Notes under the pieces: generated by a model
Told to the model about the DNA's origin: nothing
Seen by the model: only the letters and a program-made list of their open reading frames with translations
Database searches by the model: none
Position numbers and translations under genes: made by a program
In this document: in pieces, positions 1-64,000 of the stretch
Position numbering within the stretch: the first letter of the stretch is position 1
Layout: each line of letters opens with the position of its first letter
NCBI RefSeq assembly: GCF_900112255.1
Contig: NZ_FOLE01000001.1
Span: 434,001 to 498,000 of the forward strand
Direction of reading: 5' to 3'
DNA from: Flexibacter flexilis DSM 6793
GTDB taxonomy: Bacteria > Bacteroidota > Bacteroidia > Cytophagales > Flexibacteraceae
DNA length: 64,000 nt

Positions 1-72
1 CATGCCCAACAACAAATGGAGCATGACGATACAGAAAATAATTACTTCTATGGACATGACGAGTTAGTTTAA
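1..72 (+). CDS. C-terminal end of an unidentified protein (partial)
   Basis: The first 23 codons are open in frame 1 and end in TAA at 70-72. The visible tail is polar and acidic and ends NNYFYGHDELV. The start lies outside the window, so no family can be assigned. It is supported mainly by the hairpin that follows directly and separates it from the convergent regulator gene. The short length leaves open that the reading frame is fortuitous. Confidence 0.4.
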   Translation, partial: HAQQQMEHDDTENNYFYGHDELV

Positions 73-89
73 GATTGTGCGTAAAAACA

Positions 90-120
90 TAGCGGCAAAG
101 CTATTGTAGCCTTGCCGCTA
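90..120 (-). terminator. Hairpin terminator between convergent genes
   Basis: Thirteen-base arms (TAGCGGCAAAGCT and its near-perfect inverse, with one wobble) enclose a 5-base loop. Read on the minus strand the hairpin is followed by TGTTTTTAC, giving the U-run expected of an intrinsic terminator for the Crp/Fnr gene. It may also end the plus-strand gene at the window edge. Confidence 0.6.
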
Positions 121-213
121 AAGAAATGACATAAATCAGCGATTCTTTGAATCAAAAGGAAGTGCTATGGTGAAGGCACAAACTACGGAAAAGATATTCG
201 CAAGAATTTGGTT

Positions 214-786
214 TTATAGCCGAATATTTTTTCTAATTCTGCTTAACGACGACTGCGTAATACCCAAATATGAGGCCAAATATGAAAGAGGAATACGATT
301 CGCAAGCTTAGGAAACTTCTCGAAAAACGAAAGATAACGTTCTTTCGCATCTTCCACCATCATCGGACTTATTTTATTCACTTTTTCGGCCAACGCTTTC
401 GCTGTAATTTTCGCAATAATATTATCCCATTCAATAATAGTCATTGACAGTTCGGTCATGGCGTCTTTTGAAAATGAGATATATTTACAGTCTATAATCG
501 CTTGAATATATTCGGTAGCAGGCGTATTTTGGTTATAGTTATTGATATCGGCAATAAAGTTATTTTCATCAAAAAAATATTTGGTTACTTCATCGCCTTT
601 GTTGTTAAAATAACAAATTCTCATAATTCCGTCTGTCAGAAAAATGATTTCACGTGGGATTTTTCCTGCTTCAAGAACATAGTCGTCTTTCTTCGTTTCC
701 TTGTATATCGCTTTGGCTTTGATTAAGTCAATTTGCTGATGATTCAAGTTGCTAAATTGTAACAAATAATTGATGAGTGCTTCCAT
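214..786 (-). CDS. Crp/Fnr family transcriptional regulator
   Basis: A 190-residue regulator. Residues about 20-120 fit the cyclic-nucleotide-binding-like beta-roll fold, and residues about 165-186 form a compact helix-turn-helix (IPLSYLASYLGITQSSLSR). This short type without Cys ligands is common in Bacteroidetes, where many copies respond to unknown signals. Its start lies 4 bases after the stop of the SDR gene upstream on the same strand, so the two are probably co-transcribed and the regulator may control the SDR. Two more genes of this type occur in the window, at 28968 and 43592. Family assignment is firm; the effector and targets are unknown. Confidence 0.88.
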   Translation of the reverse strand: MEALINYLLQFSNLNHQQIDLIKAKAIYKETKKDDYVLEAGKIPREIIFLTDGIMRICYFNNKGDEVTKYFFDENNFIADINNYNQNTPATEYIQAIIDCKYISFSKDAMTELSMTIIEWDNIIAKITAKALAEKVNKISPMMVEDAKERYLSFFEKFPKLANRIPLSYLASYLGITQSSLSRIRKNIRL

Positions 787-790
787 ATTT

Positions 791-1597
791 TTACTTCATT
801 TGACTTAATATCATTTTATCAAACATTTTATCTGATAAAATTCTTCTCATAAACAATATTGGTCTGACCATATCACCGCCAACATATCTTGCTTTAGGTT
901 GCTTCGCCTCAATGCCTTTTTTGATAAGTTTTGCAATTACAATTGGTTCGACGGCGTTCATGGACGAATATGTTTTGGCTATGCTTTTTGCTAAGTTTTG
1001 GTAGGGCGTATTTCCAGAAACACGCATTAAATCAGCAGCTCCTATTTCAATCATTTCTGATTTTGTGGCACCAGGTTCAATTACGATTACATCAATACCA
1101 AATTGTTTTACTTCTACACGAAGGCAGTCGCTCAGGCCTTCAATAGCATGTTTACTTGCATGATACCAACTTCCCATTGGAAAATATACTTTACCACCAA
1201 CAGAGGATAGATTTACTATTTTCCCAAATTTATTTTCACGCATTTGGGGCAGTACTAATTGAATAAGACGAGCCGTACCAAACAAATTAATATCTATCAG
1301 GTTTCTAGCCTCCTGCATTGGCACATCTTCCAAAGCACCATAAGAACCTAAACCTGCACTGTTGACCAAAATATCAATACAACCCACCTCGCTGATGATT
1401 TGGCTGACGCAAGCCTTCAGACTTTCCTCATTGGTAACATCTAAACTCATCGGTTTAATACCATAAGGTATCAAATCTTGCATTTTTTCTAATCTGCGTG
1501 CTGCTCCATAAACATAGTAGCCATTTTGCGCCAAATAGATTGCCGTAGCCTTTCCTATGCCTGCCGAAGCTCCTGTTACTAACGCTGTCTTTTTCAT
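791..1597 (-). CDS. SDR family oxidoreductase
   Basis: A classical short-chain dehydrogenase/reductase of 268 residues when started at the Met that directly precedes KKTALVTGASAGIG; an upstream in-frame Met would add 16 residues with no Rossmann similarity. The nucleotide-binding TGASAGIG lies at 8-15, NSAG at 79-82, the catalytic Ser at 131-132, and YHASK gives Tyr145 and Lys149. The cofactor is NAD(P)H; the substrate is unknown. Such oxidoreductases often act on small carbonyl compounds. It is followed after 4 bases by a Crp/Fnr regulator, which suggests a two-gene unit. Confidence 0.9.
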   Translation of the reverse strand: MKKTALVTGASAGIGKATAIYLAQNGYYVYGAARRLEKMQDLIPYGIKPMSLDVTNEESLKACVSQIISEVGCIDILVNSAGLGSYGALEDVPMQEARNLIDINLFGTARLIQLVLPQMRENKFGKIVNLSSVGGKVYFPMGSWYHASKHAIEGLSDCLRVEVKQFGIDVIVIEPGATKSEMIEIGAADLMRVSGNTPYQNLAKSIAKTYSSMNAVEPIVIAKLIKKGIEAKQPKARYVGGDMVRPILFMRRILSDKMFDKMILSQMK

Positions 1598-1783
1598 TTT
1601 TTTATAATTTAGAAGTGAAATAATAAGACAAAGGTGACGCAACAAAAACTATAATCTTTTGCCATTTGGCAAAAAGTGGCGCAAAGCACGTACAATCAAT
1701 TACATACTGAATACAGCGTACTATTTTCCATCAAAAACAGGAACAGATATTCATAAAATAATAGCTGTCCCTGTTCATTTTTT

Positions 1784-2695
1784 TCAAGAAAAACGCTCTT
1801 CCGTCAGTTCTTTATTGACAGCCATACCTGTTGCGGTACCCGTCGCTACGGCATTGGCAACTGTCCGCATACGAGTAGTATTGTCGCCACAGGCAAACAC
1901 ACTTTTTATACTTGTTTTCTGAAAAGCATCAACTTTGAGATAACCATCTTCGGTCAGTTCACAGCCCAACTGCATAGGAATTGGGCAATGTTGCTCAAAA
2001 GGAAGTCGCGTATAAAGTGCATTTATTTTTTGTTCTGCACCGTCCTTAAATACAATTGCTTGCAGTTGCCCATTGGTGTGCGCTAATGCTACAATTTCCG
2101 TTTCCACAACTCGGATGCGATGGCTGGCCAGTTGTGCGGCTTGCTGGGTGCTTAGCGTTGATTTTCCGTTGGTGAACAATGTCAAATCATTAGTCCAATT
2201 AGCAATGAGTTTGGAAAATTCAAAGCCAGATTCGCCATTGCCCAAAATTCCAGTGACAGCGTTTCGTACTTCATATCCATGGCAATACGGACAATGTAAC
2301 ACCGAAATTCCCCAACATTCTGCCAAGCCTTTGATATTGGGCATCATATCTCGGATGCCAGTGGCGAAAATCAATTTTGTAGCCGAAAACACTTCGCCCG
2401 ATGAAATTTGTATTTCAAAACCCTTGTTAGTTTTACGGCCAGCAGTAGCCAATCCGTCCCAAAAAGCAATGGTGTTGTAGGCGGCTACTTGTTGTCTTAC
2501 AATATTTGCTATCTGTTTGGGTGTTTGCCCGTCTTGGGTCAAGAAATTATGCGAATGTGGCGTTTGTCGGTTGCAAGGCTGGCCGCTGTCAATAATGAGC
2601 ACCGTTTTTAACGCTCTACCCAATGCCATTGCGGCAGCCAGTCCCGAATAACTCCCCCCAACAATGATTGTATCAAAATGTTTATTGCCGTTCAT
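1784..2695 (-). CDS. NAD(P)/FAD-dependent oxidoreductase, thioredoxin reductase-like
   Basis: A flavoprotein of 303 residues starting at MNGNKHFDTIIVGG; an upstream Met would add 13 unsupported residues. The FAD-binding GGSYSG lies at 13-18, a second nucleotide-binding GNGESG follows the redox motif, and ACGDN near the C terminus is the usual FAD-binding close. CPYC at 135-138 is the redox-active pair typical of thioredoxin reductases. The protein lacks a fused thioredoxin domain. Family members with this N-terminal GGSYSG form are often annotated as TrxB-like rather than true thioredoxin reductases, so the electron acceptor is uncertain. The intervals to both neighbours are about 100-190 bases, so it is probably transcribed alone. 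Confidence 0.85.
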   Translation of the reverse strand: MNGNKHFDTIIVGGSYSGLAAAMALGRALKTVLIIDSGQPCNRQTPHSHNFLTQDGQTPKQIANIVRQQVAAYNTIAFWDGLATAGRKTNKGFEIQISSGEVFSATKLIFATGIRDMMPNIKGLAECWGISVLHCPYCHGYEVRNAVTGILGNGESGFEFSKLIANWTNDLTLFTNGKSTLSTQQAAQLASHRIRVVETEIVALAHTNGQLQAIVFKDGAEQKINALYTRLPFEQHCPIPMQLGCELTEDGYLKVDAFQKTSIKSVFACGDNTTRMRTVANAVATGTATGMAVNKELTEERFS

Positions 2696-2795
2696 AAAGT
2701 TATTTTTTGAGTGCTGAATTGATTTGAAAGGCAAAGCAAAAAATGCAATGGCAATTCCGCTTTGCTTTATAAATATTCATCTTGATAACGATCTG

Positions 2796-3059
2796 CTATT
2801 TTTCTGTTCGTGTCCCATCATCACTTGTATTTTGTGTTGGTGAAGTTGAGAGTCCCAATTGCCCCATCACCCAGTCCACCAACGGAACGCCAACCAATAC
2901 CGTCCAAGGCACCAGTACCAAGGTGAGTATCAAGGTTCTGACATACAGCGGAAACGCAGATAACATTTCTCCAAACAAATAGTGAAATAAGGTAATAGAC
3001 GGATAAATAACTACCCATATTTTTAGCGATGCCATTACTCTTGCTTTTAGCTTCATCAT
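2796..3059 (-). CDS. Small membrane protein with two predicted helices
   Basis: An 87-residue protein with two hydrophobic stretches, about residues 13-38 (KIWVVIYPSITLFHYLFG onward) and about 40-66 (YVRTLILTLVLVPWTVLVG), and a polar C-terminal tail. A soluble family is not recognisable; it resembles small two-helix proteins that accompany oxidoreductase genes in Bacteroidetes. It starts 25 bases after the SDR-like gene upstream, so they probably share a transcript from the element near 3721. The function is unknown. Confidence 0.6.
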   Translation of the reverse strand: MMKLKARVMASLKIWVVIYPSITLFHYLFGEMLSAFPLYVRTLILTLVLVPWTVLVGVPLVDWVMGQLGLSTSPTQNTSDDGTRTEK

Positions 3060-3084
3060 GTTTTTGTGGAGTTTAAAACTTAAA

Positions 3085-3681
3085 TTAATGAAGTGTTATA
3101 ATTTGCCCCGTGTTGGCACCAAATACACTTTTGCGAAAGCCATACTCAAGTTGTTTCATCGTCGTGGGCATTTCGCCAGGGAAATACGGAAAATATTGTG
3201 GAGAATTTTCGATAACCGTCGGACTTACAGCATTAATGCGAACTCCATTTTCTAACTCAATGGCGGCGGCTCTTACAAATGCTTCTACTGCTCCGTTGGC
3301 GGCGGATGCGTTGGCAAAATTGCGTTGCGGTTCGTGCGTTAAAGCCCCCGTAATCAAGGTAAAAGAGCCTTTGGGTTTGATATAATGCTGCCCGATAAGC
3401 ACCAAATTAATTTGTCCCATCAACTTGCCTTCAAGGCCTTTGCGGAATGTTTCGCTCGACAAACTTTTCCATGCCCCCACATACGTTGGGCCAGCAGTAC
3501 AAATCAGCGCATCAAACGCCCCCACTTGTTGAAACAGGTTTTCGATAGACTCTGGGTCGGTAATATCTACCTGAATATCACCCGAATGCGCACTTGCTTT
3601 AATGATTTCGTGTTCTTGCTCCCAAGCGTTTACTAAGTAAGTTCCCATAGTGCCCGACGCACCTACAATAATGATTTTCAT
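3085..3681 (-). CDS. Short-chain dehydrogenase-like NAD(P)-binding protein lacking the usual catalytic Tyr/Lys
   Basis: A 198-residue Rossmann-fold protein. The N terminus KIIIVGASGTMG is a clear dinucleotide-binding loop, and CTAG and NAVSPT match SDR landmarks. At the place where classical SDRs have YxxxK, the protein has NASAANGAVEAFV, so both catalytic Tyr and Lys are missing, as is known for a short subfamily of about 200 residues. It may still bind NAD(P) or act on substrates by another mechanism. It precedes a small membrane protein gene and follows the divergently controlled AraC regulator on the same strand. Confidence 0.8.
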   Translation of the reverse strand: MKIIIVGASGTMGTYLVNAWEQEHEIIKASAHSGDIQVDITDPESIENLFQQVGAFDALICTAGPTYVGAWKSLSSETFRKGLEGKLMGQINLVLIGQHYIKPKGSFTLITGALTHEPQRNFANASAANGAVEAFVRAAAIELENGVRINAVSPTVIENSPQYFPYFPGEMPTTMKQLEYGFRKSVFGANTGQIITLH

Positions 3682-3714
3682 TTTGCTTAACTTTTATTTT
3701 TTGATAAATTAGAA

Positions 3715-3728
3715 GATATGCAAAAGTA
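3715..3728 (-). promoter_or_regulatory. Candidate Bacteroidetes -7 element for the SDR-like gene
   Basis: On the minus strand the bases read TACTTTTGCATATC, containing a perfect TAnnTTTG. It lies about 40 bases upstream of the SDR-like start codon. No convincing TTTG -33 box is found at the usual 19-base spacing. The same 14 bases occur upstream of the beta-barrel gene at 43531-43544. Confidence 0.45.
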
Positions 3729-3777
3729 TCGGGGCAAGGCGGCTTGCTTGTAAGACAAAAATGAAGTTGGATAGGAC

Positions 3778-4629
3778 TTATTTAAAGTTCTGCCTAAAGG
3801 TTTCGGGGGAATAGCCCGTATGCTTTTTAAAAAAACGAATGAAGTAAGATACGTCTTCGTAACCTAACTCATAGGCAATCTGGTTTACTTGATTTGAGGT
3901 GGCGAGCAGATGCCTTTTGGCTTCCAGAATAATATGTTCATTAATGAGGTCCGAACAGGTTTTATTCAGCGTTTCTTTGGTAATCGAATTGAGTTGGTAG
4001 GCCGTAAGATGCAACATATCAGCATATTGCGTCACTTTCTTTGTGGTCGTAATATGCTGCTGCAACAATTGTAACAACGCTTCTAATCGCTCTTGGGCAT
4101 ATGGATGACTTTGCGTGTGAATGCGGTTTGGTTCTTGGCTCTGCCTTACCAGTTCAATAAAAAGAAGCTCCAAATTCGCTTTGATTGCATCCTGATACCT
4201 TTCTTGCTTGTGGGTATATTCCCGAAAAATACAAGTCAAAAAAGAAAAAATCTTTCTAAACTTCTCAGCATTAAGTGGGCAATAATTCTTATTACTCACT
4301 TTAAGAAAAATCTGGTGGGCTGTTTTTTCGCGAGGCGCATAAAAATCAGTCTTAAACTGCATCAAATAACCCTTGCTAGCGTTTTTTAATGTTAGTTGAT
4401 GCACTTGGCCGGGACGAATAAAAAAAACTGTGTAATTATTGATGGCGTAGGGTATAAAATCAATGATATGTTCGCCCTCGCCCTTTTCCAATGCCAAAAT
4501 CAAAAAGAAGTCGTGTCGGTGAAGTTCCTGCACCAAATCCTTCCCCGAAAGCAGCGAATCCATATCCCGAATAGTAAAACTATCCGAAAAATCAGGTTCT
4601 GCCATTTGTCTTACGGGAATTTTTTCCAT
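3778..4629 (-). CDS. AraC family transcriptional regulator
   Basis: A 283-residue regulator. Residues about 25-130 form an AraC-type cupin sensor (HRHDFFLILALEKGEGEH near 38-55), and residues about 185-283 carry two helix-turn-helix units, ending with the family signature IAYELGYEDVSYFIRFFKKHTGYSP. It is followed on the same strand by the SDR-like gene and small membrane protein, with about 96 bases between that hold a candidate promoter. A natural inference is that it activates these two genes in response to a small ligand, but the ligand is unknown. Confidence 0.9.
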   Translation of the reverse strand: MEKIPVRQMAEPDFSDSFTIRDMDSLLSGKDLVQELHRHDFFLILALEKGEGEHIIDFIPYAINNYTVFFIRPGQVHQLTLKNASKGYLMQFKTDFYAPREKTAHQIFLKVSNKNYCPLNAEKFRKIFSFLTCIFREYTHKQERYQDAIKANLELLFIELVRQSQEPNRIHTQSHPYAQERLEALLQLLQQHITTTKKVTQYADMLHLTAYQLNSITKETLNKTCSDLINEHIILEAKRHLLATSNQVNQIAYELGYEDVSYFIRFFKKHTGYSPETFRQNFK

Positions 4630-4683
4630 CTGCTTTTCTTTTTTGTTACGGGAATGGTCATACTAATGAGATGGGTTAGAAGG

Positions 4684-4705
4684 TGGCCTATGTCTTCACA
4701 GGCCA
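4684..4705 (-). terminator. Hairpin downstream of the YHYH gene
   Basis: Nine-base arms TGGCCTATG and CACAGGCCA (one wobble) enclose TCTT, 15 bases after the YHYH stop codon. No T-run follows on the minus strand, so it may be a transcript-end stabiliser rather than a classical terminator. Confidence 0.3.
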
Positions 4706-4719
4706 TGGTCAGGTAACTT

Positions 4720-6090
4720 CTATTTTTGTACAAAAACCTTCTTGGTGATGCTACTATTGCCTGAAGACATCACCACCAAATATGTACCCGAATACAAGGT
4801 TTGAATATCAAAATAACCAAGCGTTTGGCCTTTGTTCAGTTTCGATTCTTGTATTAATTTTCCTTGCAGGTCATACAATTTGATTGCTAAATCTTGTTTG
4901 TTGAGGCCGCCGATTTGCACCACGATTAGGTCAGAGGCAGGATTGGGGAAAATTTGTATTTCGTTGTCGGTGCTTGGCGCACTAACAGACACTGTACTGT
5001 TGTAAACGGTGGTTGTTTCAGTAATGGACGTAACCTTTGAACCAGATTTCACGCCATAGTATGTCGGCCCGACGAGATACGGATAAACCGAGTTGTAATT
5101 CGTATCTACCGTTGCAAAATACGCATACGTTCCGTTCGGGTATTCGGGTGTAATACAAAACCTACCGTTGTGCGCGTCCAAATAACTTTCGTCTCCCGTA
5201 TGGGCTGCCCATTCGTAATCTTCTCTGAAAGTTCCAAGCGGATATGTGGTGCTCACGGCTGGGCCATCGGCAACGTCAGTGCCATCCGCCCAATGCGTGC
5301 GTGTCGTGATATTTCTTAACTGATAACCCGATTTAATTCTTGTGATTCCGCCTGTACCATTGCTATTTTTATAGCCAAATGCACCATATACGGGGAAGCC
5401 ATCAAACGCAAACCCGATGAGAGGCGAGTGCTCAGAAGCCGAAATCGTATATAACCCATCGCCGTCATACAAATTACAGATAGTAGAGATAACGTTTAAA
5501 TCCATATTAAAGGCACTGGGACTTTGATGATGATGATAGTTTGTGCCCGCAGGATGACCTTTAGAACAGTCAAAACCAGGTTTTTCAAACAATACGGCAT
5601 CGCGCATCCAAGGTTGCGTAACATTCGGCCCACCCGCACAAGGCGGATTGCCCGGCCCTCCACAATACGCATTGGCCGTAGTGTTCCACGCTACTCCATC
5701 TCTAAAATCAAACATCGAAACGCCATTCACAAACACGCCAATCGTTCCGCCAGCGGTGGCAGTAGGCGTGCCTGTATTCTGCACTGGATTGAGGGGAAAT
5801 GCGTAAATGACATTTTGATTTCCCGCTTGATTCGGGTTTCCGTCAAGATAAGGCCCGACGTTATAAGCAGGCATACCCGTAGTCCGAACATATACACTGT
5901 TTGCGGAGTATTCTACTTTCTGACAATTCACCAATATTCCGTGTGAGATTGGCGTAGAATTGCCTGACATATAATAATAACCCGTTGTAGTGGTATTTTG
6001 TAGCCATTCTGTAATAGCAGGATTGGTTTGGGCGATTAGCTCCGAAAAACCAGCCAACATCAGCATTAGTAGTAAAGAAGATTTACGCAT
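4720..6090 (-). CDS. YHYH domain protein with T9SS type A sorting domain
   Basis: A 456-residue secreted protein when started at MRKSSLLLML, which gives a clean signal peptide ending near residue 20 (ELIA/QTNP); an upstream Met would add 18 residues. The central part has the features of the YHYH domain: His-rich TNYHHHQSPSAF at about 184-194 and FAFDGFPVYGAFG. The last 79 residues (IQIFPNPASDL to the end KKVFVQK) form a T9SS C-terminal sorting domain, so the protein is probably exported and anchored at the cell surface. The role of YHYH domains is not established; the His cluster suggests metal binding. It lies 13 bases downstream of the di-heme enzyme gene and so ends a three-gene unit with the MbnP-like gene. 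Confidence 0.85.
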   Translation of the reverse strand: MRKSSLLLMLMLAGFSELIAQTNPAITEWLQNTTTTGYYYMSGNSTPISHGILVNCQKVEYSANSVYVRTTGMPAYNVGPYLDGNPNQAGNQNVIYAFPLNPVQNTGTPTATAGGTIGVFVNGVSMFDFRDGVAWNTTANAYCGGPGNPPCAGGPNVTQPWMRDAVLFEKPGFDCSKGHPAGTNYHHHQSPSAFNMDLNVISTICNLYDGDGLYTISASEHSPLIGFAFDGFPVYGAFGYKNSNGTGGITRIKSGYQLRNITTRTHWADGTDVADGPAVSTTYPLGTFREDYEWAAHTGDESYLDAHNGRFCITPEYPNGTYAYFATVDTNYNSVYPYLVGPTYYGVKSGSKVTSITETTTVYNSTVSVSAPSTDNEIQIFPNPASDLIVVQIGGLNKQDLAIKLYDLQGKLIQESKLNKGQTLGYFDIQTLYSGTYLVVMSSGNSSITKKVFVQK

Positions 6091-6103
6091 AATTAATATT
6101 TGT

Positions 6104-7120
6104 TTATTTGTTGTTTTTAAATTGATGTTTGGGCGCAAAAACAAATTCTTTGTCGTTGAGCGTTAATAAAAAAGCGATTAAATCAACTTTTTCGTTTGAC
6201 GTGAGTGTAATGGATTTTGTTAATTGCGGTGAAAGTGTTGCAGACGTTTCTATTCCCGATGCGTAATGGTTAATAACTTCTTTCAATGTACTAAATCGGC
6301 CATCGTGCATATAAGGATACGTGTAAGACAAATTACGAAGGCTTGGTACTTTAAATTTCCTTTTATCCTTTGGCTTTTGCGTAATTACAAATCTACCAAA
6401 ATCTTTGAGAATAGTATCCAGAGGCAAGCCATTATTTTCAAAATGATAGGTAGAAAATAACGGTTCTGCATGACAATTTGCGCAATTTTTTTGAAATAAA
6501 TAATAACCTTTTTTTTCTTGTTCCGAAAAAATATCTTTCCCTAATTTAACTTTATCATATTTTGAATTGGCAGACACAAGCGTTAATTGAAATTGCGCGA
6601 TTGATTTTAAAATTTTACTGCTTGTTATCAAAGAATCTTGGTATGCCCTGAAAAACAATTTTTTATAATCAGCAGACGCAGACAATTTTTTGATAACTTC
6701 CACAATATCACTTCCCATTTCTTTGGGGTGCGAAATGGGAGCTAAAGCCTGCACGTCCAAATGATTGATTGCCCCGTCCCACATGAAAGAACTTTGCCAA
6801 GCCAAATTAAACAAAGCTGGCGCATTTCTGTTGCCAACTGAATCGAATATTCCGTGACTCAAATCGTGGTCGGTGTGCGCAAAAGCGTTGTAAGGGGAAT
6901 GACAAGAAGCACAAGAAACAGCATTGTTTTTTGAAAGAATGGGGTCATAAAACAAAATTCTACCCAATTCAATTTTATTGCTATCCAAAGGATTTTGGGA
7001 GAAATTGTAAACTGGTTTTGGAAAATAGGCAGGTTGTCCGAACCAATGATGTTGGGGCAACAAAACAAAAGACATTAAAATCAAGCCAATCGCCAAAACG
7101 CAAATTATTGTTTTATTCAT
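6104..7120 (-). CDS. Di-heme cytochrome c peroxidase family protein, MauG/MbnH-like
   Basis: A 338-residue periplasmic enzyme with an N-terminal hydrophobic signal or anchor (residues about 4-22) and two c-type heme motifs, CASCH at 70-74 and CANCH at 213-217. The segment WDGAINHLDVQALAPISHP and the C-terminal PYMHDGRFSTL match di-heme peroxidases. Family members reduce peroxide or, in the MauG/MbnH branch, oxidise residues of partner proteins. Its start codon overlaps the stop of the MbnP-like gene (ATGA), which strongly favours the MbnH role. In that system MbnH converts a Trp of MbnP to kynurenine. The peroxidase alternative cannot be excluded from sequence alone. Confidence 0.88.
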   Translation of the reverse strand: MNKTIICVLAIGLILMSFVLLPQHHWFGQPAYFPKPVYNFSQNPLDSNKIELGRILFYDPILSKNNAVSCASCHSPYNAFAHTDHDLSHGIFDSVGNRNAPALFNLAWQSSFMWDGAINHLDVQALAPISHPKEMGSDIVEVIKKLSASADYKKLFFRAYQDSLITSSKILKSIAQFQLTLVSANSKYDKVKLGKDIFSEQEKKGYYLFQKNCANCHAEPLFSTYHFENNGLPLDTILKDFGRFVITQKPKDKRKFKVPSLRNLSYTYPYMHDGRFSTLKEVINHYASGIETSATLSPQLTKSITLTSNEKVDLIAFLLTLNDKEFVFAPKHQFKNNK

Positions 7121-7791
7121 TCTTGGGTCATTTTAAAAATTTCGGGGAATTGATTGGCAATTTGGACGGATTTTTCGCTCGGCGACATCACTTGATAAAT
7201 TTTAGAAACATCAATTAACGTAAATAATTGATCTATTTGTATGAAAATTTCTGCCGAATTACGTGCATTGCAGTTTAATTCTATTTCGCGCATCGCATAA
7301 AAAGGCTCTAAATATCCGCCAATATGCCAATAAAATTTATGATTTCTGGCAGGGCAATTATCGGCAATTCCTTCTAATTTAAAATTGATATAGCCACTTT
7401 GCCAAGTCCAATACATTCCATGAATTGGGTCTAAATTTCCATCCAAAACGCCCGCTACATTCGTGAGACTGTCAATGCCCAACTTAAATTTTATTTTATT
7501 AAAATCAAATAATTTACTTTCAATAATTTCTTGAGAAATGGTTTCGAACGCATCAATCAAATAGGCTTTTTTGCTTGAGCTACCGACCAAAGAATCATTT
7601 TTAAAATACTGCAAATCAGTGATATAAAACTTTAAATTTGTAATCGTTAAAGAGTCTTTTCCAATGCAATACGTTTTATGAAGAACTAATTTATCTGTTT
7701 TAAATTTGGGGATTATTTTCAATTTCGTAACGTCTTGAGCATTAGCCAAAAAGACAATTAACAAACCTAAAGACGAAAAGAAAAACCTCAT
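7117..7791 (-). CDS. MbnP-like secreted copper-site protein
   Basis: A 224-residue protein starting at MRFFFSSLGLLIVFLANA, a signal peptide cut near residue 18. The body has the hallmarks of the MbnP family: a beta-rich start with LTITNLKFYITDLQYF (about 48-63), MYWTWQSGY with Trp128 and Trp130, and HKFYWHIGGYLEPF with His151 and His156. In characterised MbnP a Trp is oxidised to kynurenine by its partner MbnH and the protein binds copper; here Trp128 or Trp130 is the likely equivalent (inference). It is the first gene of a unit with the di-heme enzyme, sharing 4 bases, and the YHYH gene. No methanobactin genes are seen nearby. Confidence 0.8.
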   Translation of the reverse strand: MRFFFSSLGLLIVFLANAQDVTKLKIIPKFKTDKLVLHKTYCIGKDSLTITNLKFYITDLQYFKNDSLVGSSSKKAYLIDAFETISQEIIESKLFDFNKIKFKLGIDSLTNVAGVLDGNLDPIHGMYWTWQSGYINFKLEGIADNCPARNHKFYWHIGGYLEPFYAMREIELNCNARNSAEIFIQIDQLFTLIDVSKIYQVMSPSEKSVQIANQFPEIFKMTQE

Positions 7792-7945
7792 TTTGATGGT
7801 ATTTTGTAGCAATTTTTATGGTGATAAACAAATTTGATTGCCTTTGTTCCTACCGCTTAAGACATTATCCTCACAAAATAAGCAACAGAACAGAGTCTTA
7901 CAACTATTTTCAAATAAAACACAAGAATATCTCTTGCTATAAACC

Positions 7946-7988
7946 AAAACGGGACACGCTAAGTAATATTTAGCGCGTCCCGTTTTTT
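7946..7988 (-). terminator. Terminator of the alcohol dehydrogenase gene
   Basis: Seventeen-base arms with a single wobble (core CGGGACACGCTAA) around a 7-base loop, 18 bases after the dehydrogenase stop codon on the minus strand. Both flanks are A/T runs, so it could work in either direction. Confidence 0.7.
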
Positions 7989-8005
7989 ATAATCTATCAC
8001 TAATT

Positions 8006-9061
8006 TTAAGCCTTCAGCGAATCCATGTCTATCACGAAGCGATATTTCACATCGCCTTTTTCCAAACGCTCAAAAGCTGTGTTTACATCCTGAATATTAA
8101 TAATTTCGCTCTCCGCCACAATGTTGTGTTTATAGCAGAAATCCAACATTTCTTGCGTTTCGGCAATGCCGCCAATGTTCGAACCTGCAAAACTTCTTCT
8201 GCCCATCACCACATTAAACGCATGAATTTCGAGCGGCTCAGGCGGCAAACCCACCAACACTACGGTTCCGTCGTGGCGCAACAGATTCAAATAAGTATTC
8301 ACGTCGTGTTTGGCGGATACCGTGTCTATGATGAAATGTAATTTGCGGTTGTATTTGGCCATTGCCTCCGCATCCGACGACAACACCGCCTCATCAGCAC
8401 CCAAACGTTTGGCATCTTCCACTTTGGCGGGCGAAGTCGTGAAAACCACCACTTCCGCGCCCATCGCTTTCGCGATTTTGATGGCCACGTGTCCCAAACC
8501 ACCGATGCCCAACACACCTACTTTTTTGCCTGCGCTTGCGCCCCAGTGTTTCAGTGGCGAATACACCGTAATACCCGCACAAAGCAACGGTGCTGCCGCT
8601 GCCAAATCTTTAAACGGTGGCATTTTGAGCACATATCTTTCATTACACACATATTTTTTGGAAAAACCGCCAAACGTATGACCGCCCGAAATTTTGTCGG
8701 GGCTATTGAAAGAATACGTTACACCTTCGTCGCAAAACTGCTCAAGGCCGTCGTGACAGTGGTCGCAATGGTCGCAACTGTCCACGATACAACCGACCGC
8801 AGCCAAATCGCCTACTTTGAAATTTTTCACGTGGTTGCCGACAGCCGTTACACGACCTACAATCTCGTGGCCGGGAACGATTGGCGCGAAAAATCCGCCA
8901 AAATCGCCTTTCACTTGGTGCAAATCAGAGTGACAAATGCCACAATACAAAACCTCAAATTCTACATCGTGCGCCTGCACCGCGCGGCGACTAATCATAA
9001 TTTCGTGCAACGGCTCTGTGGTGGCCGTAGTGCCATACGCTTTTACTTGTTGTGTTTCCAT
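8006..9061 (-). CDS. Zinc-dependent NAD(P) alcohol dehydrogenase (cinnamyl alcohol dehydrogenase family)
   Basis: A 351-residue medium-chain dehydrogenase. Cys40 in LYCGICHSDLHQ and His65-Glu66 in VPGHEIVGRV are catalytic zinc ligands; the structural zinc site is Cys96, Cys99, Cys102 and Cys110. The cofactor loop is GIGGLGHVAI. The pattern fits the YahK/CAD group of broad NADPH-dependent aldehyde reductases, so reduction of aldehydes to alcohols is the likely direction. It is probably a single-gene unit: a strong terminator follows and about 290 bases without a recognisable gene precede it up to the cupin gene. Confidence 0.92.
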   Translation of the reverse strand: METQQVKAYGTTATTEPLHEIMISRRAVQAHDVEFEVLYCGICHSDLHQVKGDFGGFFAPIVPGHEIVGRVTAVGNHVKNFKVGDLAAVGCIVDSCDHCDHCHDGLEQFCDEGVTYSFNSPDKISGGHTFGGFSKKYVCNERYVLKMPPFKDLAAAAPLLCAGITVYSPLKHWGASAGKKVGVLGIGGLGHVAIKIAKAMGAEVVVFTTSPAKVEDAKRLGADEAVLSSDAEAMAKYNRKLHFIIDTVSAKHDVNTYLNLLRHDGTVVLVGLPPEPLEIHAFNVVMGRRSFAGSNIGGIAETQEMLDFCYKHNIVAESEIINIQDVNTAFERLEKGDVKYRFVIDMDSLKA

Positions 9062-9348
9062 TTTTTCTATAAAAATCTATTAGTTAAATAGTTAATAACT
9101 ATCACTTAGCATTTTATCACCTTAAAATATTCGAAATTTCGCGCCTATGGCGTTGGCATTTCAGCGAACAATTTTGTGCGGCAAAGCATTCAAACCTGAC
9201 GGATTAAAGACTATAATCCCAAAAGCCTTTAGGCTTGGTATCTTGGTAGTAATCGCCTAATTGATGAATTACGCAAGCACCGTAGGTGTGAAATCTTCTT
9301 TTTCAGCTCATGCTAAATGGCTTAAAAAGTTAGGTTGAGTAATAAAAA

Positions 9349-10599
9349 TTATTTGGCGGGCAAAACTTCGTTCAGGCAATTGATGGCGTTGAGCGTACGC
9401 GGATAACCCACATACGGCAACAGTTGCGTGAGCAGATTAATAATCGTTTGTCGGTCGTTACCCACATTCGCATTGCCCTGAATGTGTCCTTTGATTTGGC
9501 CTTCTGCACCGCCCAACGCCACTAAAAAGGCAAGTGTTACCAGTTCGCGCGTTGGAATATCCAAGCCGCTGCGCGTAACATAGTCGCCGAAACAGTTAGC
9601 CGACAAATACTGCTGAATATGTAGCAAATCTTTAGGCGAATTTTTATACATATCGTCTATGCGACTACCAAAGATTTGTTTTTGCAAAGCCAACCCTTTT
9701 TCCTGTCGGTTTTCGGGCGTAGTGGTAGCATGGCTTTCCAGCGGTAAGGCAATATTTCTTTCTTTGAAAATGTCGTTGGTGGCGGCGATAAAATCTATCA
9801 CTTTCGCAACGCCCACATAAGGCACGGCCTGATACACCACTTCTTTAATTTCCGTTGGTCGAACACCTACATTCAGCGCAGCGTTCACAAACATTCTATA
9901 TTCTGTAAGAGCCTGACTGCCAATCGTAGAAGCCATAATCAGCAAAGTACGACGCTTCACGTCCGTTGTATCGTGGCTGATTACTTCATCAAATGCAAAA
10001 TTGTCGAACACCGCCACCAAATCGGGGTCTGTTTGTTGTACTTTTGAAATATAATCTGGCCACAATTGGCGATGATTAGCCAAAGCCTTTGCGTTCGGTT
10101 GCGTGCCGTTATTGCTTTGCGCCTGATTGTAGTCTGTGTCGCTTACGGGTTCGAACCATTCGGTTTTGTCTTTGTCCACGTCCGTAATCATGGCAATATG
10201 TCGCATACTGTTTTGGTGAGAAGCTCCGTGCCAATGCACTACATTTTTAGGGATTTTCACCACATCGCCTTCCCGAATTACGCGCATAGGCTGGCCTTTT
10301 TCCTGATAGTACCCGATTCCTTCAATCACAAAAAGAAGCTGGCCGCTTCGATGACTATGCCAATTGGTGCGGGCTTGCCGCTCGAAGGTTACCGTTGCGA
10401 TGTTGGCATTATAACCTTCGTCGGGCGTTACGTTCATGTTTACCCACACCGTACCCGTAAACCATTCTTTCGGGGCGGCATTTCCTTTGTTGATAAAAGA
10501 TGCCATTTGATTTTTTTTGTTTATTTGTTTGGTCTGGGCAAAAGCAACACCACCGTACAGCATTGTTACCAATCCCCAAAATGCTACTATTTGTTTCAT
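9349..10599 (-). CDS. Secreted cupin / carboxymuconolactone decarboxylase fusion protein
   Basis: A 416-residue protein with a signal peptide (residues 1-21, ending AFA/QTK). A cupin domain occupies about 55-150, with the metal-binding set TNWHSHRSGQLLFVIEG and a later VHWHG. Two carboxymuconolactone-decarboxylase-like (AhpD-like) helical repeats follow at about 190-285 and 305-400. CMD domains of the AhpD type use a CxxC pair; here no CxxC is visible, so peroxidase chemistry of that kind is unlikely. The combination is known in bacterial quinone- or lactone-related proteins but the substrate is not defined. It lies upstream of aldehyde/alcohol redox genes and follows the Rossmann remnant on the same strand. 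Confidence 0.85.
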   Translation of the reverse strand: MKQIVAFWGLVTMLYGGVAFAQTKQINKKNQMASFINKGNAAPKEWFTGTVWVNMNVTPDEGYNANIATVTFERQARTNWHSHRSGQLLFVIEGIGYYQEKGQPMRVIREGDVVKIPKNVVHWHGASHQNSMRHIAMITDVDKDKTEWFEPVSDTDYNQAQSNNGTQPNAKALANHRQLWPDYISKVQQTDPDLVAVFDNFAFDEVISHDTTDVKRRTLLIMASTIGSQALTEYRMFVNAALNVGVRPTEIKEVVYQAVPYVGVAKVIDFIAATNDIFKERNIALPLESHATTTPENRQEKGLALQKQIFGSRIDDMYKNSPKDLLHIQQYLSANCFGDYVTRSGLDIPTRELVTLAFLVALGGAEGQIKGHIQGNANVGNDRQTIINLLTQLLPYVGYPRTLNAINCLNEVLPAK

Positions 10600-10623
10600 C
10601 GTGTTTATTTAACTAACAGAAAA

Positions 10624-10737
10624 TCAAGGCTTACTAATGCCCAGATTTTGATTAAGATGCAAAGCTGGATTCTGCACGATAGTGGCCACGAAAGCAGCAA
10701 TACTTCCACTTGCCCCGATAATGAGCACTTTTGTCAT
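10624..10737 (-). pseudogene. N-terminal remnant of an NAD(P)-binding Rossmann-fold (SDR/NmrA-like) gene
   Basis: A 37-codon frame begins MTKVLIIGASGSIAAF, a textbook dinucleotide-binding start (GASGSIA), and runs into a stop soon after QNPALHLNQNLGISKP. Intact relatives are about 200-300 residues long, so only the first strand, loop and helix remain. No continuation is found before the cupin gene. It starts 12 bases after the aldo/keto reductase stop, as an operon member would. The most likely reading is an internal deletion of a reductase gene; a genuine short peptide is less likely. Confidence 0.6.
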
Positions 10738-10749
10738 GTAAACTTTGGC

Positions 10750-12039
<1,290 letters not shown>

Positions 12040-12858
12040 ATGTCTGTTCACCGTTCAGAACCCAAGCGCATCACCACGCATACACTTTTGGAGATGAAGC
12101 AAAAGGGCGAAAAAATAAGTATGCTCACAGCCTACGATTATTCGATGGCTCGAATTTTTGACAGTGCAGGAATAGACGTGTTGCTCGTCGGCGACTCGGC
12201 TTCTAACGTAATGGCTGGCCACGAAACTACTTTGCCCATTACACTCGACCAAATGATTTATCATGCCTCCTCGGTGGTCAGGGCTGTAAAGCGTTGCTTG
12301 GTGGTGGTGGACTTACCGTTTGGTTCGTATCAGGGCAACTCTTCGGAGGCTCTGCGTTCGGCTATCCGCATCATGAAAGAATCTGGCGGCCATGCTATTA
12401 AAGTAGAAGGCGGCAGTGAAATAAAAGAATCGGTGTTGCGTGTGTTGAGTGCTGGTGTGCCTGTGATGGGACATTTGGGACTTACGCCGCAGTCTATCTA
12501 CAAATTCGGAACTTATACGGTACGCGCCAAAGAAGAAGCCGAAGCCCAAAAGTTGATAGAAGATGCCAAAATGCTCGAAGAATGTGGCTGTTTTGCGTTG
12601 GTTTTAGAAAAAATCCCTTCTAAGTTGGCCAAACGCGTAGCCGAAGAAATTAATATTCCTGTCATTGGAATTGGTGCAGGGCCGCACGTGGATGGTCAAG
12701 TGCTTGTTTCGCATGATTTGCTGGGTATTACCAACGAATTTAAGCCGCGTTTCTTGCGTAAATATGCTGACTTACACAGTATTATGATCGAAGCTGTAGC
12801 CAATTATATAACGGACGTGAAAGAAAATACATTCCCGAACGAAAAAGAATGTTATTAA
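12040..12858 (+). CDS. panB: 3-methyl-2-oxobutanoate hydroxymethyltransferase
   Basis: A 272-residue TIM-barrel enzyme that transfers a hydroxymethyl group from methylenetetrahydrofolate to 2-oxoisovalerate, the first committed step of pantothenate (coenzyme A) synthesis. Family signatures are present in order: [58 protein letters not shown] and [15 protein letters not shown]. The length is typical. The other pantothenate genes are not in the window. The start fits the conserved N-terminal [13 protein letters not shown] region. Confidence 0.97.
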
Positions 12859-13006
12859 TTATTGAGCGTAAAAATCTGTTTTTGAAGTAGAAAATTTAGC
12901 TTCAAAGAATTTTTACCTTATCTTGCGTAGGCCAAACTTCTGCAAATTTTGTACAGATTTGAGCCTGTTTTTTTATTTACTCACTTAAAAACAAATCCTT
13001 ACGACG

Positions 13007-13117
13007 ATGGCCAAAAGCACAGATATGCGCAAAGAAAAGAAAAAAGAGCCAACAAAGTCTCTAAAAGAAAAGCGCGACGCGAAAAAACAAAAAAAGAATG
13101 ACCGTTCTAGCGACTAA
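13007..13117 (+). CDS. Tiny Lys-rich basic protein
   Basis: A 36-codon frame starting MAKSTDMRKEKKKEPTKS and ending NDRSSD. It contains 12 Lys and 3 Arg, with no hydrophobic core, so it should be disordered and could bind nucleic acid. Short proteins with a MAK..MRKEKKK start are, to my recollection, frequent in Bacteroidetes, which together with the terminator 35 bases downstream supports a real gene. The function is unknown. A poly-A-rich chance frame is the alternative. Confidence 0.55.
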   Translation: MAKSTDMRKEKKKEPTKSLKEKRDAKKQKKNDRSSD

Positions 13118-13152
13118 TTTTTTTGTTTCAATTTTTTCTTGAAAGCCAATAA

Positions 13153-13194
13153 AAAGGCTTAGTAATGAATAAACTTACTCATTACTAAGCCTTT
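13153..13194. terminator. Bidirectional terminator
   Basis: Perfect 16-base arms (AAAGGCTTAGTAATGA and its inverse) around a 10-base loop, with A/T runs on both sides. It sits between the Lys-rich gene and the convergent glycosidase gene and can serve both. Confidence 0.75.
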
Positions 13195-13214
13195 AGCTTT
13201 TATAAATCTATTGC

Positions 13215-15035
13215 TTATTTCGTTTTGGGAGCTTTGCTCACTTGCCAAATGGCTAAGGCTGTTTCGGCACTGCACCAACTCAGCGGCGAAGCTGGGCTAC
13301 AATCCGAGCCATCAGGATAAATACGTTCGGGCATGAGGCCGTACACATTGCTATTGTCTATCATCCAACCCAAAAGCTGTTTGGCATCTGCCCATTCTTG
13401 GTGCAGTACGCGGTATTGCACCAGTGCCGCCGACGTAAAGAAAAATGCCGCGTGTCCGTAAGTGGCTAAGCCATGTTCGGGCGTGTCGAAATACTGCAAA
13501 CCTCCACCCAAAATCATAGCGTTAGTTTTGTACCATTCGGCTGTTTTTTGCATGGTTTCGTTGTCGGGGTAGCCCCACAAAATCCCGAAAAGCGATGAAG
13601 TATCGTACAAATACGTTGGCGTGTTGCCTTCGATAGATGTACCGTCGTCGGCCTTGCGGTCTATCGTGCGCAAATCCATGTAAGTACCTGTTTTGGGGTC
13701 AATCATGCGATTGATGTTGGCCGCCATCAGGTCGGCAGCTTTTTCGTAGCTGTTGGCTTTTTCGGTATTGTTCCATTTGCGGGCAATGTGCGAAGCCGTG
13801 CGCAATGCCGCTGCGCAAGTTAGGTTGGTAGAAGGCAAATAACCTGTCCATTCCACGATGCCACCTTCGTACAACAAGCCGTTTTTATCTAATTTATTTA
13901 CCAGAAAATCAGCCGTTTGATAGAAAAATTCGGGTGTGGTAAGCCACTGGCCTGTTTGCTCGTGGTATTCGTTGATTAGCCAAATGAAATAGCCGTTTGC
14001 GTCCCATTCGGGTTCGTCGTAGCGTGCGCCGTCGCCTGCATTTACGCCTTTGCCGAAAGCGTTGTAACGGGCATACCATTCGCCAACCGATTTTTTATCT
14101 ACAAAAGTTTTTTGCCAATATTCAATTACTTGTTTGGCTTCTTCGCGGTGGCCTGTGAGCAACATCACGCGGGCGGTTTTCATGGCATCGCGCGGGTAGA
14201 GTTGGGGCATTCCTTGCGTGCGGAACTGGCCCGTAATGTCGGCAGGGATTTGACCGCCTAAGTTGGCCGAACGCGCCGCGATAAGATTGCGCTGGAAATA
14301 GGTGCGCAATTCTTGTTGGGTTTTGTCGGGCTGCTTGCCAGAGGCCAACCATTTGTCCCAATAAGCCGCCGCCGTAGCCATCGGCGTTTTGTCGGCTTTC
14401 AATACCGCAATGTTTTGCTCTAAGGCTTTGAGCGAATGCGCCGCCGTAATGGCAATGGTTAATTTTTTTGTTCCTTTAAAAGAAATGCTCGAATCGGCTA
14501 CGCTGATTTGGTCGGTTGCTTTGCCTGAAAGAATAACAAAACCCACATACACGCCATTGCTCCAACGGCCATACGCCCAATTTTTGTTGGCTTTCAATTC
14601 GGTAAGTTCCGTGATGCGGTTGGTGGAAATGTATTTGCGCAAACCCACCAAATACCCTACGGATTGTGCCGCTTGCGTTTCCACAATAATGGCATTTTTG
14701 GGGTGACTTGTCAGCGAAATAGATTCTTTATCTGTCTGAGAATGAATAACATAAGGTGCGGAAAGTGTCGTTTCTTTCAGTTCGGTGATGGGTTGCCATT
14801 GCCCTGCTGCCGTGCGCGTAAGCAACTGCGTAGAACGCAAATAATCGGTGGTATAATCCTCGAAATAAAGATGTTGAATCCCCATTTGGTTGGTTTGCTT
14901 CACGATGCGGGCATCATCGGAATACGCAAAATTAAGCGTGCCATTGCCCAGCACCGAAAAGCCTTTCCATTTGCCCGCAGAGGCAGGAAGTGCCACCAAC
15001 CAAGCGGCAGCCAGTAGTAAAATAGTTTTCTTCAT
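13215..15035 (-). CDS. Secreted glycoside hydrolase, GH15/six-hairpin type
   Basis: A 606-residue protein with a signal peptide (MKKTILLLAAAWLVALPASA). An N-terminal beta-rich domain precedes an alpha/alpha-barrel region with LYPRDAMKTARVML, DEPEWDANGYFIWL, VEWTGYLPSTNLTC and a C-terminal SPLSWCSAETALA, the pattern of GH15 glucoamylase-like enzymes. Substrates in the family include starch oligosaccharides and trehalose. The Glu-rich positions needed for catalysis cannot be fixed without an alignment. It is a single gene here with a terminator after it; the GH13 amylase gene lies 9 kb away. Confidence 0.75.
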   Translation of the reverse strand: MKKTILLLAAAWLVALPASAGKWKGFSVLGNGTLNFAYSDDARIVKQTNQMGIQHLYFEDYTTDYLRSTQLLTRTAAGQWQPITELKETTLSAPYVIHSQTDKESISLTSHPKNAIIVETQAAQSVGYLVGLRKYISTNRITELTELKANKNWAYGRWSNGVYVGFVILSGKATDQISVADSSISFKGTKKLTIAITAAHSLKALEQNIAVLKADKTPMATAAAYWDKWLASGKQPDKTQQELRTYFQRNLIAARSANLGGQIPADITGQFRTQGMPQLYPRDAMKTARVMLLTGHREEAKQVIEYWQKTFVDKKSVGEWYARYNAFGKGVNAGDGARYDEPEWDANGYFIWLINEYHEQTGQWLTTPEFFYQTADFLVNKLDKNGLLYEGGIVEWTGYLPSTNLTCAAALRTASHIARKWNNTEKANSYEKAADLMAANINRMIDPKTGTYMDLRTIDRKADDGTSIEGNTPTYLYDTSSLFGILWGYPDNETMQKTAEWYKTNAMILGGGLQYFDTPEHGLATYGHAAFFFTSAALVQYRVLHQEWADAKQLLGWMIDNSNVYGLMPERIYPDGSDCSPASPLSWCSAETALAIWQVSKAPKTK

Positions 15036-15361
15036 AGTAACTTATCATTTTTTGGTTAAATGAGCCCAAAAATACAGATTTCGCCGTGCGGCCAATACTT
15101 CTGCTCTATTTTTATTTAAGATCTACGAAAGCATTGTAAATGGATAATGGAGTTTAGTTGATACAGCAAGATTTTATAAATCCAAAACTACATTTTGTAA
15201 ACTGAAAAGCGTCTTTCGTGAGGTGAAATGGCTTATTGGTGTATAAATTGAAATTATTTAAAAATATCTTAATTGTTTTACAAAATATTACCACTCTTAC
15301 GATATACAGTAGTTAGAATGATTAAGTAAATTATTACATTGGTTAGCTTTACGTTTTCAGT

Positions 15362-15398
15362 AAAAAGCCTGTCTGCACACATTGCAAACAGGCTTTTT
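15362..15398 (-). terminator. Terminator of menA
   Basis: Eleven-base arms AAAAAGCCTGT and ACAGGCTTTTT around a 15-base loop, 28 bases past the menA stop. The interval from here to the glycosidase start (15036-15361) is A/T-rich; I see no gene in it and it must carry the glycosidase promoter. Confidence 0.7.
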
Positions 15399-15425
15399 TA
15401 TTAAGAAATAATTTCTGGATTTCGA

Positions 15426-16328
15426 TTAAAGCAGTTGGCCAATTCCAAACGTAATAACAAATAACAATGTCGTCAAAGCCATTTGTTTAAGATACGGGTC
15501 AAGCTCTGCTGGTTGGGTTTTGCGTTGTACATTCAGGCCATTCACAAGCACCAAAGGCACTGCCAACAAGAAAAGCCATTGATACACCGACGCAGGGCGC
15601 AACAACACATAAGCCACCGCGCAAGCCAAGCCAGCCACCAACAAAAACCAGTGATAAACGCGGGCTTTGGCCGCGCCCAAGCGCACCGGAATCGACATTT
15701 TGCCAGCCTGTACGTCAGATTTCATGTCGCGGATATTATTGACATTCAGCACTGCCGTCGCAAAGAAGCCACAAGCCGCCGCAGGCAAAAACACAGGCGG
15801 TTCGAGTGTGTGCGTGTGCAAATAATATGTTCCCAACACGCCCGTTAGCCCAAAAAATAGCATCACGGAAATATCGCCCAAGCCCGCGTAACCATACGGA
15901 CGGCTGCCGTTCGTGTAAGTGATGGCCGCAATAATACATACGATGCCAAGCCCGAAAAACGTCAAGAATATTTGCCAAGAAGCTCCCAAACTCACCCATA
16001 ACAAAGCCACACCAGACACTACCGAAAGTCCCGAAAACACATAAATCGCGCGTTTCATGGCTTGCGGCGTAATCGAGCCAGCTTGCACGGCACGTTTAGG
16101 CCCTTCGCGCTCGATGCTGTCCGCACCGTGCACCGAGTCGCCGTAGTCGTTGGCCAAATTGGAAAGGATTTGCAAAAAAATGGTAGTCAGGCAGGCCAAC
16201 GCCAACACCCAACCATTGAAAAGCTGCTCACGCGCAGCCAAAAAACTCCCCATCAGGATACTGGCCAAAGCCAAAGGTAAGGTACGCGGACGAGCCGCCG
16301 AAATCCATGCCGAAGCGGGTGTACTCAT
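15426..16328 (-). CDS. menA: 1,4-dihydroxy-2-naphthoate polyprenyltransferase
   Basis: A 300-residue integral membrane prenyltransferase of the UbiA family that attaches the polyprenyl tail in menaquinone synthesis. The first Asp-rich motif is NLANDYGDSVHGADS near 60-75, followed by EGPKRA, and the second is NNIRDMKSDVQAGK near 196-209. Eight to nine hydrophobic segments are apparent. The N terminus (SAWISAARPRTLPLALA) is typical. It is divergent from mutA; other men genes are not in the window. Confidence 0.95.
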   Translation of the reverse strand: MSTPASAWISAARPRTLPLALASILMGSFLAAREQLFNGWVLALACLTTIFLQILSNLANDYGDSVHGADSIEREGPKRAVQAGSITPQAMKRAIYVFSGLSVVSGVALLWVSLGASWQIFLTFFGLGIVCIIAAITYTNGSRPYGYAGLGDISVMLFFGLTGVLGTYYLHTHTLEPPVFLPAAACGFFATAVLNVNNIRDMKSDVQAGKMSIPVRLGAAKARVYHWFLLVAGLACAVAYVLLRPASVYQWLFLLAVPLVLVNGLNVQRKTQPAELDPYLKQMALTTLLFVITFGIGQLL

Positions 16329-16442
16329 AAAAAAGCTGAATTTGTTTTTGAGGCAAAGGTGCTAAATATTTCGTTCAAATGCGAAAATCATATTTTTGGT
16401 ACAGATTCAATACAAAAAATATATTTATTTCCCTGAAAACGT

Positions 16443-16473
16443 TTTCGTTTTGGGGGCTTGTGTGTTACCTTCG
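16443..16473 (+). promoter_or_regulatory. Candidate promoter of mutA
   Basis: TTTC at 16443-16446, a 19-base spacer and TACCTTCG at 16466-16473 match the Bacteroidetes TTTG-N19-TAnnTTTG promoter with one mismatch in each box. The mutA start codon is about 42 bases downstream. Confidence 0.45.
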
Positions 16474-16514
16474 CCCTGAACAATTCAATTCAACACCCCT
16501 TACACCTGAAATTT

Positions 16515-17882
16515 ATGACAACCTCAACACCCACATCCCTTTTTTCGGAATTTTCCGCCCAAAGTAAAGCGCAATGGGAAGCGCAAGTAGCCAAAGACCT
16601 CAAAAATCCAGAAGCCGTACAAGGTTTGGTTTGGAACAGCCCCGACGGCTTGGTCGTGCCTTCGTTCGCTACGCCCGAAGACCGTCCGCAAGGTGGCGTT
16701 TTCGTTCCCAAATCCTCGAAAGGCTGGCAGTTCCGCGAATGTATTTTGGCCGACAATCAGGCGCAAGCCAACACGGAAGCATTGGCCGCCATCGAAAAAG
16801 GAGCACAAGAAATTACGTTTGTTTTGTCGGGCAAAAATGCAGATTATCAGACACTTTTTAAGAAAATTAATCTAAAAGAAACGCCCGTAACGGTGGCTTT
16901 GTCGGAAGATTTTGGCGCATTGTTATCTTTCTTAGAAAAAAATAATGCTACGCTTACACCCCTGAAAGGTGGTTTTGCTTTCGACCCCATCAAAGAATAT
17001 TTGACCAAAGGCACGCCGCTTGCCGCTTGCTTCGAGCAACTGGCCGCCGCTTTCACGCTGATGAAAGATTCGGCACATTGGTCGGGTTTGCAAGTAAGCA
17101 GCAGTTATTTTCAGGCTGCGGGCGCGTCTGTGCCTCAGCAAGTTGGCCTGACGTTGGCCGCAGTAGTAGAGTATTGGAATAAACTTTCGGATAAAGGCTT
17201 GGACATCAAAACTTTGTCGGCCAAAACGGAATTGGAAGTAGGCGTAGGAACGCATTATTTCATGGAAATTGCCAAGTTACGTGCTTTGCGGTTGCTTTTG
17301 AGCAAAGTAAATGCCGCTTTCGGTAACGAAGCCGCCGCGCCATCGGCCATTCACGCCACCACGGCCAGCTACACGCTTGCCACTACCGACCCCGACACGA
17401 ATATGTTGCGCCACACCACCGAAGCCATGTCGGCTACGATTGGCGGAGCTGATAGCCTGAGCATTGCGCCGCACACCAGCGACTATTCGCCGTTTACGAG
17501 CCGCATCGCACGCAATATTTCTACACTTTTGCGCGAAGAAAGCTACTTGGACCGTGTAACAGATGCCTCATCAGGTAGCTATTACATCGAAAATCTCACG
17601 GACGAAGTAGCCAAAGCAGGTTGGGAATTTTTCCAAGCCATTGAAGCCAAAGGCGGTTTGTTGGCAGCTTTTGAAACGGGTTTTGTGCAAGAATCCGTAG
17701 CTGAAAATCACGCCAAACACGTGGCTCTTTGGAAAGAGAAAAAATGGGTTTTAGTTGGGGTTAATAAATATTTGAACCCGAAAGAGGCCGCACCAGAAGC
17801 CCACGAAGCAGCCGCCCAAACTACTGCTTCAGGCGTGCGTTTGCTTACGCCAGTGCCTTTGTACGAAGCGGCTCAAAGCTAA
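16515..17882 (+). CDS. mutA: Methylmalonyl-CoA mutase, small (beta) subunit
   Basis: A 455-residue subunit starting at MTTSTPTSLFSEFSAQSKAQW; the candidate promoter overlaps any earlier start. Together with MutB it interconverts succinyl-CoA and (R)-methylmalonyl-CoA. The landmarks SYTLATTDPDTNMLRHTTEA, ISTLLREESYLDRVTDASSG and SYYIENLTDEVAKAGWEFFQ are clear. The usual cobalamin-binding C-terminal domain is missing, as in the short small subunits known in Cytophagales-type bacteria; catalysis depends on MutB. Unusually, no mutB follows: a terminator and the convergent adenine deaminase gene do. Confidence 0.92.
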   Translation: MTTSTPTSLFSEFSAQSKAQWEAQVAKDLKNPEAVQGLVWNSPDGLVVPSFATPEDRPQGGVFVPKSSKGWQFRECILADNQAQANTEALAAIEKGAQEITFVLSGKNADYQTLFKKINLKETPVTVALSEDFGALLSFLEKNNATLTPLKGGFAFDPIKEYLTKGTPLAACFEQLAAAFTLMKDSAHWSGLQVSSSYFQAAGASVPQQVGLTLAAVVEYWNKLSDKGLDIKTLSAKTELEVGVGTHYFMEIAKLRALRLLLSKVNAAFGNEAAAPSAIHATTASYTLATTDPDTNMLRHTTEAMSATIGGADSLSIAPHTSDYSPFTSRIARNISTLLREESYLDRVTDASSGSYYIENLTDEVAKAGWEFFQAIEAKGGLLAAFETGFVQESVAENHAKHVALWKEKKWVLVGVNKYLNPKEAAPEAHEAAAQTTASGVRLLTPVPLYEAAQS

Positions 17883-17896
17883 AAAATACTGAAAAA

Positions 17897-17950
17897 ATAA
17901 GTAAGATCGGGGGCGTTTGGCTAAAGCCAAACGCCCCCGATCTTACTTAT
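17897..17950. terminator. Long perfect hairpin, bidirectional terminator
   Basis: Twenty-six paired bases without mismatch (core GATCGGGGGCGTTTGGCT) close on a two-base centre. The right arm includes the last codons and stop of the adenine deaminase gene on the opposite strand. It separates convergent mutA and ade. Confidence 0.8.
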
Positions 17951-19586
17951 AAACTTCTTGCAATGGTTTAAACGCAAATTTTTGGCCATCGAAAAGACCT
18001 AAATCGCTCATTTTGAGGGCTGGAATTACGAGCAATGCCATAAACGAAAGGCTCATGTAAGGCGCGTGCAAAGGGCTGCCCATGCGTTTGGCTTGCGCGT
18101 CGAGTGCGGCGTATTGGTGGCCTACGGTCGTGCCGTCTGTGTCGGTCATGATGCCCGCAATCGGCAACGGCAACACATTTTCTTCCGAAGCACTCACCGC
18201 CGAAATGCCGCCTTTGGCCTCAATGAGTAGGTTGGTGGCTCGGCTCAAATATTCGTCTGAAGTTCCTACCACAATAATATTGTGCGAGTCGTGCGCCACC
18301 GACGAGGCAATCGCACCTTCTTTTATCCCAAAACCATGAATAAACCCAACGGCAATAGGCGCATTGTTATAGCGATTGACAACCGCCACTTTGAGTATGT
18401 CGCGCGTAGTGTCAGCCTGCAAAAAACCGTTTTGGCTTTGCATTTCTCGTTCCAAATGATTTGTAATCAATTGCCCATCAAGCACTTGTATTACATTCAC
18501 TTTCACGGTTTCCGCAGCAGCTTTGATTGCAAACTCCGAAGACTGTTTCGGGGACGTGTTGAAATGATTAAGGTGTTCGGCGCGGCTGCTGGCAATAAAC
18601 GACTGGCCATTTTCGGCTACTTTTTGGCCATCAATGTAAGTGGCCAACACCCCAAAAGTTTCCAGCGAATCCACCACGATAAAGTCGGCAGCATCGCCTT
18701 CGCGCAGCAACCCGACAGGCAAATTATAATGCTCAACAGGATTCAGGCAGGCCGCACGCAAGACTTTAAAAAGTTCTACTTTTTTATTCAAAGCCCTTAC
18801 AACCAATTGGTTAATATGCCCTTCGATGAGGTTGTCGGGGTGTTTGTCATCAGAACAAAACATCATATTTTCGCTGTGCTCGTGTAGCAGCGGCGCGAGT
18901 GCCTCAAAATTTTTGGCGGCACTTCCTTCCCGAATCAAAATTTTCATGCCGTAGCTCAACTTTTCGGCGGCTTCGTCGTAAGTAAAACACTCGTGGTCGG
19001 TGCTAATGCCCGCCGCAATGTATTGGCGTGCCTGCTCGCCGCGCAACCCAGGTGCGTGTCCGTCGATGGGGTAGCCGTAGCGTTTGGCCAACTCGATTTT
19101 CTCGTGTACGATGGCATCGCCATACAAAACCCCAGGGAAATTCATCATTTCGGCCAAGTAATACACGCTTTTTTGTTGGAATAAAATTTCAATGTCTGCG
19201 GCGGTAAGTGTTGCGCCAGCCGTCTCGAAGGAAGTGGCAGGAACGCAAGAAGGCGCACCAAAACAAAACTTAAACGGCACCGTTTTGCCGTTTTCTATCA
19301 TAAACTCAACGCCTTTCAGCCCCAACACGTTGGCAATTTCGTGCGGGTCGGAAACGGTGGCAACAGAGCCATGCAAAACCGCCAATTGCGCGAAGTTGGC
19401 AGGCGTAAGCATCGAACTTTCGATGTGTACGTGCGAGTCCACGAAGCCACAACAAATATAATTATTGTATTGATTATCAGTTTTTTCTATCTTAGAAATA
19501 CGTCCGTCCGTAACGCTCACGCGGGCAGGATAGATGCTTTGTGTATGTAGGTCTATGAGGTTGCCCTCAACGAAGAAAGATGCCAT
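17943..19586 (-). CDS. ade: Adenine deaminase
   Basis: A 547-residue metal-dependent amidohydrolase that converts adenine to hypoxanthine and ammonia in purine salvage. The metal site GFVDSHVHIESSML is near residue 46-59, followed by ATVSDPHEIANVLG, DGHAPGL, DHECFTYDEA and FCSDDKHPDNLIEGH. The C-terminal domain has the family's HDSHNIIVVG and GGISAV. Length matches the bacterial Ade group. The final codons overlap a hairpin shared with mutA. Confidence 0.95.
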   Translation of the reverse strand: MASFFVEGNLIDLHTQSIYPARVSVTDGRISKIEKTDNQYNNYICCGFVDSHVHIESSMLTPANFAQLAVLHGSVATVSDPHEIANVLGLKGVEFMIENGKTVPFKFCFGAPSCVPATSFETAGATLTAADIEILFQQKSVYYLAEMMNFPGVLYGDAIVHEKIELAKRYGYPIDGHAPGLRGEQARQYIAAGISTDHECFTYDEAAEKLSYGMKILIREGSAAKNFEALAPLLHEHSENMMFCSDDKHPDNLIEGHINQLVVRALNKKVELFKVLRAACLNPVEHYNLPVGLLREGDAADFIVVDSLETFGVLATYIDGQKVAENGQSFIASSRAEHLNHFNTSPKQSSEFAIKAAAETVKVNVIQVLDGQLITNHLEREMQSQNGFLQADTTRDILKVAVVNRYNNAPIAVGFIHGFGIKEGAIASSVAHDSHNIIVVGTSDEYLSRATNLLIEAKGGISAVSASEENVLPLPIAGIMTDTDGTTVGHQYAALDAQAKRMGSPLHAPYMSLSFMALLVIPALKMSDLGLFDGQKFAFKPLQEVYK

Positions 19587-19643
19587 TATTTTTGTTTGAA
19601 AAAGTGAAATTTTGGAAAATTACTGTGTGCAAAACCCAACGGC

Positions 19644-20666
19644 TTACCAGTCAGGTTTGTCTTTGTTACGGCGGTTGCTCGATTCTGTTTTATGCTTGCG
19701 TTGTTGCAGATACTGCACTTCACTACTGCGCATACTTTCCAAAATCATGTTGGCTTTTTCTGCCGAAATTTTCATTTTTTTGAGTTGTTCGGGGTCGGCG
19801 GCCACATCGTTGCCGTCGCCATTTTGCGGATTGCCGTCTGCTAACTTTTGGGCATTGGCTTTGGGCTGTGCAGTAGCATCTTTGCTGGCCTTGCCATCTT
19901 TCGGGCTGCCTGTCGCACCTTTGGCATCGGCCTTATCGGTTTTATTTTGGCCTTGTTTGTCTTTGCCGCCCTTGCCGTCTTTATTTTGGGCTTGGTCTTG
20001 TGGCTGATTTTTGCCGTTTTGTTTGTCTGTTTGCTGCTGCTGATTCTGACCTTTTCCGTCTTGCTGCTGGCCTTGCGACTTCTCTTTTCCTTGTTGGGCT
20101 TTATTATCTTGTTGGTTTTGCTGCTGGTTCTGGCCGTTGTCTTGTTGGTTTTGGCCTTTACCTTTATTGTCTTTCTGCTTGTCTTCTTGTTTTTGGTCTT
20201 TATCTTTATTTTGTGGCTGCTGCTGTGCGTTTTGATTTTGCAATTTCTTGATTTTGATGTAGTTATGCCTTGCAAAGTTATTAGTCGGGTCGGCTTTGAG
20301 TGCGGCTTTGAGATAAGTTGCTGCCGTTTCGATGTCTTGCCGTTGGGCAGCCATGAGGCCTAATTGTTGATTGGCTACCGAGCGAATGGCCAAATCAGAC
20401 GCACCTAACAAGTGATGATAATAGTCTGAGGCGTGCGCCGTGTCGGAAGACTGATAGTAACAATGAGCCAAATTGAGTACGGCGCGTTCGCCGCCGCTAT
20501 GAAGCGTGTCCACCAAAATGCTATAATGCTTGGTTGCTGCCGCAAAATCGCCATGTTTATAAGAGTATTCCGCTTTTTTGATAAGTTCGTTGGCCTGCGC
20601 GATGTGCGAAATACCGCCACCACCAAACCACGACATGAATATGATAGAATATAAATACAATAACAT
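19644..20666 (-). CDS. TPR protein with low-complexity K/Q/N/D tail, BatC/BatE-like
   Basis: A 340-residue protein. The first 17 residues are hydrophobic; an alternative start 10 codons in (MSWFGGGG) is possible. Tetratricopeptide repeats run from about 25 to 140 (AEYSYKHGDFAAATKHYSIL, then AATYLKAALKADPTNNFAR). From about 145 to 290 the sequence is almost only Lys, Gln, Asn, Asp, Gly and Ala. TPR proteins of this kind accompany the bat (aerotolerance) genes in Bacteroidetes, but no bat gene is nearby, so that link is weak. It lies 57 bases upstream of ade on the same strand. Confidence 0.65.
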   Translation of the reverse strand: MLLYLYSIIFMSWFGGGGISHIAQANELIKKAEYSYKHGDFAAATKHYSILVDTLHSGGERAVLNLAHCYYQSSDTAHASDYYHHLLGASDLAIRSVANQQLGLMAAQRQDIETAATYLKAALKADPTNNFARHNYIKIKKLQNQNAQQQPQNKDKDQKQEDKQKDNKGKGQNQQDNGQNQQQNQQDNKAQQGKEKSQGQQQDGKGQNQQQQTDKQNGKNQPQDQAQNKDGKGGKDKQGQNKTDKADAKGATGSPKDGKASKDATAQPKANAQKLADGNPQNGDGNDVAADPEQLKKMKISAEKANMILESMRSSEVQYLQQRKHKTESSNRRNKDKPDW

Positions 20667-21314
20667 TTGATACGAATTTACTACAATAAAATCCTTTTAC
20701 TTATTGTTTAAAAGAAAACAAAGGTAATTCTATACAGGCAATTATAGAAAATATTTTTAGTAACTACCGAGTCTATTTTTTTCTGTTGAGATTTGGAGTC
20801 TTTGCGCAAGTTTTTGGCTAAATTGTTTACAAAGCTATTTTAACATTCGCAAAATGATATTATGGCAAACGCCCTTTCGTACTACTGGTTGATTTCTTAT
20901 TAAAATATTACACAACCTCGCAAGCAAATTATCAAAAATTATGCTTTATTTGGAGATTGGTAGGCAAAAAATAAATATAGATGGCTTGTAATCAGGCGTA
21001 TAGATGCCTGAAAGGTACATACTTATAAGGCTTGGTGGTTGTGATATATTATTGAATAATTCTAATGCCACGGTTCATGTAGAAAGTCAAATATTTATAA
21101 ATAGTCAATTGCCTTTTTAATTGAATAGAAAAATAAAAAATGCAAATAGCCATTGTGTTTGGGGCGAAAATTGTAATTTTGTTAAAAATGCTTACAGTCA
21201 GCACTTTGAGGGGTAATGTAAGTTTCTCCATAGAAAAAAGTAAATGATTGTATAAAAAAGTGGTTACATTCTTAAAATTTGTTGTATAAAGGAGGGTAAA
21301 CCCCTCAGAAATAA
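20667..21314 (+). promoter_or_regulatory. Gene-free interval with candidate sigma-factor promoter
   Basis: An A/T-rich interval between divergent genes; no convincing gene on either strand. TAATTTTG at 21174-21181 fits the -7 consensus, with ATTG at 21152-21155 as a possible -33 box (18-base spacer), about 130 bases before the ECF sigma start. A short hairpin TCAGGC/GCCTGA lies at 20992-21011 without a T-run. Confidence 0.4.
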
Positions 21315-21854
21315 ATGGAAGACGGGGAAATACTGCAACGAATAAAACGCGGAGATGAGTCAGCTTTAGACTACTTGTATCGGAAACATTACAAGATGAT
21401 GGCTAAAATGATTCTTCGCAATTCTGGGACAGAAGATGAAGCGAAAGACATTTTTCAAGATGCCTTAATTGTGTTTTGGGAAAAAGTAATTTCGGATAAG
21501 CTGGTGCTTACCTCAAAAATAAGCACGTTTCTGTACAGCATCTGCCAAAATTTGTGGCGAAAAGAATTAGATAGAAAGTCTAAGTTGTCGGCCGAACAGA
21601 CCGACAATATAGATGACACAGACCCTGACCTGCAAGAACGAATAGCTATTGTAAATCAATGTATTGCAATGCTGGGCGATACCTGCAAGCGATTGCTGAC
21701 ACATTACTATTTCGACAAGTTGTCTATGAGCGATATTGCCGAAAAAATGGGCTTTGCCAATGCCGATACGGCCAAAACCAAAAAGTATAAGTGCAAGCAA
21801 GAACTCGACAAGAAAATCAAATCGCTTTATAAAGCCAGCGATTTCTTAGACTAA
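21315..21854 (+). CDS. ECF-type RNA polymerase sigma factor
   Basis: A 179-residue sigma-70 family protein. Region 2 (DYLYRKHYKMMAKMILRN, then EDEAKDIFQDALIVFWEK) binds core polymerase and the -10 element; region 4 near 110-155 (TCKRLLTHYYFDKLSMSDIA) binds the -35 element. It has no extra domain. The next gene, 18 bases on, has a single membrane helix and is its probable anti-sigma factor. This suggests an envelope-signal pair; the regulon is unknown. Confidence 0.93.
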   Translation: MEDGEILQRIKRGDESALDYLYRKHYKMMAKMILRNSGTEDEAKDIFQDALIVFWEKVISDKLVLTSKISTFLYSICQNLWRKELDRKSKLSAEQTDNIDDTDPDLQERIAIVNQCIAMLGDTCKRLLTHYYFDKLSMSDIAEKMGFANADTAKTKKYKCKQELDKKIKSLYKASDFLD

Positions 21855-21872
21855 AAAACTTAAACGGATATT

Positions 21873-22808
21873 ATGCAAAATTCCGAAATGCTAAATGAGA
21901 AAATAGAAGCCTACCTAAACGACGCGCTCTCTACGACCGAACGAAAGGCTTTTGAACAAAACATGACTACCGACTCGTCTTTGCGCGAGGAAGTGTCGTT
22001 GCAACAAGACATTATTGAGGGACTAAAACGCGAACGCCGCGCCATGCTCAAAGCTCGCCTGAGCAATGTGGAACTTCCGCCATTGGAAGCCGCCGACATT
22101 GCCGCTACTGGTGCGCTTGCGTATTGGGCTAAATGGCTGGGCGGTGCTGCTCTTTTGGGCGGTGCGATTTTTGCTGCTTACTATTGGTCTAACAACGAGC
22201 CTGAAACTTCGGGCGTGGCTAACCAACAACCAGCCACTACCATTGTTGTAGAAAAACCTACGGCAGCCGTTGCGCCTGTTATTTCGCAAGAAACAGCCGT
22301 AACAGATGCCGACCAAGTACAGCACAGCAATCCACAAACACCTGTTGCTCAGAGTGTAAACAAACAAGCAATCCCTTCAAAAAATGCTGATAAAGCTAAA
22401 ACGACAACAAGTTTGAGCGCGAAAGCTGGGCAAGTTGCTGCACCTGTCATAGACGGCAACGACTCAGACAATGGCTTTGAGAAAACAGATAACGGAGCAA
22501 ATACGCCAACTGGAAATATTGCCAATGAAAGCGTGAAGGCTTCGCCTCGCCCAGAAGTGATTGTAGAAAAGTCTAAAGATTTGAGCTATCAATACTTTAA
22601 TAATAAGCTTTATTTGTACGGCGATTTTAACAGTACACCTTATGAACTTTTGGAGCTTAATTCTCCTAGTGGCCGTAAAATGTATATTTACTTCGGAAAT
22701 AGCTTCTACGCGTTAGAAGAAAGCCAAAACACTACGCCACTGCACGCAGTGAAAGACGCAGATTTAATTAATAATCTGAATGTTTTGCGGAAAAAACGTG
22801 CTGAATAA
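21873..22808 (+). CDS. Single-pass membrane protein, probable anti-sigma factor
   Basis: A 311-residue protein. The cytoplasmic part (1-85) includes the start NSEMLNEKIEAYLNDALS and an acidic helix region typical of anti-sigma domains in Bacteroidetes (LTAEQ-like EQNMTTDSSLREEVSLQQ). A transmembrane helix follows at about 87-108 (WLGGAALLGGAIFAAYYW). The rest is a periplasmic low-complexity linker and a small C-terminal domain around 230-300 with YQYFNNKLYLYGDFNSTPYE. It lies 18 bases after the ECF sigma gene. The function is inferred from this context; no conserved zinc motif is visible. Confidence 0.7.
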   Translation: MQNSEMLNEKIEAYLNDALSTTERKAFEQNMTTDSSLREEVSLQQDIIEGLKRERRAMLKARLSNVELPPLEAADIAATGALAYWAKWLGGAALLGGAIFAAYYWSNNEPETSGVANQQPATTIVVEKPTAAVAPVISQETAVTDADQVQHSNPQTPVAQSVNKQAIPSKNADKAKTTTSLSAKAGQVAAPVIDGNDSDNGFEKTDNGANTPTGNIANESVKASPRPEVIVEKSKDLSYQYFNNKLYLYGDFNSTPYELLELNSPSGRKMYIYFGNSFYALEESQNTTPLHAVKDADLINNLNVLRKKRAE

Positions 22809-22834
22809 TAATTGATTAGCATTTTCTATAAATA

Positions 22835-22880
22835 AAAACGGGTTTGCTCTCCAAACATAAAGGAAGCAAGCCCGTTTTAC
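22835..22880. terminator. Bidirectional terminator
   Basis: AAAACGGGTTTGCT pairs with AGCAAGCCCGTTTT (one wobble), flanked by A/T runs, between the sigma/anti-sigma unit and the convergent amylase gene. Confidence 0.65.
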
Positions 22881-22901
22881 TTTTTGGGTGAAATCAAAAC
22901 A

Positions 22902-24671
22902 TTAGCCTAATACTTCGATTCTGAAAATATAGCCCGTGTAAGGCTCGGCTACCAACGGAATCCCTGCCGTTTTTTCGCTGGGGTCTATGGTATGCCAAAT
23001 TTTTACTTCCACTTCGGGGTGATTGTCGAGCAGAGCCGTTAGCCGCACGCGCGAACTGGCACTAATACCCATTTGTTGCCAAATCTCTATCGGTACTTTG
23101 ACCACTGGTTTCATTAATAGTTTTTGTTCAAAGTTTGCCAAAATAAGCAGGCGTTCGGTTTGCGTATAGCGAATGTAACTATACAGTCGCGTGTCGTTGT
23201 AGTCAAAACTTACACCTTTGTTAAACTCTTGTAGCGAGATAGTTGCGCCACTTCGAATAGCGGGACTGTGAGCCGTTACACCCAAAAGTTTTTGATAAAA
23301 AGTATGTAATTGTTTTTGTCGGATGCTCAAGTCTGCGCCATCAAAAAGCCCGTTGTTGAGTAGCTTTGTCCATTCGGGCATGGAGAAATAATCGAAAATT
23401 GTAGTGCGGCCATCGTCGCCACTAAAGCCGCTGTCGCCTTGCGCGGGTTCGCCCACTTCTTGGCCATTGTAAATCATTACGGGGCTTGTACTGAGGGTGG
23501 CGGTCAGTACCATGCCTGCTTGTGCGCGGAAAGGGTCGGCGGCAAACTGCTGCGAAGCGATGCGGTGTTCATCGTGGTTTTCCATGAACCGCAATAGTTT
23601 GTTGTTGTAGTCTTTAAATTTTGCCCAGCATTCCGTCAGGTCGTTGGCATTGCCATAGCCGCAAGTAAGCACGCGCACCATGTCGTAAAGCCCCACTTTA
23701 TCGTACAAATAATCAAAGCCGCCGTGCTGCACATAGTCGTAATACAACGAGGGGTTATATACTTCTGCAATAAAAATAGTGTTCGGATACGGTGCTTTAA
23801 TTTCGCTGATAAGCCATTGCCAAAAAGCAACGGGCACCATTTCGGCCATATCGCACCGAAAACCGTCCACACCCTTTCCGCACCAAAATAGCACGATGTC
23901 GCGCATTTTCAGCCAAGTATCAGGCATGGGCTCAAAGTGTTGTTCTTTATCGTTTTGATAATCAACACCGTAGTTAAGTTTTATGGTTTCATACCAGTCT
24001 TCTATGCTCGGAGTAGGCGAAAAACAATCGTTACCTGTGGCGCGTGCTGGCTGCTCTTTGTACGGTTTTTTGACCTGCAAATCGGGTGGTAAATACTGGC
24101 CTTTAGGAACTAAAAATTCACTTTTTCCTAAATAATAAAAATTGTTTCGGGCTGAAAAATTGAGGTTTTTGTCATCATTTTGTCCCAAATCTTGTATGCC
24201 TTCGGGCTTGCTGTCCGAATAGTATTGGCGGGCTACGTGGTTAGGTACAAAATCAATAATCACTTTCAGGTCTGCCGCGTGTGTGCGTGCCACCAACTGC
24301 TCGAACTCCTGCATTCGGTCAGGGACGGATACGGCCAAATCTGGCGCAACATCATAATAATCGATGATGGCATAAGGCGAACCCGCACGACCTTTCACGA
24401 TTTGCGGACTATTTTTGGCAATGCCATGAGCCGAATAATCCGTAAGGGTTGCGTGTTCGATTACGCCCGTGTACCACACGTGCGAGACGTTCATTTCTTT
24501 AAGGTATTGCAAAGCCGTTTCCGTGATGTCTGCAAACTTGCCACAACCATTTTCTGCTATGCTGCCGTACCACTGATTGCGGGTGTTAGCGTTACCAAAA
24601 AGTCTAACAAGTAGTTGATATACAACAAGTTTGTTGTCTGAAATGTGTTCTATGAGTTGGGAAAATGGCAT
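22902..24671 (-). CDS. GH13 family alpha-amylase-like glycosidase
   Basis: A 589-residue TIM-barrel enzyme of the alpha-amylase superfamily. The four conserved regions are present: VIDFVPNHVARQY, GFRCDMAEMVP with the nucleophile Asp, FIAEVY with the acid/base Glu, and FMENHDEHRIA with the stabilising Asp. There is no signal peptide, so it is probably cytoplasmic and acts on glycogen or malto-oligosaccharides. It is divergent from the mscS gene and convergent with the ECF unit, hence a single-gene unit. The exact subfamily is not assigned. Confidence 0.9.
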   Translation of the reverse strand: MPFSQLIEHISDNKLVVYQLLVRLFGNANTRNQWYGSIAENGCGKFADITETALQYLKEMNVSHVWYTGVIEHATLTDYSAHGIAKNSPQIVKGRAGSPYAIIDYYDVAPDLAVSVPDRMQEFEQLVARTHAADLKVIIDFVPNHVARQYYSDSKPEGIQDLGQNDDKNLNFSARNNFYYLGKSEFLVPKGQYLPPDLQVKKPYKEQPARATGNDCFSPTPSIEDWYETIKLNYGVDYQNDKEQHFEPMPDTWLKMRDIVLFWCGKGVDGFRCDMAEMVPVAFWQWLISEIKAPYPNTIFIAEVYNPSLYYDYVQHGGFDYLYDKVGLYDMVRVLTCGYGNANDLTECWAKFKDYNNKLLRFMENHDEHRIASQQFAADPFRAQAGMVLTATLSTSPVMIYNGQEVGEPAQGDSGFSGDDGRTTIFDYFSMPEWTKLLNNGLFDGADLSIRQKQLHTFYQKLLGVTAHSPAIRSGATISLQEFNKGVSFDYNDTRLYSYIRYTQTERLLILANFEQKLLMKPVVKVPIEIWQQMGISASSRVRLTALLDNHPEVEVKIWHTIDPSEKTAGIPLVAEPYTGYIFRIEVLG

Positions 24672-24866
24672 AGTTTTAGTAGAATAGATGAATTGTTGTA
24701 GAGAAAAGTAAATGTACTATTTTGTTTCAAAAAATACAAAAACAATGACTTTTCTATCCAAACGAATCGCTAACAGATTATTGTTATTTTTTCAAAAAAA
24801 AGAAACCTTGCTTGTGTTTCTGGTGGCGGATATGGCACAAATCTGCCTCATTTTCCGAAGTTTTGA

Positions 24867-24874
24867 TACCTTTG
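24867..24874 (+). promoter_or_regulatory. Candidate -7 element of the mscS operon
   Basis: A perfect TACCTTTG, 45 bases before the channel gene start. No clear TTTG at 19-base spacing is seen. Confidence 0.4.
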
Positions 24875-24918
24875 CAAGGTTTAATCTTTCAATTTGTACA
24901 AACTAAATCTGCTCAAAA

Positions 24919-26073
24919 ATGGAAAATACAGAACTTTTAGACGCGTTCCGACAACTGCGCAGCCAATGGGGAATTTGGGGAAGTACGGCTATTGTGGCGG
25001 CCAGTGTCGTACTGGTTTATGTGTTCTTTTATATGCTGTTCAGGCTGTTGCGTGCATGGATTTTGCGCGAAAATAAAGCCTTGTATCCTTTACTTATCAA
25101 ATACGCGTATCGTCCGAGCCGTTCGGTGGCGGTGGTTATTGGCATCATGACGGCCTTGCCTTTGCTGGAGTTGCCGCCACGCTTTGAAAAAATAATCAAT
25201 CATGGCATAGAACTGATTTTGATTACGGTGATAGCGCATTGGCTCATTCGCCTTATCACGGGCACTAAGTTTGTGATGCTCATGCGCTACGACAACGACC
25301 TGACAGACAATCTCAAAGCCCGCAAGGTTTATACGCAATTCCGAATTATCGAACGCATTTTGATTATTGCCATTATTATTTTGGCGGTTGGCGTTGGGCT
25401 AATGACCTTCGAGAAAATACGACAAGTTGGCGTGAGTTTATTGGCTTCGGCGGGTGTGATAGGTGTGATTATGGGTTTGGCCGCGCAGCGCAGTATCGGA
25501 ATGATGTTTGCTGGTATCCAAATCGCTATTGCCCAACCGATTCGTATAGAAGATGTAGTCGTGGTAGAAGGCGAATGGGGGAATGTGGAAGAAATTACGC
25601 TAACTTACGTGTCCATACGTCTTTGGGACGAACGCCGTCTGATTGTGCCTATCAATTATTTTATCGAAAAACCGTTCCAAAACTGGACGCGTTCTTCTAC
25701 CAACATCATGGGAACGGTAATGATTTATGCCGATTATACCATTCCTATCAGCGACTTACGCGAGGCATTTACGCGATTTTTGCGCGAAAGTTCGCTTTGG
25801 GACGGTCGCGTCGGGACGTTGGTGGTTACTGATGCCACTTCTGAAACCATCCAAATTCGTGCCTTGATGAGTTCGTCTAATGCCGATTATTTGTTTGAAT
25901 TGCGCACGTTTATTCGCGAAAAACTCATTACTTATATTCGCGAAAATTACCCGAATGCCTTGCCGCGCCGCCGTGTAGAATCTTTTGTGCAACAAGTAAA
26001 AACGGCGGACGAACAGCCCGAAGAAGATCCGCAAAACAACTCGCACGAAGATAATCCGATGAATTTGCATTAA
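24919..26073 (+). CDS. MscS family mechanosensitive ion channel
   Basis: A 384-residue inner-membrane protein with about four helices (residues about 22-44, 65-90, 130-160 and 168-190) followed by the MscS beta domain. The pore-lining region ASAGVIGVIMGLAAQRSIGM and the downstream IAIAQPIRIEDVVVVEGEWG and VPINYFIEKPFQNW are characteristic. It releases osmolytes on hypo-osmotic shock. It is the first gene of a likely operon: the next starts 17 bases on and two more follow with gaps of 35-40 bases. Confidence 0.92.
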   Translation: MENTELLDAFRQLRSQWGIWGSTAIVAASVVLVYVFFYMLFRLLRAWILRENKALYPLLIKYAYRPSRSVAVVIGIMTALPLLELPPRFEKIINHGIELILITVIAHWLIRLITGTKFVMLMRYDNDLTDNLKARKVYTQFRIIERILIIAIIILAVGVGLMTFEKIRQVGVSLLASAGVIGVIMGLAAQRSIGMMFAGIQIAIAQPIRIEDVVVVEGEWGNVEEITLTYVSIRLWDERRLIVPINYFIEKPFQNWTRSSTNIMGTVMIYADYTIPISDLREAFTRFLRESSLWDGRVGTLVVTDATSETIQIRALMSSSNADYLFELRTFIREKLITYIRENYPNALPRRRVESFVQQVKTADEQPEEDPQNNSHEDNPMNLH

Positions 26074-26090
26074 AATATTTAGTTTTGGGT

Positions 26091-27344
26091 ATGAGCCAAA
26101 AAAATACGTTACCGTCATTTACGCCGATTTTGATTGTGGGGGCTGGGCCTGCTGGCGCAACGGCTTCGCTTACTTTGTCGCATTTGGGCATGGAGCATTT
26201 GATTATTGACAAAGCAACGTTCCCACGAGACAAAATCTGCGGTGATGGTCTCGACCTCAAAATTCCGCGTATTTTTAAGCACCTGAACCGCCCCGAATGG
26301 ACAGAAGAACTGCTCAATACGCCCGATATTTTTTTGCCTGCGTGGGGTGTGCGAATGGTTGCGCCCAATGGCCGCGCCACCGACAATATTTACACACCTC
26401 CCGCCGACACTAAAGCTTATCCGCCATTCGTAACAGCCAAGCGGCAGGATTTTGATAATTTTTTGGTGAATAAAATTGCCTCGCCGTATGCCGACTTGCG
26501 CACGGACGCATCATTGGAAGCATTACGCCGCACGCCGCAGGGCTGGGAAGCGGATATTTTGTATCAAAATCAGTTGCAAACTGTTGCTTGCCAGTTGCTT
26601 ATGGCAGCCGATGGCGACCATTCCACCATACTCAGGCACTTACAACAACGCAAGATAGACCGCGTACATTATGCCTCGTCGGTGCGTGTTTATTACAAAA
26701 ATGTGGCTGGCCTGCATCCGCAAAATCTCATCGAATTTCATTTTCGGAAAGAATTGCCAATGGGTTATTTCTGGATTTTCCCGTTGCCCAATGGCTGCGC
26801 TAATGTGGGGCTGGGCATTCAGAGCCGCATTGCCGCCGAGCGTGATGTAAATCTTCGGGCGGTGTTGGATAAATTGCTGTATCATACGCCTGACATTAGC
26901 CCACGTTTTGAGCAAGCGCAAGCCCTCGAACCCGTGAAAGGCTGGGGTATTCCGTTGGCTTCGCGCCGCCGCAATTGTGTCGGAGACAATTATATGTTGT
27001 TGGGCGATGCGGCTTCGTTGGTCAATCCCCTGAACGGCGAAGGCATCGGAACGGCGATGTTGTCGGGCTACATCGCGGCGCACTATGCCCAAAAAGCCAT
27101 ACAACGCAACAATTTTACGGCTCAAACGCTTGCGGGCTACGAACAAGACATGAGCTTGCGCCTCCAAGACGAAGTAAAAGCCTATAACATGGCTTTACGC
27201 TTCGACCATAAACGCTGGTATTTCCCGACGCTGAACACGCTTTTTGCGTTAAATATACCAAACCGTTGGATGAAAAAATCTATGCACCAATGGCATAACA
27301 CAGCCTTTGAACAAGAAATTAAACTTCGATTTTTGAATCAATAA
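26091..27344 (+). CDS. Geranylgeranyl reductase family flavoprotein
   Basis: A 417-residue FAD enzyme starting at MSQKNTLPSFTPILIVGAGPAG. The N-terminal VGAGPAGATAS binds FAD; DKICGDGLD (near 49-57) and the C-terminal GDAASLVNPLNGEGIGTAM are hallmarks of the GGR branch of p-hydroxybenzoate-hydroxylase-like flavoproteins. Family members saturate isoprenoid chains such as geranylgeranyl or menaquinone side chains. The gene lies between a membrane channel gene and a heme lipoprotein gene, before a PAP2 phosphatase. A role in polyprenyl lipid reduction is inferred; a monooxygenase role is possible. Confidence 0.82.
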   Translation: MSQKNTLPSFTPILIVGAGPAGATASLTLSHLGMEHLIIDKATFPRDKICGDGLDLKIPRIFKHLNRPEWTEELLNTPDIFLPAWGVRMVAPNGRATDNIYTPPADTKAYPPFVTAKRQDFDNFLVNKIASPYADLRTDASLEALRRTPQGWEADILYQNQLQTVACQLLMAADGDHSTILRHLQQRKIDRVHYASSVRVYYKNVAGLHPQNLIEFHFRKELPMGYFWIFPLPNGCANVGLGIQSRIAAERDVNLRAVLDKLLYHTPDISPRFEQAQALEPVKGWGIPLASRRRNCVGDNYMLLGDAASLVNPLNGEGIGTAMLSGYIAAHYAQKAIQRNNFTAQTLAGYEQDMSLRLQDEVKAYNMALRFDHKRWYFPTLNTLFALNIPNRWMKKSMHQWHNTAFEQEIKLRFLNQ

Positions 27345-27384
27345 AAAATATTAATACATTCATTTCCAGTATTTAATAAAAAGG

Positions 27385-27999
27385 ATGAAAACACTTTTGT
27401 ACATGGCTTTGCTCGCAAGCGTTGTGGCTTGTAGCCCTCCAAGTGGCGAAAACGATAATATGCGTTCGGTGGCTAAAGAAATGAAATCCCGCAAAATTAG
27501 GCGTGTTACGCAGGCGCAAATTTTGGAACAGGCGCAAATGCTCGGCGACCGCGTAGCCAAGCAAGCCAGTGATTTACTCGACAAAAACATGGCGGATACA
27601 CTCGGCTCGTGTGTGTCTTTGAATAAAAACATTACCGATACGCTGTTGCCGAGTTTTAAATTTACGGAAATAAAACGCTTTGCATTGCGTGCGCATACGC
27701 TTACTCGCGCCACAGATGCCACCGAACAGCAACTTTTGGACGCGTATCGCTACAACGACCGCAACCATATCAGCATGAGCAGTAATTTGCAGGCCATCGG
27801 CGATACTACGATTTTGTATAACGCACCTATTATCTTGACAAACAGTTGTTTGCGTTGTCATGGCCAAGCGGGAAAAGACGTAACAGCATTGCAACAAAAA
27901 TTCCCAAAAGATACGCTCACGGGCTACGCAGCAGGCCAAACCATTGGTATTTGGAGCATTAAGCTGCATAAACCTTCGGTCGTGCTTTCTGTCGAATAA
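27385..27999 (+). CDS. DUF3365 (Tll0287-like) heme lipoprotein
   Basis: A 204-residue lipoprotein: SVVAC ends a lipobox at Cys16. The body is helical and shows the Tll0287-like (DUF3365) pattern with a single c-type heme motif CLRCH at 155-159. The family is a heme-containing sensor or electron-transfer fold found alone or in front of histidine kinases. Here it stands alone between the reductase and the PAP2 gene. It may supply electrons in the periplasm; the partner is not identified. Confidence 0.75.
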   Translation: MKTLLYMALLASVVACSPPSGENDNMRSVAKEMKSRKIRRVTQAQILEQAQMLGDRVAKQASDLLDKNMADTLGSCVSLNKNITDTLLPSFKFTEIKRFALRAHTLTRATDATEQQLLDAYRYNDRNHISMSSNLQAIGDTTILYNAPIILTNSCLRCHGQAGKDVTALQQKFPKDTLTGYAAGQTIGIWSIKLHKPSVVLSVE

Positions 28000-28034
28000 G
28001 TAGCGTTACTAAAGATTAAAAGAAGAAACCTATA

Positions 28035-28610
28035 ATGATTGAGAAATTAATAGAATTTGACCACCAACTTTTTTTGTTGCTCAACGGGGCACATACCGCG
28101 TGGCTGGACGCGCCGATGCAGCTTTTTAGTCATCGTTTGGCTTGGCTGGGTTTGTACGCATGGCTGATTTATTGGCTTTGGAAAAACGCGCTTAGTAAAT
28201 CTGTATTTGCGTGGCAATTGGCAGGCATTGGGCTTACGCTACTATTGGCCGACCGCGTTTCTTCGGGTTTACTCAAGCCGTTTTTTGCGCGTCTGCGTCC
28301 GTGTCATAACCCCGAATTTGAAGGAATTATACATTTGTTGGAAGGTTGCGCAGGGCAGTTTGGTTTTGTCTCGTCGCACGCGGCCAACACGTTTGGGGCG
28401 GCTATGTTTTTTTGGCTTTTGTGGCACAAAAAATGGCCTTCGGTGCGTTGGTTGTTTGCGTGGGCGGCTTTGGTTTCGTATAGCCGCATTTATGTAGGCA
28501 AGCATTACCCTGCCGATGTGGTGGCGGGTGCGTGTGTAGGTTTGGCTTGCGGTTGGGCTGCTTATTGGGTTTATGAGCAACTCAAACAACGATATGCCAT
28601 TTCTGTTTAA
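28035..28610 (+). CDS. PAP2 family membrane phosphatase
   Basis: A 191-residue membrane protein with five to six helices and the three PAP2 motifs: KPFFARLRPCHN, the short SSHAANTFGAA with the catalytic His, and YSRIYVGKHYPADVVAG. Members dephosphorylate undecaprenyl diphosphate or phosphatidic acid on the periplasmic side. It is the last gene of a probable operon with mscS, the geranylgeranyl-reductase-like gene and the heme lipoprotein. Confidence 0.9.
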   Translation: MIEKLIEFDHQLFLLLNGAHTAWLDAPMQLFSHRLAWLGLYAWLIYWLWKNALSKSVFAWQLAGIGLTLLLADRVSSGLLKPFFARLRPCHNPEFEGIIHLLEGCAGQFGFVSSHAANTFGAAMFFWLLWHKKWPSVRWLFAWAALVSYSRIYVGKHYPADVVAGACVGLACGWAAYWVYEQLKQRYAISV

Positions 28611-28662
28611 AAAATTTTAACTAATCAAATGATTGATTATCAATTTATTTGTAAAAAACATC

Positions 28663-28741
28663 GCAAACGTTTGCAGATTTTTTTAAAAAATATTTGACAA
28701 TATTGAAATAAGTATGATATTTGTGCCGTGCAAACGTTAGC
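28663..28741 (+). promoter_or_regulatory. Two LacI-type palindromes flanking a promoter-like sequence
   Basis: GCAAACGTTTGC (28663-28674) is a perfect palindrome and GCAAACGTTAGC (28730-28741) is the same with one change. Both match the LacI/GalR operator pattern with central CG. Between them lies TTGACA with an ATATTT-like sequence 17 bases on. A third related site CAAACGTTTG lies at 45540-45549. No LacI-type regulator gene is in the window. Confidence 0.45.
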
Positions 28742-28854
28742 ATTAGAACTAACCAGTACACAGCCTAAGACTTTGTTTTCTTTTTTTATAAATAAGAAAG
28801 TTTGCATAGTAGTTTTCATTATTTGTTTCATAGTGGTTTATTGTTGTAAGAAAG

Positions 28855-28884
28855 GCCAGATGCAAAGTTACATCTGGCTTTTTT
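28855..28884 (+). terminator. Intrinsic terminator with no protein gene before it
   Basis: GCCAGATG and CATCTGGC enclose an 8-base loop and are followed by six T. The interval 28742-28854 carries no convincing reading frame. It may end a small RNA that starts at the promoter-like sequence upstream, or the PAP2 operon by read-through. Confidence 0.65.
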
Positions 28885-28967
28885 ATTGCCTTTTGAGTCG
28901 TAGTTTTGTGAGCGAGCTTAAATAACTGTTTAATTGCTGATAGCAAACAACATCATTCACTCCTAAT

Positions 28968-29534
28968 ATGATTTTTTTGACCACATATTTACTAAATGAA
29001 GGATTGACCACCGCCGATGTGTCACAAATTTGTGCTTGCTTCGAGTTGCGAACAATTCGTAAAGGTGAATTTTTTGTGAAAGAAAATCAAAAGGCGGACT
29101 ACTTGGGTTTTGTGGAAACAGGCTTGTTGCAATACTTTGTACTACTGCCCGATGGCCAAGAAAAAACAACGTATATGGCTCTTTCGCATACGTTCATGGC
29201 ATCATTGTTGGCTTTGCTGAGTGCTTCGCCTGCCGCCGAAAATATCAGAGCTGTAACGGACGCGACGGTTTGGGTGATTACCAAAACCAATTTGGAAAAA
29301 TTACGTTTTGAAATTCAGGGATTTAATGCTTTTTATACGCATCTGCTCGAATGGCAAATTTGTTGTATAGAAAAAAGTAGACTTGATTTTCTGTTGCTGA
29401 CAGCCGAGCAACGCTACGCGAAAATACTTGAACAAGAGCCGCATTTACTGCAACAAATTCCGCTGCAATATTTGGCTTCGATGTTGGGTGTTACGCCGCG
29501 CCATTTGAGCCGTATCCGCAAAAATATTCGCTGA
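28968..29534 (+). CDS. Crp/Fnr family transcriptional regulator
   Basis: A 188-residue regulator of the short Bacteroidetes type. The cNMP-like beta-roll occupies about 20-120 and the winged-helix part ends with IPLQYLASMLGVTPRHLSR near 163-181. The ligand is unknown; no Cys cluster of Fnr type is present. The next gene encodes a small beta-barrel-like protein and then a membrane protein, possibly controlled by it. Confidence 0.88.
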   Translation: MIFLTTYLLNEGLTTADVSQICACFELRTIRKGEFFVKENQKADYLGFVETGLLQYFVLLPDGQEKTTYMALSHTFMASLLALLSASPAAENIRAVTDATVWVITKTNLEKLRFEIQGFNAFYTHLLEWQICCIEKSRLDFLLLTAEQRYAKILEQEPHLLQQIPLQYLASMLGVTPRHLSRIRKNIR

Positions 29535-29621
29535 TACTACACTTTTGGACATTTGTCTAATATTTTCATCAAAGTAAGTCTGACTTTTGTATTGTTAATC
29601 AATCAAAAGAATATGACTTTT

Positions 29622-30074
29622 ATGAAAAAAATAATTTTTATTGGATTTCTTTTTTGTACAAAAATATCTTTTGCACAGAGTACGCTTTCTGAGCAGGAAA
29701 TCAGTTTTAATTTCTTTAGAAATCCGTCTGTTGGTCTGGAATATCGTTACAAAAAAGTATCGGTACATGCAGGCTATTATCTGACTAATTTTAAAGCCAA
29801 TACTACTTGGGAATTTGTAAAAACAGGGCTTTCTTTTTGGTTTTTACCCATAGGAAAAAGAGAAAAACCGTCGTCTTTTTATGCACAAATGAGCTATCTA
29901 CGTGGTCAGAATAGAGATTATAAAAATAAAAATGCTGTTTCTTTGGACTTGGGTTTCAGGCTAATGATATGGAATGGCTTACAAGCGCGTTTGGGTATAA
30001 TTGGTTTGTATGCCAAAGATAAAAATCTCAAAATTAATCCAACGCCAAGTCTAAATTATTCTCTGTTTTTTTAG
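29622..30074 (+). CDS. Small outer-membrane beta-barrel-like protein
   Basis: A 150-residue protein starting at MKKIIFIGFLFCTKISFAQ, a signal peptide cut after about residue 19. The rest alternates aromatic and polar residues (VGLEYRYKKVSVHAGYYL, then LNYSLFF at the end), the look of a small outer-membrane barrel with a C-terminal Phe. No family is recognised. It lies after a Crp/Fnr gene and before a DUF4386 gene, so the three may form a unit. Confidence 0.6.
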   Translation: MKKIIFIGFLFCTKISFAQSTLSEQEISFNFFRNPSVGLEYRYKKVSVHAGYYLTNFKANTTWEFVKTGLSFWFLPIGKREKPSSFYAQMSYLRGQNRDYKNKNAVSLDLGFRLMIWNGLQARLGIIGLYAKDKNLKINPTPSLNYSLFF

Positions 30075-30122
30075 TACACAATCATTTATTGGCATAAGAC
30101 AAACATATAAATACTAATCATA

Positions 30123-30824
30123 ATGAAAATAATAATTGTTAATACCAATAAAACAATTGGTTATTTATTAATTTGTGCTAGTTTTTTGCTTTTTATTCCT
30201 TATATAATTTTGAGTATTATATTTGAATATCCAGTTATTTTAAGACAAGAAACTGGTATTATTCTGACTAAATTTTACCAAGGTAATACGAATTTAATAT
30301 TGGTTTGGTGGGCTTTTGCTATGGTTGGTTTACCCATTTTGGAGGCCTGTATTTTGTTGGGGCAGCGTCTCGAAAAAGACTTTTACTTTATGCGTTGGGC
30401 TACGGTGCTGGGTATTGTGGGGTTGGTCGTGCAAATGCTGGGGCTTTTGCGCTGGGTGTTTGTAGTACCTCTATTGGCCAAAATGTATGTGAAGGGTGAT
30501 GTTATAACTCAAAAAGCCTGTGTGGTGGCTTTTCAGGTGGTGCATCAGTATGGCGGGGTGGTTTTGGGTGAATATGTTGGCCAACTTTTTACAATTGCTT
30601 GGACGATTATGCTTTCTTCTGCGCTGCAACAGTCGCGCCTTGTACCTATGTGGTTGGCTTACTTTGGCTATGTAGCCTCAGGGATTTATTTATTAGCTCA
30701 AACTGAATTGGTGGCCACTGTTATCGAAAGTTTTTTGGTAATTGGCTGGGCGGGATTAGTGGGTAGTACCTTGTGGCTGCTGTGGTTGCTGCTGCTGGGT
30801 GTTTGGTTACTCAGAATAAAATAG
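30123..30824 (+). CDS. DUF4386 family membrane protein
   Basis: A 233-residue protein with about six hydrophobic segments and few charged residues. The pattern, in particular the central QVVHQYGGVVLGEYVGQLFT, fits the DUF4386 family of unknown function. It is separated from the preceding barrel gene by 48 bases and from the convergent aspC gene by a terminator. Confidence 0.65.
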   Translation: MKIIIVNTNKTIGYLLICASFLLFIPYIILSIIFEYPVILRQETGIILTKFYQGNTNLILVWWAFAMVGLPILEACILLGQRLEKDFYFMRWATVLGIVGLVVQMLGLLRWVFVVPLLAKMYVKGDVITQKACVVAFQVVHQYGGVVLGEYVGQLFTIAWTIMLSSALQQSRLVPMWLAYFGYVASGIYLLAQTELVATVIESFLVIGWAGLVGSTLWLLWLLLLGVWLLRIK

Positions 30825-30827
30825 AAA

Positions 30828-30860
30828 AAACCTTATAGGTTTTTTAAGCCTATAAGGTTT
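30828..30860. terminator. Bidirectional terminator
   Basis: AAACCTTATAGG and CCTATAAGGTTT with a 9-base loop, flanked by A and T runs, between the DUF4386 gene and convergent aspC. Confidence 0.75.
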
Positions 30861-30872
30861 AAAATCAATATG

Positions 30873-32069
30873 TTATTGCAATTTGGCTAAAGCGGCTTTG
30901 ATGCGTGAAACGGCTTCGCGTAGTTTTTCGTCGGCGGCAGCAAACGAAATACGAATACAGTTTTCGTCGCCGAATGCCTCACCCGTCACCAAAGAAACGT
31001 GTGCTTCGTTGAGCAAATACATTGACAAATCCGCCGCGTTAGTGATGGTTTGTTCGCCGTTCTTTTTGCCAAAATAATGGCTAATATCTGGGAACAAATA
31101 AAATGCACCTTTCGGGATACTAATCTTAAAGCCCTCTATTTCAGACAATAAACCAACCATCATATCACGACGGCGCAAGAAAGCGGCAGTCATTTCTTTG
31201 GTTGGCGTCATGTCGCCTTTTAGTGCGCCTAACGCAGCTTTTTGAGCGATAGAACAAGTGCCTGACGTGAATTGGCCTTGCATTTTGTCGCAAGCGTCGG
31301 CGATTGGCTTGGCCGCAGCGATGTAGCCCACGCGCCAGCCTGTCATGGCAAAGCCTTTAGAAAAACCGTTTACCGTAACGACGCGGTCTTTGATTTTCTC
31401 AAAACTGGCCAAACTTTCGTGTTTTCCTTCAAAATTGATGTACTCGTAAATCTCGTCGGCGATAACCAAAACGTGCGGATGGCGTTCCAAAACGTCGGCG
31501 ATAGCAGCCAATTCTTCACGCGAAAACATAGCTCCCGTTGGGTTGCTTGGCGAAGAATACATCAACAATTTTGTTTTGGGCGTAATGGCTGCCTCGATTT
31601 GGGCGGCTGTGGGTTTGAAGTCGTTTTCGAGTGTTCCCGAAACGATAACAGGTTCGCCTTCAGCGAGTTTTACAATTTCCAAATAACTTACCCAATACGG
31701 CGCAATGATAACCACTTCGTCCGATGGGTTTACCAAACACATCACGGCATTGGCAATGGATTGCTTGGCACCAGTAGAAACTACAATGTTTTCGGGTTTG
31801 TACGAAAGGCCGTTGTCGCGAAGCAATTTTTCGGCAATGGCTTGGCGCAAGTCCAAGTAACCAGGAACGGGCGTATAAAACGAAAATCCGTCGTCGATTG
31901 CCTTTTTGGCGGCAGCCTTGATGTAGTCAGGCGTTTGGAAATCAGGCTCTCCAAAACTCAAATTGATTACGTCGAAGCCTTGTGCGGCCAGTTCACGTGC
32001 TTTTTTCGCCATCGCAATTGTCTGAGATTCAGACATTGCATTGATGCGCTCAGATAAGAAATGGGTCAT
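30873..32069 (-). CDS. aspC: Aspartate aminotransferase (class I/II PLP enzyme)
   Basis: A 398-residue PLP enzyme when started at MTHFLSERINAMSESQTIAM; an upstream Met would add 21 residues of no similarity. Lys238 in VNGFSKGFAMTGWRVGY is the Schiff-base lysine; Asp205 in VIADEIYEYI contacts the pyridine ring; SSPSNPTGA at 172-180 and the C-terminal R in CIRISFAA complete the site. It transfers the amino group between aspartate (and possibly prephenate) and 2-oxoglutarate. It is upstream of nothing obvious and appears to be a single-gene unit. Confidence 0.93.
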   Translation of the reverse strand: MTHFLSERINAMSESQTIAMAKKARELAAQGFDVINLSFGEPDFQTPDYIKAAAKKAIDDGFSFYTPVPGYLDLRQAIAEKLLRDNGLSYKPENIVVSTGAKQSIANAVMCLVNPSDEVVIIAPYWVSYLEIVKLAEGEPVIVSGTLENDFKPTAAQIEAAITPKTKLLMYSSPSNPTGAMFSREELAAIADVLERHPHVLVIADEIYEYINFEGKHESLASFEKIKDRVVTVNGFSKGFAMTGWRVGYIAAAKPIADACDKMQGQFTSGTCSIAQKAALGALKGDMTPTKEMTAAFLRRRDMMVGLLSEIEGFKISIPKGAFYLFPDISHYFGKKNGEQTITNAADLSMYLLNEAHVSLVTGEAFGDENCIRISFAAADEKLREAVSRIKAALAKLQ

Positions 32070-32152
32070 GGGAAGAAAAGTATAAGTGCAATTTTTTGCG
32101 AAAGTACAAAAAGCCTTCAAACTGAAAAACAAAAAAACGCTTTTCGTTGCGG

Positions 32153-34312
32153 CTACATTCTAAAGCCAATAATCATAATATCATCGGTTTGGGTAAAACT
32201 GCCTTTCCATGCAAAGAAGGCTTCCTCTAATTTTTTGCCTTGATCAGGCATGGGCATAGCATGAATTTGCAAAAGCAATTGTTTGAGGTTTTTGGCCATA
32301 AATTTCCGCTCAGATTTGCCGCCAAACTGGTCGGCGTAGCCGTCCGAACCAATGTAAAAACAATCGCCATTTTGCCACTGCATTACATGGTTTTCAAATA
32401 TTTTATCCGTGAGTGCTTTCATGCCGCCAACCGAAAATTTGCTGCCTTTTATTTCTGTAAATCCTTGATTACGAATGTGATATAATGGGCGATTAGCTCC
32501 CGAAAAGGTTAATGTTTGGGTTTGGAAATCAATGCGGCAAACGGCCAAGTCCATGCCATCTGGGTTTTGTTGGTCGTCGGCAGCTCCGTGTCGGTGCAGG
32601 TTTTCGCGTATGCCTTTTTCCAAATCACAAATAATTTGTGCGGGTTCTGTGCATTTGTTTCCGTTTACGATTTGATTTAACAGCGTGTTGGCCATCATGG
32701 TCATGAGTGCGCCTGGTACGCCATGCCCCGTGCAGTCGGCAGCCACCCAAATATATTCGTTGCCTACTTTGCTAAACCAAAAAAAATCGCCGCTAACCAT
32801 ATCCAGTGGCCTAAAGAAAATAAAGGAATCAGGGAAAACATCCATAATATTTTCCTGCATTGGCAAAATGGATTCCTGAATGCGTTGGGCGTAACGTATG
32901 CTGTCCGTGATTTTGTTATGTGCCGTGCGGATAATATCGGACTGCAACATAATTTCAATGCTTTTGCTGCGAATTTCGTCATTTTGTTTGGCTAATTCCT
33001 GATTTCGTTGCTTACGGTTGCGGTCGCTGCGGTACAGCATAAAAACCACCACTACCAGCAAAGTCCCAGCCAGCGTATAGACGTATAGAATGTTTTTTTG
33101 TTTGTGCAATTCCAAATCCGTAATTTTTTGCTCCTGCATGAGCAGTTCTATTTCCTTACGTTGCTGTTGGCTTTGGTATTGCGCCTCCATATTAGATGTT
33201 TCACGGGCTTCGGCTTCGTTGTAGAGTGTATCACGCAAAAGGCTATACTTTCTTTGAAAATCAAAGGCTTGGCTGTATTGCCCCGTGTTTTGGTAGATTT
33301 TAGCCAGCGACTCGTAAGCTTCCGAAATTCGTTTTTTATCAGCTATTTCATGCGAAATAAGTAAGGCTTCGTTGCCGTATTTGATGGCTTGGCTGTATTT
33401 TTTCTCGTCGCGACAAATGTCTGCCAAATTGACTAAAACAGCCGAAAGACCACTTCGTAAGTTAAGGCGACGTGCCTCATACAAGGCCAAATCATAATAC
33501 TCGTGCGCTTTTTTGTAGTCTTTTTCTGTATAATACAAATGCCCAATATTGTTATAAGACAAGGTAATACCTTTCTCAAATTTAATTTCTTGACAATATT
33601 TGAGCGTTTCCAGATAAAAATGCAAAGCTGTATCATTTTTCCCTACATCCGAATAGGAAATTCCTAAGTTATTGTAGGTAGAGGCAAGGCCGCGTCTGTC
33701 ATGAATCTGCAATCGCATCGCTTCCGATTTTTTGAGATACTCAATACTTTTCTCGTATTTCTGCAAAGAAATATAAACTGCTCCAATGCTATTGAAGGTA
33801 TAGCCTACCTCAGAGGAGTCGCCGAGTTGCTGAAAGGTTTTTAGGGCACTAAAATAATAATTTAGCGATTGGGTGTAATTGCTTCTCCCTTTTTCTAGAT
33901 TTCCTAACTCCCTGAGTGTGTATGCAATAGCTGCTGAATCTGGTGGTGAAGTGCGGGCATAATACTCTAAGGCCTGCACTAAGTAGTTTTCTGATTTGAC
34001 GTATAAATTTTGATTGATATAAGCCATTCCACAACTGTAAGAGGCTTTGGCTATCAGGTGATTATTTTGCGAGGCACGAGCCAATTTTAAGGCTCTTTCC
34101 GAGAGTTTAACGGCTTGTTCGTGATCTTCGTCAAGCGAACTTTTGGCTTGTTGCAGCAGTGCTTCTATTTGCGAATTGACGGGAACGGGGGTAGGGCTGT
34201 CTGCACGCGCCGATTCTACCGCCGCCACATATTGAGCATGAGCTCCATAGTAGCAACAGAAAATCACCATTATCCAAAAAACAATAACACGTGTGTAGCA
34301 GACCTTCATCAA
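32153..34312 (-). CDS. TPR and SpoIIE-type (PP2C) phosphatase protein
   Basis: A 719-residue protein. A signal peptide (residues 1-27) is followed by about seven tetratricopeptide repeats (45-370), a coiled coil rich in Gln and Glu, a transmembrane helix near 403-425 (YVYTLAGTLLVVVVFMLYR), a second coiled coil, and a SpoIIE-type serine/threonine phosphatase domain (about 480-719) with DMVSGDFFW, ADCTGHGVPGALM and IGSDGYADQFGG as metal-binding motifs. The periplasmic TPR sensor and cytoplasmic phosphatase suggest signalling to anti-anti-sigma-like proteins. No such partner is seen nearby. Confidence 0.92.
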   Translation of the reverse strand: MMKVCYTRVIVFWIMVIFCCYYGAHAQYVAAVESARADSPTPVPVNSQIEALLQQAKSSLDEDHEQAVKLSERALKLARASQNNHLIAKASYSCGMAYINQNLYVKSENYLVQALEYYARTSPPDSAAIAYTLRELGNLEKGRSNYTQSLNYYFSALKTFQQLGDSSEVGYTFNSIGAVYISLQKYEKSIEYLKKSEAMRLQIHDRRGLASTYNNLGISYSDVGKNDTALHFYLETLKYCQEIKFEKGITLSYNNIGHLYYTEKDYKKAHEYYDLALYEARRLNLRSGLSAVLVNLADICRDEKKYSQAIKYGNEALLISHEIADKKRISEAYESLAKIYQNTGQYSQAFDFQRKYSLLRDTLYNEAEARETSNMEAQYQSQQQRKEIELLMQEQKITDLELHKQKNILYVYTLAGTLLVVVVFMLYRSDRNRKQRNQELAKQNDEIRSKSIEIMLQSDIIRTAHNKITDSIRYAQRIQESILPMQENIMDVFPDSFIFFRPLDMVSGDFFWFSKVGNEYIWVAADCTGHGVPGALMTMMANTLLNQIVNGNKCTEPAQIICDLEKGIRENLHRHGAADDQQNPDGMDLAVCRIDFQTQTLTFSGANRPLYHIRNQGFTEIKGSKFSVGGMKALTDKIFENHVMQWQNGDCFYIGSDGYADQFGGKSERKFMAKNLKQLLLQIHAMPMPDQGKKLEEAFFAWKGSFTQTDDIMIIGFRM

Positions 34313-34447
34313 TTAGCAAAGTGCTGTAAATCAAAATATTGTAAGTAGAAAAGGTCTGAATTTTTGACCTCTAAAGCAATTTGTTGGGCATTGAAATATA
34401 CAAATGACCGATTGGTAGAGGTGCGATAAACATTGTTTTAGAGCCTC

Positions 34448-34455
34448 CAAATATA
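34448..34455 (-). promoter_or_regulatory. Candidate -7 element for the TPR/SpoIIE gene
   Basis: On the minus strand the bases read TATATTTG, a perfect TAnnTTTG. It lies about 135 bases before the start codon, with an ATTGGGC at slightly long spacing as a possible -33 region. Confidence 0.35.
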
Positions 34456-34563
34456 GAGAGCTTTTTTGTTATAAGCCCAATAAAAATGGGTTAGACGGCA
34501 TATAACAATGAAAAACATTACAGTTTATTGCTTTATTACCAAATAAAATGTTTTATGTGGAAA

Positions 34564-36381
34564 TTATTTAAACTTTTTTGTTTGCCTGCTTATTTTGTCG
34601 GGTGGTGCGGAAGGTATTAAATCTATGGGCAAAACGTATCGGCAATGAACGGCTTGTCCCTGATGCCGTGCGGGAATCCAGTCGGGCATCGCAAGAATAA
34701 TTTGTGTAATTTTATTATCATACTCAAACCCAATATTTTGGACAAGATGAACAGACGAGAGCTTGCCTGTTTTTTCTACAATAAACTCCACATACGCCTT
34801 TTGGCAAAATTCAGGATTTAGTGTACTGATTTTTTCCCTCAAATAAGTGTTCAGGCAATCCTGACCACCGATAAAACGCGGCGGTTCGTCTGGGCTTATA
34901 TTGCTGCTCTTTATGCCTTCCTGATATTCGGGAACATAGATGTCCTTTAAGTTTGTTGTGAAAAAAGGGTACTGCTTATTTTTATAATTAAAGTCAAAGT
35001 CGTAGGCCGAGACGTAAAAAACAGGGCGAGGACGTGCTACTTTTGGCATTTTCAGTTGTTCCGTTTTAAAATGTATGGGCAAGGTGTATTGCGTGTTTAC
35101 TACTTTATGCTGAATTTGTGCAGGAATCCATTTGGGCATTAATTTTACGAGGCGTAGTGCTTCTTCCGCGCACTCAAACGAACCATAGGGTACAAAAAAA
35201 TTGGTGAGTTCGCCTGTTTTTCTTACGACAAATTGTACTAAAATCGTATCGTCTATTGGCTTTTTATACGCCAATTCGGGCATCACCATATTTTTTTTGA
35301 TAAAAGCTTGAAGGGCAGTATCTCCACCTTTGAAACGTGGCTTTTGCTCTACGGAACAATGAATGCCAGAATCTCCAATGTCGCCGACTAATGCTTTTTT
35401 GGCATTTATTTCTTGACAAATAGTTTCCCAGCTTTTTCCAGAGCGGTGCTTGAAATTTGGTGCTGTTAAAGGAAAGTCTATATCTAATACATATTTATAA
35501 TTGATGGCTTGTCCATTATGCTGCGCAGGAATCCATTTAGGCATTAATTTCACAAGGCGAATAGCTTCTTGGTCGCACCCAAATCCGAGGCGGCCATGTA
35601 GTTTAATATTTAATATTTTTCCTGTTTTATGTACCACAAAATCGACCAAAATACCGCCACTTACTTCATTGCAAATCGCGTCATCGGGCATTACCATATT
35701 TTTTTTGATAAAAGACGCTAAAGAGTCATAACCGCCAGGGAAACTTGGTTTTATTGTGGCTGAGTTGTAAATATGATTGTCGGTAACTTGGACAATAGAG
35801 TCGTTGGGTGCTGCGGTGCTACAATCACAGTCCGACGTTTTATTTTTGACCAAATTTGTTTTGCGTTTTTGCGGCACATGGCTTGCCGCAGATGCAGAAA
35901 AGTAAATGGGCAAGGTGTGTCGTGTCCGAACCGCTCGGCCATGATGTTTGGCGGGAATCCAGTTCGGCATTTTCTTGACCAAGTCCAGCGCAGCTAAATC
36001 ACATTCTTTATCAAAGCCATGAAGAATCTTTATGTCCGTCAGTTTGCCTGTGGCTTGTACCCAAAACTGAATATAACTTGTACCACAGATTTGCGTACAG
36101 GCAAGGTATGAAGGAATTTTTAAATTTTGGTGAATAAAGGCCTTGAGCGCATTGTTGCCACCTTTAAAATGAGGTTGCTGCTGTACTACAATAATGGTGT
36201 CTTTTATGTTTCTGGTAAGATTATCCGTTATTTCCCAACCACCGCTGCCACAACTCCACAGCTTTTCAGGAAGGTTGTTTACTATTTTTGGTTTTGTGTT
36301 CAGATAAATGGTGGTGTGGTTTTGTGCCACAGCCACACCACCAATCAGTAATAAAAGTATAAAGGCAAATAATTTATTCAT
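34564..36381 (-). CDS. Secreted protein with four tandem TonB C-terminal-like domains
   Basis: A 605-residue protein with signal peptide (MNKLFAFILLLLIGGVAVAQ) and no later membrane helix. Four TonB_C-like units lie at about 70-161, 211-304, 347-438 and 500-589. Each has a P(R/S/H)F(K/P/I)GG start, a conserved K/NGK-like (V)xxTGK, and an (M)PxWIPA end. Normal TonB has one such domain after an inner-membrane anchor and a Pro-rich spacer; here the anchor is missing. Proteins with single or double copies are common in Bacteroidetes and are named by similarity only. Binding several TonB-dependent receptors is an inference. Confidence 0.8.
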   Translation of the reverse strand: MNKLFAFILLLLIGGVAVAQNHTTIYLNTKPKIVNNLPEKLWSCGSGGWEITDNLTRNIKDTIIVVQQQPHFKGGNNALKAFIHQNLKIPSYLACTQICGTSYIQFWVQATGKLTDIKILHGFDKECDLAALDLVKKMPNWIPAKHHGRAVRTRHTLPIYFSASAASHVPQKRKTNLVKNKTSDCDCSTAAPNDSIVQVTDNHIYNSATIKPSFPGGYDSLASFIKKNMVMPDDAICNEVSGGILVDFVVHKTGKILNIKLHGRLGFGCDQEAIRLVKLMPKWIPAQHNGQAINYKYVLDIDFPLTAPNFKHRSGKSWETICQEINAKKALVGDIGDSGIHCSVEQKPRFKGGDTALQAFIKKNMVMPELAYKKPIDDTILVQFVVRKTGELTNFFVPYGSFECAEEALRLVKLMPKWIPAQIQHKVVNTQYTLPIHFKTEQLKMPKVARPRPVFYVSAYDFDFNYKNKQYPFFTTNLKDIYVPEYQEGIKSSNISPDEPPRFIGGQDCLNTYLREKISTLNPEFCQKAYVEFIVEKTGKLSSVHLVQNIGFEYDNKITQIILAMPDWIPARHQGQAVHCRYVLPIDLIPSAPPDKISRQTKKFK

Positions 36382-36809
36382 GGAGTTGAAGAGCAGGATT
36401 GCGGTAAATAAATAATGACTTGTTGGCCAAATTTAATTCCAAAACGATAGCGAATAGACTATTATTATTTGGCAAAGATTTCGTGCATAAGATTTTTTAT
36501 TGGCATAAATCTAAATCCAAAATTTCAACACGTTTTTTTTACCGTTTGGCCTCAAAAAGCGGCTACTTATCGCGAAGGGCTTGTAAAAAGTAGGCTGTTT
36601 CCCAAAATTTGTCATGAAGTTTAGAAGAAGGCTGCAACCTTTTTTGTGAAGTGTGCATCTTATAGGCAGCGCACAATACTCCAACATAGAAGGAAGATAT
36701 TGTTTTCTCATCGGTTACGAATCGTAAGGCGGCCAACTTGCGCCGCCCTTTACGCTTACAGCCGACTAAATTTTACTAAATCATCATTTTTTATCTTTTG
36801 TAATTGGTT
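36382..36809 (+). promoter_or_regulatory. Gene-free region before the ABC export operon
   Basis: About 430 bases between divergent genes. I see no convincing gene; a 66-codon minus-strand frame lacks any support. An inverted repeat at 36724-36755 (GTAAGGCGGC against GCCGCCCTTTAC) could be an operator or an mRNA leader hairpin near the ABC start. Confidence 0.35.
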
Positions 36810-37496
36810 ATGATACAGCTACGCGACATCAACAAGTCGTATCCCGTCGGCAAACAAAATAAGTTGCACGTACTCAAGGGGATAGATATGCACATCGAAG
36901 AAGGTGAGCTGGTTTCTATTATGGGTTCGTCGGGTTCGGGCAAGTCCACGCTGCTCAACGTGTTGGGCATTCTGGACAATTACGACACGGGCGAATATTT
37001 GTTGGCTGGCCACCGTATCAAAGACCTTTCGGCCACGCAAGCGGCCTATTATCGCAACAAATTGTTGGGCTTTGTTTTTCAGTCGTTCAATTTGTTGAGC
37101 TTCAAGACAGCACTCGAAAACGTAGCTTTGCCGCTTTATTATCAGAAAGTTAGCCGCAAAGAACGCAACATAAAAGCCATGGAATATCTCGAAAGAGTAG
37201 GCCTCGCCGACCGCGCCGACCATTTGCCTTCCGAACTTTCGGGCGGCCAGAAACAACGCGTAGCTTTGGCGCGTGCGCTGATTACACAACCCAAACTCAT
37301 TTTGGCCGATGAACCGACGGGCGCACTCGACACGCAGACTTCGCACGAGGTAATGGAAATTTTTAAGGAAGTGAACAGCAGTGGCATGACGGTGGTCATC
37401 GTTACACACGAAAACGACATTGCCGAAAAAACAAACCGCGTGATTCGGCTACGCGACGGACTCATCGAAACCGAAAAAGCGGTTTTGGTTGGGTAA
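36810..37496 (+). CDS. ABC transporter ATP-binding protein, MacB/LolD type
   Basis: A 228-residue ATPase starting at MIQLRDINKSYPVGK. Walker A GSSGSGKST lies at 39-47, the signature LSGGQKQR at 143-150 and Walker B LILADE at 163-168. It belongs to the LolD/MacB/FtsE group, which drives extrusion of lipoproteins or peptides and drugs through FtsX-like permeases. The permease and a periplasmic adaptor follow, so the set resembles MacA-MacB with ATPase and permease as separate proteins. Confidence 0.93.
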   Translation: MIQLRDINKSYPVGKQNKLHVLKGIDMHIEEGELVSIMGSSGSGKSTLLNVLGILDNYDTGEYLLAGHRIKDLSATQAAYYRNKLLGFVFQSFNLLSFKTALENVALPLYYQKVSRKERNIKAMEYLERVGLADRADHLPSELSGGQKQRVALARALITQPKLILADEPTGALDTQTSHEVMEIFKEVNSSGMTVVIVTHENDIAEKTNRVIRLRDGLIETEKAVLVG

Positions 37497-37563
37497 TTTT
37501 TTTAGGTAAAATCTTTTATTAGGCACACATTTCTTCATCAAAAAACACTACTTACACCTTTTT

Positions 37564-38814
37564 ATGTTCGACTTAGACAAATGGCAGGAGATTTATCACA
37601 CTGTCCGAAAGAATAAGCTAAGAACCGCTCTGACTGCCTTTGGTGTGTTTTGGGGTATTTTTATGCTAATTCTGTTGCTTGGCGCAGGCAAAGGCCTCGA
37701 AAATGGCGTAAAACAAGGCTTTGGGGCATATTCTGTCAATAGTATGTACGTCTGGACAGAACGCACCAGCATTCCACACAACGGCATCAAACCGGGCCGA
37801 GACATCCAACTTACCAACGACGATATTGCCGCCGTTTCGCGCGAAATAGAGGGCGTGGAAGCCATCGCGCCGCGTATGAATTTGTGGGGCGAGTTTACGG
37901 TCAATTACAAAAACAAAAACGGAGCTTTTAACGTAAAAGGCGATTGGCCAGAAATTATGCTCATGCAGCCAATGGAGCTTGCGAAAGGCCGTTTTCTGAA
38001 CAAAAGCGACGAAAAAGAAGGTCGCAAAGTGGCTGTGTTGGGGGAACGTGTGGTAGAAGTTTTGTTTGGAGAAACTGACCCTATAGGCAAATACATAAGC
38101 ATTAAAGGCGTGTATTTCAAGGTGATAGGCGTTTTTAAGTCCAAGAAAAAAGGCAATAATGGCCGCGAAGATGCTCAAACGATTTTTATGCCGCTCAGCA
38201 CCATGCAAAACACTTACAATATGATTAACAAAGTCGGGTATTTTGTGGTGTTGGTGAAAAATGGCGTATTGGCCAAAGACATTAAGGAGCAAATCAAAAA
38301 ACTACTGGCGCAACGCCAAAACTTTTCGGAAAAAGACGACCAAGCACTTGGTGCATGGGACGCACAAGAGGAGTTCAACAACTTTCAGGGGCTTTTCAAT
38401 GGCATCAACACGTTTATTTGGGTGGTGAGTTTCTTTACAATTGTGGCGGGTGTTGTGGGCGTGAGTAATATTATGCTCATTGTGGTAAAAGAACGCACCA
38501 AAGAAATCGGGATTCGGAAGGCACTGGGCGCAACGCCTTGGTCTATTGTGAGCCTGATTGTACAAGAATCCATTGTTATTACGACGGTGGCGGGTTACAG
38601 CGGCCTGATTTTGGGTGTGGCGTTGGTGGAAGGCCTCAATTACGGAATGCAGCAGATGAAAGTAGAAAACGACTTTTTCCATAATCCCGAAATTGATTTC
38701 ACAACCGCCATGACGGCCACCGCCCTGATGGTTTTTGCAGGAGCGTTGGCGGGTTTTGTACCAGCCACGAAGGCGGCTTCCGTGAGTCCGATTGAAGCGT
38801 TACGTTACGAGTAA
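37564..38814 (+). CDS. ABC transporter permease, MacB/FtsX type
   Basis: A 416-residue membrane protein. The N-terminal LRTALTAFGVFWGIFMLILLLG is the first helix, then a large MacB_PCD-type periplasmic domain (about 50-260), then three helices of an FtsX domain near 280-416, with SNIMLIVVKERTKEIGIRKA and the C-terminal AASVSPIEALRYE typical of the family. It works with the preceding ATPase and the following adaptor. The substrate is unknown. Confidence 0.93.
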   Translation: MFDLDKWQEIYHTVRKNKLRTALTAFGVFWGIFMLILLLGAGKGLENGVKQGFGAYSVNSMYVWTERTSIPHNGIKPGRDIQLTNDDIAAVSREIEGVEAIAPRMNLWGEFTVNYKNKNGAFNVKGDWPEIMLMQPMELAKGRFLNKSDEKEGRKVAVLGERVVEVLFGETDPIGKYISIKGVYFKVIGVFKSKKKGNNGREDAQTIFMPLSTMQNTYNMINKVGYFVVLVKNGVLAKDIKEQIKKLLAQRQNFSEKDDQALGAWDAQEEFNNFQGLFNGINTFIWVVSFFTIVAGVVGVSNIMLIVVKERTKEIGIRKALGATPWSIVSLIVQESIVITTVAGYSGLILGVALVEGLNYGMQQMKVENDFFHNPEIDFTTAMTATALMVFAGALAGFVPATKAASVSPIEALRYE

Positions 38815-38872
38815 GTAATTGTATGTTAGTAGTTTAGCTAAATTATCCCATTAAATTTTTATCATCAAAAAA

Positions 38873-39946
38873 ATGAAAAAAGTATTTCTAATTCTGGCTG
38901 TAGTTTTGTTTGTGGGGGCTTGCGTGGGGGTTACGTATTATTTGTACCAAAAGCAAAATCAAGACCCAGTCGTTTATAAAACGGAGTCGGCTATCGACAC
39001 GTTGATTGTGAAAAAAACAGTCGCAACGGGCGTAGTAGAGCCGCGCAAAGAAGTGTTGGTGAAGTCGCAAGTGTCGGGTATCGTGGATAAAGTATTAGTA
39101 AAAGCGGGCCAACAAGTGAAAGTTGGAGACTTGCTCGTTAAGATAAGGGTAGTGCCCAACATGGTGAGCCTGAGCAACGCCGAATCTAACCTTAAGACCG
39201 CCAAACTCAATGAAGAATTGGCCAAAAAAGAGCTTGACCGCCAACAAAAATTGTTTGACGAACGCATTATCGCCGAAACGGAATATTTGCGTTACAAGCA
39301 AGATTTTGAACTCAAACAAGAAGCCGTTCGCGCTGCCGAAGACAATCTGGAACTGATTCGCAAAGGTTCGTCGCGCCGCCATACGAGTACGTCCACGTTG
39401 GTAAAAGCGACTGTAAGCGGAATGTTATTAGATGTGCCAGTCAAAGAAGGCAGCTATGTGATAGAAAGTAACACTTTCAACGAAGGCACGACCATTGCCA
39501 ATATTGCCAATATGCAAGACATGATTTTTAAGGGCAAAGTAGTGGAGTCGGAAGTCGGCAAAATCAAAGTAGGAATGCCGCTTACACTCACGATTGGCGC
39601 GATAGAAACCGAGAAATTCGACGCAAATCTGGAATTTATTTCGCCTAAAGGCGTGGAAGATAAAGGCGCGATTCAGTTTGAAGTGAAAGCCGCGCTCAAC
39701 CTCAAAGACGGTCAGTTTGTGCGGGCGGGCTATAGTGCCAACGCCGATATTATCTTGGATAAAAGAGATAAAGTACTGGCCATCAAAGAGAAAAATATCA
39801 AGTTTAGCGGCGACAGCACCTATGTTTTTGTAGAAACGCAGCCGCAAATTTTCCGTAAGCAACTTATCAAAACGGGACTTTCGGACGATATTTATGTGGA
39901 AGTGCTCAGCGGTCTTACCAAAAAAGACAAAGTAAAGATTTTATAG
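38873..39946 (+). CDS. Periplasmic adaptor (MacA/HlyD family)
   Basis: A 357-residue membrane-fusion protein. An N-terminal helix (KVFLILAVVLFVGACVGVTY) anchors it; the Cys could alternatively be lipidated. A biotinyl-lipoyl-like segment (VKSQVSGIVDKVLVKAGQQV) brackets a coiled-coil hairpin at about 95-165, followed by beta-barrel and membrane-proximal domains. It links the MacB-type permease to an outer-membrane channel; no TolC gene is in the window. Position and orientation complete a three-gene operon. Confidence 0.92.
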   Translation: MKKVFLILAVVLFVGACVGVTYYLYQKQNQDPVVYKTESAIDTLIVKKTVATGVVEPRKEVLVKSQVSGIVDKVLVKAGQQVKVGDLLVKIRVVPNMVSLSNAESNLKTAKLNEELAKKELDRQQKLFDERIIAETEYLRYKQDFELKQEAVRAAEDNLELIRKGSSRRHTSTSTLVKATVSGMLLDVPVKEGSYVIESNTFNEGTTIANIANMQDMIFKGKVVESEVGKIKVGMPLTLTIGAIETEKFDANLEFISPKGVEDKGAIQFEVKAALNLKDGQFVRAGYSANADIILDKRDKVLAIKEKNIKFSGDSTYVFVETQPQIFRKQLIKTGLSDDIYVEVLSGLTKKDKVKIL

Positions 39947-39962
39947 GAAGAGGGAAGCACCT

Positions 39963-40136
39963 TTATGCCAAGAAGTGAGCGACATCGGCATCCGTAATCA
40001 AACGGGGGGCAGATAAAGTGTTTTCGTGCACGGCATTGCGTACCGTTTGTATTTGCACAATGCCGTGCACGTTGGCTTCGCGGGTAGTCATGGCTTCATT
40101 TGGATTATTTTCGTAAACGCATAAACAATCGCCCAT
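39963..40136 (-). CDS. Candidate 57-residue protein
   Basis: A 58-codon frame from ATG to TAA, MGDCLCVYENNPNEAMTT onwards and ending ITDADVAHFLA. Its composition resembles coding sequence (varied residues, charged helices, no low complexity) and it fills the interval between the adaptor gene and the DUF5713 gene. It contains an internal inverted repeat that makes codons for a partly palindromic peptide. No family is recognised. Chance cannot be excluded without conservation data. Confidence 0.35.
   Translation of the reverse strand: MGDCLCVYENNPNEAMTTREANVHGIVQIQTVRNAVHENTLSAPRLITDADVAHFLA
40025..40071. repeat. Perfect 14-base inverted repeat
   Basis: CGTGCACGGCATTG and CAATGCCGTGCACG are separated by 19 bases. 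The arms are G/C-rich for this neighbourhood and have no T-run, so a terminator is unlikely. It lies inside the candidate 57-residue frame. Confidence 0.7.
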
Positions 40137-40264
40137 TGCTTTTATATATTATTATCAATAAAACCTAAAAATACTTGCAGATGTGCTAGGTATTTTGGAA
40201 TTTGCGAGAGACTAATATACTAAAACGAAAAATATAGAATCTCAAAATAACATTCATCAAGCAA

Positions 40265-40621
40265 ATGACACAACAACAATTTTCGTTGCATAACGAAACG
40301 GTTAAGAATCATTCCTTTTTAGCAGAAATGTATAGGGACGGTTATTTTCCTAATAAACTTGTAGATAAAGGCACTGCTATTTTAATAGACTTATGCTTTC
40401 AAATAGAGGAAAAACAGCCCCAAACTTTAGAGCAATTGTACACATTAACGCATTTGGCAACAGACAAATTCAATGATTTACAAGGGGAATTCGAAGAAAA
40501 TGATAGTGAAATAGAAACAGTGGCAAGAGATTGTATCGGAATGGATTTCAAATTTATTGCCACTGCTTATGGATTTAAAGATGCTGATGTAGAAAAACTG
40601 ATCGCAACGAGAGATTGGTAG
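40265..40621 (+). CDS. DUF5713 family protein
   Basis: A 118-residue soluble protein that matches the DUF5713 pattern I recall: FLAEMYRDGYFP, LVDKGTAILIDLC, EQLYTLTHLATDKFNDLQ, SEIETVARDCIGMDF and the closing EKLIATRDW. It is mostly helical and of unknown function. It ends at a terminator shared with the convergent VOC gene. Confidence 0.75.
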   Translation: MTQQQFSLHNETVKNHSFLAEMYRDGYFPNKLVDKGTAILIDLCFQIEEKQPQTLEQLYTLTHLATDKFNDLQGEFEENDSEIETVARDCIGMDFKFIATAYGFKDADVEKLIATRDW

Positions 40622-40669
40622 TTGTTAAGCATTTACAGAATAAACATTAGTACTAAATTTGTACTGTTC

Positions 40670-40712
40670 AATCCCCAACTAATCTTTATTCAAAAAGCTT
40701 TAGTTGGGGATT
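40670..40712. terminator. Bidirectional terminator
   Basis: AATCCCCAACTAA and TTAGTTGGGGATT enclose a 17-base loop, between the DUF5713 gene and the convergent VOC gene. Confidence 0.7.
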
Positions 40713-40718
40713 GTTGTT

Positions 40719-41129
40719 TTAGAATTTTCCTTCAAATTTCAGGAGAGCCGCCTCACTCACAGGGCTAAAAAGGTTTACCAAATTGCCGTCGGGGTCGCGA
40801 AAGAGCAGCGACTTGTTACCCCAAGGCATGATGGTTGGTATTTGGATCACTTGCGAGGCAATGTCCTGTTGAAGTCTGTCGTATTCGACATCTACATCGG
40901 GACAGATAAGTTCAATAATGGCACTGCGGTTTTGGGCAGCTTCGGCGATGGTTGTATCCGTAAAAAAGGCCAACGTTTGGATGCTCCCGATGGCCAGCGT
41001 AGCGGAAGGCGTTCGGATTTCGGCAAAATCTTCGGTAAACTGGACGGCTTTCAGGTTCGTTACTTTTTGATAAAACGCCACAAGCTGCATTACATTTTCG
41101 GTAATAATTCGGATAGAAACGAGATTCAT
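40719..41129 (-). CDS. Glyoxalase/VOC superfamily protein
   Basis: A 136-residue protein with the paired beta-alpha-beta-beta-beta fold of vicinal oxygen chelate proteins: it starts VSIRIITENVMQLVAFYQKV and ends near LFRDPDGNLVNLFSP. Members include lactoylglutathione lyases, dioxygenases and antibiotic-binding proteins. The substrate is unknown. It starts 4 bases after the DinB gene stop, in a unit led by the WYL regulator. Confidence 0.88.
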   Translation of the reverse strand: MNLVSIRIITENVMQLVAFYQKVTNLKAVQFTEDFAEIRTPSATLAIGSIQTLAFFTDTTIAEAAQNRSAIIELICPDVDVEYDRLQQDIASQVIQIPTIMPWGNKSLLFRDPDGNLVNLFSPVSEAALLKFEGKF

Positions 41130-41133
41130 GGTA

Positions 41134-41640
41134 TTAGTGTTGAGGAGTGGTTTGGATACAGAAAAACAAGAAATCCGTAGAAGGCATTTGCGTCAAACCC
41201 AATTGGTGCGCCATCGTTACGATTTGCCCGCGATGATACGTGCCATGATTGAAAACGTGTAGCAAATACTCAGCAATGGTCAGGTTGCCTTCAAACCAAG
41301 GCGTTTTGACACTTAGCGGCTGCTCGAAAGTTTCGGCGGGCAGTTGGCTAACCATCTCGGCAAGTTTGGCCGACCTGCTCACTATTCCTTCAAACACTTC
41401 TGGCGCGTCAAGTTCTTGCAGGCCGTAGCGCATGACTCCGTCCGTGTTGCCAAAAATACGCGTACACCAAGTTTCTTCCGCTGCCCAAATGTGATTGAGG
41501 GTTTGCAGGATTCCGCTAAAACTGGAGGCCGTTTCGTGCTGGAGCAGTTCGGGCGTTTGGGTTTGAAGCCAATCAGCAAATTGTCGGTTGGCCTGAAGAT
41601 TTGAACCAGCATAGCTTGTTATTAAAGTTTTGATACTCAT
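41134..41640 (-). CDS. DinB family protein
   Basis: A 168-residue four-helix protein. The metal-site His residues appear in LNHIWAAEETW and HVFNHGTYHRGQIVTM, a typical DinB/YfiT arrangement. Members are thiol transferases or stress proteins of unknown reaction. It is followed by the VOC gene after 4 bases and preceded by the WYL regulator gene; a TAnnTTTG-like TAGTTTTG (minus strand, 41675-41682) may start the two-gene transcript. Confidence 0.88.
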   Translation of the reverse strand: MSIKTLITSYAGSNLQANRQFADWLQTQTPELLQHETASSFSGILQTLNHIWAAEETWCTRIFGNTDGVMRYGLQELDAPEVFEGIVSRSAKLAEMVSQLPAETFEQPLSVKTPWFEGNLTIAEYLLHVFNHGTYHRGQIVTMAHQLGLTQMPSTDFLFFCIQTTPQH

Positions 41641-41715
41641 TTTGTTGCAGTATGTTTAAGGGTGATCGATGCTGCAAAACTAAAATGAGCCACTGACAAA
41701 GATATGTCAGGGGTG

Positions 41716-42417
41716 TTAGGAGGGTTTGCAATTTTTTTCAAAAAATTCTTGTAAGCTCATATCATGTGGTTTGAATTTTCTGGACAAAATCTCCATGTTT
41801 TGGATTCTGTCGAGCCTAAAAAAGCGAAATTCTTGGCGCAAATGGCAATATGCCAACAACAACCAACTTGCAGTCGTATTGATAAGCGCGAAAGGCTCTA
41901 CGGTTCGCGTGCTATGATTTTTTTCAGCGTTGATGTAGTCGAACCTGATTAAATAAAAATTGGTCAGTGCTTTTTGCAAAGCCGACAAAATATCGCTGTT
42001 TCGCTCAAATTCTTGGATTTTGCCAAACATCGTTCGTTCCGAAAGTAGGTTTGCTTTGTCTTTTTCGGATTGCCGCAACACAGCTTTTACTTTGTCGATG
42101 GCTTCAGCATAATCTTTTATCAAAGAACTGTCTTTGTTTTTCAAAACCAATTGTTCGGCCAATATCAGCGCATTGGCTTGTGCTTCCGTAAACATCACGG
42201 GCGGCATTTTGTAGCCTTCCATCAGGGTGTAACCTTTGCCTTCTTCCGTAACAATGGGCACACCTGCTTGTTCCAAAGTCCGAATGTCCCGATAAATCGT
42301 CCGAACGCTTACGCCGAATTTTTCGGCAAGGGTTGTAGAAGTGATTAGGCGTTTGGTTTGTAGCTGCGTGAGAATGTCCACAAGCCGCGAAAGTCTTTTA
42401 GTTTCGTTGTCGTTCAT
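41716..42417 (-). CDS. HTH and WYL domain regulator (YafY family)
   Basis: A 233-residue regulator. An HTH_11 domain occupies about 8-65 (LITSTTLAEKFGVSVRTIYR), then a linker and a WYL domain from about 145 to 225 with HSTRTVEPFALI. WYL regulators respond to nucleic acid or small ligands and act as repressors or activators. The downstream DinB and VOC genes are its most likely targets. Confidence 0.9.
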   Translation of the reverse strand: MNDNETKRLSRLVDILTQLQTKRLITSTTLAEKFGVSVRTIYRDIRTLEQAGVPIVTEEGKGYTLMEGYKMPPVMFTEAQANALILAEQLVLKNKDSSLIKDYAEAIDKVKAVLRQSEKDKANLLSERTMFGKIQEFERNSDILSALQKALTNFYLIRFDYINAEKNHSTRTVEPFALINTTASWLLLAYCHLRQEFRFFRLDRIQNMEILSRKFKPHDMSLQEFFEKNCKPS

Positions 42418-42462
42418 GCTGCAAAGGTCAGCAATTTTGCTGAATTGTAGCTTTGCTCAAAC

Positions 42463-42876
42463 TTATGCACGAGGCCATTTCCATGCGTAACGGATAATCA
42501 GACCAAGAAGAATCATCTGTATCGCAGCCCCAACGACCATGTGCAGCCAAGCCTCTCCAGCCAAATTAAATAATAGTAAAGGAATATTGATTGCGGCACT
42601 AATAATATTTGCCCAACGATTTATTTTGGCTGGTAGCGCAACTGAAAAGAAAATCATTAGCGCAGGAATTGCAACCATCGTAAGTGCAGCCAAAAGAAAA
42701 ACTTGCGTAATATCAAATACAAATACCTTACCCAATAACATATTTTTTAGTGAATTGGGCATGTATAAGTGAAAATAATCTAAATAGATGATGAGAAACA
42801 TTAAACTTGCCCACAGCGTAGCAAGTTTAAGTTTTACATTGACTTTGATGTCTTCCAGTGGATTGGTAGTGTTCAT
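42463..42876 (-). CDS. DUF6326 family membrane protein
   Basis: A 137-residue membrane protein with four helices, starting at MNTTNPLEDIKVNVKLKLAT; the long upstream in-frame extension is antisense-like and overlaps the barrel gene. The pattern (LATLWASLMFLIIYLDYFHL, then VFLLAALTMVAIPALMIFF) matches the DUF6326 family of unknown function. It starts 10 bases after the barrel gene stop, so they are probably co-transcribed. Confidence 0.75.
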   Translation of the reverse strand: MNTTNPLEDIKVNVKLKLATLWASLMFLIIYLDYFHLYMPNSLKNMLLGKVFVFDITQVFLLAALTMVAIPALMIFFSVALPAKINRWANIISAAINIPLLLFNLAGEAWLHMVVGAAIQMILLGLIIRYAWKWPRA

Positions 42877-42886
42877 AGGTTGCCGA

Positions 42887-43507
42887 CTAAAAGTTAAACC
42901 CAAAATCAAAACCAGGCTGAATAAAATAGTTGTTCCATTTCTTATCCAATGCCCTAAAAGACGCAGGTACATTCTCTCTGATAGGCCAAAAACTGCACCC
43001 AATAGCAGGCTCAAAAAAGAAACGATTTTTGAAAAATTTAAACTGATACCCCGCATAAAAGTCCAGATACAAGGTGTATCCGTTGCCAATTTTTTTGTTA
43101 TTGGTATCCAGATATTTCTCAAAAGCATTCAATGCCTGAACAGAAACATTCACGCCTTTCCACAAAAAACGCTGATAGCCTAAGGTTGGGGCCAGAATAC
43201 GTGCATGACCAGGGTAGTTTTGGCCTGCCGCATCAAACGAAGGCGAACCGAAAGGAATACCCAGTGGCCACGCATAAACAGAACGTTTGAATCTAAAGGA
43301 AATAACATCTTTGGGCGTTATTCGGTATCCCGCATTTAACTGTATATACTCTGGGTTGTTGGTTTTGTCCAAGTTGCCAAATTCGTATAGCGTGCTACCG
43401 ACAAACCAACGTTTGTAAGTGCTATCTGTTGCGGAAGATTGTGCCTTTGCTTGCGGGCTGCTTGCGATGATGAAGGCCAAAACAAATCCTAAAATTATCT
43501 TTTGCAT
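42887..43507 (-). CDS. Outer-membrane beta-barrel-like protein
   Basis: A 206-residue secreted protein with signal peptide (MQKIILGFVLAFIIASSPQAKA). The body is rich in alternating aromatics (YIQLNAGYRITPKDVISFRF, and a C-terminal FIQPGFDFGFNF), the look of an outer-membrane barrel ending in Phe. No family is firmly recognised. It precedes the DUF6326 gene and follows a Crp/Fnr gene on the same strand. Confidence 0.65.
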   Translation of the reverse strand: MQKIILGFVLAFIIASSPQAKAQSSATDSTYKRWFVGSTLYEFGNLDKTNNPEYIQLNAGYRITPKDVISFRFKRSVYAWPLGIPFGSPSFDAAGQNYPGHARILAPTLGYQRFLWKGVNVSVQALNAFEKYLDTNNKKIGNGYTLYLDFYAGYQFKFFKNRFFFEPAIGCSFWPIRENVPASFRALDKKWNNYFIQPGFDFGFNF

Positions 43508-43530
43508 ATCTTTATTTGTTTGTTTTAAAT

Positions 43531-43544
43531 GATATGCAAAAGTA
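43531..43544 (-). promoter_or_regulatory. Candidate -7 element of the barrel/DUF6326 unit
   Basis: On the minus strand TACTTTTGCATATC contains a perfect TAnnTTTG about 30 bases before the start codon. The same 14 bases precede the SDR-like gene at 3715-3728. Confidence 0.45.
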
Positions 43545-43591
43545 GAGAGGTGATAGGCCGCAGCACCTTCACTTAAGTTAAGAAATACGTT

Positions 43592-44170
43592 TTAGCTCTT
43601 TTTTTCAAGAATCCGCGCCCTTAGTCGGCTCAATGATTGCGGCTGAATGCCCAAATAACTTGCCAACTGATGCAGCGGAACGCGTTGTACAAGGTCTGGC
43701 CTTTTTTCCAATAAATTCAGGTATCGTTGTTCGGGCGAAGAGGTCTTAAACTCGTCAAAGTCTATTTGTTTTTTGGCTAATAATTCTTCCGAGAGTTTTC
43801 TACACATTATCTCAAACTTTGGAAATTTAGTGTTGATTTCGGCTTCCATATCCGAATTGCTAATGGTCAGGATCGTGTCTTCTACGCAACTTACATAATA
43901 TTCGGATGGTGTTTGGCCAATGACGCAAGGAGGAGTTAAAGCGTCCATTTCAGTATAAAAAGCAGTAGTTTTTTCTTCACCATCTACATCATAATAAGTT
44001 CTAATACAACCTTTTAGTACAAAGTAACTGTCTTTAGATTTCTGGCCTTCTTTGAGTAGAATCGTCCCTTTTTTTACAGACTGAAATATATTCAGAGCTG
44101 CAATAGCGTTCTTTTCCTCGTCGGTCAGTGTGATGTATTTGGATATAAAGTCAAATAATAAATTTTGCAT
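43592..44170 (-). CDS. Crp/Fnr family transcriptional regulator
   Basis: A 192-residue regulator with the short Bacteroidetes architecture: a beta-roll about 15-125 and a winged helix with VPLHQLASYLGIQPQSLSR near 165-183. It sits upstream of the barrel/DUF6326 pair on the same strand and may control it. This is the third such gene in the window. Confidence 0.88.
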   Translation of the reverse strand: MQNLLFDFISKYITLTDEEKNAIAALNIFQSVKKGTILLKEGQKSKDSYFVLKGCIRTYYDVDGEEKTTAFYTEMDALTPPCVIGQTPSEYYVSCVEDTILTISNSDMEAEINTKFPKFEIMCRKLSEELLAKKQIDFDEFKTSSPEQRYLNLLEKRPDLVQRVPLHQLASYLGIQPQSLSRLRARILEKKS

Positions 44171-44575
44171 TGTAGGGTGATTGTGTTTAATGGATTAAGA
44201 AAGAATGATATTTTAGCACAAAAGTTTCCGAGAAGTTGCATTATTTCACTTTTTAGCTAATCTTTGGTTTAAGCTGATGGGTATCTATATAAGCGCATCA
44301 AATTTATATAGTTATTGCTTACCATTCTTCCACAAAATCCAAAATCAAACGGGATTTTGCAAATATCTTTTATTTGCGTTACAGTACAAATAAAAGATTC
44401 TATATGCGTTATTTCACTCATCTGCTGCCACCGTTTATCAAATATCTTTATTGTATGTAAGTGCCACGCGCAACCTATTATATTATCTATTTTTATAGAT
44501 ATTTTTTTATTCTAAACTATATTTGTGCACTTTTCAGATGCATGGTATTTTTACAAAAAATAACTTATAACATTT
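44171..44575 (+). other. Gene-free A/T-rich interval
   Basis: About 400 bases between the divergent Crp/Fnr gene and the first paralogous gene. A short plus-strand frame has no supporting features. I see no promoter motif of good quality. Confidence 0.5.
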
Positions 44576-44986
44576 ATGGAAATCCTCTATACCAACAAAT
44601 TTGTAGAATTTAGCCGCCTACAAGCAGGCGTAATGCAGGTTAAATATTTATCCCAAAGTCCCACAGACCACGATTTTGACGAATACCTGAGCTATTTGGA
44701 CAAAATTTACGCGCTTGGCGAAAACTTTTTTATGATACTGGATTTGCGGTTGGCAGGCAGCTACATGGCCACGGCGCACCGCGTCAAGTTGGGCAACTGG
44801 CTCAAAATCAATCAAGAAAAAATGAAAAAACATAATAAAGGTGCAGCTTTCGTGTCGGGAAGCATCGTGCATCAACTCATTATGAAGGCCGTATTTGCCA
44901 TACAACACTATCCCGTAGAATACACCATCGTTCGCACAGATTTGGAAGTAGATAGATGGCTTGCCAGCAAAGGCATTATTCGATGA
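44576..44986 (+). CDS. Unknown protein, first of a tandem pair (136 residues)
   Basis: A 136-residue protein with a mixed alpha/beta composition, starting EILYTNKFVEFSR. The blocks QSPTDHDFDEYL, LDLRLA, KLGNWLKINQE and YPVEYTIVRTDLEV recur in the next gene. By my hand alignment about 73 of 136 positions are identical. The layout resembles STAS/SpoIIAA-like or SEC14-type small domains, but that is only an impression. No signal peptide or helix. The function is unknown. Confidence 0.75.
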   Translation: MEILYTNKFVEFSRLQAGVMQVKYLSQSPTDHDFDEYLSYLDKIYALGENFFMILDLRLAGSYMATAHRVKLGNWLKINQEKMKKHNKGAAFVSGSIVHQLIMKAVFAIQHYPVEYTIVRTDLEVDRWLASKGIIR

Positions 44987-45123
44987 AAAGAGGCTGCATA
45001 TTTTTTTAAACAATGTTTTTACGAAAAAATAACAATATAGAAATATGATTTAATGCGATTTATCTTGTAGATTTGTTGAGGTTAGTTTCTGAAGATATTT
45101 TTTAATTTTAGCTGCTAAATCAG

Positions 45124-45534
45124 ATGGATATTTTATTTAAAAATGCATTTATAGAGGTAAGTCGCCCACAAAAAAATTTGGTACAGGTTCGTTACTTAGA
45201 AAAATCACCCACCGACGCAGACATGGACGAATATCTTGTGTTTATGGATAAGTTTTATGCCTCAGGCGAGACGTTTTATATGTTTTCGGATATGCGCCTC
45301 GCTCCTGCTTATTTCAGTTCGAGTGTGCGCATCAAGGCGGGAAGTTGGCTCAAAAATAACCGTGAATTAGTTAGGCAACGCAACAAAGGAGCTATTTTTT
45401 TATTTCCTAACTTAGTAAATCAGCTCATGGCCAAAGCCGTGTTTGCGGTACAGCCCTACCCTGTCGAGTACAATATCGTACGCACAGAGCAAGAAGTAAA
45501 CAAATGGTTGGCGGCAAGGGGTATTAAATCATAA
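45124..45534 (+). CDS. Unknown protein, second of a tandem pair (136 residues)
   Basis: A 136-residue paralogue of the preceding gene, with no length change. Conserved blocks include the start DILFKNAFIEVSR, SPTDADMDEYL, DMRLAPAYF, KAVFAVQPYPVEYNIVRT and the ending NKWLAARGIK. The 137-base gap suggests a separate or weakly coupled transcript. Duplicate retention at about half identity suggests distinct but related roles. Confidence 0.75.
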   Translation: MDILFKNAFIEVSRPQKNLVQVRYLEKSPTDADMDEYLVFMDKFYASGETFYMFSDMRLAPAYFSSSVRIKAGSWLKNNRELVRQRNKGAIFLFPNLVNQLMAKAVFAVQPYPVEYNIVRTEQEVNKWLAARGIKS

Positions 45535-45539
45535 CACCC

Positions 45540-45550
45540 CAAACGTTTGC
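45540..45550 (+). promoter_or_regulatory. CAAACGTTTG palindrome
   Basis: CAAACGTTTG at 45540-45549 is followed by C and matches the LacI-like sites at 28663 and 28730. It lies about 80 bases upstream of the promoter of the T9SS cargo gene and could be an operator for it. Confidence 0.4.
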
Positions 45551-45631
45551 ACTAACTGTATTTTAGATTTTGTTTAACAAAGAATAGCTTTGCTTTTCGC
45601 TTTTTTGTAGGGAAAACTTAACAATTCCTTT

Positions 45632-45663
45632 ACATTCGGTATGCGAAAGAGTTTCTACCTTTG
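45632..45663 (+). promoter_or_regulatory. Promoter of the T9SS cargo gene
   Basis: ACATTC (45632-45637), an 18-base spacer and TACCTTTG (45656-45663). The same pair with the same spacing lies before the His-rich T9SS gene at 59144-59175. The start codon is 50 bases downstream. Confidence 0.55.
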
Positions 45664-45713
45664 TGCGTTTGATTTTTTATATCAAACTAAACATCAATTT
45701 CTAAATTACAGCA

Positions 45714-47834
45714 ATGAAAAAAGTTTTATTATTAGTTTCAACGTTTGTAGCAGGGATTGCGCTAAATGCTCAAGCGCAGTATCCACTTGTGTCTATTGCA
45801 CAAGTTCAGACCCCTGTAGGTATGCAAGCTGATACTTGTGCCGACGGATTTAACACAGAATATACAGGCGATACTATCCGCGTACAAGGTGTAGTAATGG
45901 TAAAAGGCGGTTTGGCGCAAGTGCAAAACGGTCGCCAAGTTTGGATTCGCGACATCGCAGGCGGTGGTCCTTATTCTACTATCGACATATTTTTTAGAAA
46001 CTCTCCTTCTTCGCCAAGCCAACCTGTTGACGTGTTGAACCTTGTAGCAGGTGACACCGTAGAGATCACGGGCTTACTTGAAGAATATCAAGGAGAAACA
46101 GAACTTGTACCTTTGGTTAATGGTGTAAACCTTATCGGCCCTAAAGATGCAACAGGTGAACCAACTCCACGTTTGCTTACTATCGGCGCATTAAACGATG
46201 CCAACCGTATCAACAAACTTACTGTTGGTGAGCAATGGGAAGGTGAATTTGTAGAATTTCAAAACGTAACGGTTACGGCTGTGAGCCCTTTCTCTAATGG
46301 CACACGCGTAAGCTTCGACGTTGTAGATGCACAAGGCAACAAAATCAACGTAAGTGACCGTTTTGCTGCTGCTCGTTTGGCCAATGGTTTTGTTCCGCCA
46401 GTAGTAGGTGACGTTTATACAAGCCTTAAAGGTATTATTCTTCACTCAAAAAATGGTTGTGCTGGTACAAGCGGTCGTGGTTATGAACTTGATCCATTCG
46501 ACTTGTCTCACTATCAAAAAGGTGCTGCTGCCCCTTCTATCGGTGGTATCACTCGCAACCCAATTACTCCAACTTCTACACAAACTGTTACGGTACAAGC
46601 TACTGTAACTGACGAAGGAACTGTTACTGCCGTAAAACTTTTCTATGCGGTGGGTGCGACTACAACTGCTTACACTTCTGTGGATATGAGCAACGGCGGT
46701 AGCGGTAGCGTTTATTCTGCTACTATCCCAGCTCAAGCAGAAGGTGCTTTTGTAAAATACTATATCCGTGCTATCGACAACGATAACAACTCAAACAATA
46801 TCCCTAATGTACCGACAGGTAACCCTATGTTCTATATCGTGCGTGACGCAGGTCTTTCTATCCGCGACGTACAATACACGCCTTACCAAGACGGTAACTC
46901 TGGTTATGTAGGTCTTGACGTAACAGTAACAGGTGTAGTTACAGCTTCAACAGAAACAAGTAACTTAGGTTATGCTTTCGTGCAACAAGAAGGCGCACAA
47001 AGCTGGGCTGGTATTTGGGTAAGTGGCAGTGCCATGAACAACAAAGTAGTAGGTGACAAAGTAACTGTTACAGGTTTGGTACAAGAAAACTTCGGTATCA
47101 CTCGTATCGCTTCTACAACTGCCGACAAAATTGGTACAGGCACGATTGCTCCGCTTACACTTAGCCCTAACGTCTTCACAGCTTATAGCTTTGCAGACAA
47201 CGAACAATATGAAGGTATGTTGGTGAAAATCGCTAACCCTGTAGCTGGTAAAGGTTTGTTTGTAGTGGATACTAACGCTGATGCTCCTTCTAACTTCGGC
47301 GAATACCGCGTAGGTTTGGACAAATACGACCCTGCAACAGGTATGCGCGTATTAGTTGGTCGTCAAACATCTTCTACTTACTCTTCTTTGGCTGTTTCGT
47401 ATGTAAACAACTTGAAATGGGCTACTACAGACGGTACAATGAGCGTAACACCTACATTGGTTGCTGCTGGCGACTCAATGATGAGTGTAACGGGTATCGC
47501 TTACTACGGCTTCAGCAACATGAAATTGTTGCCACGCAACAACGCAGATTTTGAAGGCTACACAGTTACTTCATCTAAAAAATCTTTGGCTAACAGCGAT
47601 TTCGTATCTTTGTACCCAGTTCCTGCCGCTAACGTTCTTAACGTAAGCCTTACAAAAGCAGGTGCTTATACATTGAGCATTTCGGATCTTGCTGGCCGTC
47701 AAGTAATGAGCCAAGTAGTAGAAGGCAATACACAAGTAAATACTTCTGCTATCAACTCAGGTTTGTATTTCGTAACAATGACAGATGCTAAAGGCCAAAA
47801 ATACAGTGCTGGTCGTTTGGCTATCGTGAAATAA
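45714..47834 (+). CDS. Large secreted protein with OB-like repeats and T9SS sorting domain
   Basis: A 706-residue exported protein. A signal peptide (MKKVLLLVSTFVAGIALNAQA) is followed by an OB-fold-like N-terminal region (about 20-145), an Ig-like segment near 275-365 (VTVQATVTDEGTVTAVKLFY), a second OB-like region (about 370-630), and a C-terminal T9SS type A sorting domain (about 635-706, DFVSLYPVPAANVL to YSAGRLAIVK). Codon use is strongly biased to GGT, AAC, CGT and GTA, which suggests high expression. OB-like domains of this kind are found in secreted nucleases and cargo proteins; no nuclease site is seen. The function is unknown. Confidence 0.8.
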   Translation: MKKVLLLVSTFVAGIALNAQAQYPLVSIAQVQTPVGMQADTCADGFNTEYTGDTIRVQGVVMVKGGLAQVQNGRQVWIRDIAGGGPYSTIDIFFRNSPSSPSQPVDVLNLVAGDTVEITGLLEEYQGETELVPLVNGVNLIGPKDATGEPTPRLLTIGALNDANRINKLTVGEQWEGEFVEFQNVTVTAVSPFSNGTRVSFDVVDAQGNKINVSDRFAAARLANGFVPPVVGDVYTSLKGIILHSKNGCAGTSGRGYELDPFDLSHYQKGAAAPSIGGITRNPITPTSTQTVTVQATVTDEGTVTAVKLFYAVGATTTAYTSVDMSNGGSGSVYSATIPAQAEGAFVKYYIRAIDNDNNSNNIPNVPTGNPMFYIVRDAGLSIRDVQYTPYQDGNSGYVGLDVTVTGVVTASTETSNLGYAFVQQEGAQSWAGIWVSGSAMNNKVVGDKVTVTGLVQENFGITRIASTTADKIGTGTIAPLTLSPNVFTAYSFADNEQYEGMLVKIANPVAGKGLFVVDTNADAPSNFGEYRVGLDKYDPATGMRVLVGRQTSSTYSSLAVSYVNNLKWATTDGTMSVTPTLVAAGDSMMSVTGIAYYGFSNMKLLPRNNADFEGYTVTSSKKSLANSDFVSLYPVPAANVLNVSLTKAGAYTLSISDLAGRQVMSQVVEGNTQVNTSAINSGLYFVTMTDAKGQKYSAGRLAIVK

Positions 47835-47850
47835 CATAAATTTCGCAGCA

Positions 47851-47888
47851 AAGGCCGTCGGTAAATTCTCACTGACGGCCTTTTTTTT
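47851..47888 (+). terminator. Terminator of the T9SS cargo gene
   Basis: GGCCGTCGGT pairs with ACTGACGGCC (one wobble), then eight T. It ends 54 bases after the stop. Confidence 0.85.
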
Positions 47889-48063
47889 GTAATTTTGCCA
47901 AAATTTAACCGAAGAAATTGTTTACCAATATTTTAGAAAAGAAACCGCATAGCCAATCCTTTTAAAAATACTTAAAGTTTCAAGTAAATTATTTTTTAAA
48001 CACCCCGCAAAGCTGCCCAAAACGATTTGGCTTTGCTTTTAAACTGAATTTTTGATTAACCAA

Positions 48064-49554
48064 ATGAAGAAAAATATACAATGGCTTTCGCGCTGCATGG
48101 CGGCTGTAACGTTGGGTTTGGGGCTTTTTGCCTGCGAAAAAGGAAGCGAAAAAGCTAACCTTGCCCCTTCTACCACCATCGCTATAGATAAAATTAATTT
48201 GGCGGGTTCGAGCCGCTTGGTCAGTACCGTACAACTCAACTGGACTGGTTTCGACCAAGACGGTTATGTTACTGGTTTTGAAATTTCGAAAGATGGCGGC
48301 CAGACGTGGGCAACTACTACCAAATCCGACAGCCTTTTCCGTTTTAGTTTTTCGCCAAATACCGACACTACAGACATTCATTTTTTGGCGCGCGCCATCG
48401 ACAACGACGGCCAAAAAGACGCAACACCTGCTTCACTGATTATTCCCATCAAAAACACACCGCCAACTGTGCGCGTGGACTCGTCGAGCATTTCGCTTTC
48501 CGACACCGTATTCTCGGTGCTAACAATGGGCTGGAATGCCACAGACAGCGACGGCGACAATACATTGCAGTCTGTTTCTATCAAAATCAATGACGGCGAC
48601 TGGTACAACCTTAGCCCAACCGTAAAACTTGTGTCATTTGTACCCGAAACGCCTATGCAAAACGGTGCGACACAAAGCAAGATTTATCAAGGCTACGGCA
48701 ATACGTTACTTTCGGCCAAAATCGCGGGTTTGCGCGTAGGAGACACCAACCGCGTTTATATCAAAGCCCAAGATGCAGCCAACACCGAAAGTCTGGTTTA
48801 CAAATCGAAAGCCTATTACGTGGCACGCCAAAAATCAGATTTGTTGGTCATAGACACACACAACGGCACGACAACACCAACGCCTGAGGCTACTTATTTG
48901 CCATTGTTGAGCAGTGTTTACACAGCAGGTTACGATCGCATCAATATGCTTTCCAACAACAAAGCCAACCAACCAAAACTGTGGAATACCACTTTCGCTT
49001 TGGTTTTGGGCTTGTACAAAAAAGTATTTTGGTATTCGGACGATTCCAAAGGCTCAGTCGTAGAACCCAACTCAATGCCCTTGGAATCAGCTACGGCTAC
49101 GCTACAAAACTTTTTAAATAACGGCGGTAAAGTATTCATTACCAGCAAATTCCCTGACGGTTCGTCTCGTCTTTCGCGCGATTCGCAATTGTTGTCGGTT
49201 TTGGCAGTGGACAGTATTGCGTGGCAGTCGTCTAACTTGCGTCTGCTCGGTAATCGCACGGTTACAAGCTTAAAAACAGGCTTTCCGAACCTTAGAACGC
49301 TAACTTCTGCCGCAGGTGGTACGATTACGGGTCTGGACGTATTTTATACAAAAGCTGATTCGCTTTACGAATGCCCAGTAAGCCCAGCGTCTGGCACTTG
49401 GACAGGCGCAAACAATGTTTCTTTGGTCAAAAACTATTCAAACGGACGCACCAACCTTGTTTTCTTCTCCGTAGAATTGCACTTGCTCAACGGTGATGCT
49501 GCTGCACTCAATACAACATTTAACAAAGTACTGAACGAAGAATTTAACTGGTAA
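48064..49554 (+). CDS. Fibronectin-type lipoprotein
   Basis: A 496-residue lipoprotein starting at MKKNIQWLSRCMAAV; GLFAC ends a lipobox at about residue 24. A fibronectin-III-like segment appears at about 35-115 (TVQLNWTGFDQDGYVTGFEI, TTDIHFLARAIDNDGQ) and a second at about 135-255. The remaining 240 residues form an alpha/beta region with LLVIDTHNGTTTP and GGKVFITSKFPDGSSR. The family is not recognised. Its position after the T9SS cargo gene suggests a surface role. Confidence 0.75.
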   Translation: MKKNIQWLSRCMAAVTLGLGLFACEKGSEKANLAPSTTIAIDKINLAGSSRLVSTVQLNWTGFDQDGYVTGFEISKDGGQTWATTTKSDSLFRFSFSPNTDTTDIHFLARAIDNDGQKDATPASLIIPIKNTPPTVRVDSSSISLSDTVFSVLTMGWNATDSDGDNTLQSVSIKINDGDWYNLSPTVKLVSFVPETPMQNGATQSKIYQGYGNTLLSAKIAGLRVGDTNRVYIKAQDAANTESLVYKSKAYYVARQKSDLLVIDTHNGTTTPTPEATYLPLLSSVYTAGYDRINMLSNNKANQPKLWNTTFALVLGLYKKVFWYSDDSKGSVVEPNSMPLESATATLQNFLNNGGKVFITSKFPDGSSRLSRDSQLLSVLAVDSIAWQSSNLRLLGNRTVTSLKTGFPNLRTLTSAAGGTITGLDVFYTKADSLYECPVSPASGTWTGANNVSLVKNYSNGRTNLVFFSVELHLLNGDAAALNTTFNKVLNEEFNW

Positions 49555-49574
49555 TCAATATTTATTGAGCAAAT

Positions 49575-49618
49575 AAAACACCCAACAAATCGCCGTCATG
49601 GTTTTTGTTGGGTGTTTT
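49575..49618 (+). terminator. Terminator of the lipoprotein gene
   Basis: AAAACACCCAACAAA and TTTGTTGGGTGTTTT are perfectly paired around a 14-base loop and followed by a T-rich run. Confidence 0.8.
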
Positions 49619-49673
49619 TATTTTACCAAAAATCTCTCGTATTTCTAATACAACTAGAATATAAAACGTAGTG

Positions 49674-49704
49674 TTTGGGCAGGATAAAGGAATCTTTACC
49701 TTTG
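49674..49704 (+). promoter_or_regulatory. Consensus promoter of the DUF1003 gene
   Basis: TTTG at 49674-49677, a 19-base spacer and TACCTTTG at 49697-49704 match the Bacteroidetes consensus exactly. The start codon at 49744 is 39 bases downstream, which also rules out an earlier in-frame start. Confidence 0.65.
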
Positions 49705-49743
49705 TGCAACTTACAAAAGAATCAAAAACATTGCTTTTTTTAT

Positions 49744-50325
49744 ATGAAAAAACACAAACAATATCTTCAAAAAATGTTAGCGTCGGAAGATGCACAGATG
49801 CAGAAGCTACACGACATCGTACAAGATGCCATTATGGAAGAACAATTGCTTACTTCCAAACTCTCCGACGATGAGGAAAACCCCAGTTTTGGCGACCGTC
49901 TGGCCGACAAAGTAGCCGACTTCGGCGGTAGTTGGGCGTTTATCATTACGTTTGGGAGTATTTTGCTTTGCTGGATTATTCTTAATTCATTTATCCTGAT
50001 TTCCAAACCCTTCGACCCCTACCCTTACATTCTCCTGAATCTTTTGTTGTCGTGTGTGGCGGCCATGCAAGCCCCCGTGATTATGATGAGTCAAAACCGC
50101 CAAGAGGCCAAAGACCGCAAACGCAGCGAAAACGACTACATGATTAACCTCAAATCCGAGCTGGAAATCAGGAACTTACACCAAAAAATTGACCTCTCGA
50201 CCGAAGAGCAGTACAAGCATTTGTGCGAAATCCAGCAACAGCAAATAGAACTGATGCTTGATATTCTCAAGCACGTTAAAAACCCGTCGGCGGCTGGCAA
50301 AACAGATAGCAGCAACAAAGCCTAA
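49744..50325 (+). CDS. DUF1003 family membrane protein
   Basis: A 193-residue protein starting at MKKHKQYLQKMLASEDAQ. The DUF1003 core is clear: FGDRLADKVADFGGSWAFII, then two helices around 63-105 and APVIMMSQNRQEAKDRKRSE, LEIRNLHQKID. It is an inner-membrane protein with a C-terminal coiled coil; its function is unknown. The promoter overlaps any longer start. The MFS gene follows after 28 bases. Confidence 0.9.
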   Translation: MKKHKQYLQKMLASEDAQMQKLHDIVQDAIMEEQLLTSKLSDDEENPSFGDRLADKVADFGGSWAFIITFGSILLCWIILNSFILISKPFDPYPYILLNLLLSCVAAMQAPVIMMSQNRQEAKDRKRSENDYMINLKSELEIRNLHQKIDLSTEEQYKHLCEIQQQQIELMLDILKHVKNPSAAGKTDSSNKA

Positions 50326-50353
50326 TCATTTTATTGTATAAAAATCAGAAACA

Positions 50354-51592
50354 ATGCAAGAAACGCCAAAACATGATGCTTACGCGGCTTTGCGTAATCC
50401 CGAATATCGTTTTTTCCTTTTGGGGCGTGTGGGCATGACCTTAGCCCTCCAGATACAGGCCGTTAGTGTTGGTTGGCAAATTTATAGCCTCACGCACGAC
50501 CCATTTTCTTTGGGACTTATCGGCCTTACGGAAGCTATTCCTGCGCTAAGTATTTCGCTTTTTGCGGGTTATGTGGCCGACACGCGTAGTCGTAAAAAAA
50601 TCATTTTTTGGTGTTTGAGCCTTTTGCTATTGGCCTCGTCGCTGTTGCTGGCCGTAAGTTACGATGTTGGGCAAATGCTTACGCTCATGGGTACGGCTCC
50701 GATTTATGGACTTATTTTCCTGACGGGTGTGGCGCGTGGCATGATTGGCCCTGCGATTTTCGCGCTGATGCCCCAAATCGTTTCGCGCGACCTCTACGCC
50801 AATGCCGTAACTTGGAACAGTACTTCGTGGCAAGCCTCGTCCGTGCTTGGCCCTGCTCTTGGTGGTCTTATTTATGGTTTTGCAGGCATGCACGCAGCCT
50901 ATGCTTCGCAAGTAGTGCTGTTGGCTGTGGCAATGTTTGCATTTGGCCTGATTAGCCCCAAACCTATTCCGACCTCCGACAAACGTCAGGATTTTTGGGC
51001 AAACCTTACCGAAGGTATTCGTTTTGTGTTCGGCAATCAGGTGATACTCAGTGCCATGAGTTTAGATTTGTTTGCGGTGCTTTTTGGTGGTGCGGTTGCG
51101 CTGCTGCCCGTTTTTGCCTCTGATATACTCAAAGTTGGGGCGCAAGGTTTGGGGCTTTTGCGTGCTGCGCCTGCGGTGGGTTCGGTACTAATGGCTTTAT
51201 TTATTGCTCATTATCCCATCAAACGCAATGCAGGCAAAATCATGTTGGCTTGCGTGGCGGCTTTCGGTTTGTGTATGATTGGCTTTGCGCTTTCCGACTC
51301 ATTTATAATTTCGCTTATCATGTTGGCACTCAGTGGCGTGGTGGACAGCGTAAGTGTAATTGTCCGCTCTACGCTGATACAATTGAATACGCCCGAAAAC
51401 ATGAAAGGCCGCGTTTCGGCAGTCAATAACATGTTTATTGGTTCTTCCAACGAAATCGGGGAATTTGAATCGGGAACGGCGGCGCGGCTGCTGGGCGTAG
51501 TACCATCGGTCATTTTTGGTGGCTGTGTAACGCTGGGTGTGGTGAGTTTTACAGCCCTGAAAGCCGACAAATTGCGCAAACTGGATTTATAA
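50354..51592 (+). CDS. MFS transporter (EntS-like exporter)
   Basis: A 412-residue transporter with about 12 helices and the MFS landmark GYVADTRSRKKIIFW after helix 2. The pattern resembles EntS-type exporters of siderophores or drugs, but no siderophore genes are near. It follows the DUF1003 gene by 28 bases and ends at a terminator, so the two probably form a unit. Confidence 0.85.
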   Translation: MQETPKHDAYAALRNPEYRFFLLGRVGMTLALQIQAVSVGWQIYSLTHDPFSLGLIGLTEAIPALSISLFAGYVADTRSRKKIIFWCLSLLLLASSLLLAVSYDVGQMLTLMGTAPIYGLIFLTGVARGMIGPAIFALMPQIVSRDLYANAVTWNSTSWQASSVLGPALGGLIYGFAGMHAAYASQVVLLAVAMFAFGLISPKPIPTSDKRQDFWANLTEGIRFVFGNQVILSAMSLDLFAVLFGGAVALLPVFASDILKVGAQGLGLLRAAPAVGSVLMALFIAHYPIKRNAGKIMLACVAAFGLCMIGFALSDSFIISLIMLALSGVVDSVSVIVRSTLIQLNTPENMKGRVSAVNNMFIGSSNEIGEFESGTAARLLGVVPSVIFGGCVTLGVVSFTALKADKLRKLDL

Positions 51593-51637
51593 ACGTACTG
51601 TTTTTCTGGCAAACTATTTTCGCCAACAACGTTAACG

Positions 51638-51680
51638 GCCTTTCAACAGATATTTTATTCCGTTGAGAGGCTATTTTTTT
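51638..51680 (+). terminator. Terminator of the DUF1003-MFS unit
   Basis: GCCTTTCAAC and GTTGAGAGGC (one wobble) enclose a 14-base loop and are followed by a run of seven T. Confidence 0.75.
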
Positions 51681-51710
51681 GAAATATCCTCAAAAAAAAA
51701 GGCCTTTCTC

Positions 51711-51743
51711 TTGACTTTTATATAAAAGGTGTAAATTTACACC
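51711..51743 (+). promoter_or_regulatory. glnN promoter with overlapping palindromic operator
   Basis: GGTGTAAATTTACACC at 51728-51743 is a perfect 16-base palindrome. It contains TAAATTTA, one base off the -7 consensus, and TTGAC at 51711-51715 is a suitable -33 element about 16-18 bases before it. A regulator bound to the palindrome would block the promoter. The glnN start is 35 bases downstream. Confidence 0.6.
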
Positions 51744-51778
51744 CCAAAATCAACCCCTTTTTTAAAAATATATCAAAA

Positions 51779-53962
51779 ATGGCAACATTGCGATTTAAAG
51801 CCTTAGAATACGCCACTAACCGCCAAGCGGTGCCAGTGAGCCGCCCAGCAGAGAAAATCTCTGATTATTTTGGTGTAAATGTTTTTGGTAAAAAAGCAAT
51901 GCAGGAATACTTGCCTGCTGATGTTTACAAACAGTTGAGCCATGCTATCGAAACTGGTAGCAAAATAGATGAATCAGTTGCCGAAGCTGTTGCCGCAGGT
52001 ATGAAAAGCTGGGCAATGGGCAAAGGTGCAACACACTACACGCACTGGTTTCAGCCTTTGACGGGTGCTACTGCCGAAAAACACGACGCTTTCTTTGAGC
52101 CAGACGGCGACAAAGCCCTCGAAAAATTCAAAGGTAGCGCGTTGGTACAACAAGAACCAGATGCCTCTTCTTTCCCGAACGGCGGTATCCGCAACACGTT
52201 CGAGGCGCGTGGTTATACAGCTTGGGATCCTTCGTCTCCAGCTTTCATTATCGAAACTCACTCGGGCAAAACACTTTGTATCCCGACTATCTTTGTATCT
52301 TATACAGGCGAGGCACTCGACCACAAAACACCATTGCTGAAGGCGTTGGCGGCTGTGGACAAAGCTGCCGTAGCGGTATGCGAATATTTTGACCGCGACG
52401 TAACACGCGTTTCGGCTACACTTGGCGCAGAACAAGAATATTTCTTGGTGGATAAAGCCTTGTTCTCGGCTCGTCCTGACCTTATTATGAGCGGTCGTAC
52501 CGTATTCGGTCACTCGCCAGCCAAAGGCCAACAATTGGAAGACCATTATTTTGGTTCAATTCCGCCACGTGTACACAACTTTATGCTTGATTTTGAAACG
52601 GAGGTTTTGAAATTGGGTATTCCGATTCGTACGCGCCACAACGAAGTAGCACCAGGTCAGTTTGAATGTGCGCCTTCTTTCTCTGAAATCAACTTGGCCA
52701 TTGACCACAACCAATTGCTCATGGACGTGATGAACCGCGTAGCCGATCGCCACAACCTTAGAGTATTGTTCCACGAAAAACCATTCGCGGGCATCAACGG
52801 TAGCGGTAAGCACAACAACTGGTCTTTGATTACGAACACAGGCAAAAACTTGCTTTCTCCGGGCAAACGTCCGAAAGATAACTTGTTGTTCCTTACGTTC
52901 TTCGTGAACACGATTATGGCCGTGTACGAACATGCAGATTTACTTCGCGCAAGTATCGCTTCGGCAGGCAACGACCACCGCTTGGGTGCAAACGAAGCTC
53001 CTCCAGCGATTATTTCGGCGTTCTTGGGTTCGCAACTTTCGGCGGTATTGGATTCTTTGGAAAAAGATACTTCCCTTATCGAAAAAGGCGACAACATGTA
53101 TTTGAAATTGGGTATTGATAAAATCCCAGAAATTTTGTTGGACAACACAGACCGTAACCGTACTTCGCCGTTTGCTTTCACAGGCAACAAATTCGAGTTC
53201 CGCGCGGTGGGTTCGTCGGCCAACAGTGCTTTGCCAATGGCCGTATTGAACACGATTGTAGCTGCTCAATTGGAAGCGTTCAAAACGGAAGTTGATGCGC
53301 TTATCGAAAAAGGCACGAAAAAAGAAGTAGCGATTATTACCGTTATTAAAGAATACATCAAGGTTTCTAAAAACATTCGTTTTGAAGGCAATGGCTATTC
53401 GGACGAATGGGTAGAAGAAGCGGCTAAACGTGGTTTGTCGAACGTGAAAACTACGCCTGTGGCACTTGATGCGTATGTTTCGGAAAAATCGAGAGCGTTG
53501 TTCCAAGCACACGGCATTTTCGGAGAGCGTGAATTGGAAGCTCGCCACGAAATTTATTTGGAAGAATACATTAAGAAAGTACAAATCGAGTCGCGCGTAA
53601 TGGGCGATTTGGCTATGAATCACGTCATTCCGACGGCGGTGGCGTACCAAAACAAACTTATAGTCAATGTGAAAGGCTTGAAAGATTTGGGCTTGGGCGA
53701 AGAGCATACACAAAGCACATTGGAAACTATCAAAGAAATCTCGACGCACATCACGGCCATCAAAACGAAAGTGGATGCCATGACGGAAGCACGTAAAGTA
53801 GCAAATAACATTGCACATTCGAGAGAACGCGCCATCGCTTATTGCGACGATGTGAAAGCGTATTTCGATGTGATTCGTTACCACGTGGACAAGCTGGAGT
53901 TGTTGGTAGATGACGAAGATTGGCCTTTGGTGAAATACCGCGAATTGCTTTTCTTGAAATAA
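51779..53962 (+). CDS. glnN: Glutamine synthetase type III
   Basis: A 727-residue enzyme of the GSIII family, which forms glutamine from glutamate, ammonia and ATP. The start ATLRFKALEYATNRQ and FGVNVFG are typical, as are TLGAEQEYFLVDK with metal ligands, RTRHNEVAPGQFECAP and FAGINGSGKHNNWSL, and NKFEFRAVGSSANSA near the substrate site. The long C-terminal helical domain is normal for GSIII. It is flanked by terminators and so a single gene. The palindrome at the promoter implies regulation, probably by nitrogen status. Confidence 0.97.
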   Translation: MATLRFKALEYATNRQAVPVSRPAEKISDYFGVNVFGKKAMQEYLPADVYKQLSHAIETGSKIDESVAEAVAAGMKSWAMGKGATHYTHWFQPLTGATAEKHDAFFEPDGDKALEKFKGSALVQQEPDASSFPNGGIRNTFEARGYTAWDPSSPAFIIETHSGKTLCIPTIFVSYTGEALDHKTPLLKALAAVDKAAVAVCEYFDRDVTRVSATLGAEQEYFLVDKALFSARPDLIMSGRTVFGHSPAKGQQLEDHYFGSIPPRVHNFMLDFETEVLKLGIPIRTRHNEVAPGQFECAPSFSEINLAIDHNQLLMDVMNRVADRHNLRVLFHEKPFAGINGSGKHNNWSLITNTGKNLLSPGKRPKDNLLFLTFFVNTIMAVYEHADLLRASIASAGNDHRLGANEAPPAIISAFLGSQLSAVLDSLEKDTSLIEKGDNMYLKLGIDKIPEILLDNTDRNRTSPFAFTGNKFEFRAVGSSANSALPMAVLNTIVAAQLEAFKTEVDALIEKGTKKEVAIITVIKEYIKVSKNIRFEGNGYSDEWVEEAAKRGLSNVKTTPVALDAYVSEKSRALFQAHGIFGERELEARHEIYLEEYIKKVQIESRVMGDLAMNHVIPTAVAYQNKLIVNVKGLKDLGLGEEHTQSTLETIKEISTHITAIKTKVDAMTEARKVANNIAHSRERAIAYCDDVKAYFDVIRYHVDKLELLVDDEDWPLVKYRELLFLK

Positions 53963-53979
53963 AATCATAACACAATACG

Positions 53980-54014
53980 CGCCTATTCTCTTACGGGAGG
54001 ATAGGCGTTTTTTT
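53980..54014 (+). terminator. Terminator of glnN
   Basis: CGCCTATTCTC pairs with GAGGATAGGCG and is followed by seven T. Confidence 0.8.
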
Positions 54015-54164
54015 GTTTGTTTTGGTGTTCTTTTTTGCTTGAGTGAATAAGAAATTTATACTTTTTATTTTGTGTAACAGATTGATATACTGTATTTTGT
54101 TTTGTTTATAAGTATTTCTTTTCGTGTTCTTTAAAAAAAATAATACATATAGCTTGTCTTTACT

Positions 54165-54195
54165 TTTTCGTACCAAAGATATTTTGATAAATTTG
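54165..54195 (+). promoter_or_regulatory. Promoter of the acidic protein gene
   Basis: TTTT at 54165-54168, a 19-base spacer and a perfect TAAATTTG at 54188-54195. The start codon is 57 bases downstream. Confidence 0.5.
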
Positions 54196-54252
54196 CGCTC
54201 AGGTAAAATAAATATTCACCTTGAACCGAAATTTAAACACTGCGACTTAATT

Positions 54253-54519
54253 ATGGCACAATTAGAAACAGCTATCTTTCCCGACGAATTGCTCAATGTT
54301 TTTGATGACGAGGGCTTCGAGGACGATGAGGATTTCGACGATGAAGACGAAGACATCTTCGAGGAAGAACTTGACTACGACGAAGAGGACGAATTCGGGG
54401 ATATGGAAGAATTCAGCGAAGACGACCTTGAAGACATTGACGATTTCGATGATTTTGACGACGACGACGATGACGACTTCGACGATAGCGACGAAGACTT
54501 CGATGACGATATGTTCTAA
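54253..54519 (+). CDS. Extremely acidic Phe-rich small protein
   Basis: An 88-residue protein starting MAQLETAIFPDELLNVF. By count 53 of 88 residues are Asp or Glu, 12 are Phe, and there is no Lys, Arg or His. After the first 17 residues it is a repetitive D/E chain with Phe every few residues, so it should be disordered and strongly negative. The codon pattern is clean and a promoter and terminator flank it, so it is a real gene. Roles such as a chaperone-like or nucleic-acid mimic are speculative. An earlier in-frame start would add 43 residues overlapping the promoter. Confidence 0.75.
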   Translation: MAQLETAIFPDELLNVFDDEGFEDDEDFDDEDEDIFEEELDYDEEDEFGDMEEFSEDDLEDIDDFDDFDDDDDDDFDDSDEDFDDDMF

Positions 54520-54527
54520 GACCCCTA

Positions 54528-54562
54528 AAAGCCTTTGCAAAAAACTGCAAAGGCTTTTTTGT
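54528..54562 (+). terminator. Terminator of the acidic protein gene
   Basis: AAAAGCCTTTGCA and TGCAAAGGCTTTT around a 6-base loop, followed by T-rich sequence, directly after the stop codon. Confidence 0.8.
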
Positions 54563-54689
54563 TTTATTTTTGGCTTTTTGCCTCAAAATCCGTTGCTTTG
54601 GATAGTCGTAGCAGCCCACTCGGTGCGCTGCCCCCGAAAACAAGAAAATTTATCTTTAGTTAATAAAATAGCAATTCGCTTATTGCAAC

Positions 54690-56132
54690 ATGAGTCAGAA
54701 AACCAATATCAAAGCTCTTTTGGCCTCTGATGCCATCGGAAGTACGGTAACTGTGCGCGGTTGGGTGCGCACCAAACGAGAAAGTAAAAATGTAGCCTTC
54801 ATTGCGCTAAATGATGGCTCTACTATCCATAATTTGCAGGTGGTAGCCGATACCGCCAAATTTGACGAAAATACACTTCGTAATGTTACCACAGGAGCTT
54901 GTATCTGTGCGGTGGGGCTTTTGGTGGAGTCGGCGGGTAGCGGACAACGTGTAGAGATTCAGGCCGAAAGCATTGAGATTTATGGCGTTTCTGACCCCGA
55001 AAAATATCCATTGCAACCCAAAGAACACTCTTTGGAGTTTTTGCGTGAAATAGCACACTTACGCCCACGCACCAACACGTTTGGCGCGATTTTGCGCATA
55101 CGTCACGCGCTGGCTTATGCCATTCACAAATATTTTAACGACAACGGATTCTATTATTTGCACTCGCCAATTATTACGGGAGCAGATGCGGAAGGCGCAG
55201 GCGAAATGTTCCGCGTAACGACATTAGACGCTAAAAATCCGCCGTTGGATGAGACAGGAAGCGTGGACTTTAAGCAAGATTTCTTTGGCCGCAAAACCAA
55301 CCTAACCGTTTCAGGACAGTTGCAAGGCGAGTTGGGAGCAATGGCACTTTCCAAAGTTTATACGTTTGGGCCTACGTTCCGTGCGGAAAACTCTAACACG
55401 GCTCGCCACTTGGCGGAATTTTGGATGATTGAGCCAGAAGTGGCGTTCAATGATTTGGACGATAACATGGAGCTTGCCGAAGATTTCTTGAAATATTTGA
55501 TCAACTACGCCCTGACGCATTGCGCCGACGATTTGGCGTTTTTGGATGCGCGTTTCCGCAAAGAAGAAGACAAGAAAAAGAAAGAAGAACGTGCCGAATT
55601 GGGCTTGCTCGACCGTCTTAACTTTGTGGTTGCCAATCCGTTTGAGCGTTTGACTTATACGGAAGCGGTAGAAATTTTGATAAAATCGAAACCTGCACAG
55701 AAAAAACAATTCCAGTACGAAGTGAATTGGGGAACAGATTTGCAGTCGGAACATGAGCGTTATTTGGTAGAAAAACATTTCAAAAAACCTGTGATTCTGA
55801 CCAATTACCCGACGCACATCAAGGCGTTTTATATGAAGCAAAACGAAGACGGCAAAACTGTTCGTGCGATGGACGTACTTTTCCCTGGCATCGGCGAGAT
55901 TATCGGCGGTTCGCAACGTGAAGAGAATTACGAAAAACTCATGGCACGCGTGAAGGAAGTCGGTATCCATGAAGAAGAAATTTGGTGGTATTTGGAAACG
56001 CGTAAATATGGTACAGCACCGCACGCGGGTTTTGGCTTAGGCTTTGAACGCTTGGTGTTGTTTGTTACGGGCATGGGCAACATTCGCGACGTGATTCCGT
56101 TCCCGCGCACGCCGCAAAATGCTGATTTTTAA
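54690..56132 (+). CDS. asnS: Asparaginyl-tRNA synthetase
   Basis: A 480-residue class II synthetase that charges tRNA-Asn. The N-terminal anticodon-binding OB domain ([20 protein letters not shown]) is followed by motif 1 ([19 protein letters not shown]), motif 2 ([21 protein letters not shown]) and motif 3 ([15 protein letters not shown]). A Lys-rich insertion near 295-305 ([17 protein letters not shown]) is typical of Bacteroidetes forms. It is a single gene ending at a terminator. Confidence 0.97.
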
Positions 56133-56155
56133 TACATAATGTAGTAAAAGTATAG

Positions 56156-56194
56156 AAAGCACACCCAGATACAAAGTTCTGAGTGTGCTTTTTT
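56156..56194 (+). terminator. Terminator of asnS
   Basis: AGCACACCCAGA and TCTGAGTGTGCT pair with one mismatch, followed by six T. Confidence 0.7.
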
Positions 56195-56261
56195 ATGCGT
56201 AAAAACAACCCATACAATCTTATCTTTTTCCAAAATACAGTAATAACTATTTGGTTAAATT

Positions 56262-56294
56262 TTATGCAAAATATCAGACCTCTTTGTAAATTTG
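56262..56294 (+). promoter_or_regulatory. Promoter of the PspA-like gene
   Basis: TTATG at 56262-56266 and a perfect TAAATTTG at 56287-56294, 20 bases apart. The start codon is 25 bases downstream. Confidence 0.45.
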
Positions 56295-56319
56295 GAAAAG
56301 TAAAAATTTTGCATCGCTC

Positions 56320-57378
56320 ATGGGACTAATGGACAGCCTTTATACCTTGCTCAAAAGCAAGGAAAAAGAAAAAGAAACACCACCCGAACCCTCGCCCGAA
56401 CAGCTTTTGGACGAGGCTATCACGCAATTACAATTTTCTTTGCGCAAAAGCGAAGATTCGTTTCGTAGGGCGCAAGCCAACCAACAAGACGTAGGCCGCC
56501 AATTGGCGCAATATCAGGACAATGCCAAACGCCTGAACTACGATGCCGTGCAGGCCATGCGACAAGGCAAAGAAGCACAAGCCCGTGATTTGCTGTCGCG
56601 CAAAGTGAGTGCCGAGCAGCAAGCCGCCCAAATGGAACAGCTTTACCGACAAGTGTCCGAAACCACCGCCCAACTCGAACAGCAACGCGCCACCATTCAA
56701 CTGCAATTGCAGGAGTTGCGCGGCAAAAAAGTGATGCTTTCTGTGCAAATGGAAAAAGCCACCCAACAAAAAGAAGTGGCCGCCGTGTTGCAGAATCTGG
56801 AAGCCAACAGTTTGCCTGCGCTGGAAACGCAACTGCTTCAGGCACAATTAGAAGCAGGTTATACACCGCTGGACATGGAACTGGCTCAACTGGAAAAACA
56901 AGACCAAGACCGCCGTTGGCAAGCCGAGTTGGAGCAGCAACAAAAAGCCTTAGAACAAGCCCAATTAGAGCAGCAAACGCGCAAAATAGATTCGGTTTTT
57001 AAGCAACACGAAGACAAAGAAAAGGCAATCGTGAAGCAACAAAAAGCCCAGCAACAAGCCCAACAAAAAGAAGACATCAAACAGTTTTGGGAGCAAGCCG
57101 CCCCCGAAACACCCAAAACGAACGACATAGACACGTTTTTTCGGGAGTCGATGGTGCAGCAGCCTCCACAAACTCCAACACCGCCGCCAATTGAGCAGTT
57201 TTTTGAAGAAAAAAAAGAGTCTGCTGTTGTGCCTAACACGCCAGCCTTAGACGATTTTTTCAAAGAAAAGCCAAGCCCAACGCCTCCGCAAACGCCTGAT
57301 TTTGATGCGTTTTTTGGGAAAGAAAAAGAACCGCCAACCGACTCGCAACGAAAAATTGACGATTTTTTTAATGATTAA
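56320..57378 (+). CDS. PspA/IM30-like coiled-coil protein with a C-terminal xDxFF repeat tail
   Basis: A 352-residue protein. Residues about 25-250 are a long coiled coil rich in Gln, Glu and Ala with a PspA-type block MRQGKEAQARDLLSRKVSA near 84-102. The family binds stressed membranes. The tail (253-352) is new to me: motifs IKQFW, IDTFF, IEQFF, LDDFF, FDAFF and IDDFF at 253, 270, 291, 310, 328 and 346, spaced 17-21 residues with Pro/Thr-rich linkers between. Normal PspA (about 220 residues) has no such tail. The motif array may bind a partner repeatedly. No psp operon partners are nearby. Confidence 0.7.
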   Translation: MGLMDSLYTLLKSKEKEKETPPEPSPEQLLDEAITQLQFSLRKSEDSFRRAQANQQDVGRQLAQYQDNAKRLNYDAVQAMRQGKEAQARDLLSRKVSAEQQAAQMEQLYRQVSETTAQLEQQRATIQLQLQELRGKKVMLSVQMEKATQQKEVAAVLQNLEANSLPALETQLLQAQLEAGYTPLDMELAQLEKQDQDRRWQAELEQQQKALEQAQLEQQTRKIDSVFKQHEDKEKAIVKQQKAQQQAQQKEDIKQFWEQAAPETPKTNDIDTFFRESMVQQPPQTPTPPPIEQFFEEKKESAVVPNTPALDDFFKEKPSPTPPQTPDFDAFFGKEKEPPTDSQRKIDDFFND

Positions 57379-57387
57379 TACAGAAAT

Positions 57388-57424
57388 AAAAAGGACTTCT
57401 AACCATTGCGGCGAAGTCCTTTTT
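57388..57424. terminator. Bidirectional terminator
   Basis: AAAAAGGACTTC and GAAGTCCTTTTT around a 13-base loop, between the PspA-like gene and the convergent GH3 gene. Confidence 0.75.
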
Positions 57425-57445
57425 GTTTGTGCTTTTGGGGCTAAA

Positions 57446-58942
57446 TTATTTTTGCCATTGCGCCAAAGCATCCGCGATTTTGCGGTCGTTGGCCAAACGC
57501 GGCACTTTGTTTTGCCCGCCGAGCTTGCCTTGTGTTTTCATGTACTCGCGGAAAGCGTCGGTTTGTAACGCCGTGATTTCCAAAGGGCGCAGGATATTGC
57601 CTGTAATCAAATCGTCGTAATAAATATTGAGCTTGCGCATACGCTCATCAAGGCGACGCGCAAAGGCTGGCAAATTGGCGGGCATTTTTGCAAACTCAAT
57701 CAACCATTCGTGGTGCGGCAAACCTTCTTCGGGCGTTACTTGCGGTGCCACCGTAAATTCCACGATTTCGGCTTCTGGATGGTATTGCATGGCGTATTGC
57801 ATGGCTTTTTCCACTTCTTCAGCGATTACGTGTTCGCCAAAAGCCGAAATAAAATGCTTAATGCGACCCGTTACCACGATTCTGTACGGATTTTTGGAAA
57901 CAAACTTGACAGTGTCGCCAATCGAATAGCCCCACAAACCCGCGTTGTTGTTGATAACCAGCGCGTAATTTTTGTCCAGCTCCACTTCGCCAATGCTCAA
58001 ACGTGTTGGGTTTTCGTTGAAATATTCTTCTGTCGGAATAAATTCGTAGAACATACCGCCATCCAACAAAAGCAACATTCCTTTTTCTTTTTGGGAATCT
58101 TGGTAAGCGATAAAACCTTCCGACGCTGGATAAAGCTCAATCGAATCTATTTGTTTACCGATAGACTCGAACAGTTTTTTGCGATACGGCTCAAAGTTTA
58201 CGCCGCCATAAATGAACACCGAAAATTCAGGAAATACATCTTTGATTTTTTTGCCTGTACGTGCCTCAATACGGTCAAAATACATTTGCACCCAAGGCGG
58301 AATCCCCGAAATCAGGGACATAGGCTGCGAAAGCGTTTCATCTATGATTTTATCCAATTTTTCTTCCCAATCTTCAATGCAATTGGTTTCGTAGCTTGGC
58401 ATTTGATTGGTGCGCAAATAGCCGGGTACGTGATGGTTGGAGATGCCCGACAAACGCCCCACAAAAATCCCGTTTTTGGTTTGAAGCGCAGGGCTACCCG
58501 ACAAGAAAATAAGTTTTTTGTCCAGAAAAGCACTGTTGCCAGTTTCGTGCACATAGTTCAAGATGGCATTACGCGCCGCGTTGATGTGGTACGGCACCGA
58601 CTCGCGCGAAAGCGGAATATATTTTACGCCCGACGTAGTGCCCGACGTTTTGGCCAAATACATGGGTTTGCCTGGCCAAAGAATATTTTCTTTGCCATCT
58701 ACGACCTGTTGTATATAATCTTTGAGTTGCTCGTAATCGCGAACGGGTACGCGCTTTTTGAAATCTTCGTAATTGCGAATATTGTCAAAGTCATGGTCTT
58801 TGCCGAAAACAGTCTTTTTTCCGTTTTCGATAAGATTCATAAACACAGCTTCTTGCGTTTGTTTGGGCGTTCTGGCCCATTTGCGTTGTTTGCTCACCAC
58901 GTAGGCGGCCAACGGTTTGCTTAAAAATGCTCTTATTCCCAT
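57446..58942 (-). CDS. GH3 (auxin-responsive promoter family) protein
   Basis: A 498-residue protein of the GH3 acyl-adenylate superfamily. The ATP-binding motif is TSGTTSGVKYIP near 110-121; FIYGGVNFEPYRK, YPASEGFIAYQD and ALVINNNAGLWGYSIGD fit the core, and RIVVTGRIKHFISAFGEHV is near the hinge. Plant GH3 enzymes link jasmonate or auxin to amino acids. Bacterial members are common in Bacteroidetes but their acid and amine substrates are not defined. The gene is a single unit convergent with the PspA-like gene. Confidence 0.9.
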   Translation of the reverse strand: MGIRAFLSKPLAAYVVSKQRKWARTPKQTQEAVFMNLIENGKKTVFGKDHDFDNIRNYEDFKKRVPVRDYEQLKDYIQQVVDGKENILWPGKPMYLAKTSGTTSGVKYIPLSRESVPYHINAARNAILNYVHETGNSAFLDKKLIFLSGSPALQTKNGIFVGRLSGISNHHVPGYLRTNQMPSYETNCIEDWEEKLDKIIDETLSQPMSLISGIPPWVQMYFDRIEARTGKKIKDVFPEFSVFIYGGVNFEPYRKKLFESIGKQIDSIELYPASEGFIAYQDSQKEKGMLLLLDGGMFYEFIPTEEYFNENPTRLSIGEVELDKNYALVINNNAGLWGYSIGDTVKFVSKNPYRIVVTGRIKHFISAFGEHVIAEEVEKAMQYAMQYHPEAEIVEFTVAPQVTPEEGLPHHEWLIEFAKMPANLPAFARRLDERMRKLNIYYDDLITGNILRPLEITALQTDAFREYMKTQGKLGGQNKVPRLANDRKIADALAQWQK

Positions 58943-59143
58943 GTGGGCAAAATTAAAATAAAAACTAAAACATGAAACGTGCGGGCTGTATTCGTGGCAC
59001 TTTCTTTTCAGAAAAGCCCATTACTTTCGGGTTAATAGCCACTTTTGTTTCCCAATCATTTCCCGAAATGTATGGTAAATAGTTTTTTTGTATAGCTGAC
59101 GGCCTTTTTTTAACATATTTTAACATATTTTAAGAAGTGTTTA

Positions 59144-59175
59144 ACATTCTCGCATTGAATGGCCGCCTACCTTTG
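59144..59175 (+). promoter_or_regulatory. Promoter of the His-rich T9SS gene
   Basis: ACATTC (59144-59149), an 18-base spacer and TACCTTTG (59168-59175), the same arrangement as upstream of the T9SS cargo gene at 45632. The start codon is 45 bases downstream. Confidence 0.55.
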
Positions 59176-59220
59176 TATCAGTTAGTTCGTTTCATTAACC
59201 ATACTAAAACATCAAAAACT

Positions 59221-60087
59221 ATGAGAGTCTTATCATCATTTTTCCGCACAAAAAAGATGTTGGCCGTGGCGATACTTGCGCTTTTCGCGCTTGGAGCAAA
59301 GGCGCAAAGTTCGCAGGTCTCTAAAACAAAAATCAAAGTGGTGACTATTGAAAATGGTCAGAAACAAACCAAAGAAATTATCATAGACGGCGAAACAGAT
59401 CCCGCCGCTATCCAAAAAGTTTTAAAAGAAAACGGAGTAAATGATGTGGAATTGCCTCCGTTGCCGCCGCCACCTCCACAAGGTGCAGAACTTCCACCGC
59501 CACCACAAGGCGCAGAAGGACAAGAGCTACCACCTCCGCCGCCGCATCATTTCAAAAAAATAATAATAACCAAAACGGCTGATGGCGACTCGACCGTAAA
59601 AGTGGAAGAAGGCTTTTGGCCTGAGCACCATGGCGGCAAACGTGGCGGCCATCATCGCCACCACCCACACCATGCAGCCGATAGCGCACATACTGGCAAA
59701 CATGGTGGGCACGGTCATCACCACCGCCATCACCATCACGGCGATAGCACCGTAAACCAAAAGAGAGTAGTGATTATACAACAAACCTCTACTTCTTCCA
59801 ATAACAGTGCGGCAGCGCGTAAAGCAGCCAAAAACAAGGAAATTTCGTTGTATCCGAATCCTTCAACAGGTTTGTTTTCAGTGTCTTATAGCAATCCGAA
59901 AGCAACTGCCGACCTGACGCTAACCATTACCGATGCCAAAGGCAAAGAGGTGCGCCGCGAAACAATCAAAGGCAGCGCGGGTTTGTACGAAGCCAATGTC
60001 AATCTGACAGAACAAGCCAAAGGAACGTATATTATCGTTCTGACGGGCGATGGCTCGAAGAAAACCAAGAAAGTGGTTATCGAGTAA
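59221..60087 (+). CDS. Secreted Pro-rich, His-rich protein with T9SS sorting domain
   Basis: A 288-residue protein starting at MRVLSSFFRTKKMLAVAI; the upstream in-frame Met lies before the promoter. Residues 1-29 are the signal peptide. A Pro-rich stretch (79-108) with PPPPQGAE repeats is followed by a His cluster (136-173, with 18 His in 38 residues) and a T9SS type A sorting domain (about 215-288, KEISLYPNPSTGLFSV to KKTKKVVIE). The His cluster probably binds metal at the cell surface. Function beyond that is unknown. Confidence 0.8.
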   Translation: MRVLSSFFRTKKMLAVAILALFALGAKAQSSQVSKTKIKVVTIENGQKQTKEIIIDGETDPAAIQKVLKENGVNDVELPPLPPPPPQGAELPPPPQGAEGQELPPPPPHHFKKIIITKTADGDSTVKVEEGFWPEHHGGKRGGHHRHHPHHAADSAHTGKHGGHGHHHRHHHHGDSTVNQKRVVIIQQTSTSSNNSAAARKAAKNKEISLYPNPSTGLFSVSYSNPKATADLTLTITDAKGKEVRRETIKGSAGLYEANVNLTEQAKGTYIIVLTGDGSKKTKKVVIE

Positions 60088-60133
60088 ATTTAAAGTAAGC
60101 ATACCAGTAAACTATCTTATAAATCTGTTTGCC

Positions 60134-60164
60134 AAAAGCCCCGATACCTTGTGTTGGGGCTTTT
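60134..60164 (+). terminator. Terminator of the His-rich T9SS gene
   Basis: AAAAGCCCC and GGGGCTTTT enclose a 13-base loop followed by T-rich sequence, 46 bases after the stop. Confidence 0.7.
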
Positions 60165-60265
60165 CTTTTGGGGAAAAGCATCAGGACAAACCGAAAGAAT
60201 TTGTATGTTTGCCGAGTTAAAAAAGAGCAAAGGCTTTATTGAATATTAAATTTTGCCCCGTTTAT

Positions 60266-61348
60266 ATGCGTGTAATTAACTTAGTGGATTTTGTAGCTCC
60301 CATCAACACAGGGATTTGGAAGGCGGCAGTGAGTACGGCAGATATTTTGCAAAAACAATATGGCGTAACTTCTGAAATTTGGTTTCCCGAAACACAATAT
60401 AAAAAACAAGATTTTGGTGGAGCAACACCTGTTGTTTTGGCGGGTATTAGTTCGGCTGAATTGCAAAAACAAATCGAGGCACGCGGCCTTAATCCAGCTG
60501 AAGACATTATTGTTTCGCATGGAGCTTGGCAATATCCATCGCATTGGGCACATCAGCTCAAGCGCAAGGGGTTCCGTTGGATTTATACGCCACACGGAAT
60601 GTTAGAGCCTTGGAGTATGAGCCAAAAATGGTTTAAAAAATGGCTTTATTTCAAAATATACGAAGGTCGTTTTGCGCGTAAAGCCGATGCCGTGCGTGCG
60701 GTGGGCAGGCCAGAACTCGAAAATCTTCGTAAGGAGTTTTCCAAAAGTTTGTTGATTCCGAACGGCGTGCCGATTTCGGAAATAATGGATTACAAAAAAG
60801 CCGACAAACCGCGTAAAATGCTGTTTATGGGGCGTTTGCATCACAAGAAAGGCGTAATTCCATTGGCTGAGGCATGGAGCAAATCTGTTTTGGCCAAAAA
60901 TCATGACTTTGAATTGATTTTTGCAGGGCCAGACGAAGGCGAACTGGAACAATTAAAAGTCATCATCAGCACCCAAACCAACATTTCTTACATCGGTGCT
61001 GTATTTGGTGAGGCCAAAACGCAACTACTCTCCAAATGCCATTATTTTGCGTTGCCTTCGTTTAGCGAAGGTTTCCCGACCAGTGTGGTGGAGGCCATGC
61101 AGTTCGGAATGTTACCGCTCATTAGCGATGGTTGCAACTTCCCCGAAGCCATCGAAGCCGATGTAGCGATTCGCGTTTCGCCAAATGTGGACGATATTGT
61201 AACGGCTCTCAATGATTTGCCAGCCATTACGCCAGATTTGCATTTTGCCATTACCCAGAAATGCCAAAAACTTATATTAGAACATTATTCACTTTCGCGC
61301 ATTGCACAGCAGCAATTTGAGCTGTATAGTAAATTACTAGGAAAGTAA
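60266..61348 (+). CDS. Glycosyltransferase, family 4-like
   Basis: A 360-residue GT-B enzyme starting at MRVINLVDFVAPINTGIWK. The nucleotide-sugar site is at the C-terminal half: MLFMGRLHHKKGVIPLAEAW and SFSEGFPTSVVEAMQFG, the EX7E-type motif. It probably adds a sugar to a cell-surface glycan. No other surface-polysaccharide genes are adjacent, so the acceptor is unknown. Confidence 0.88.
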   Translation: MRVINLVDFVAPINTGIWKAAVSTADILQKQYGVTSEIWFPETQYKKQDFGGATPVVLAGISSAELQKQIEARGLNPAEDIIVSHGAWQYPSHWAHQLKRKGFRWIYTPHGMLEPWSMSQKWFKKWLYFKIYEGRFARKADAVRAVGRPELENLRKEFSKSLLIPNGVPISEIMDYKKADKPRKMLFMGRLHHKKGVIPLAEAWSKSVLAKNHDFELIFAGPDEGELEQLKVIISTQTNISYIGAVFGEAKTQLLSKCHYFALPSFSEGFPTSVVEAMQFGMLPLISDGCNFPEAIEADVAIRVSPNVDDIVTALNDLPAITPDLHFAITQKCQKLILEHYSLSRIAQQQFELYSKLLGK

Positions 61349-61480
61349 TGTTATTTTTATAAAAATAACAATTTTGGATACGTTCTTTTTGTCAAACCTT
61401 AATCTTTAACTTGACTTTATCGGTATTATTTTTCAATTTGATACAAAACTTATGTAAACTAACTTAAATATTTTACTGAT

Positions 61481-61831
61481 ATGTCATTACAAATTTTTAT
61501 AGAGTATTGCAGCCAAAAACCCGCTGCCGAACAAACCAAAATTGGGCATTCGATTTATTTTAAAATAAAAGATAAGGTATTTGCGATTCTGGATGACCAA
61601 CTTGATTTGGAAAAACTAACTGTCAAATGTGATATGCAAGAGGCCGTTTCGCTGCGCCTGGAGTATTCGTACATTCACCCTGGTTTTCATATCAACAAAG
61701 AGCATTGGAATACTATTTTTATTAAAGATATGACCGACTTAGCTTTGGTGCGCGACTGGATAGACAATTCCTATGAGCTTGTAAAAGCCACTTTGAGCAA
61801 AAAACAATTGGCTGCATTGGGGCTGAGCTAA
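61481..61831 (+). CDS. MmcQ/YjbR family protein
   Basis: A 116-residue protein of the YjbR fold. The block YFKIKDKVFAILDDQLDLEK, the central VSLRLEYSYIHPGFHINKEHW and the end LVRDWIDNSYELVKATLSKK are typical. Members have a cyclophilin/DNA-binding-like fold and unknown roles. A putative promoter is not seen; it is 132 bases after the glycosyltransferase gene. Confidence 0.8.
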   Translation: MSLQIFIEYCSQKPAAEQTKIGHSIYFKIKDKVFAILDDQLDLEKLTVKCDMQEAVSLRLEYSYIHPGFHINKEHWNTIFIKDMTDLALVRDWIDNSYELVKATLSKKQLAALGLS

Positions 61832-61850
61832 GGCACAATGCCGTATGAAT

Positions 61851-61884
61851 TTATGCGGAATTGCTCCTAATTTTTTTATATTTG
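61851..61884 (+). promoter_or_regulatory. Candidate promoter of ridA-folB
   Basis: TTATG at 61851-61855 and a perfect TATATTTG at 61877-61884, 21 bases apart. The ridA start is about 155 bases downstream. Confidence 0.4.
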
Positions 61885-62038
61885 CGAAAGCAATTCAATA
61901 CTTTTTTTTCAATTAAAGACTTGCGCTATATGTTTGCCAAATGTTTGGTCTGGAAAGCGGAATTTTCTCTTTTCAAAAAAAACAGCAACATTTAGTGTAA
62001 GTCTTTTTTGTTTCAAACTATTTTATTCAGTACACAAA

Positions 62039-62422
62039 ATGAGCAAAACCATCATTAACAGCAGCAAAGCCCCTGCTCCAATCGGGCCGTATAGCCAAGC
62101 CGTAGCCGCCGCAGGTATGTTATTTATTTCGGGGCAAATCGCTATCAATCAGGCCACTGGCCAACTCGTAAGCGAAAGCATCGAGGCCGAAACAGAACAA
62201 GTAATGCAAAACCTACAACACATTTTGCAAGAGGCAGGCATAGACTTTAGTAAAGTGCTGAAGTGTTCTATTTTCGTGAAAGACTTAGGCAATTTTGCAC
62301 GCATCAACGAAGTATATGGCCGCTATTTTCAGGCCGAAGCCGCGCCCGCACGCGAAACCGTAGAGGTAAGCCGTTTACCTAAAGATGTGAATGTTGAAAT
62401 TTCGTGTATAGCTTTGTTATGA
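62039..62422 (+). CDS. ridA: RidA family 2-iminobutanoate/2-iminopropanoate deaminase
   Basis: A 127-residue protein starting at MSKTIINSSKAPAPIGPYSQ; an upstream in-frame start would add 35 residues of no similarity. The RidA signature is GPYSQAV early on, with VSRLPKDVNVEISCIAL at the end. The enzyme hydrolyses reactive enamine/imine intermediates from PLP enzymes. Its stop overlaps the start of folB by 4 bases (ATGA), so they are co-transcribed. Confidence 0.96.
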   Translation: MSKTIINSSKAPAPIGPYSQAVAAAGMLFISGQIAINQATGQLVSESIEAETEQVMQNLQHILQEAGIDFSKVLKCSIFVKDLGNFARINEVYGRYFQAEAAPARETVEVSRLPKDVNVEISCIALL

Positions 62423-62772
62423 GTGATATAATCGAACTGGAAGGGTTAGAGTTTTTTGCCTATCACGGTTTTTATGACGAGGAGCAAAAGCTCGGTAACC
62501 GATACAGTATAGATATTCGGGTAGAAGTGAATTTGCAAAAAGCCGCTAAATCGGACGCGCTGGCCGACACAGTGAGTTACGAACAACTTTACAAAATTGC
62601 GGCCTCCGCCATGCGTGAGCCTGCCCGCCTGCTCGAAACGGTAGCCCAACGCATTATTGAGGCCATTTATGCGCAATATCCGCATATTGTGGCTTGTGCC
62701 GTAAGTGTGAGCAAACACAATCCGCCGCTGGGTGGTGTGTGCGCTAAGGCACGCGTTACGCTATGCCGTTAG
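62419..62772 (+). CDS. folB: Dihydroneopterin aldolase
   Basis: A 117-residue enzyme of tetrahydrofolate synthesis, converting dihydroneopterin to 6-hydroxymethyldihydropterin and glycolaldehyde. The family pattern is clear: MSDIIELEGLEFFAYHGFYD, EEQKLGNRYSIDI, YEQLYKIA and ARLLETVAQRI. It overlaps ridA by 4 bases. It is followed by a hairpin and a response regulator gene. Confidence 0.93.
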   Translation: MSDIIELEGLEFFAYHGFYDEEQKLGNRYSIDIRVEVNLQKAAKSDALADTVSYEQLYKIAASAMREPARLLETVAQRIIEAIYAQYPHIVACAVSVSKHNPPLGGVCAKARVTLCR

Positions 62773-62784
62773 GTATCTTTTAAG

Positions 62785-62822
62785 CCAAACCTTATAGCGT
62801 TCCGAAAACCAATAAGGTTTGG
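62785..62822 (+). terminator. Terminator of ridA-folB
   Basis: CCAAACCTTAT and ATAAGGTTTGG enclose a 16-base loop, followed by TTTATA. The T-run is short, so it may be weak. Confidence 0.5.
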
Positions 62823-62875
62823 TTTATACAAATTCAATATTTTGTAAACCAGCTCTTTAGCGTTTTATTTGTTTT

Positions 62876-63589
62876 ATGAAAAAAATTCTTTTGGCCGAAG
62901 ATGACCCCAACTTGGGGCAGATTTTACAAGAATATCTCACCGTCAAAGGCTTTGAGGCCGTATTGTGCAGAGATGGTGAAATTGCTTTGCAGGCTTTTGC
63001 CAAACAGCAGCCTTTCGACTTGTGTATTTTGGATGTGATGATGCCCAAAAAAGATGGATTCACGCTGTGCGCCGACATTCGCAAAATCAATGCAACGATT
63101 CCCGTTATTTTCCTGACGGCGCGTTCGCAAAGTAAAGATGCGATTGAGGGTTTTCAGGCTGGCGCAGACGATTATGTAGCCAAGCCTTTCAGTATGGAAG
63201 AATTACTTTTGCGTATCAATGCCATTTTGCGGCGCAGTACGTCGGCAGTAGGCAACGGACAAGAAAACAAAACTACTAATGAAAATCAGTTTATTATAGG
63301 AAGTATGGCCTTTGATTATCAGACACAAACGCTCAAAAGCCAAACGCAAACCCATAAACTCACGTCTAAGGAAGCCGAGTTGCTCAAATTGCTTTGTCAA
63401 AACCAGAATCAGACCTTAGAACGCGGCACGGCACTCAAGCACATTTGGCACGACGACAGCTACTACAATGCCCGCAGCATGGATGTTTATATTACCAAAC
63501 TCCGCAAATATCTGCGCGACGACACGAATGTAGAAATTGTAAACGTACATGGCACTGGATTTAAACTGCTCGTTACCAATACAATATAA
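62876..63589 (+). CDS. OmpR-type response regulator
   Basis: A 237-residue regulator. The receiver domain (1-120) has the acidic pair Asp9-Asp10, phospho-acceptor Asp53 in LDVMMPKKDG, Thr81 and Lys103. The OmpR-type winged-helix DNA-binding domain follows at about 135-235, with LTSKEAELLKLLCQNQNQ and YYNARSMDVYITKLRKYL. No histidine kinase is seen beside it within the window, and the next gene is a lipoprotein. Confidence 0.93.
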   Translation: MKKILLAEDDPNLGQILQEYLTVKGFEAVLCRDGEIALQAFAKQQPFDLCILDVMMPKKDGFTLCADIRKINATIPVIFLTARSQSKDAIEGFQAGADDYVAKPFSMEELLLRINAILRRSTSAVGNGQENKTTNENQFIIGSMAFDYQTQTLKSQTQTHKLTSKEAELLKLLCQNQNQTLERGTALKHIWHDDSYYNARSMDVYITKLRKYLRDDTNVEIVNVHGTGFKLLVTNTI

Positions 63590-63616
63590 TTTTATTGAAT
63601 AAAAAATGATTTCTTT

Positions 63617-63685
63617 TTGCAATAATGTTGCAAAAATCAAATGCAGGGTTTTATATTTGCAACATTATTGCAAATATAAAACCCT
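63617..63685 (+). promoter_or_regulatory. Overlapping inverted repeats with four TTGCAA sites
   Basis: TTGCAATAATGTTGCAA (63617-63633) is repeated inverted as TTGCAACATTATTGCAA (63657-63673). The second copy is also the centre of an 18-base perfect inverted repeat (63645-63662 with 63668-63685, loop of 5). The four TTGCAA cores start at 63617, 63628, 63657 and 63668, i.e. pairs 11 bases apart. The layout resembles Fur-superfamily 7-1-7 operators. It lies directly before the lipoprotein gene. Confidence 0.6.
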
Positions 63686-63692
63686 AACAAAG

Positions 63693-64000
63693 ATGCGTAC
63701 TTATTCTAAATGGATGTTGTTGGCTGTAGTGGCTGGCAGTTTGGCGGCTTGTAACAAAGATGACGAAGACGACCACCAAGACGAAAACGAATTGATTACG
63801 ACCGTAAAAATCACCCTCAAAAACAACCAAAATGCCGCCGATAGTAGTGTTGCTATCTGGAAAGATTTGGACGGAGAAGGTGGCCAAAATCCTGTAATTG
63901 ACACCCTCAAACTCAAGGCCAATACAGTGTATGTAGGTAAAATTCAGCTATTGGACGAGTCAAAAAATCCAGTAGATAACATCACGGAAGAAGTGGCGGA
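63693..64000 (+). CDS. Lipoprotein with acidic/His linker, partial
   Basis: The first 102 codons of a gene cut by the window edge. MRTYSKWMLLAVVAGSLAAC is a lipoprotein signal peptide with the lipobox Cys at 20. A short acidic/His linker NKDDEDDHQDENELIT follows, then a beta-rich domain (TVKITLKNNQNAADSSVA). Similar Bacteroidetes lipoproteins accompany TonB-dependent receptors for metals, but that is recollection, and the next gene is outside. The TTGCAA operator array lies 8 bases before the start codon. Confidence 0.75.
   Translation, partial: MRTYSKWMLLAVVAGSLAACNKDDEDDHQDENELITTVKITLKNNQNAADSSVAIWKDLDGEGGQNPVIDTLKLKANTVYVGKIQLLDESKNPVDNITEEVA

What the first reader, a model, noticed from the sequence alone, without database searches (positions are those of the whole stretch)
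4720..7791. MbnP-like, MbnH-like and YHYH genes form one tight cluster with no methanobactin genes
Seen: the MbnP-like gene overlaps the di-heme enzyme gene by 4 bases (ATGA), and the YHYH/T9SS gene follows after 13 bases. MbnP-like has a MYWTWQ motif (Trp128 and Trp130) and the enzyme has two CxxCH hemes. Known: MbnH (a MauG homologue) converts a Trp of MbnP to kynurenine and the partner then binds copper. Inference: here the same pair works with a surface-exposed YHYH protein as a third component, possibly delivering or storing copper at the outside of the cell. I have not seen a description of a YHYH member in this system.
Basis: partly seen in the sequence, partly recalled or inferred. Interest (0 to 1): 0.66.

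Follow-up and report, generated by a model that had tools for sequence, protein, structure and literature searches.

The report
Copper-protein pair with surface YHYH partner
Three adjacent genes encode a probable copper-binding protein, the haem enzyme that probably activates it, and an exported surface protein of unknown function; the same trio recurs across many Bacteroidota, so the third gene is probably a real partner and can now be tested.

Summary
On the minus strand lie an MbnP-family gene (7791-7117), a di-haem MbnH/MauG-like gene (7120-6104, ATGA overlap) and a YHYH gene with a type IX sorting tail (6090-4720, 13-nt gap). The MbnP model has one clear solved match, MbnP itself (7L6G, Z 17.0; next 5.3). 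Met126, Trp128, Trp130 and His156 align with conserved positions of solved MbnP.

P and H lie upstream of Y, same strand, in 60 of the 80 closest YHYH loci. In 395 phylum genomes, 8 of 24 with full-length YHYH have MbnP within 5 kb (0.09 expected). YHYH-linked MbnPs are nearly one clade (72 of the 76 rows on a 99%-supported branch). About half of these loci have an ECF sigma gene upstream, often with a CnrX/CpxP-like protein; unlinked MbnPs seldom do. Some carry a multicopper oxidase or sulfatase gene on the same strand.

So this is a conserved module: a new variant of the known MbnP/MbnH pair. Copper handling by YHYH is inference; a surface zinc hydrolase, as predicted in print, is nearly as likely. 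NCBIfam equivalog cut-offs are not met. Two key papers could not be read, so earlier mention of YHYH is not excluded.

The parts
7117..7791 (-). MbnP-family protein, 224 aa, N-terminal hydrophobic signal-like segment
   Evidence: PF20243 E 3e-34; AlphaFold model pLDDT 94.7; only 7L6G chains match below E 0.001, Z 17.0 over 206 residues, next entry 5.3
7402..7416 (-). M126-Y-W128-T-W130: candidate copper Met, candidate kynurenine Trp128, second Trp of WxW
   Evidence: M126, W128, W130 invariant in 58 of 58 aligned MbnPs; aligned with GMAWNW of 7L6G
7324..7326 (-). His156 (HIGG), candidate copper ligand
   Evidence: invariant in 58 of 58, aligned with a His of 7L6G
6104..7120 (-). MbnH/MauG-like di-haem enzyme, 338 aa
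   Evidence: CCP_MauG; best NCBIfam model TIGR04039 226.8 bits, below its 362.85 cut-off; solved relatives include 6E1C and MauG
6899..6913 (-). first haem site CASCH (70-74)
   Evidence: sequence; Cys, Cys, His invariant in 20 of 20
6470..6484 (-). second haem site CANCH (213-217)
   Evidence: sequence; Cys, Cys, His invariant in 20 of 20
6263..6265 (-). Tyr286, where the peroxidase 3O5C has Met and 6E1C has Tyr
   Evidence: alignments; invariant in 20 of 20
4720..6090 (-). YHYH protein with T9SS sorting tail, 456 aa
   Evidence: PF14240 and PF18962
5095..5805 (-). YHYH domain (residues 96-332)
   Evidence: PF14240 profile 2-186 of 193
5527..5571 (-). putative metal site D174, H179, Y185-H186-x-H188
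   Evidence: invariant in 64 of 64; D..H..YHxH pattern in 115 of 115 YHYH proteins
4729..4953 (-). type IX secretion sorting domain (residues 380-454)
   Evidence: PF18962, TIGR04183; SprA in the genome
7946..7986 (-). strong hairpin between the upstream dehydrogenase gene and MbnP
   Evidence: inverted repeat of 20 nt; fold z -7.1; not listed by the terminator scan
4684..4705 (-). hairpin after the YHYH stop codon
   Evidence: z -3.8; not listed by the terminator scan

Best explanation
This is a three-gene copper-handling operon of a Bacteroidota subfamily of the MbnP/MbnH pair. P and H work in the periplasm. MbnH, a MauG-like di-haem enzyme, oxidises Trp128 of MbnP to kynurenine, which lets MbnP hold one Cu(I) through Met126 and His156. 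The YHYH protein passes through the periplasm and is exported to the cell surface by the type IX system. It is a metalloprotein with an Asp/His site (D174, H179, H186, H188), and the proposal is that MbnP loads it with copper, as it may load T9SS-exported multicopper oxidases in some relatives, or that the two pass copper between surface and periplasm. In about half of the related loci an ECF sigma gene lies upstream, often with a small membrane protein and a CnrX/CpxP-like protein, which suggests extracytoplasmic, metal-responsive control. Shown: gene families, fold, residue conservation, conserved synteny. Inferred: cellular location, kynurenine formation, copper binding, the partner role of YHYH, metal-responsive control. 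My shares: conserved functional module 0.9; kynurenine formed 0.75; MbnP binds copper 0.7; YHYH itself receives or handles copper 0.3.
For: MbnP fold: only 7L6G chains below E 0.001, Z 17.0, 206 residues, rmsd 3.1. M126/W128/W130/H156 invariant in 58 of 58 and aligned with 7L6G. MbnH Tyr286 invariant in 20 of 20. P-H-Y order on one strand in 60 of the 80 closest YHYH loci; P-H gap at most 50 nt in 56 of 60, H-Y gap at most 150 nt in 46 of 60. Phylum sample: 8 of 24 genomes with full-length YHYH have MbnP within 5 kb, the window's own genome among the 8; 0.09 expected. MbnP tree: the label 'YHYH within 5 kb' needs 7 changes against 45.8 when shuffled; one 99% branch holds 72 linked and 4 unlinked rows. 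ECF sigma upstream of 30 of 62 linked against 2 of 43 unlinked MbnPs, CnrX-like 27 of 62 against 1 of 43. Multicopper oxidase motif within 3 kb, same strand, in 9 of 102 YHYH loci; the one scored against NCBIfam is nearest CueO. MbnPH-like genes are reported in copper-related operons of other bacteria (PMC9426467, passages).
Against: No experiment. NCBIfam equivalog cut-offs for both proteins are missed. YHYH occurs without MbnP: 11 of 24 full-length-YHYH genomes have no MbnP, and 8 distant YHYHs lack it nearby; on the YHYH tree the label 'MbnP near' is only moderately clustered (22 changes against 30.1 shuffled). YHYH domains occur in viral proteins, which argues against a copper-only role. 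No sigma, CnrX-like or multicopper oxidase gene was hit in the first 16 kb of the window, and of its other neighbours only three were named by Pfam, none a copper protein; the only CnrX-like hit in the genome is weak (E 6e-6) and far off on the same contig. Only 9 of 29 CnrX-like proteins hit PF13801, and apart from the start Met no column with a typical metal ligand is invariant among them, His63 coming nearest. P-Y distance correlation (0.42) is weaker than P-H (0.82).
Confidence: 0.45

Rival explanations
1. YHYH is a surface metal-dependent (zinc) hydrolase or carbohydrate-binding protein. It shares an operon with MbnP/MbnH because all are expressed under the same envelope or metal stress, without metal passing between them.
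For: A published prediction: three conserved histidines and an aspartate forming a Zn site, tail-associated hydrolase (PMC7824862, passages); [quoted passage not shown] Structural matches to phage YHYH proteins. Sulfatases (by motif) lie on the same strand within 3 kb in 9 of 102 loci. P-Y correlation is weaker than P-H.
Against: Does not by itself explain why MbnPs linked to YHYH form nearly one clade or why a multicopper oxidase recurs beside YHYH.
Confidence: 0.33
2. YHYH is a second substrate of the di-haem enzyme, which oxidises a residue of it before export.
For: 6 of 80 loci show MbnH but no MbnP in the stretch with YHYH; two of them (L087, L143) have several kb of sequence upstream. 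Trp161 of YHYH is nearly invariant.
Against: Four of the six lie within 2.5 kb of a contig end. The H-Y distance correlation (0.51) is well below P-H (0.82). YHYH was also found with neither gene in 12 of 80 loci, several of them at contig ends.
Confidence: 0.1
3. The MbnP/MbnH pair of this subfamily handles another metal or senses peroxide, and copper is an over-extension from methanotrophs.
For: Equivalog cut-offs missed; identity to 7L6G is only 11-13%; the ECF/CnrX layout of relatives resembles a nickel/cobalt sensor system (CnrYXH and its metals recalled, not from a call).
Against: The ligand positions and WxW are fully conserved and the fold is that of MbnP, a Cu(I) protein (recalled from the abstract of Manesis et al. 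2021).
Confidence: 0.1
4. Chance neighbourhood of unrelated genes.
For: None found.
Against: 60 of 80 loci in the same order; 8 co-locations against 0.09 expected.
Confidence: 0.01

Closest known systems
MbnP/MbnH of Methylosinus trichosporium OB3b (7L6G; that 6E1C is MbnH is recalled)
   Same: MbnP fold, M-x-W-x-W and His positions, adjacent di-haem MauG-like enzyme with Tyr at the axial position
   Different: 11-13% identity, below NCBIfam equivalog cut-offs, no methanobactin genes detected, third YHYH gene, sigma/CnrX-like genes upstream in many relatives
CorA/CorB and MopE/SACCP of methanotrophs (PMC3912023, PMC3621798; passages)
   Same: surface or periplasmic copper protein with Trp-derived kynurenine, next to a di-haem peroxidase-like protein
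   Different: the CorA copper site has two His, a water and kynurenine, no Met; [quoted passage not shown]
MauG
   Same: di-haem enzyme of the same superfamily that oxidises Trp residues of a partner protein
   Different: partner is methylamine dehydrogenase and the product a quinone cofactor; TIGR03791 score 189.9, below its cut-off of 443.85
YHYH domain proteins (PF14240), including phage baseplate and other viral proteins
   Same: same domain and Asp/His motif
   Different: T9SS tail and frequent linkage to MbnP/MbnH
CnrYXH-type ECF sigma/anti-sigma/metal sensor systems (recalled)
   Same: gene layout upstream of many relatives: ECF sigma, small protein, Metal_resist/LTXXQ-like protein
   Different: not seen at the window's own locus; only 9 of 29 reach PF13801; metal unknown

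Membership tests
MbnP (PF20243) | Pfam profile over gathering score | tested here: met
   119 bits against 27
MbnP (PF20243) | fold of solved MbnP | tested here: met
   7L6G only match below E 0.001, Z 17.0
MbnP (PF20243) | WxW with Met and His copper positions (Cu ligands recalled from the abstract of Manesis et al. 2021) | tested here: met
   M126, W128, W130, H156 align with 7L6G; 58 of 58 conserve them
MbnP equivalog TIGR04052 | curated NCBIfam cut-off | tested here: not met
   26.3 against 140 bits; two close relatives also miss it, 35.8 and 35.0
MbnP/MbnH pair | kynurenine formed by MbnH and Cu(I) bound | not testable with these tools
   needs protein chemistry
MbnH (di-haem, MauG-like) | two CxxCH and Tyr instead of the peroxidase Met | tested here: met
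MbnH TIGR04039 | curated NCBIfam cut-off | tested here: not met
   226.8 against 362.85, though the best-scoring NCBIfam model for this protein
MauG (TIGR03791) | curated NCBIfam cut-off | tested here: not met
   189.9 against 443.85
YHYH (PF14240) | nearly full-length profile and D..H..YHxH residues | tested here: met
   180.8 against 25 bits, positions 2-186 of 193; residues
T9SS cargo | C-terminal sorting domain and T9SS in the genome | tested here: met
   PF18962 57.2 against 27; SprA 2518 bits; 59 of 64 aligned YHYHs match PF18962
methanobactin operon | MbnB and MbnC genes | tested here: not met
   no MbnB match; no MbnC match, but no control rang in that search
CnrX-type sensor locus | ECF sigma, anti-sigma and CnrX beside the operon in the window | tested here: not met
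   none hit in window 1-16000 with profiles made from relatives; in relatives sigma 30 and CnrX-like 27 of 62 linked MbnPs

The most novel reading that the evidence does not exclude
A kynurenine-containing Cu(I) protein serves as a periplasmic copper-loading chaperone for type IX-secreted surface enzymes (YHYH and, in relatives, CueO-like multicopper oxidases), which would make YHYH a new class of surface cuproprotein. This would be a dedicated metallation step for T9SS cargo, switched on in many relatives by a metal-sensing ECF sigma system.
Probability: 0.22. Interest if true: 0.78.

Novelty: new variant of a known kind. Interest (0 to 1): 0.55.

Why it matters
For YHYH (PF14240) I found only predicted functions, and the MbnP/MbnH pair occurs far beyond methanobactin producers (PMC3621798) with little known about partners. 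A recurrent linkage of the two gives each a concrete test: does Kyn-MbnP pass copper to a surface protein? It would also address how exported T9SS metalloenzymes get their metal.

Tried and rejected
Chance clustering: rejected. A TonB receptor as a regular neighbour: two 780-aa proteins near the cluster look like TonB receptors (L081 by Pfam; L081 and L094 by NCBIfam matches below cut-off), but two others of the same length (L084, L141) show only a T9SS type B sorting domain, L141 just below its cut-off, so no general claim is made. Sigma gene in the window genome: the second MbnP/MbnH pair (L067) has an ECF gene upstream but no CnrX-like gene, and its MbnP lies outside the YHYH-linked clade. 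My first sulfatase and oxidase profiles also caught T9SS tails (the window's YHYH hit the sulfatase profile), so counts rest on catalytic motifs instead with Pfam checks of some; L148 is a sulfatase by Pfam that the motif scan did not list. No MopE or CorA chain appears among the listed structural matches of the MbnP model (capped lists, so not excluded). Plasmid collection: one distant YHYH (Deinococcus) and no MbnP. Promoter and terminator scans: no excess over shuffles, and the two hairpins were not listed. Whether the trio occurs outside the window's phylum was not tested; I had no centre genome for it. Gene calls in scripts were crude (longest open frames): 4 of 40 fetched MbnP stretches (L162, L163, L187, L192) and two fragments under 150 aa (L097, L139) dropped out of the MbnP set, so absence from a locus is a lower bound of what is there. 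In print: searches of the open library listed no paper on YHYH with MbnP/MbnH (the lists were cut: 30 of 56, 20 of 38, 20 of 85, 5 of 327,046), but the two key papers (Kenney 2019, Manesis 2021; DOIs recalled, that of Manesis also printed) are not held, and their neighbourhood analyses may list it.
Full report
Observation. Pfam names them MbnP, CCP_MauG and YHYH plus Por_Secre_tail, all well over their cut-offs. A strong hairpin upstream (7946-7986) and a weaker one downstream (4684-4705) bracket them, though the terminator scan listed neither; one transcription unit is likely. MbnB and MbnC of methanobactin operons were not found in the genome; in the MbnC search no control rang.

Identity of the pair. 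NCBIfam's strict models are missed: TIGR04052 26.3 of 140 bits, TIGR04039 226.8 of 362.85. The fold is clear all the same: the AlphaFold model (pLDDT 94.7) matches only the six 7L6G chains (M. trichosporium MbnP) below E 0.001, with Z 17.0 over 206 residues, rmsd 3.1 and 13% identity, against 5.3 for the next entry. In a profile match to 7L6G (E 0.008) the window's Met126, Trp128, Trp130 and His156 fall on GMAWNW and a His. These four are invariant in 58 of 58 aligned proteins. In a wider set of 137 MbnPs, M.W.W is found in 128. With six rows dropped (the four unlinked rows inside the YHYH-linked clade and the two linked rows outside it), all four residues are present in 72 of 72 YHYH-linked MbnPs and in 88, 98, 92 and 97% of 59 unlinked ones. 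That a Met, a His and the first Trp of WxW (as kynurenine) make the copper site of MbnP is recalled from the abstract of Manesis et al. 2021, which I could not read. The enzyme has two CxxCH and Tyr286, where the peroxidase 3O5C has Met and 6E1C has Tyr; Tyr286 is invariant in 20 of 20. An MbnH lies within 1.5 kb of 133 of 137 MbnPs.

Is YHYH a real third member? In the window's family (11 genomes) YHYH is in 8 and MbnP in 11. Fetched stretches show P-H-Y together in G000, G001, G003, G004 and G005, and in G009 with YHYH cut by the contig end; in G006 the YHYH stretch holds no MbnP; G002 has only partial YHYH matches. In 395 genomes drawn from the phylum, 39 have a YHYH match and 97 an MbnP match, 96 over the cut-off. 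Of the 24 with full-length YHYH (E below 1e-40; table made by hand), 13 have MbnP anywhere and 8 have it within 5 kb, against 0.09 expected. The window's own genome is one of the 8; without it the count is 7 of 23. In 60 of 80, P and H lie upstream of Y on the same strand; P-H gaps are at most 50 nt in 56 of 60 and H-Y gaps at most 150 nt in 46 of 60. Of the other 20, nine have under 1.2 kb of contig before YHYH and cannot be judged, L101 and L130 are rearranged, and nine show no P in the stretch seen (L087, L102, L108, L120, L124, L131, L143, L146, L157; three of these, L102, L124 and L146, start within 2.5 kb of the contig end). Gene calling in my scripts was crude and misses some genes.

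Trees. Among 137 MbnPs (quick IQ-TREE, SH-aLRT only, midpoint root) the label 'YHYH within 5 kb' needs 7 changes against 45.8 in shuffles; a 99% branch holds 72 linked and 4 unlinked rows. The four exceptions: L024 (the same gene as in L077, where a YHYH fragment touches the contig end), L071 and L073 (YHYH on another contig of the same genome) and L033 (no YHYH match in its genome, but a CnrX-like gene just upstream). Two linked rows outside (L043_4411, L152_11401) are second MbnPs in loci that also hold a clade member. Caveat: 61 of 74 linked rows were recruited through YHYH, and 38 of 63 unlinked ones come from 40 stretches that I chose among MbnP hits without YHYH nearby; the label guided the choice, the MbnP sequence did not. 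In the YHYH tree (115 rows, some very long branches), 107 fall in the clade that holds the window's protein: 80 with MbnP within 5 kb, 6 with MbnH only, 7 at contig ends, 14 without; 8 distant YHYHs lack MbnP nearby. On this tree the label 'MbnP near' needs 22 changes against 30.1 shuffled, so YHYHs without adjacent MbnP are scattered rather than one group. Protein distances across 69 trios correlate (P-H 0.82, H-Y 0.51, P-Y 0.42), without a species control. The enzymes of linked loci share His82, Asp84, His85 and His89 (all 100%, against 31, 18, 55 and 55% in unlinked ones; 131 enzymes less the same dropped rows), a candidate subfamily signature.

Neighbours in relatives. Upstream of YHYH-linked MbnPs with at least 1.8 kb of sequence, an ECF sigma gene is present in 30 of 62 and a roughly 155-aa membrane-anchored protein in 27 of 62, against 2 of 43 and 1 of 43 for unlinked MbnPs (Fisher p about 8e-7 each). 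Rows with less sequence, 12 linked and 20 unlinked, were left out. The profiles were made mostly from the linked loci, which favours finding such genes there. The single unlinked MbnP with both is L071, itself in the clade. A small protein is present in 20 of 62; the two that I scanned have no Pfam match. The 155-aa protein matches Metal_resist PF13801 in 9 of 29 and LTXXQ in 4 of 29 at E 0.01. The layout resembles the CnrYXH metal-sensor system (recalled). The closest relative of the window's cluster (L079, Crocinitomicaceae; nearest row for both MbnP and YHYH) has all three genes upstream; the window does not. A multicopper oxidase lies within 3 kb in 9 and a sulfatase in 9 of 102 YHYH loci by motif, all 18 on the same strand. 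Pfam confirmed the oxidases of L050, L146 and L151 and the sulfatases of L094, L107, L117, L146, L148 and L152, all with T9SS tails, though that of L117 is below Pfam's cut-off. The oxidase of L151 scores best on CueO, 375 bits, below its cut-off of 525.

What YHYH may be. Asp174, His179, Tyr185, His186 and His188 are invariant in 64 of 64, and the pattern D..H..YHxH is in 115 of 115. The model (pLDDT 87.8) finds viral YHYH proteins; against solved structures little but its tail was compared. One paper predicts a zinc site and a hydrolase (PMC7824862, passages); another lists the domain with carbohydrate-binding and host-recognition domains in phage structural proteins (PMC7029224, one passage). 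So the linkage supports a metal role, and the MbnP and oxidase neighbours point to copper, but zinc is not excluded.

Literature seen. PMC3621798 (passages): MbnP and MbnH are a pair far beyond methanobactin producers, relevance unclear in 2013. PMC3912023 (passages): CorA copper site with kynurenine and two His. PMC9426467 (passages): MbnPH-like genes in operons with copper-related genes. PMC7406223 (passages): only 6% of Bacteroidetes ECFs are associated with class I anti-sigma (ASDI) genes. Kenney 2019 and Manesis 2021 were not held.

Verdict. It is a divergent subfamily of the MbnP/MbnH kind with a T9SS-tailed YHYH partner and, in many relatives, a probable metal-responsive regulatory set upstream. 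The copper chemistry is likely for MbnP and open for YHYH.

Noticed in passing
G000:C3:37931-38557 (L067) and G000:C1:34690-35259 (L068): Two further MbnP/MbnH pairs in the same genome, without YHYH nearby and outside the YHYH-linked MbnP clade.
   Followed up: partly
L144:5107-5838, L142, L097:1318-2064: A 242-248-aa gene sits between MbnH and YHYH in three Flavobacteriales or Cryomorphaceae loci; that of L144 is bacteriorhodopsin-like by Pfam, and the start of L097's reads alike.
   Followed up: partly
L198:7794-9870: On a Deinococcus plasmid a distant YHYH gene is followed after 4 bases by a HupE/UreJ family gene, a possible second metal link of YHYH.
   Followed up: no
L094, L102, L107, L117, L146, L148, L152: Sulfatase genes in the same orientation as the YHYH gene (L102 by motif alone, the others by Pfam, with T9SS tails); why sulfatases join this locus is unexplained.
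   Followed up: partly
window 9349-10599, minus strand: A 416-aa protein combining a cupin domain with carboxymuconolactone decarboxylase domains.
   Followed up: no
L087 and L143: MbnH directly before YHYH with no MbnP detected in several kb upstream, so the enzyme and YHYH may occur without an adjacent MbnP.
   Followed up: no
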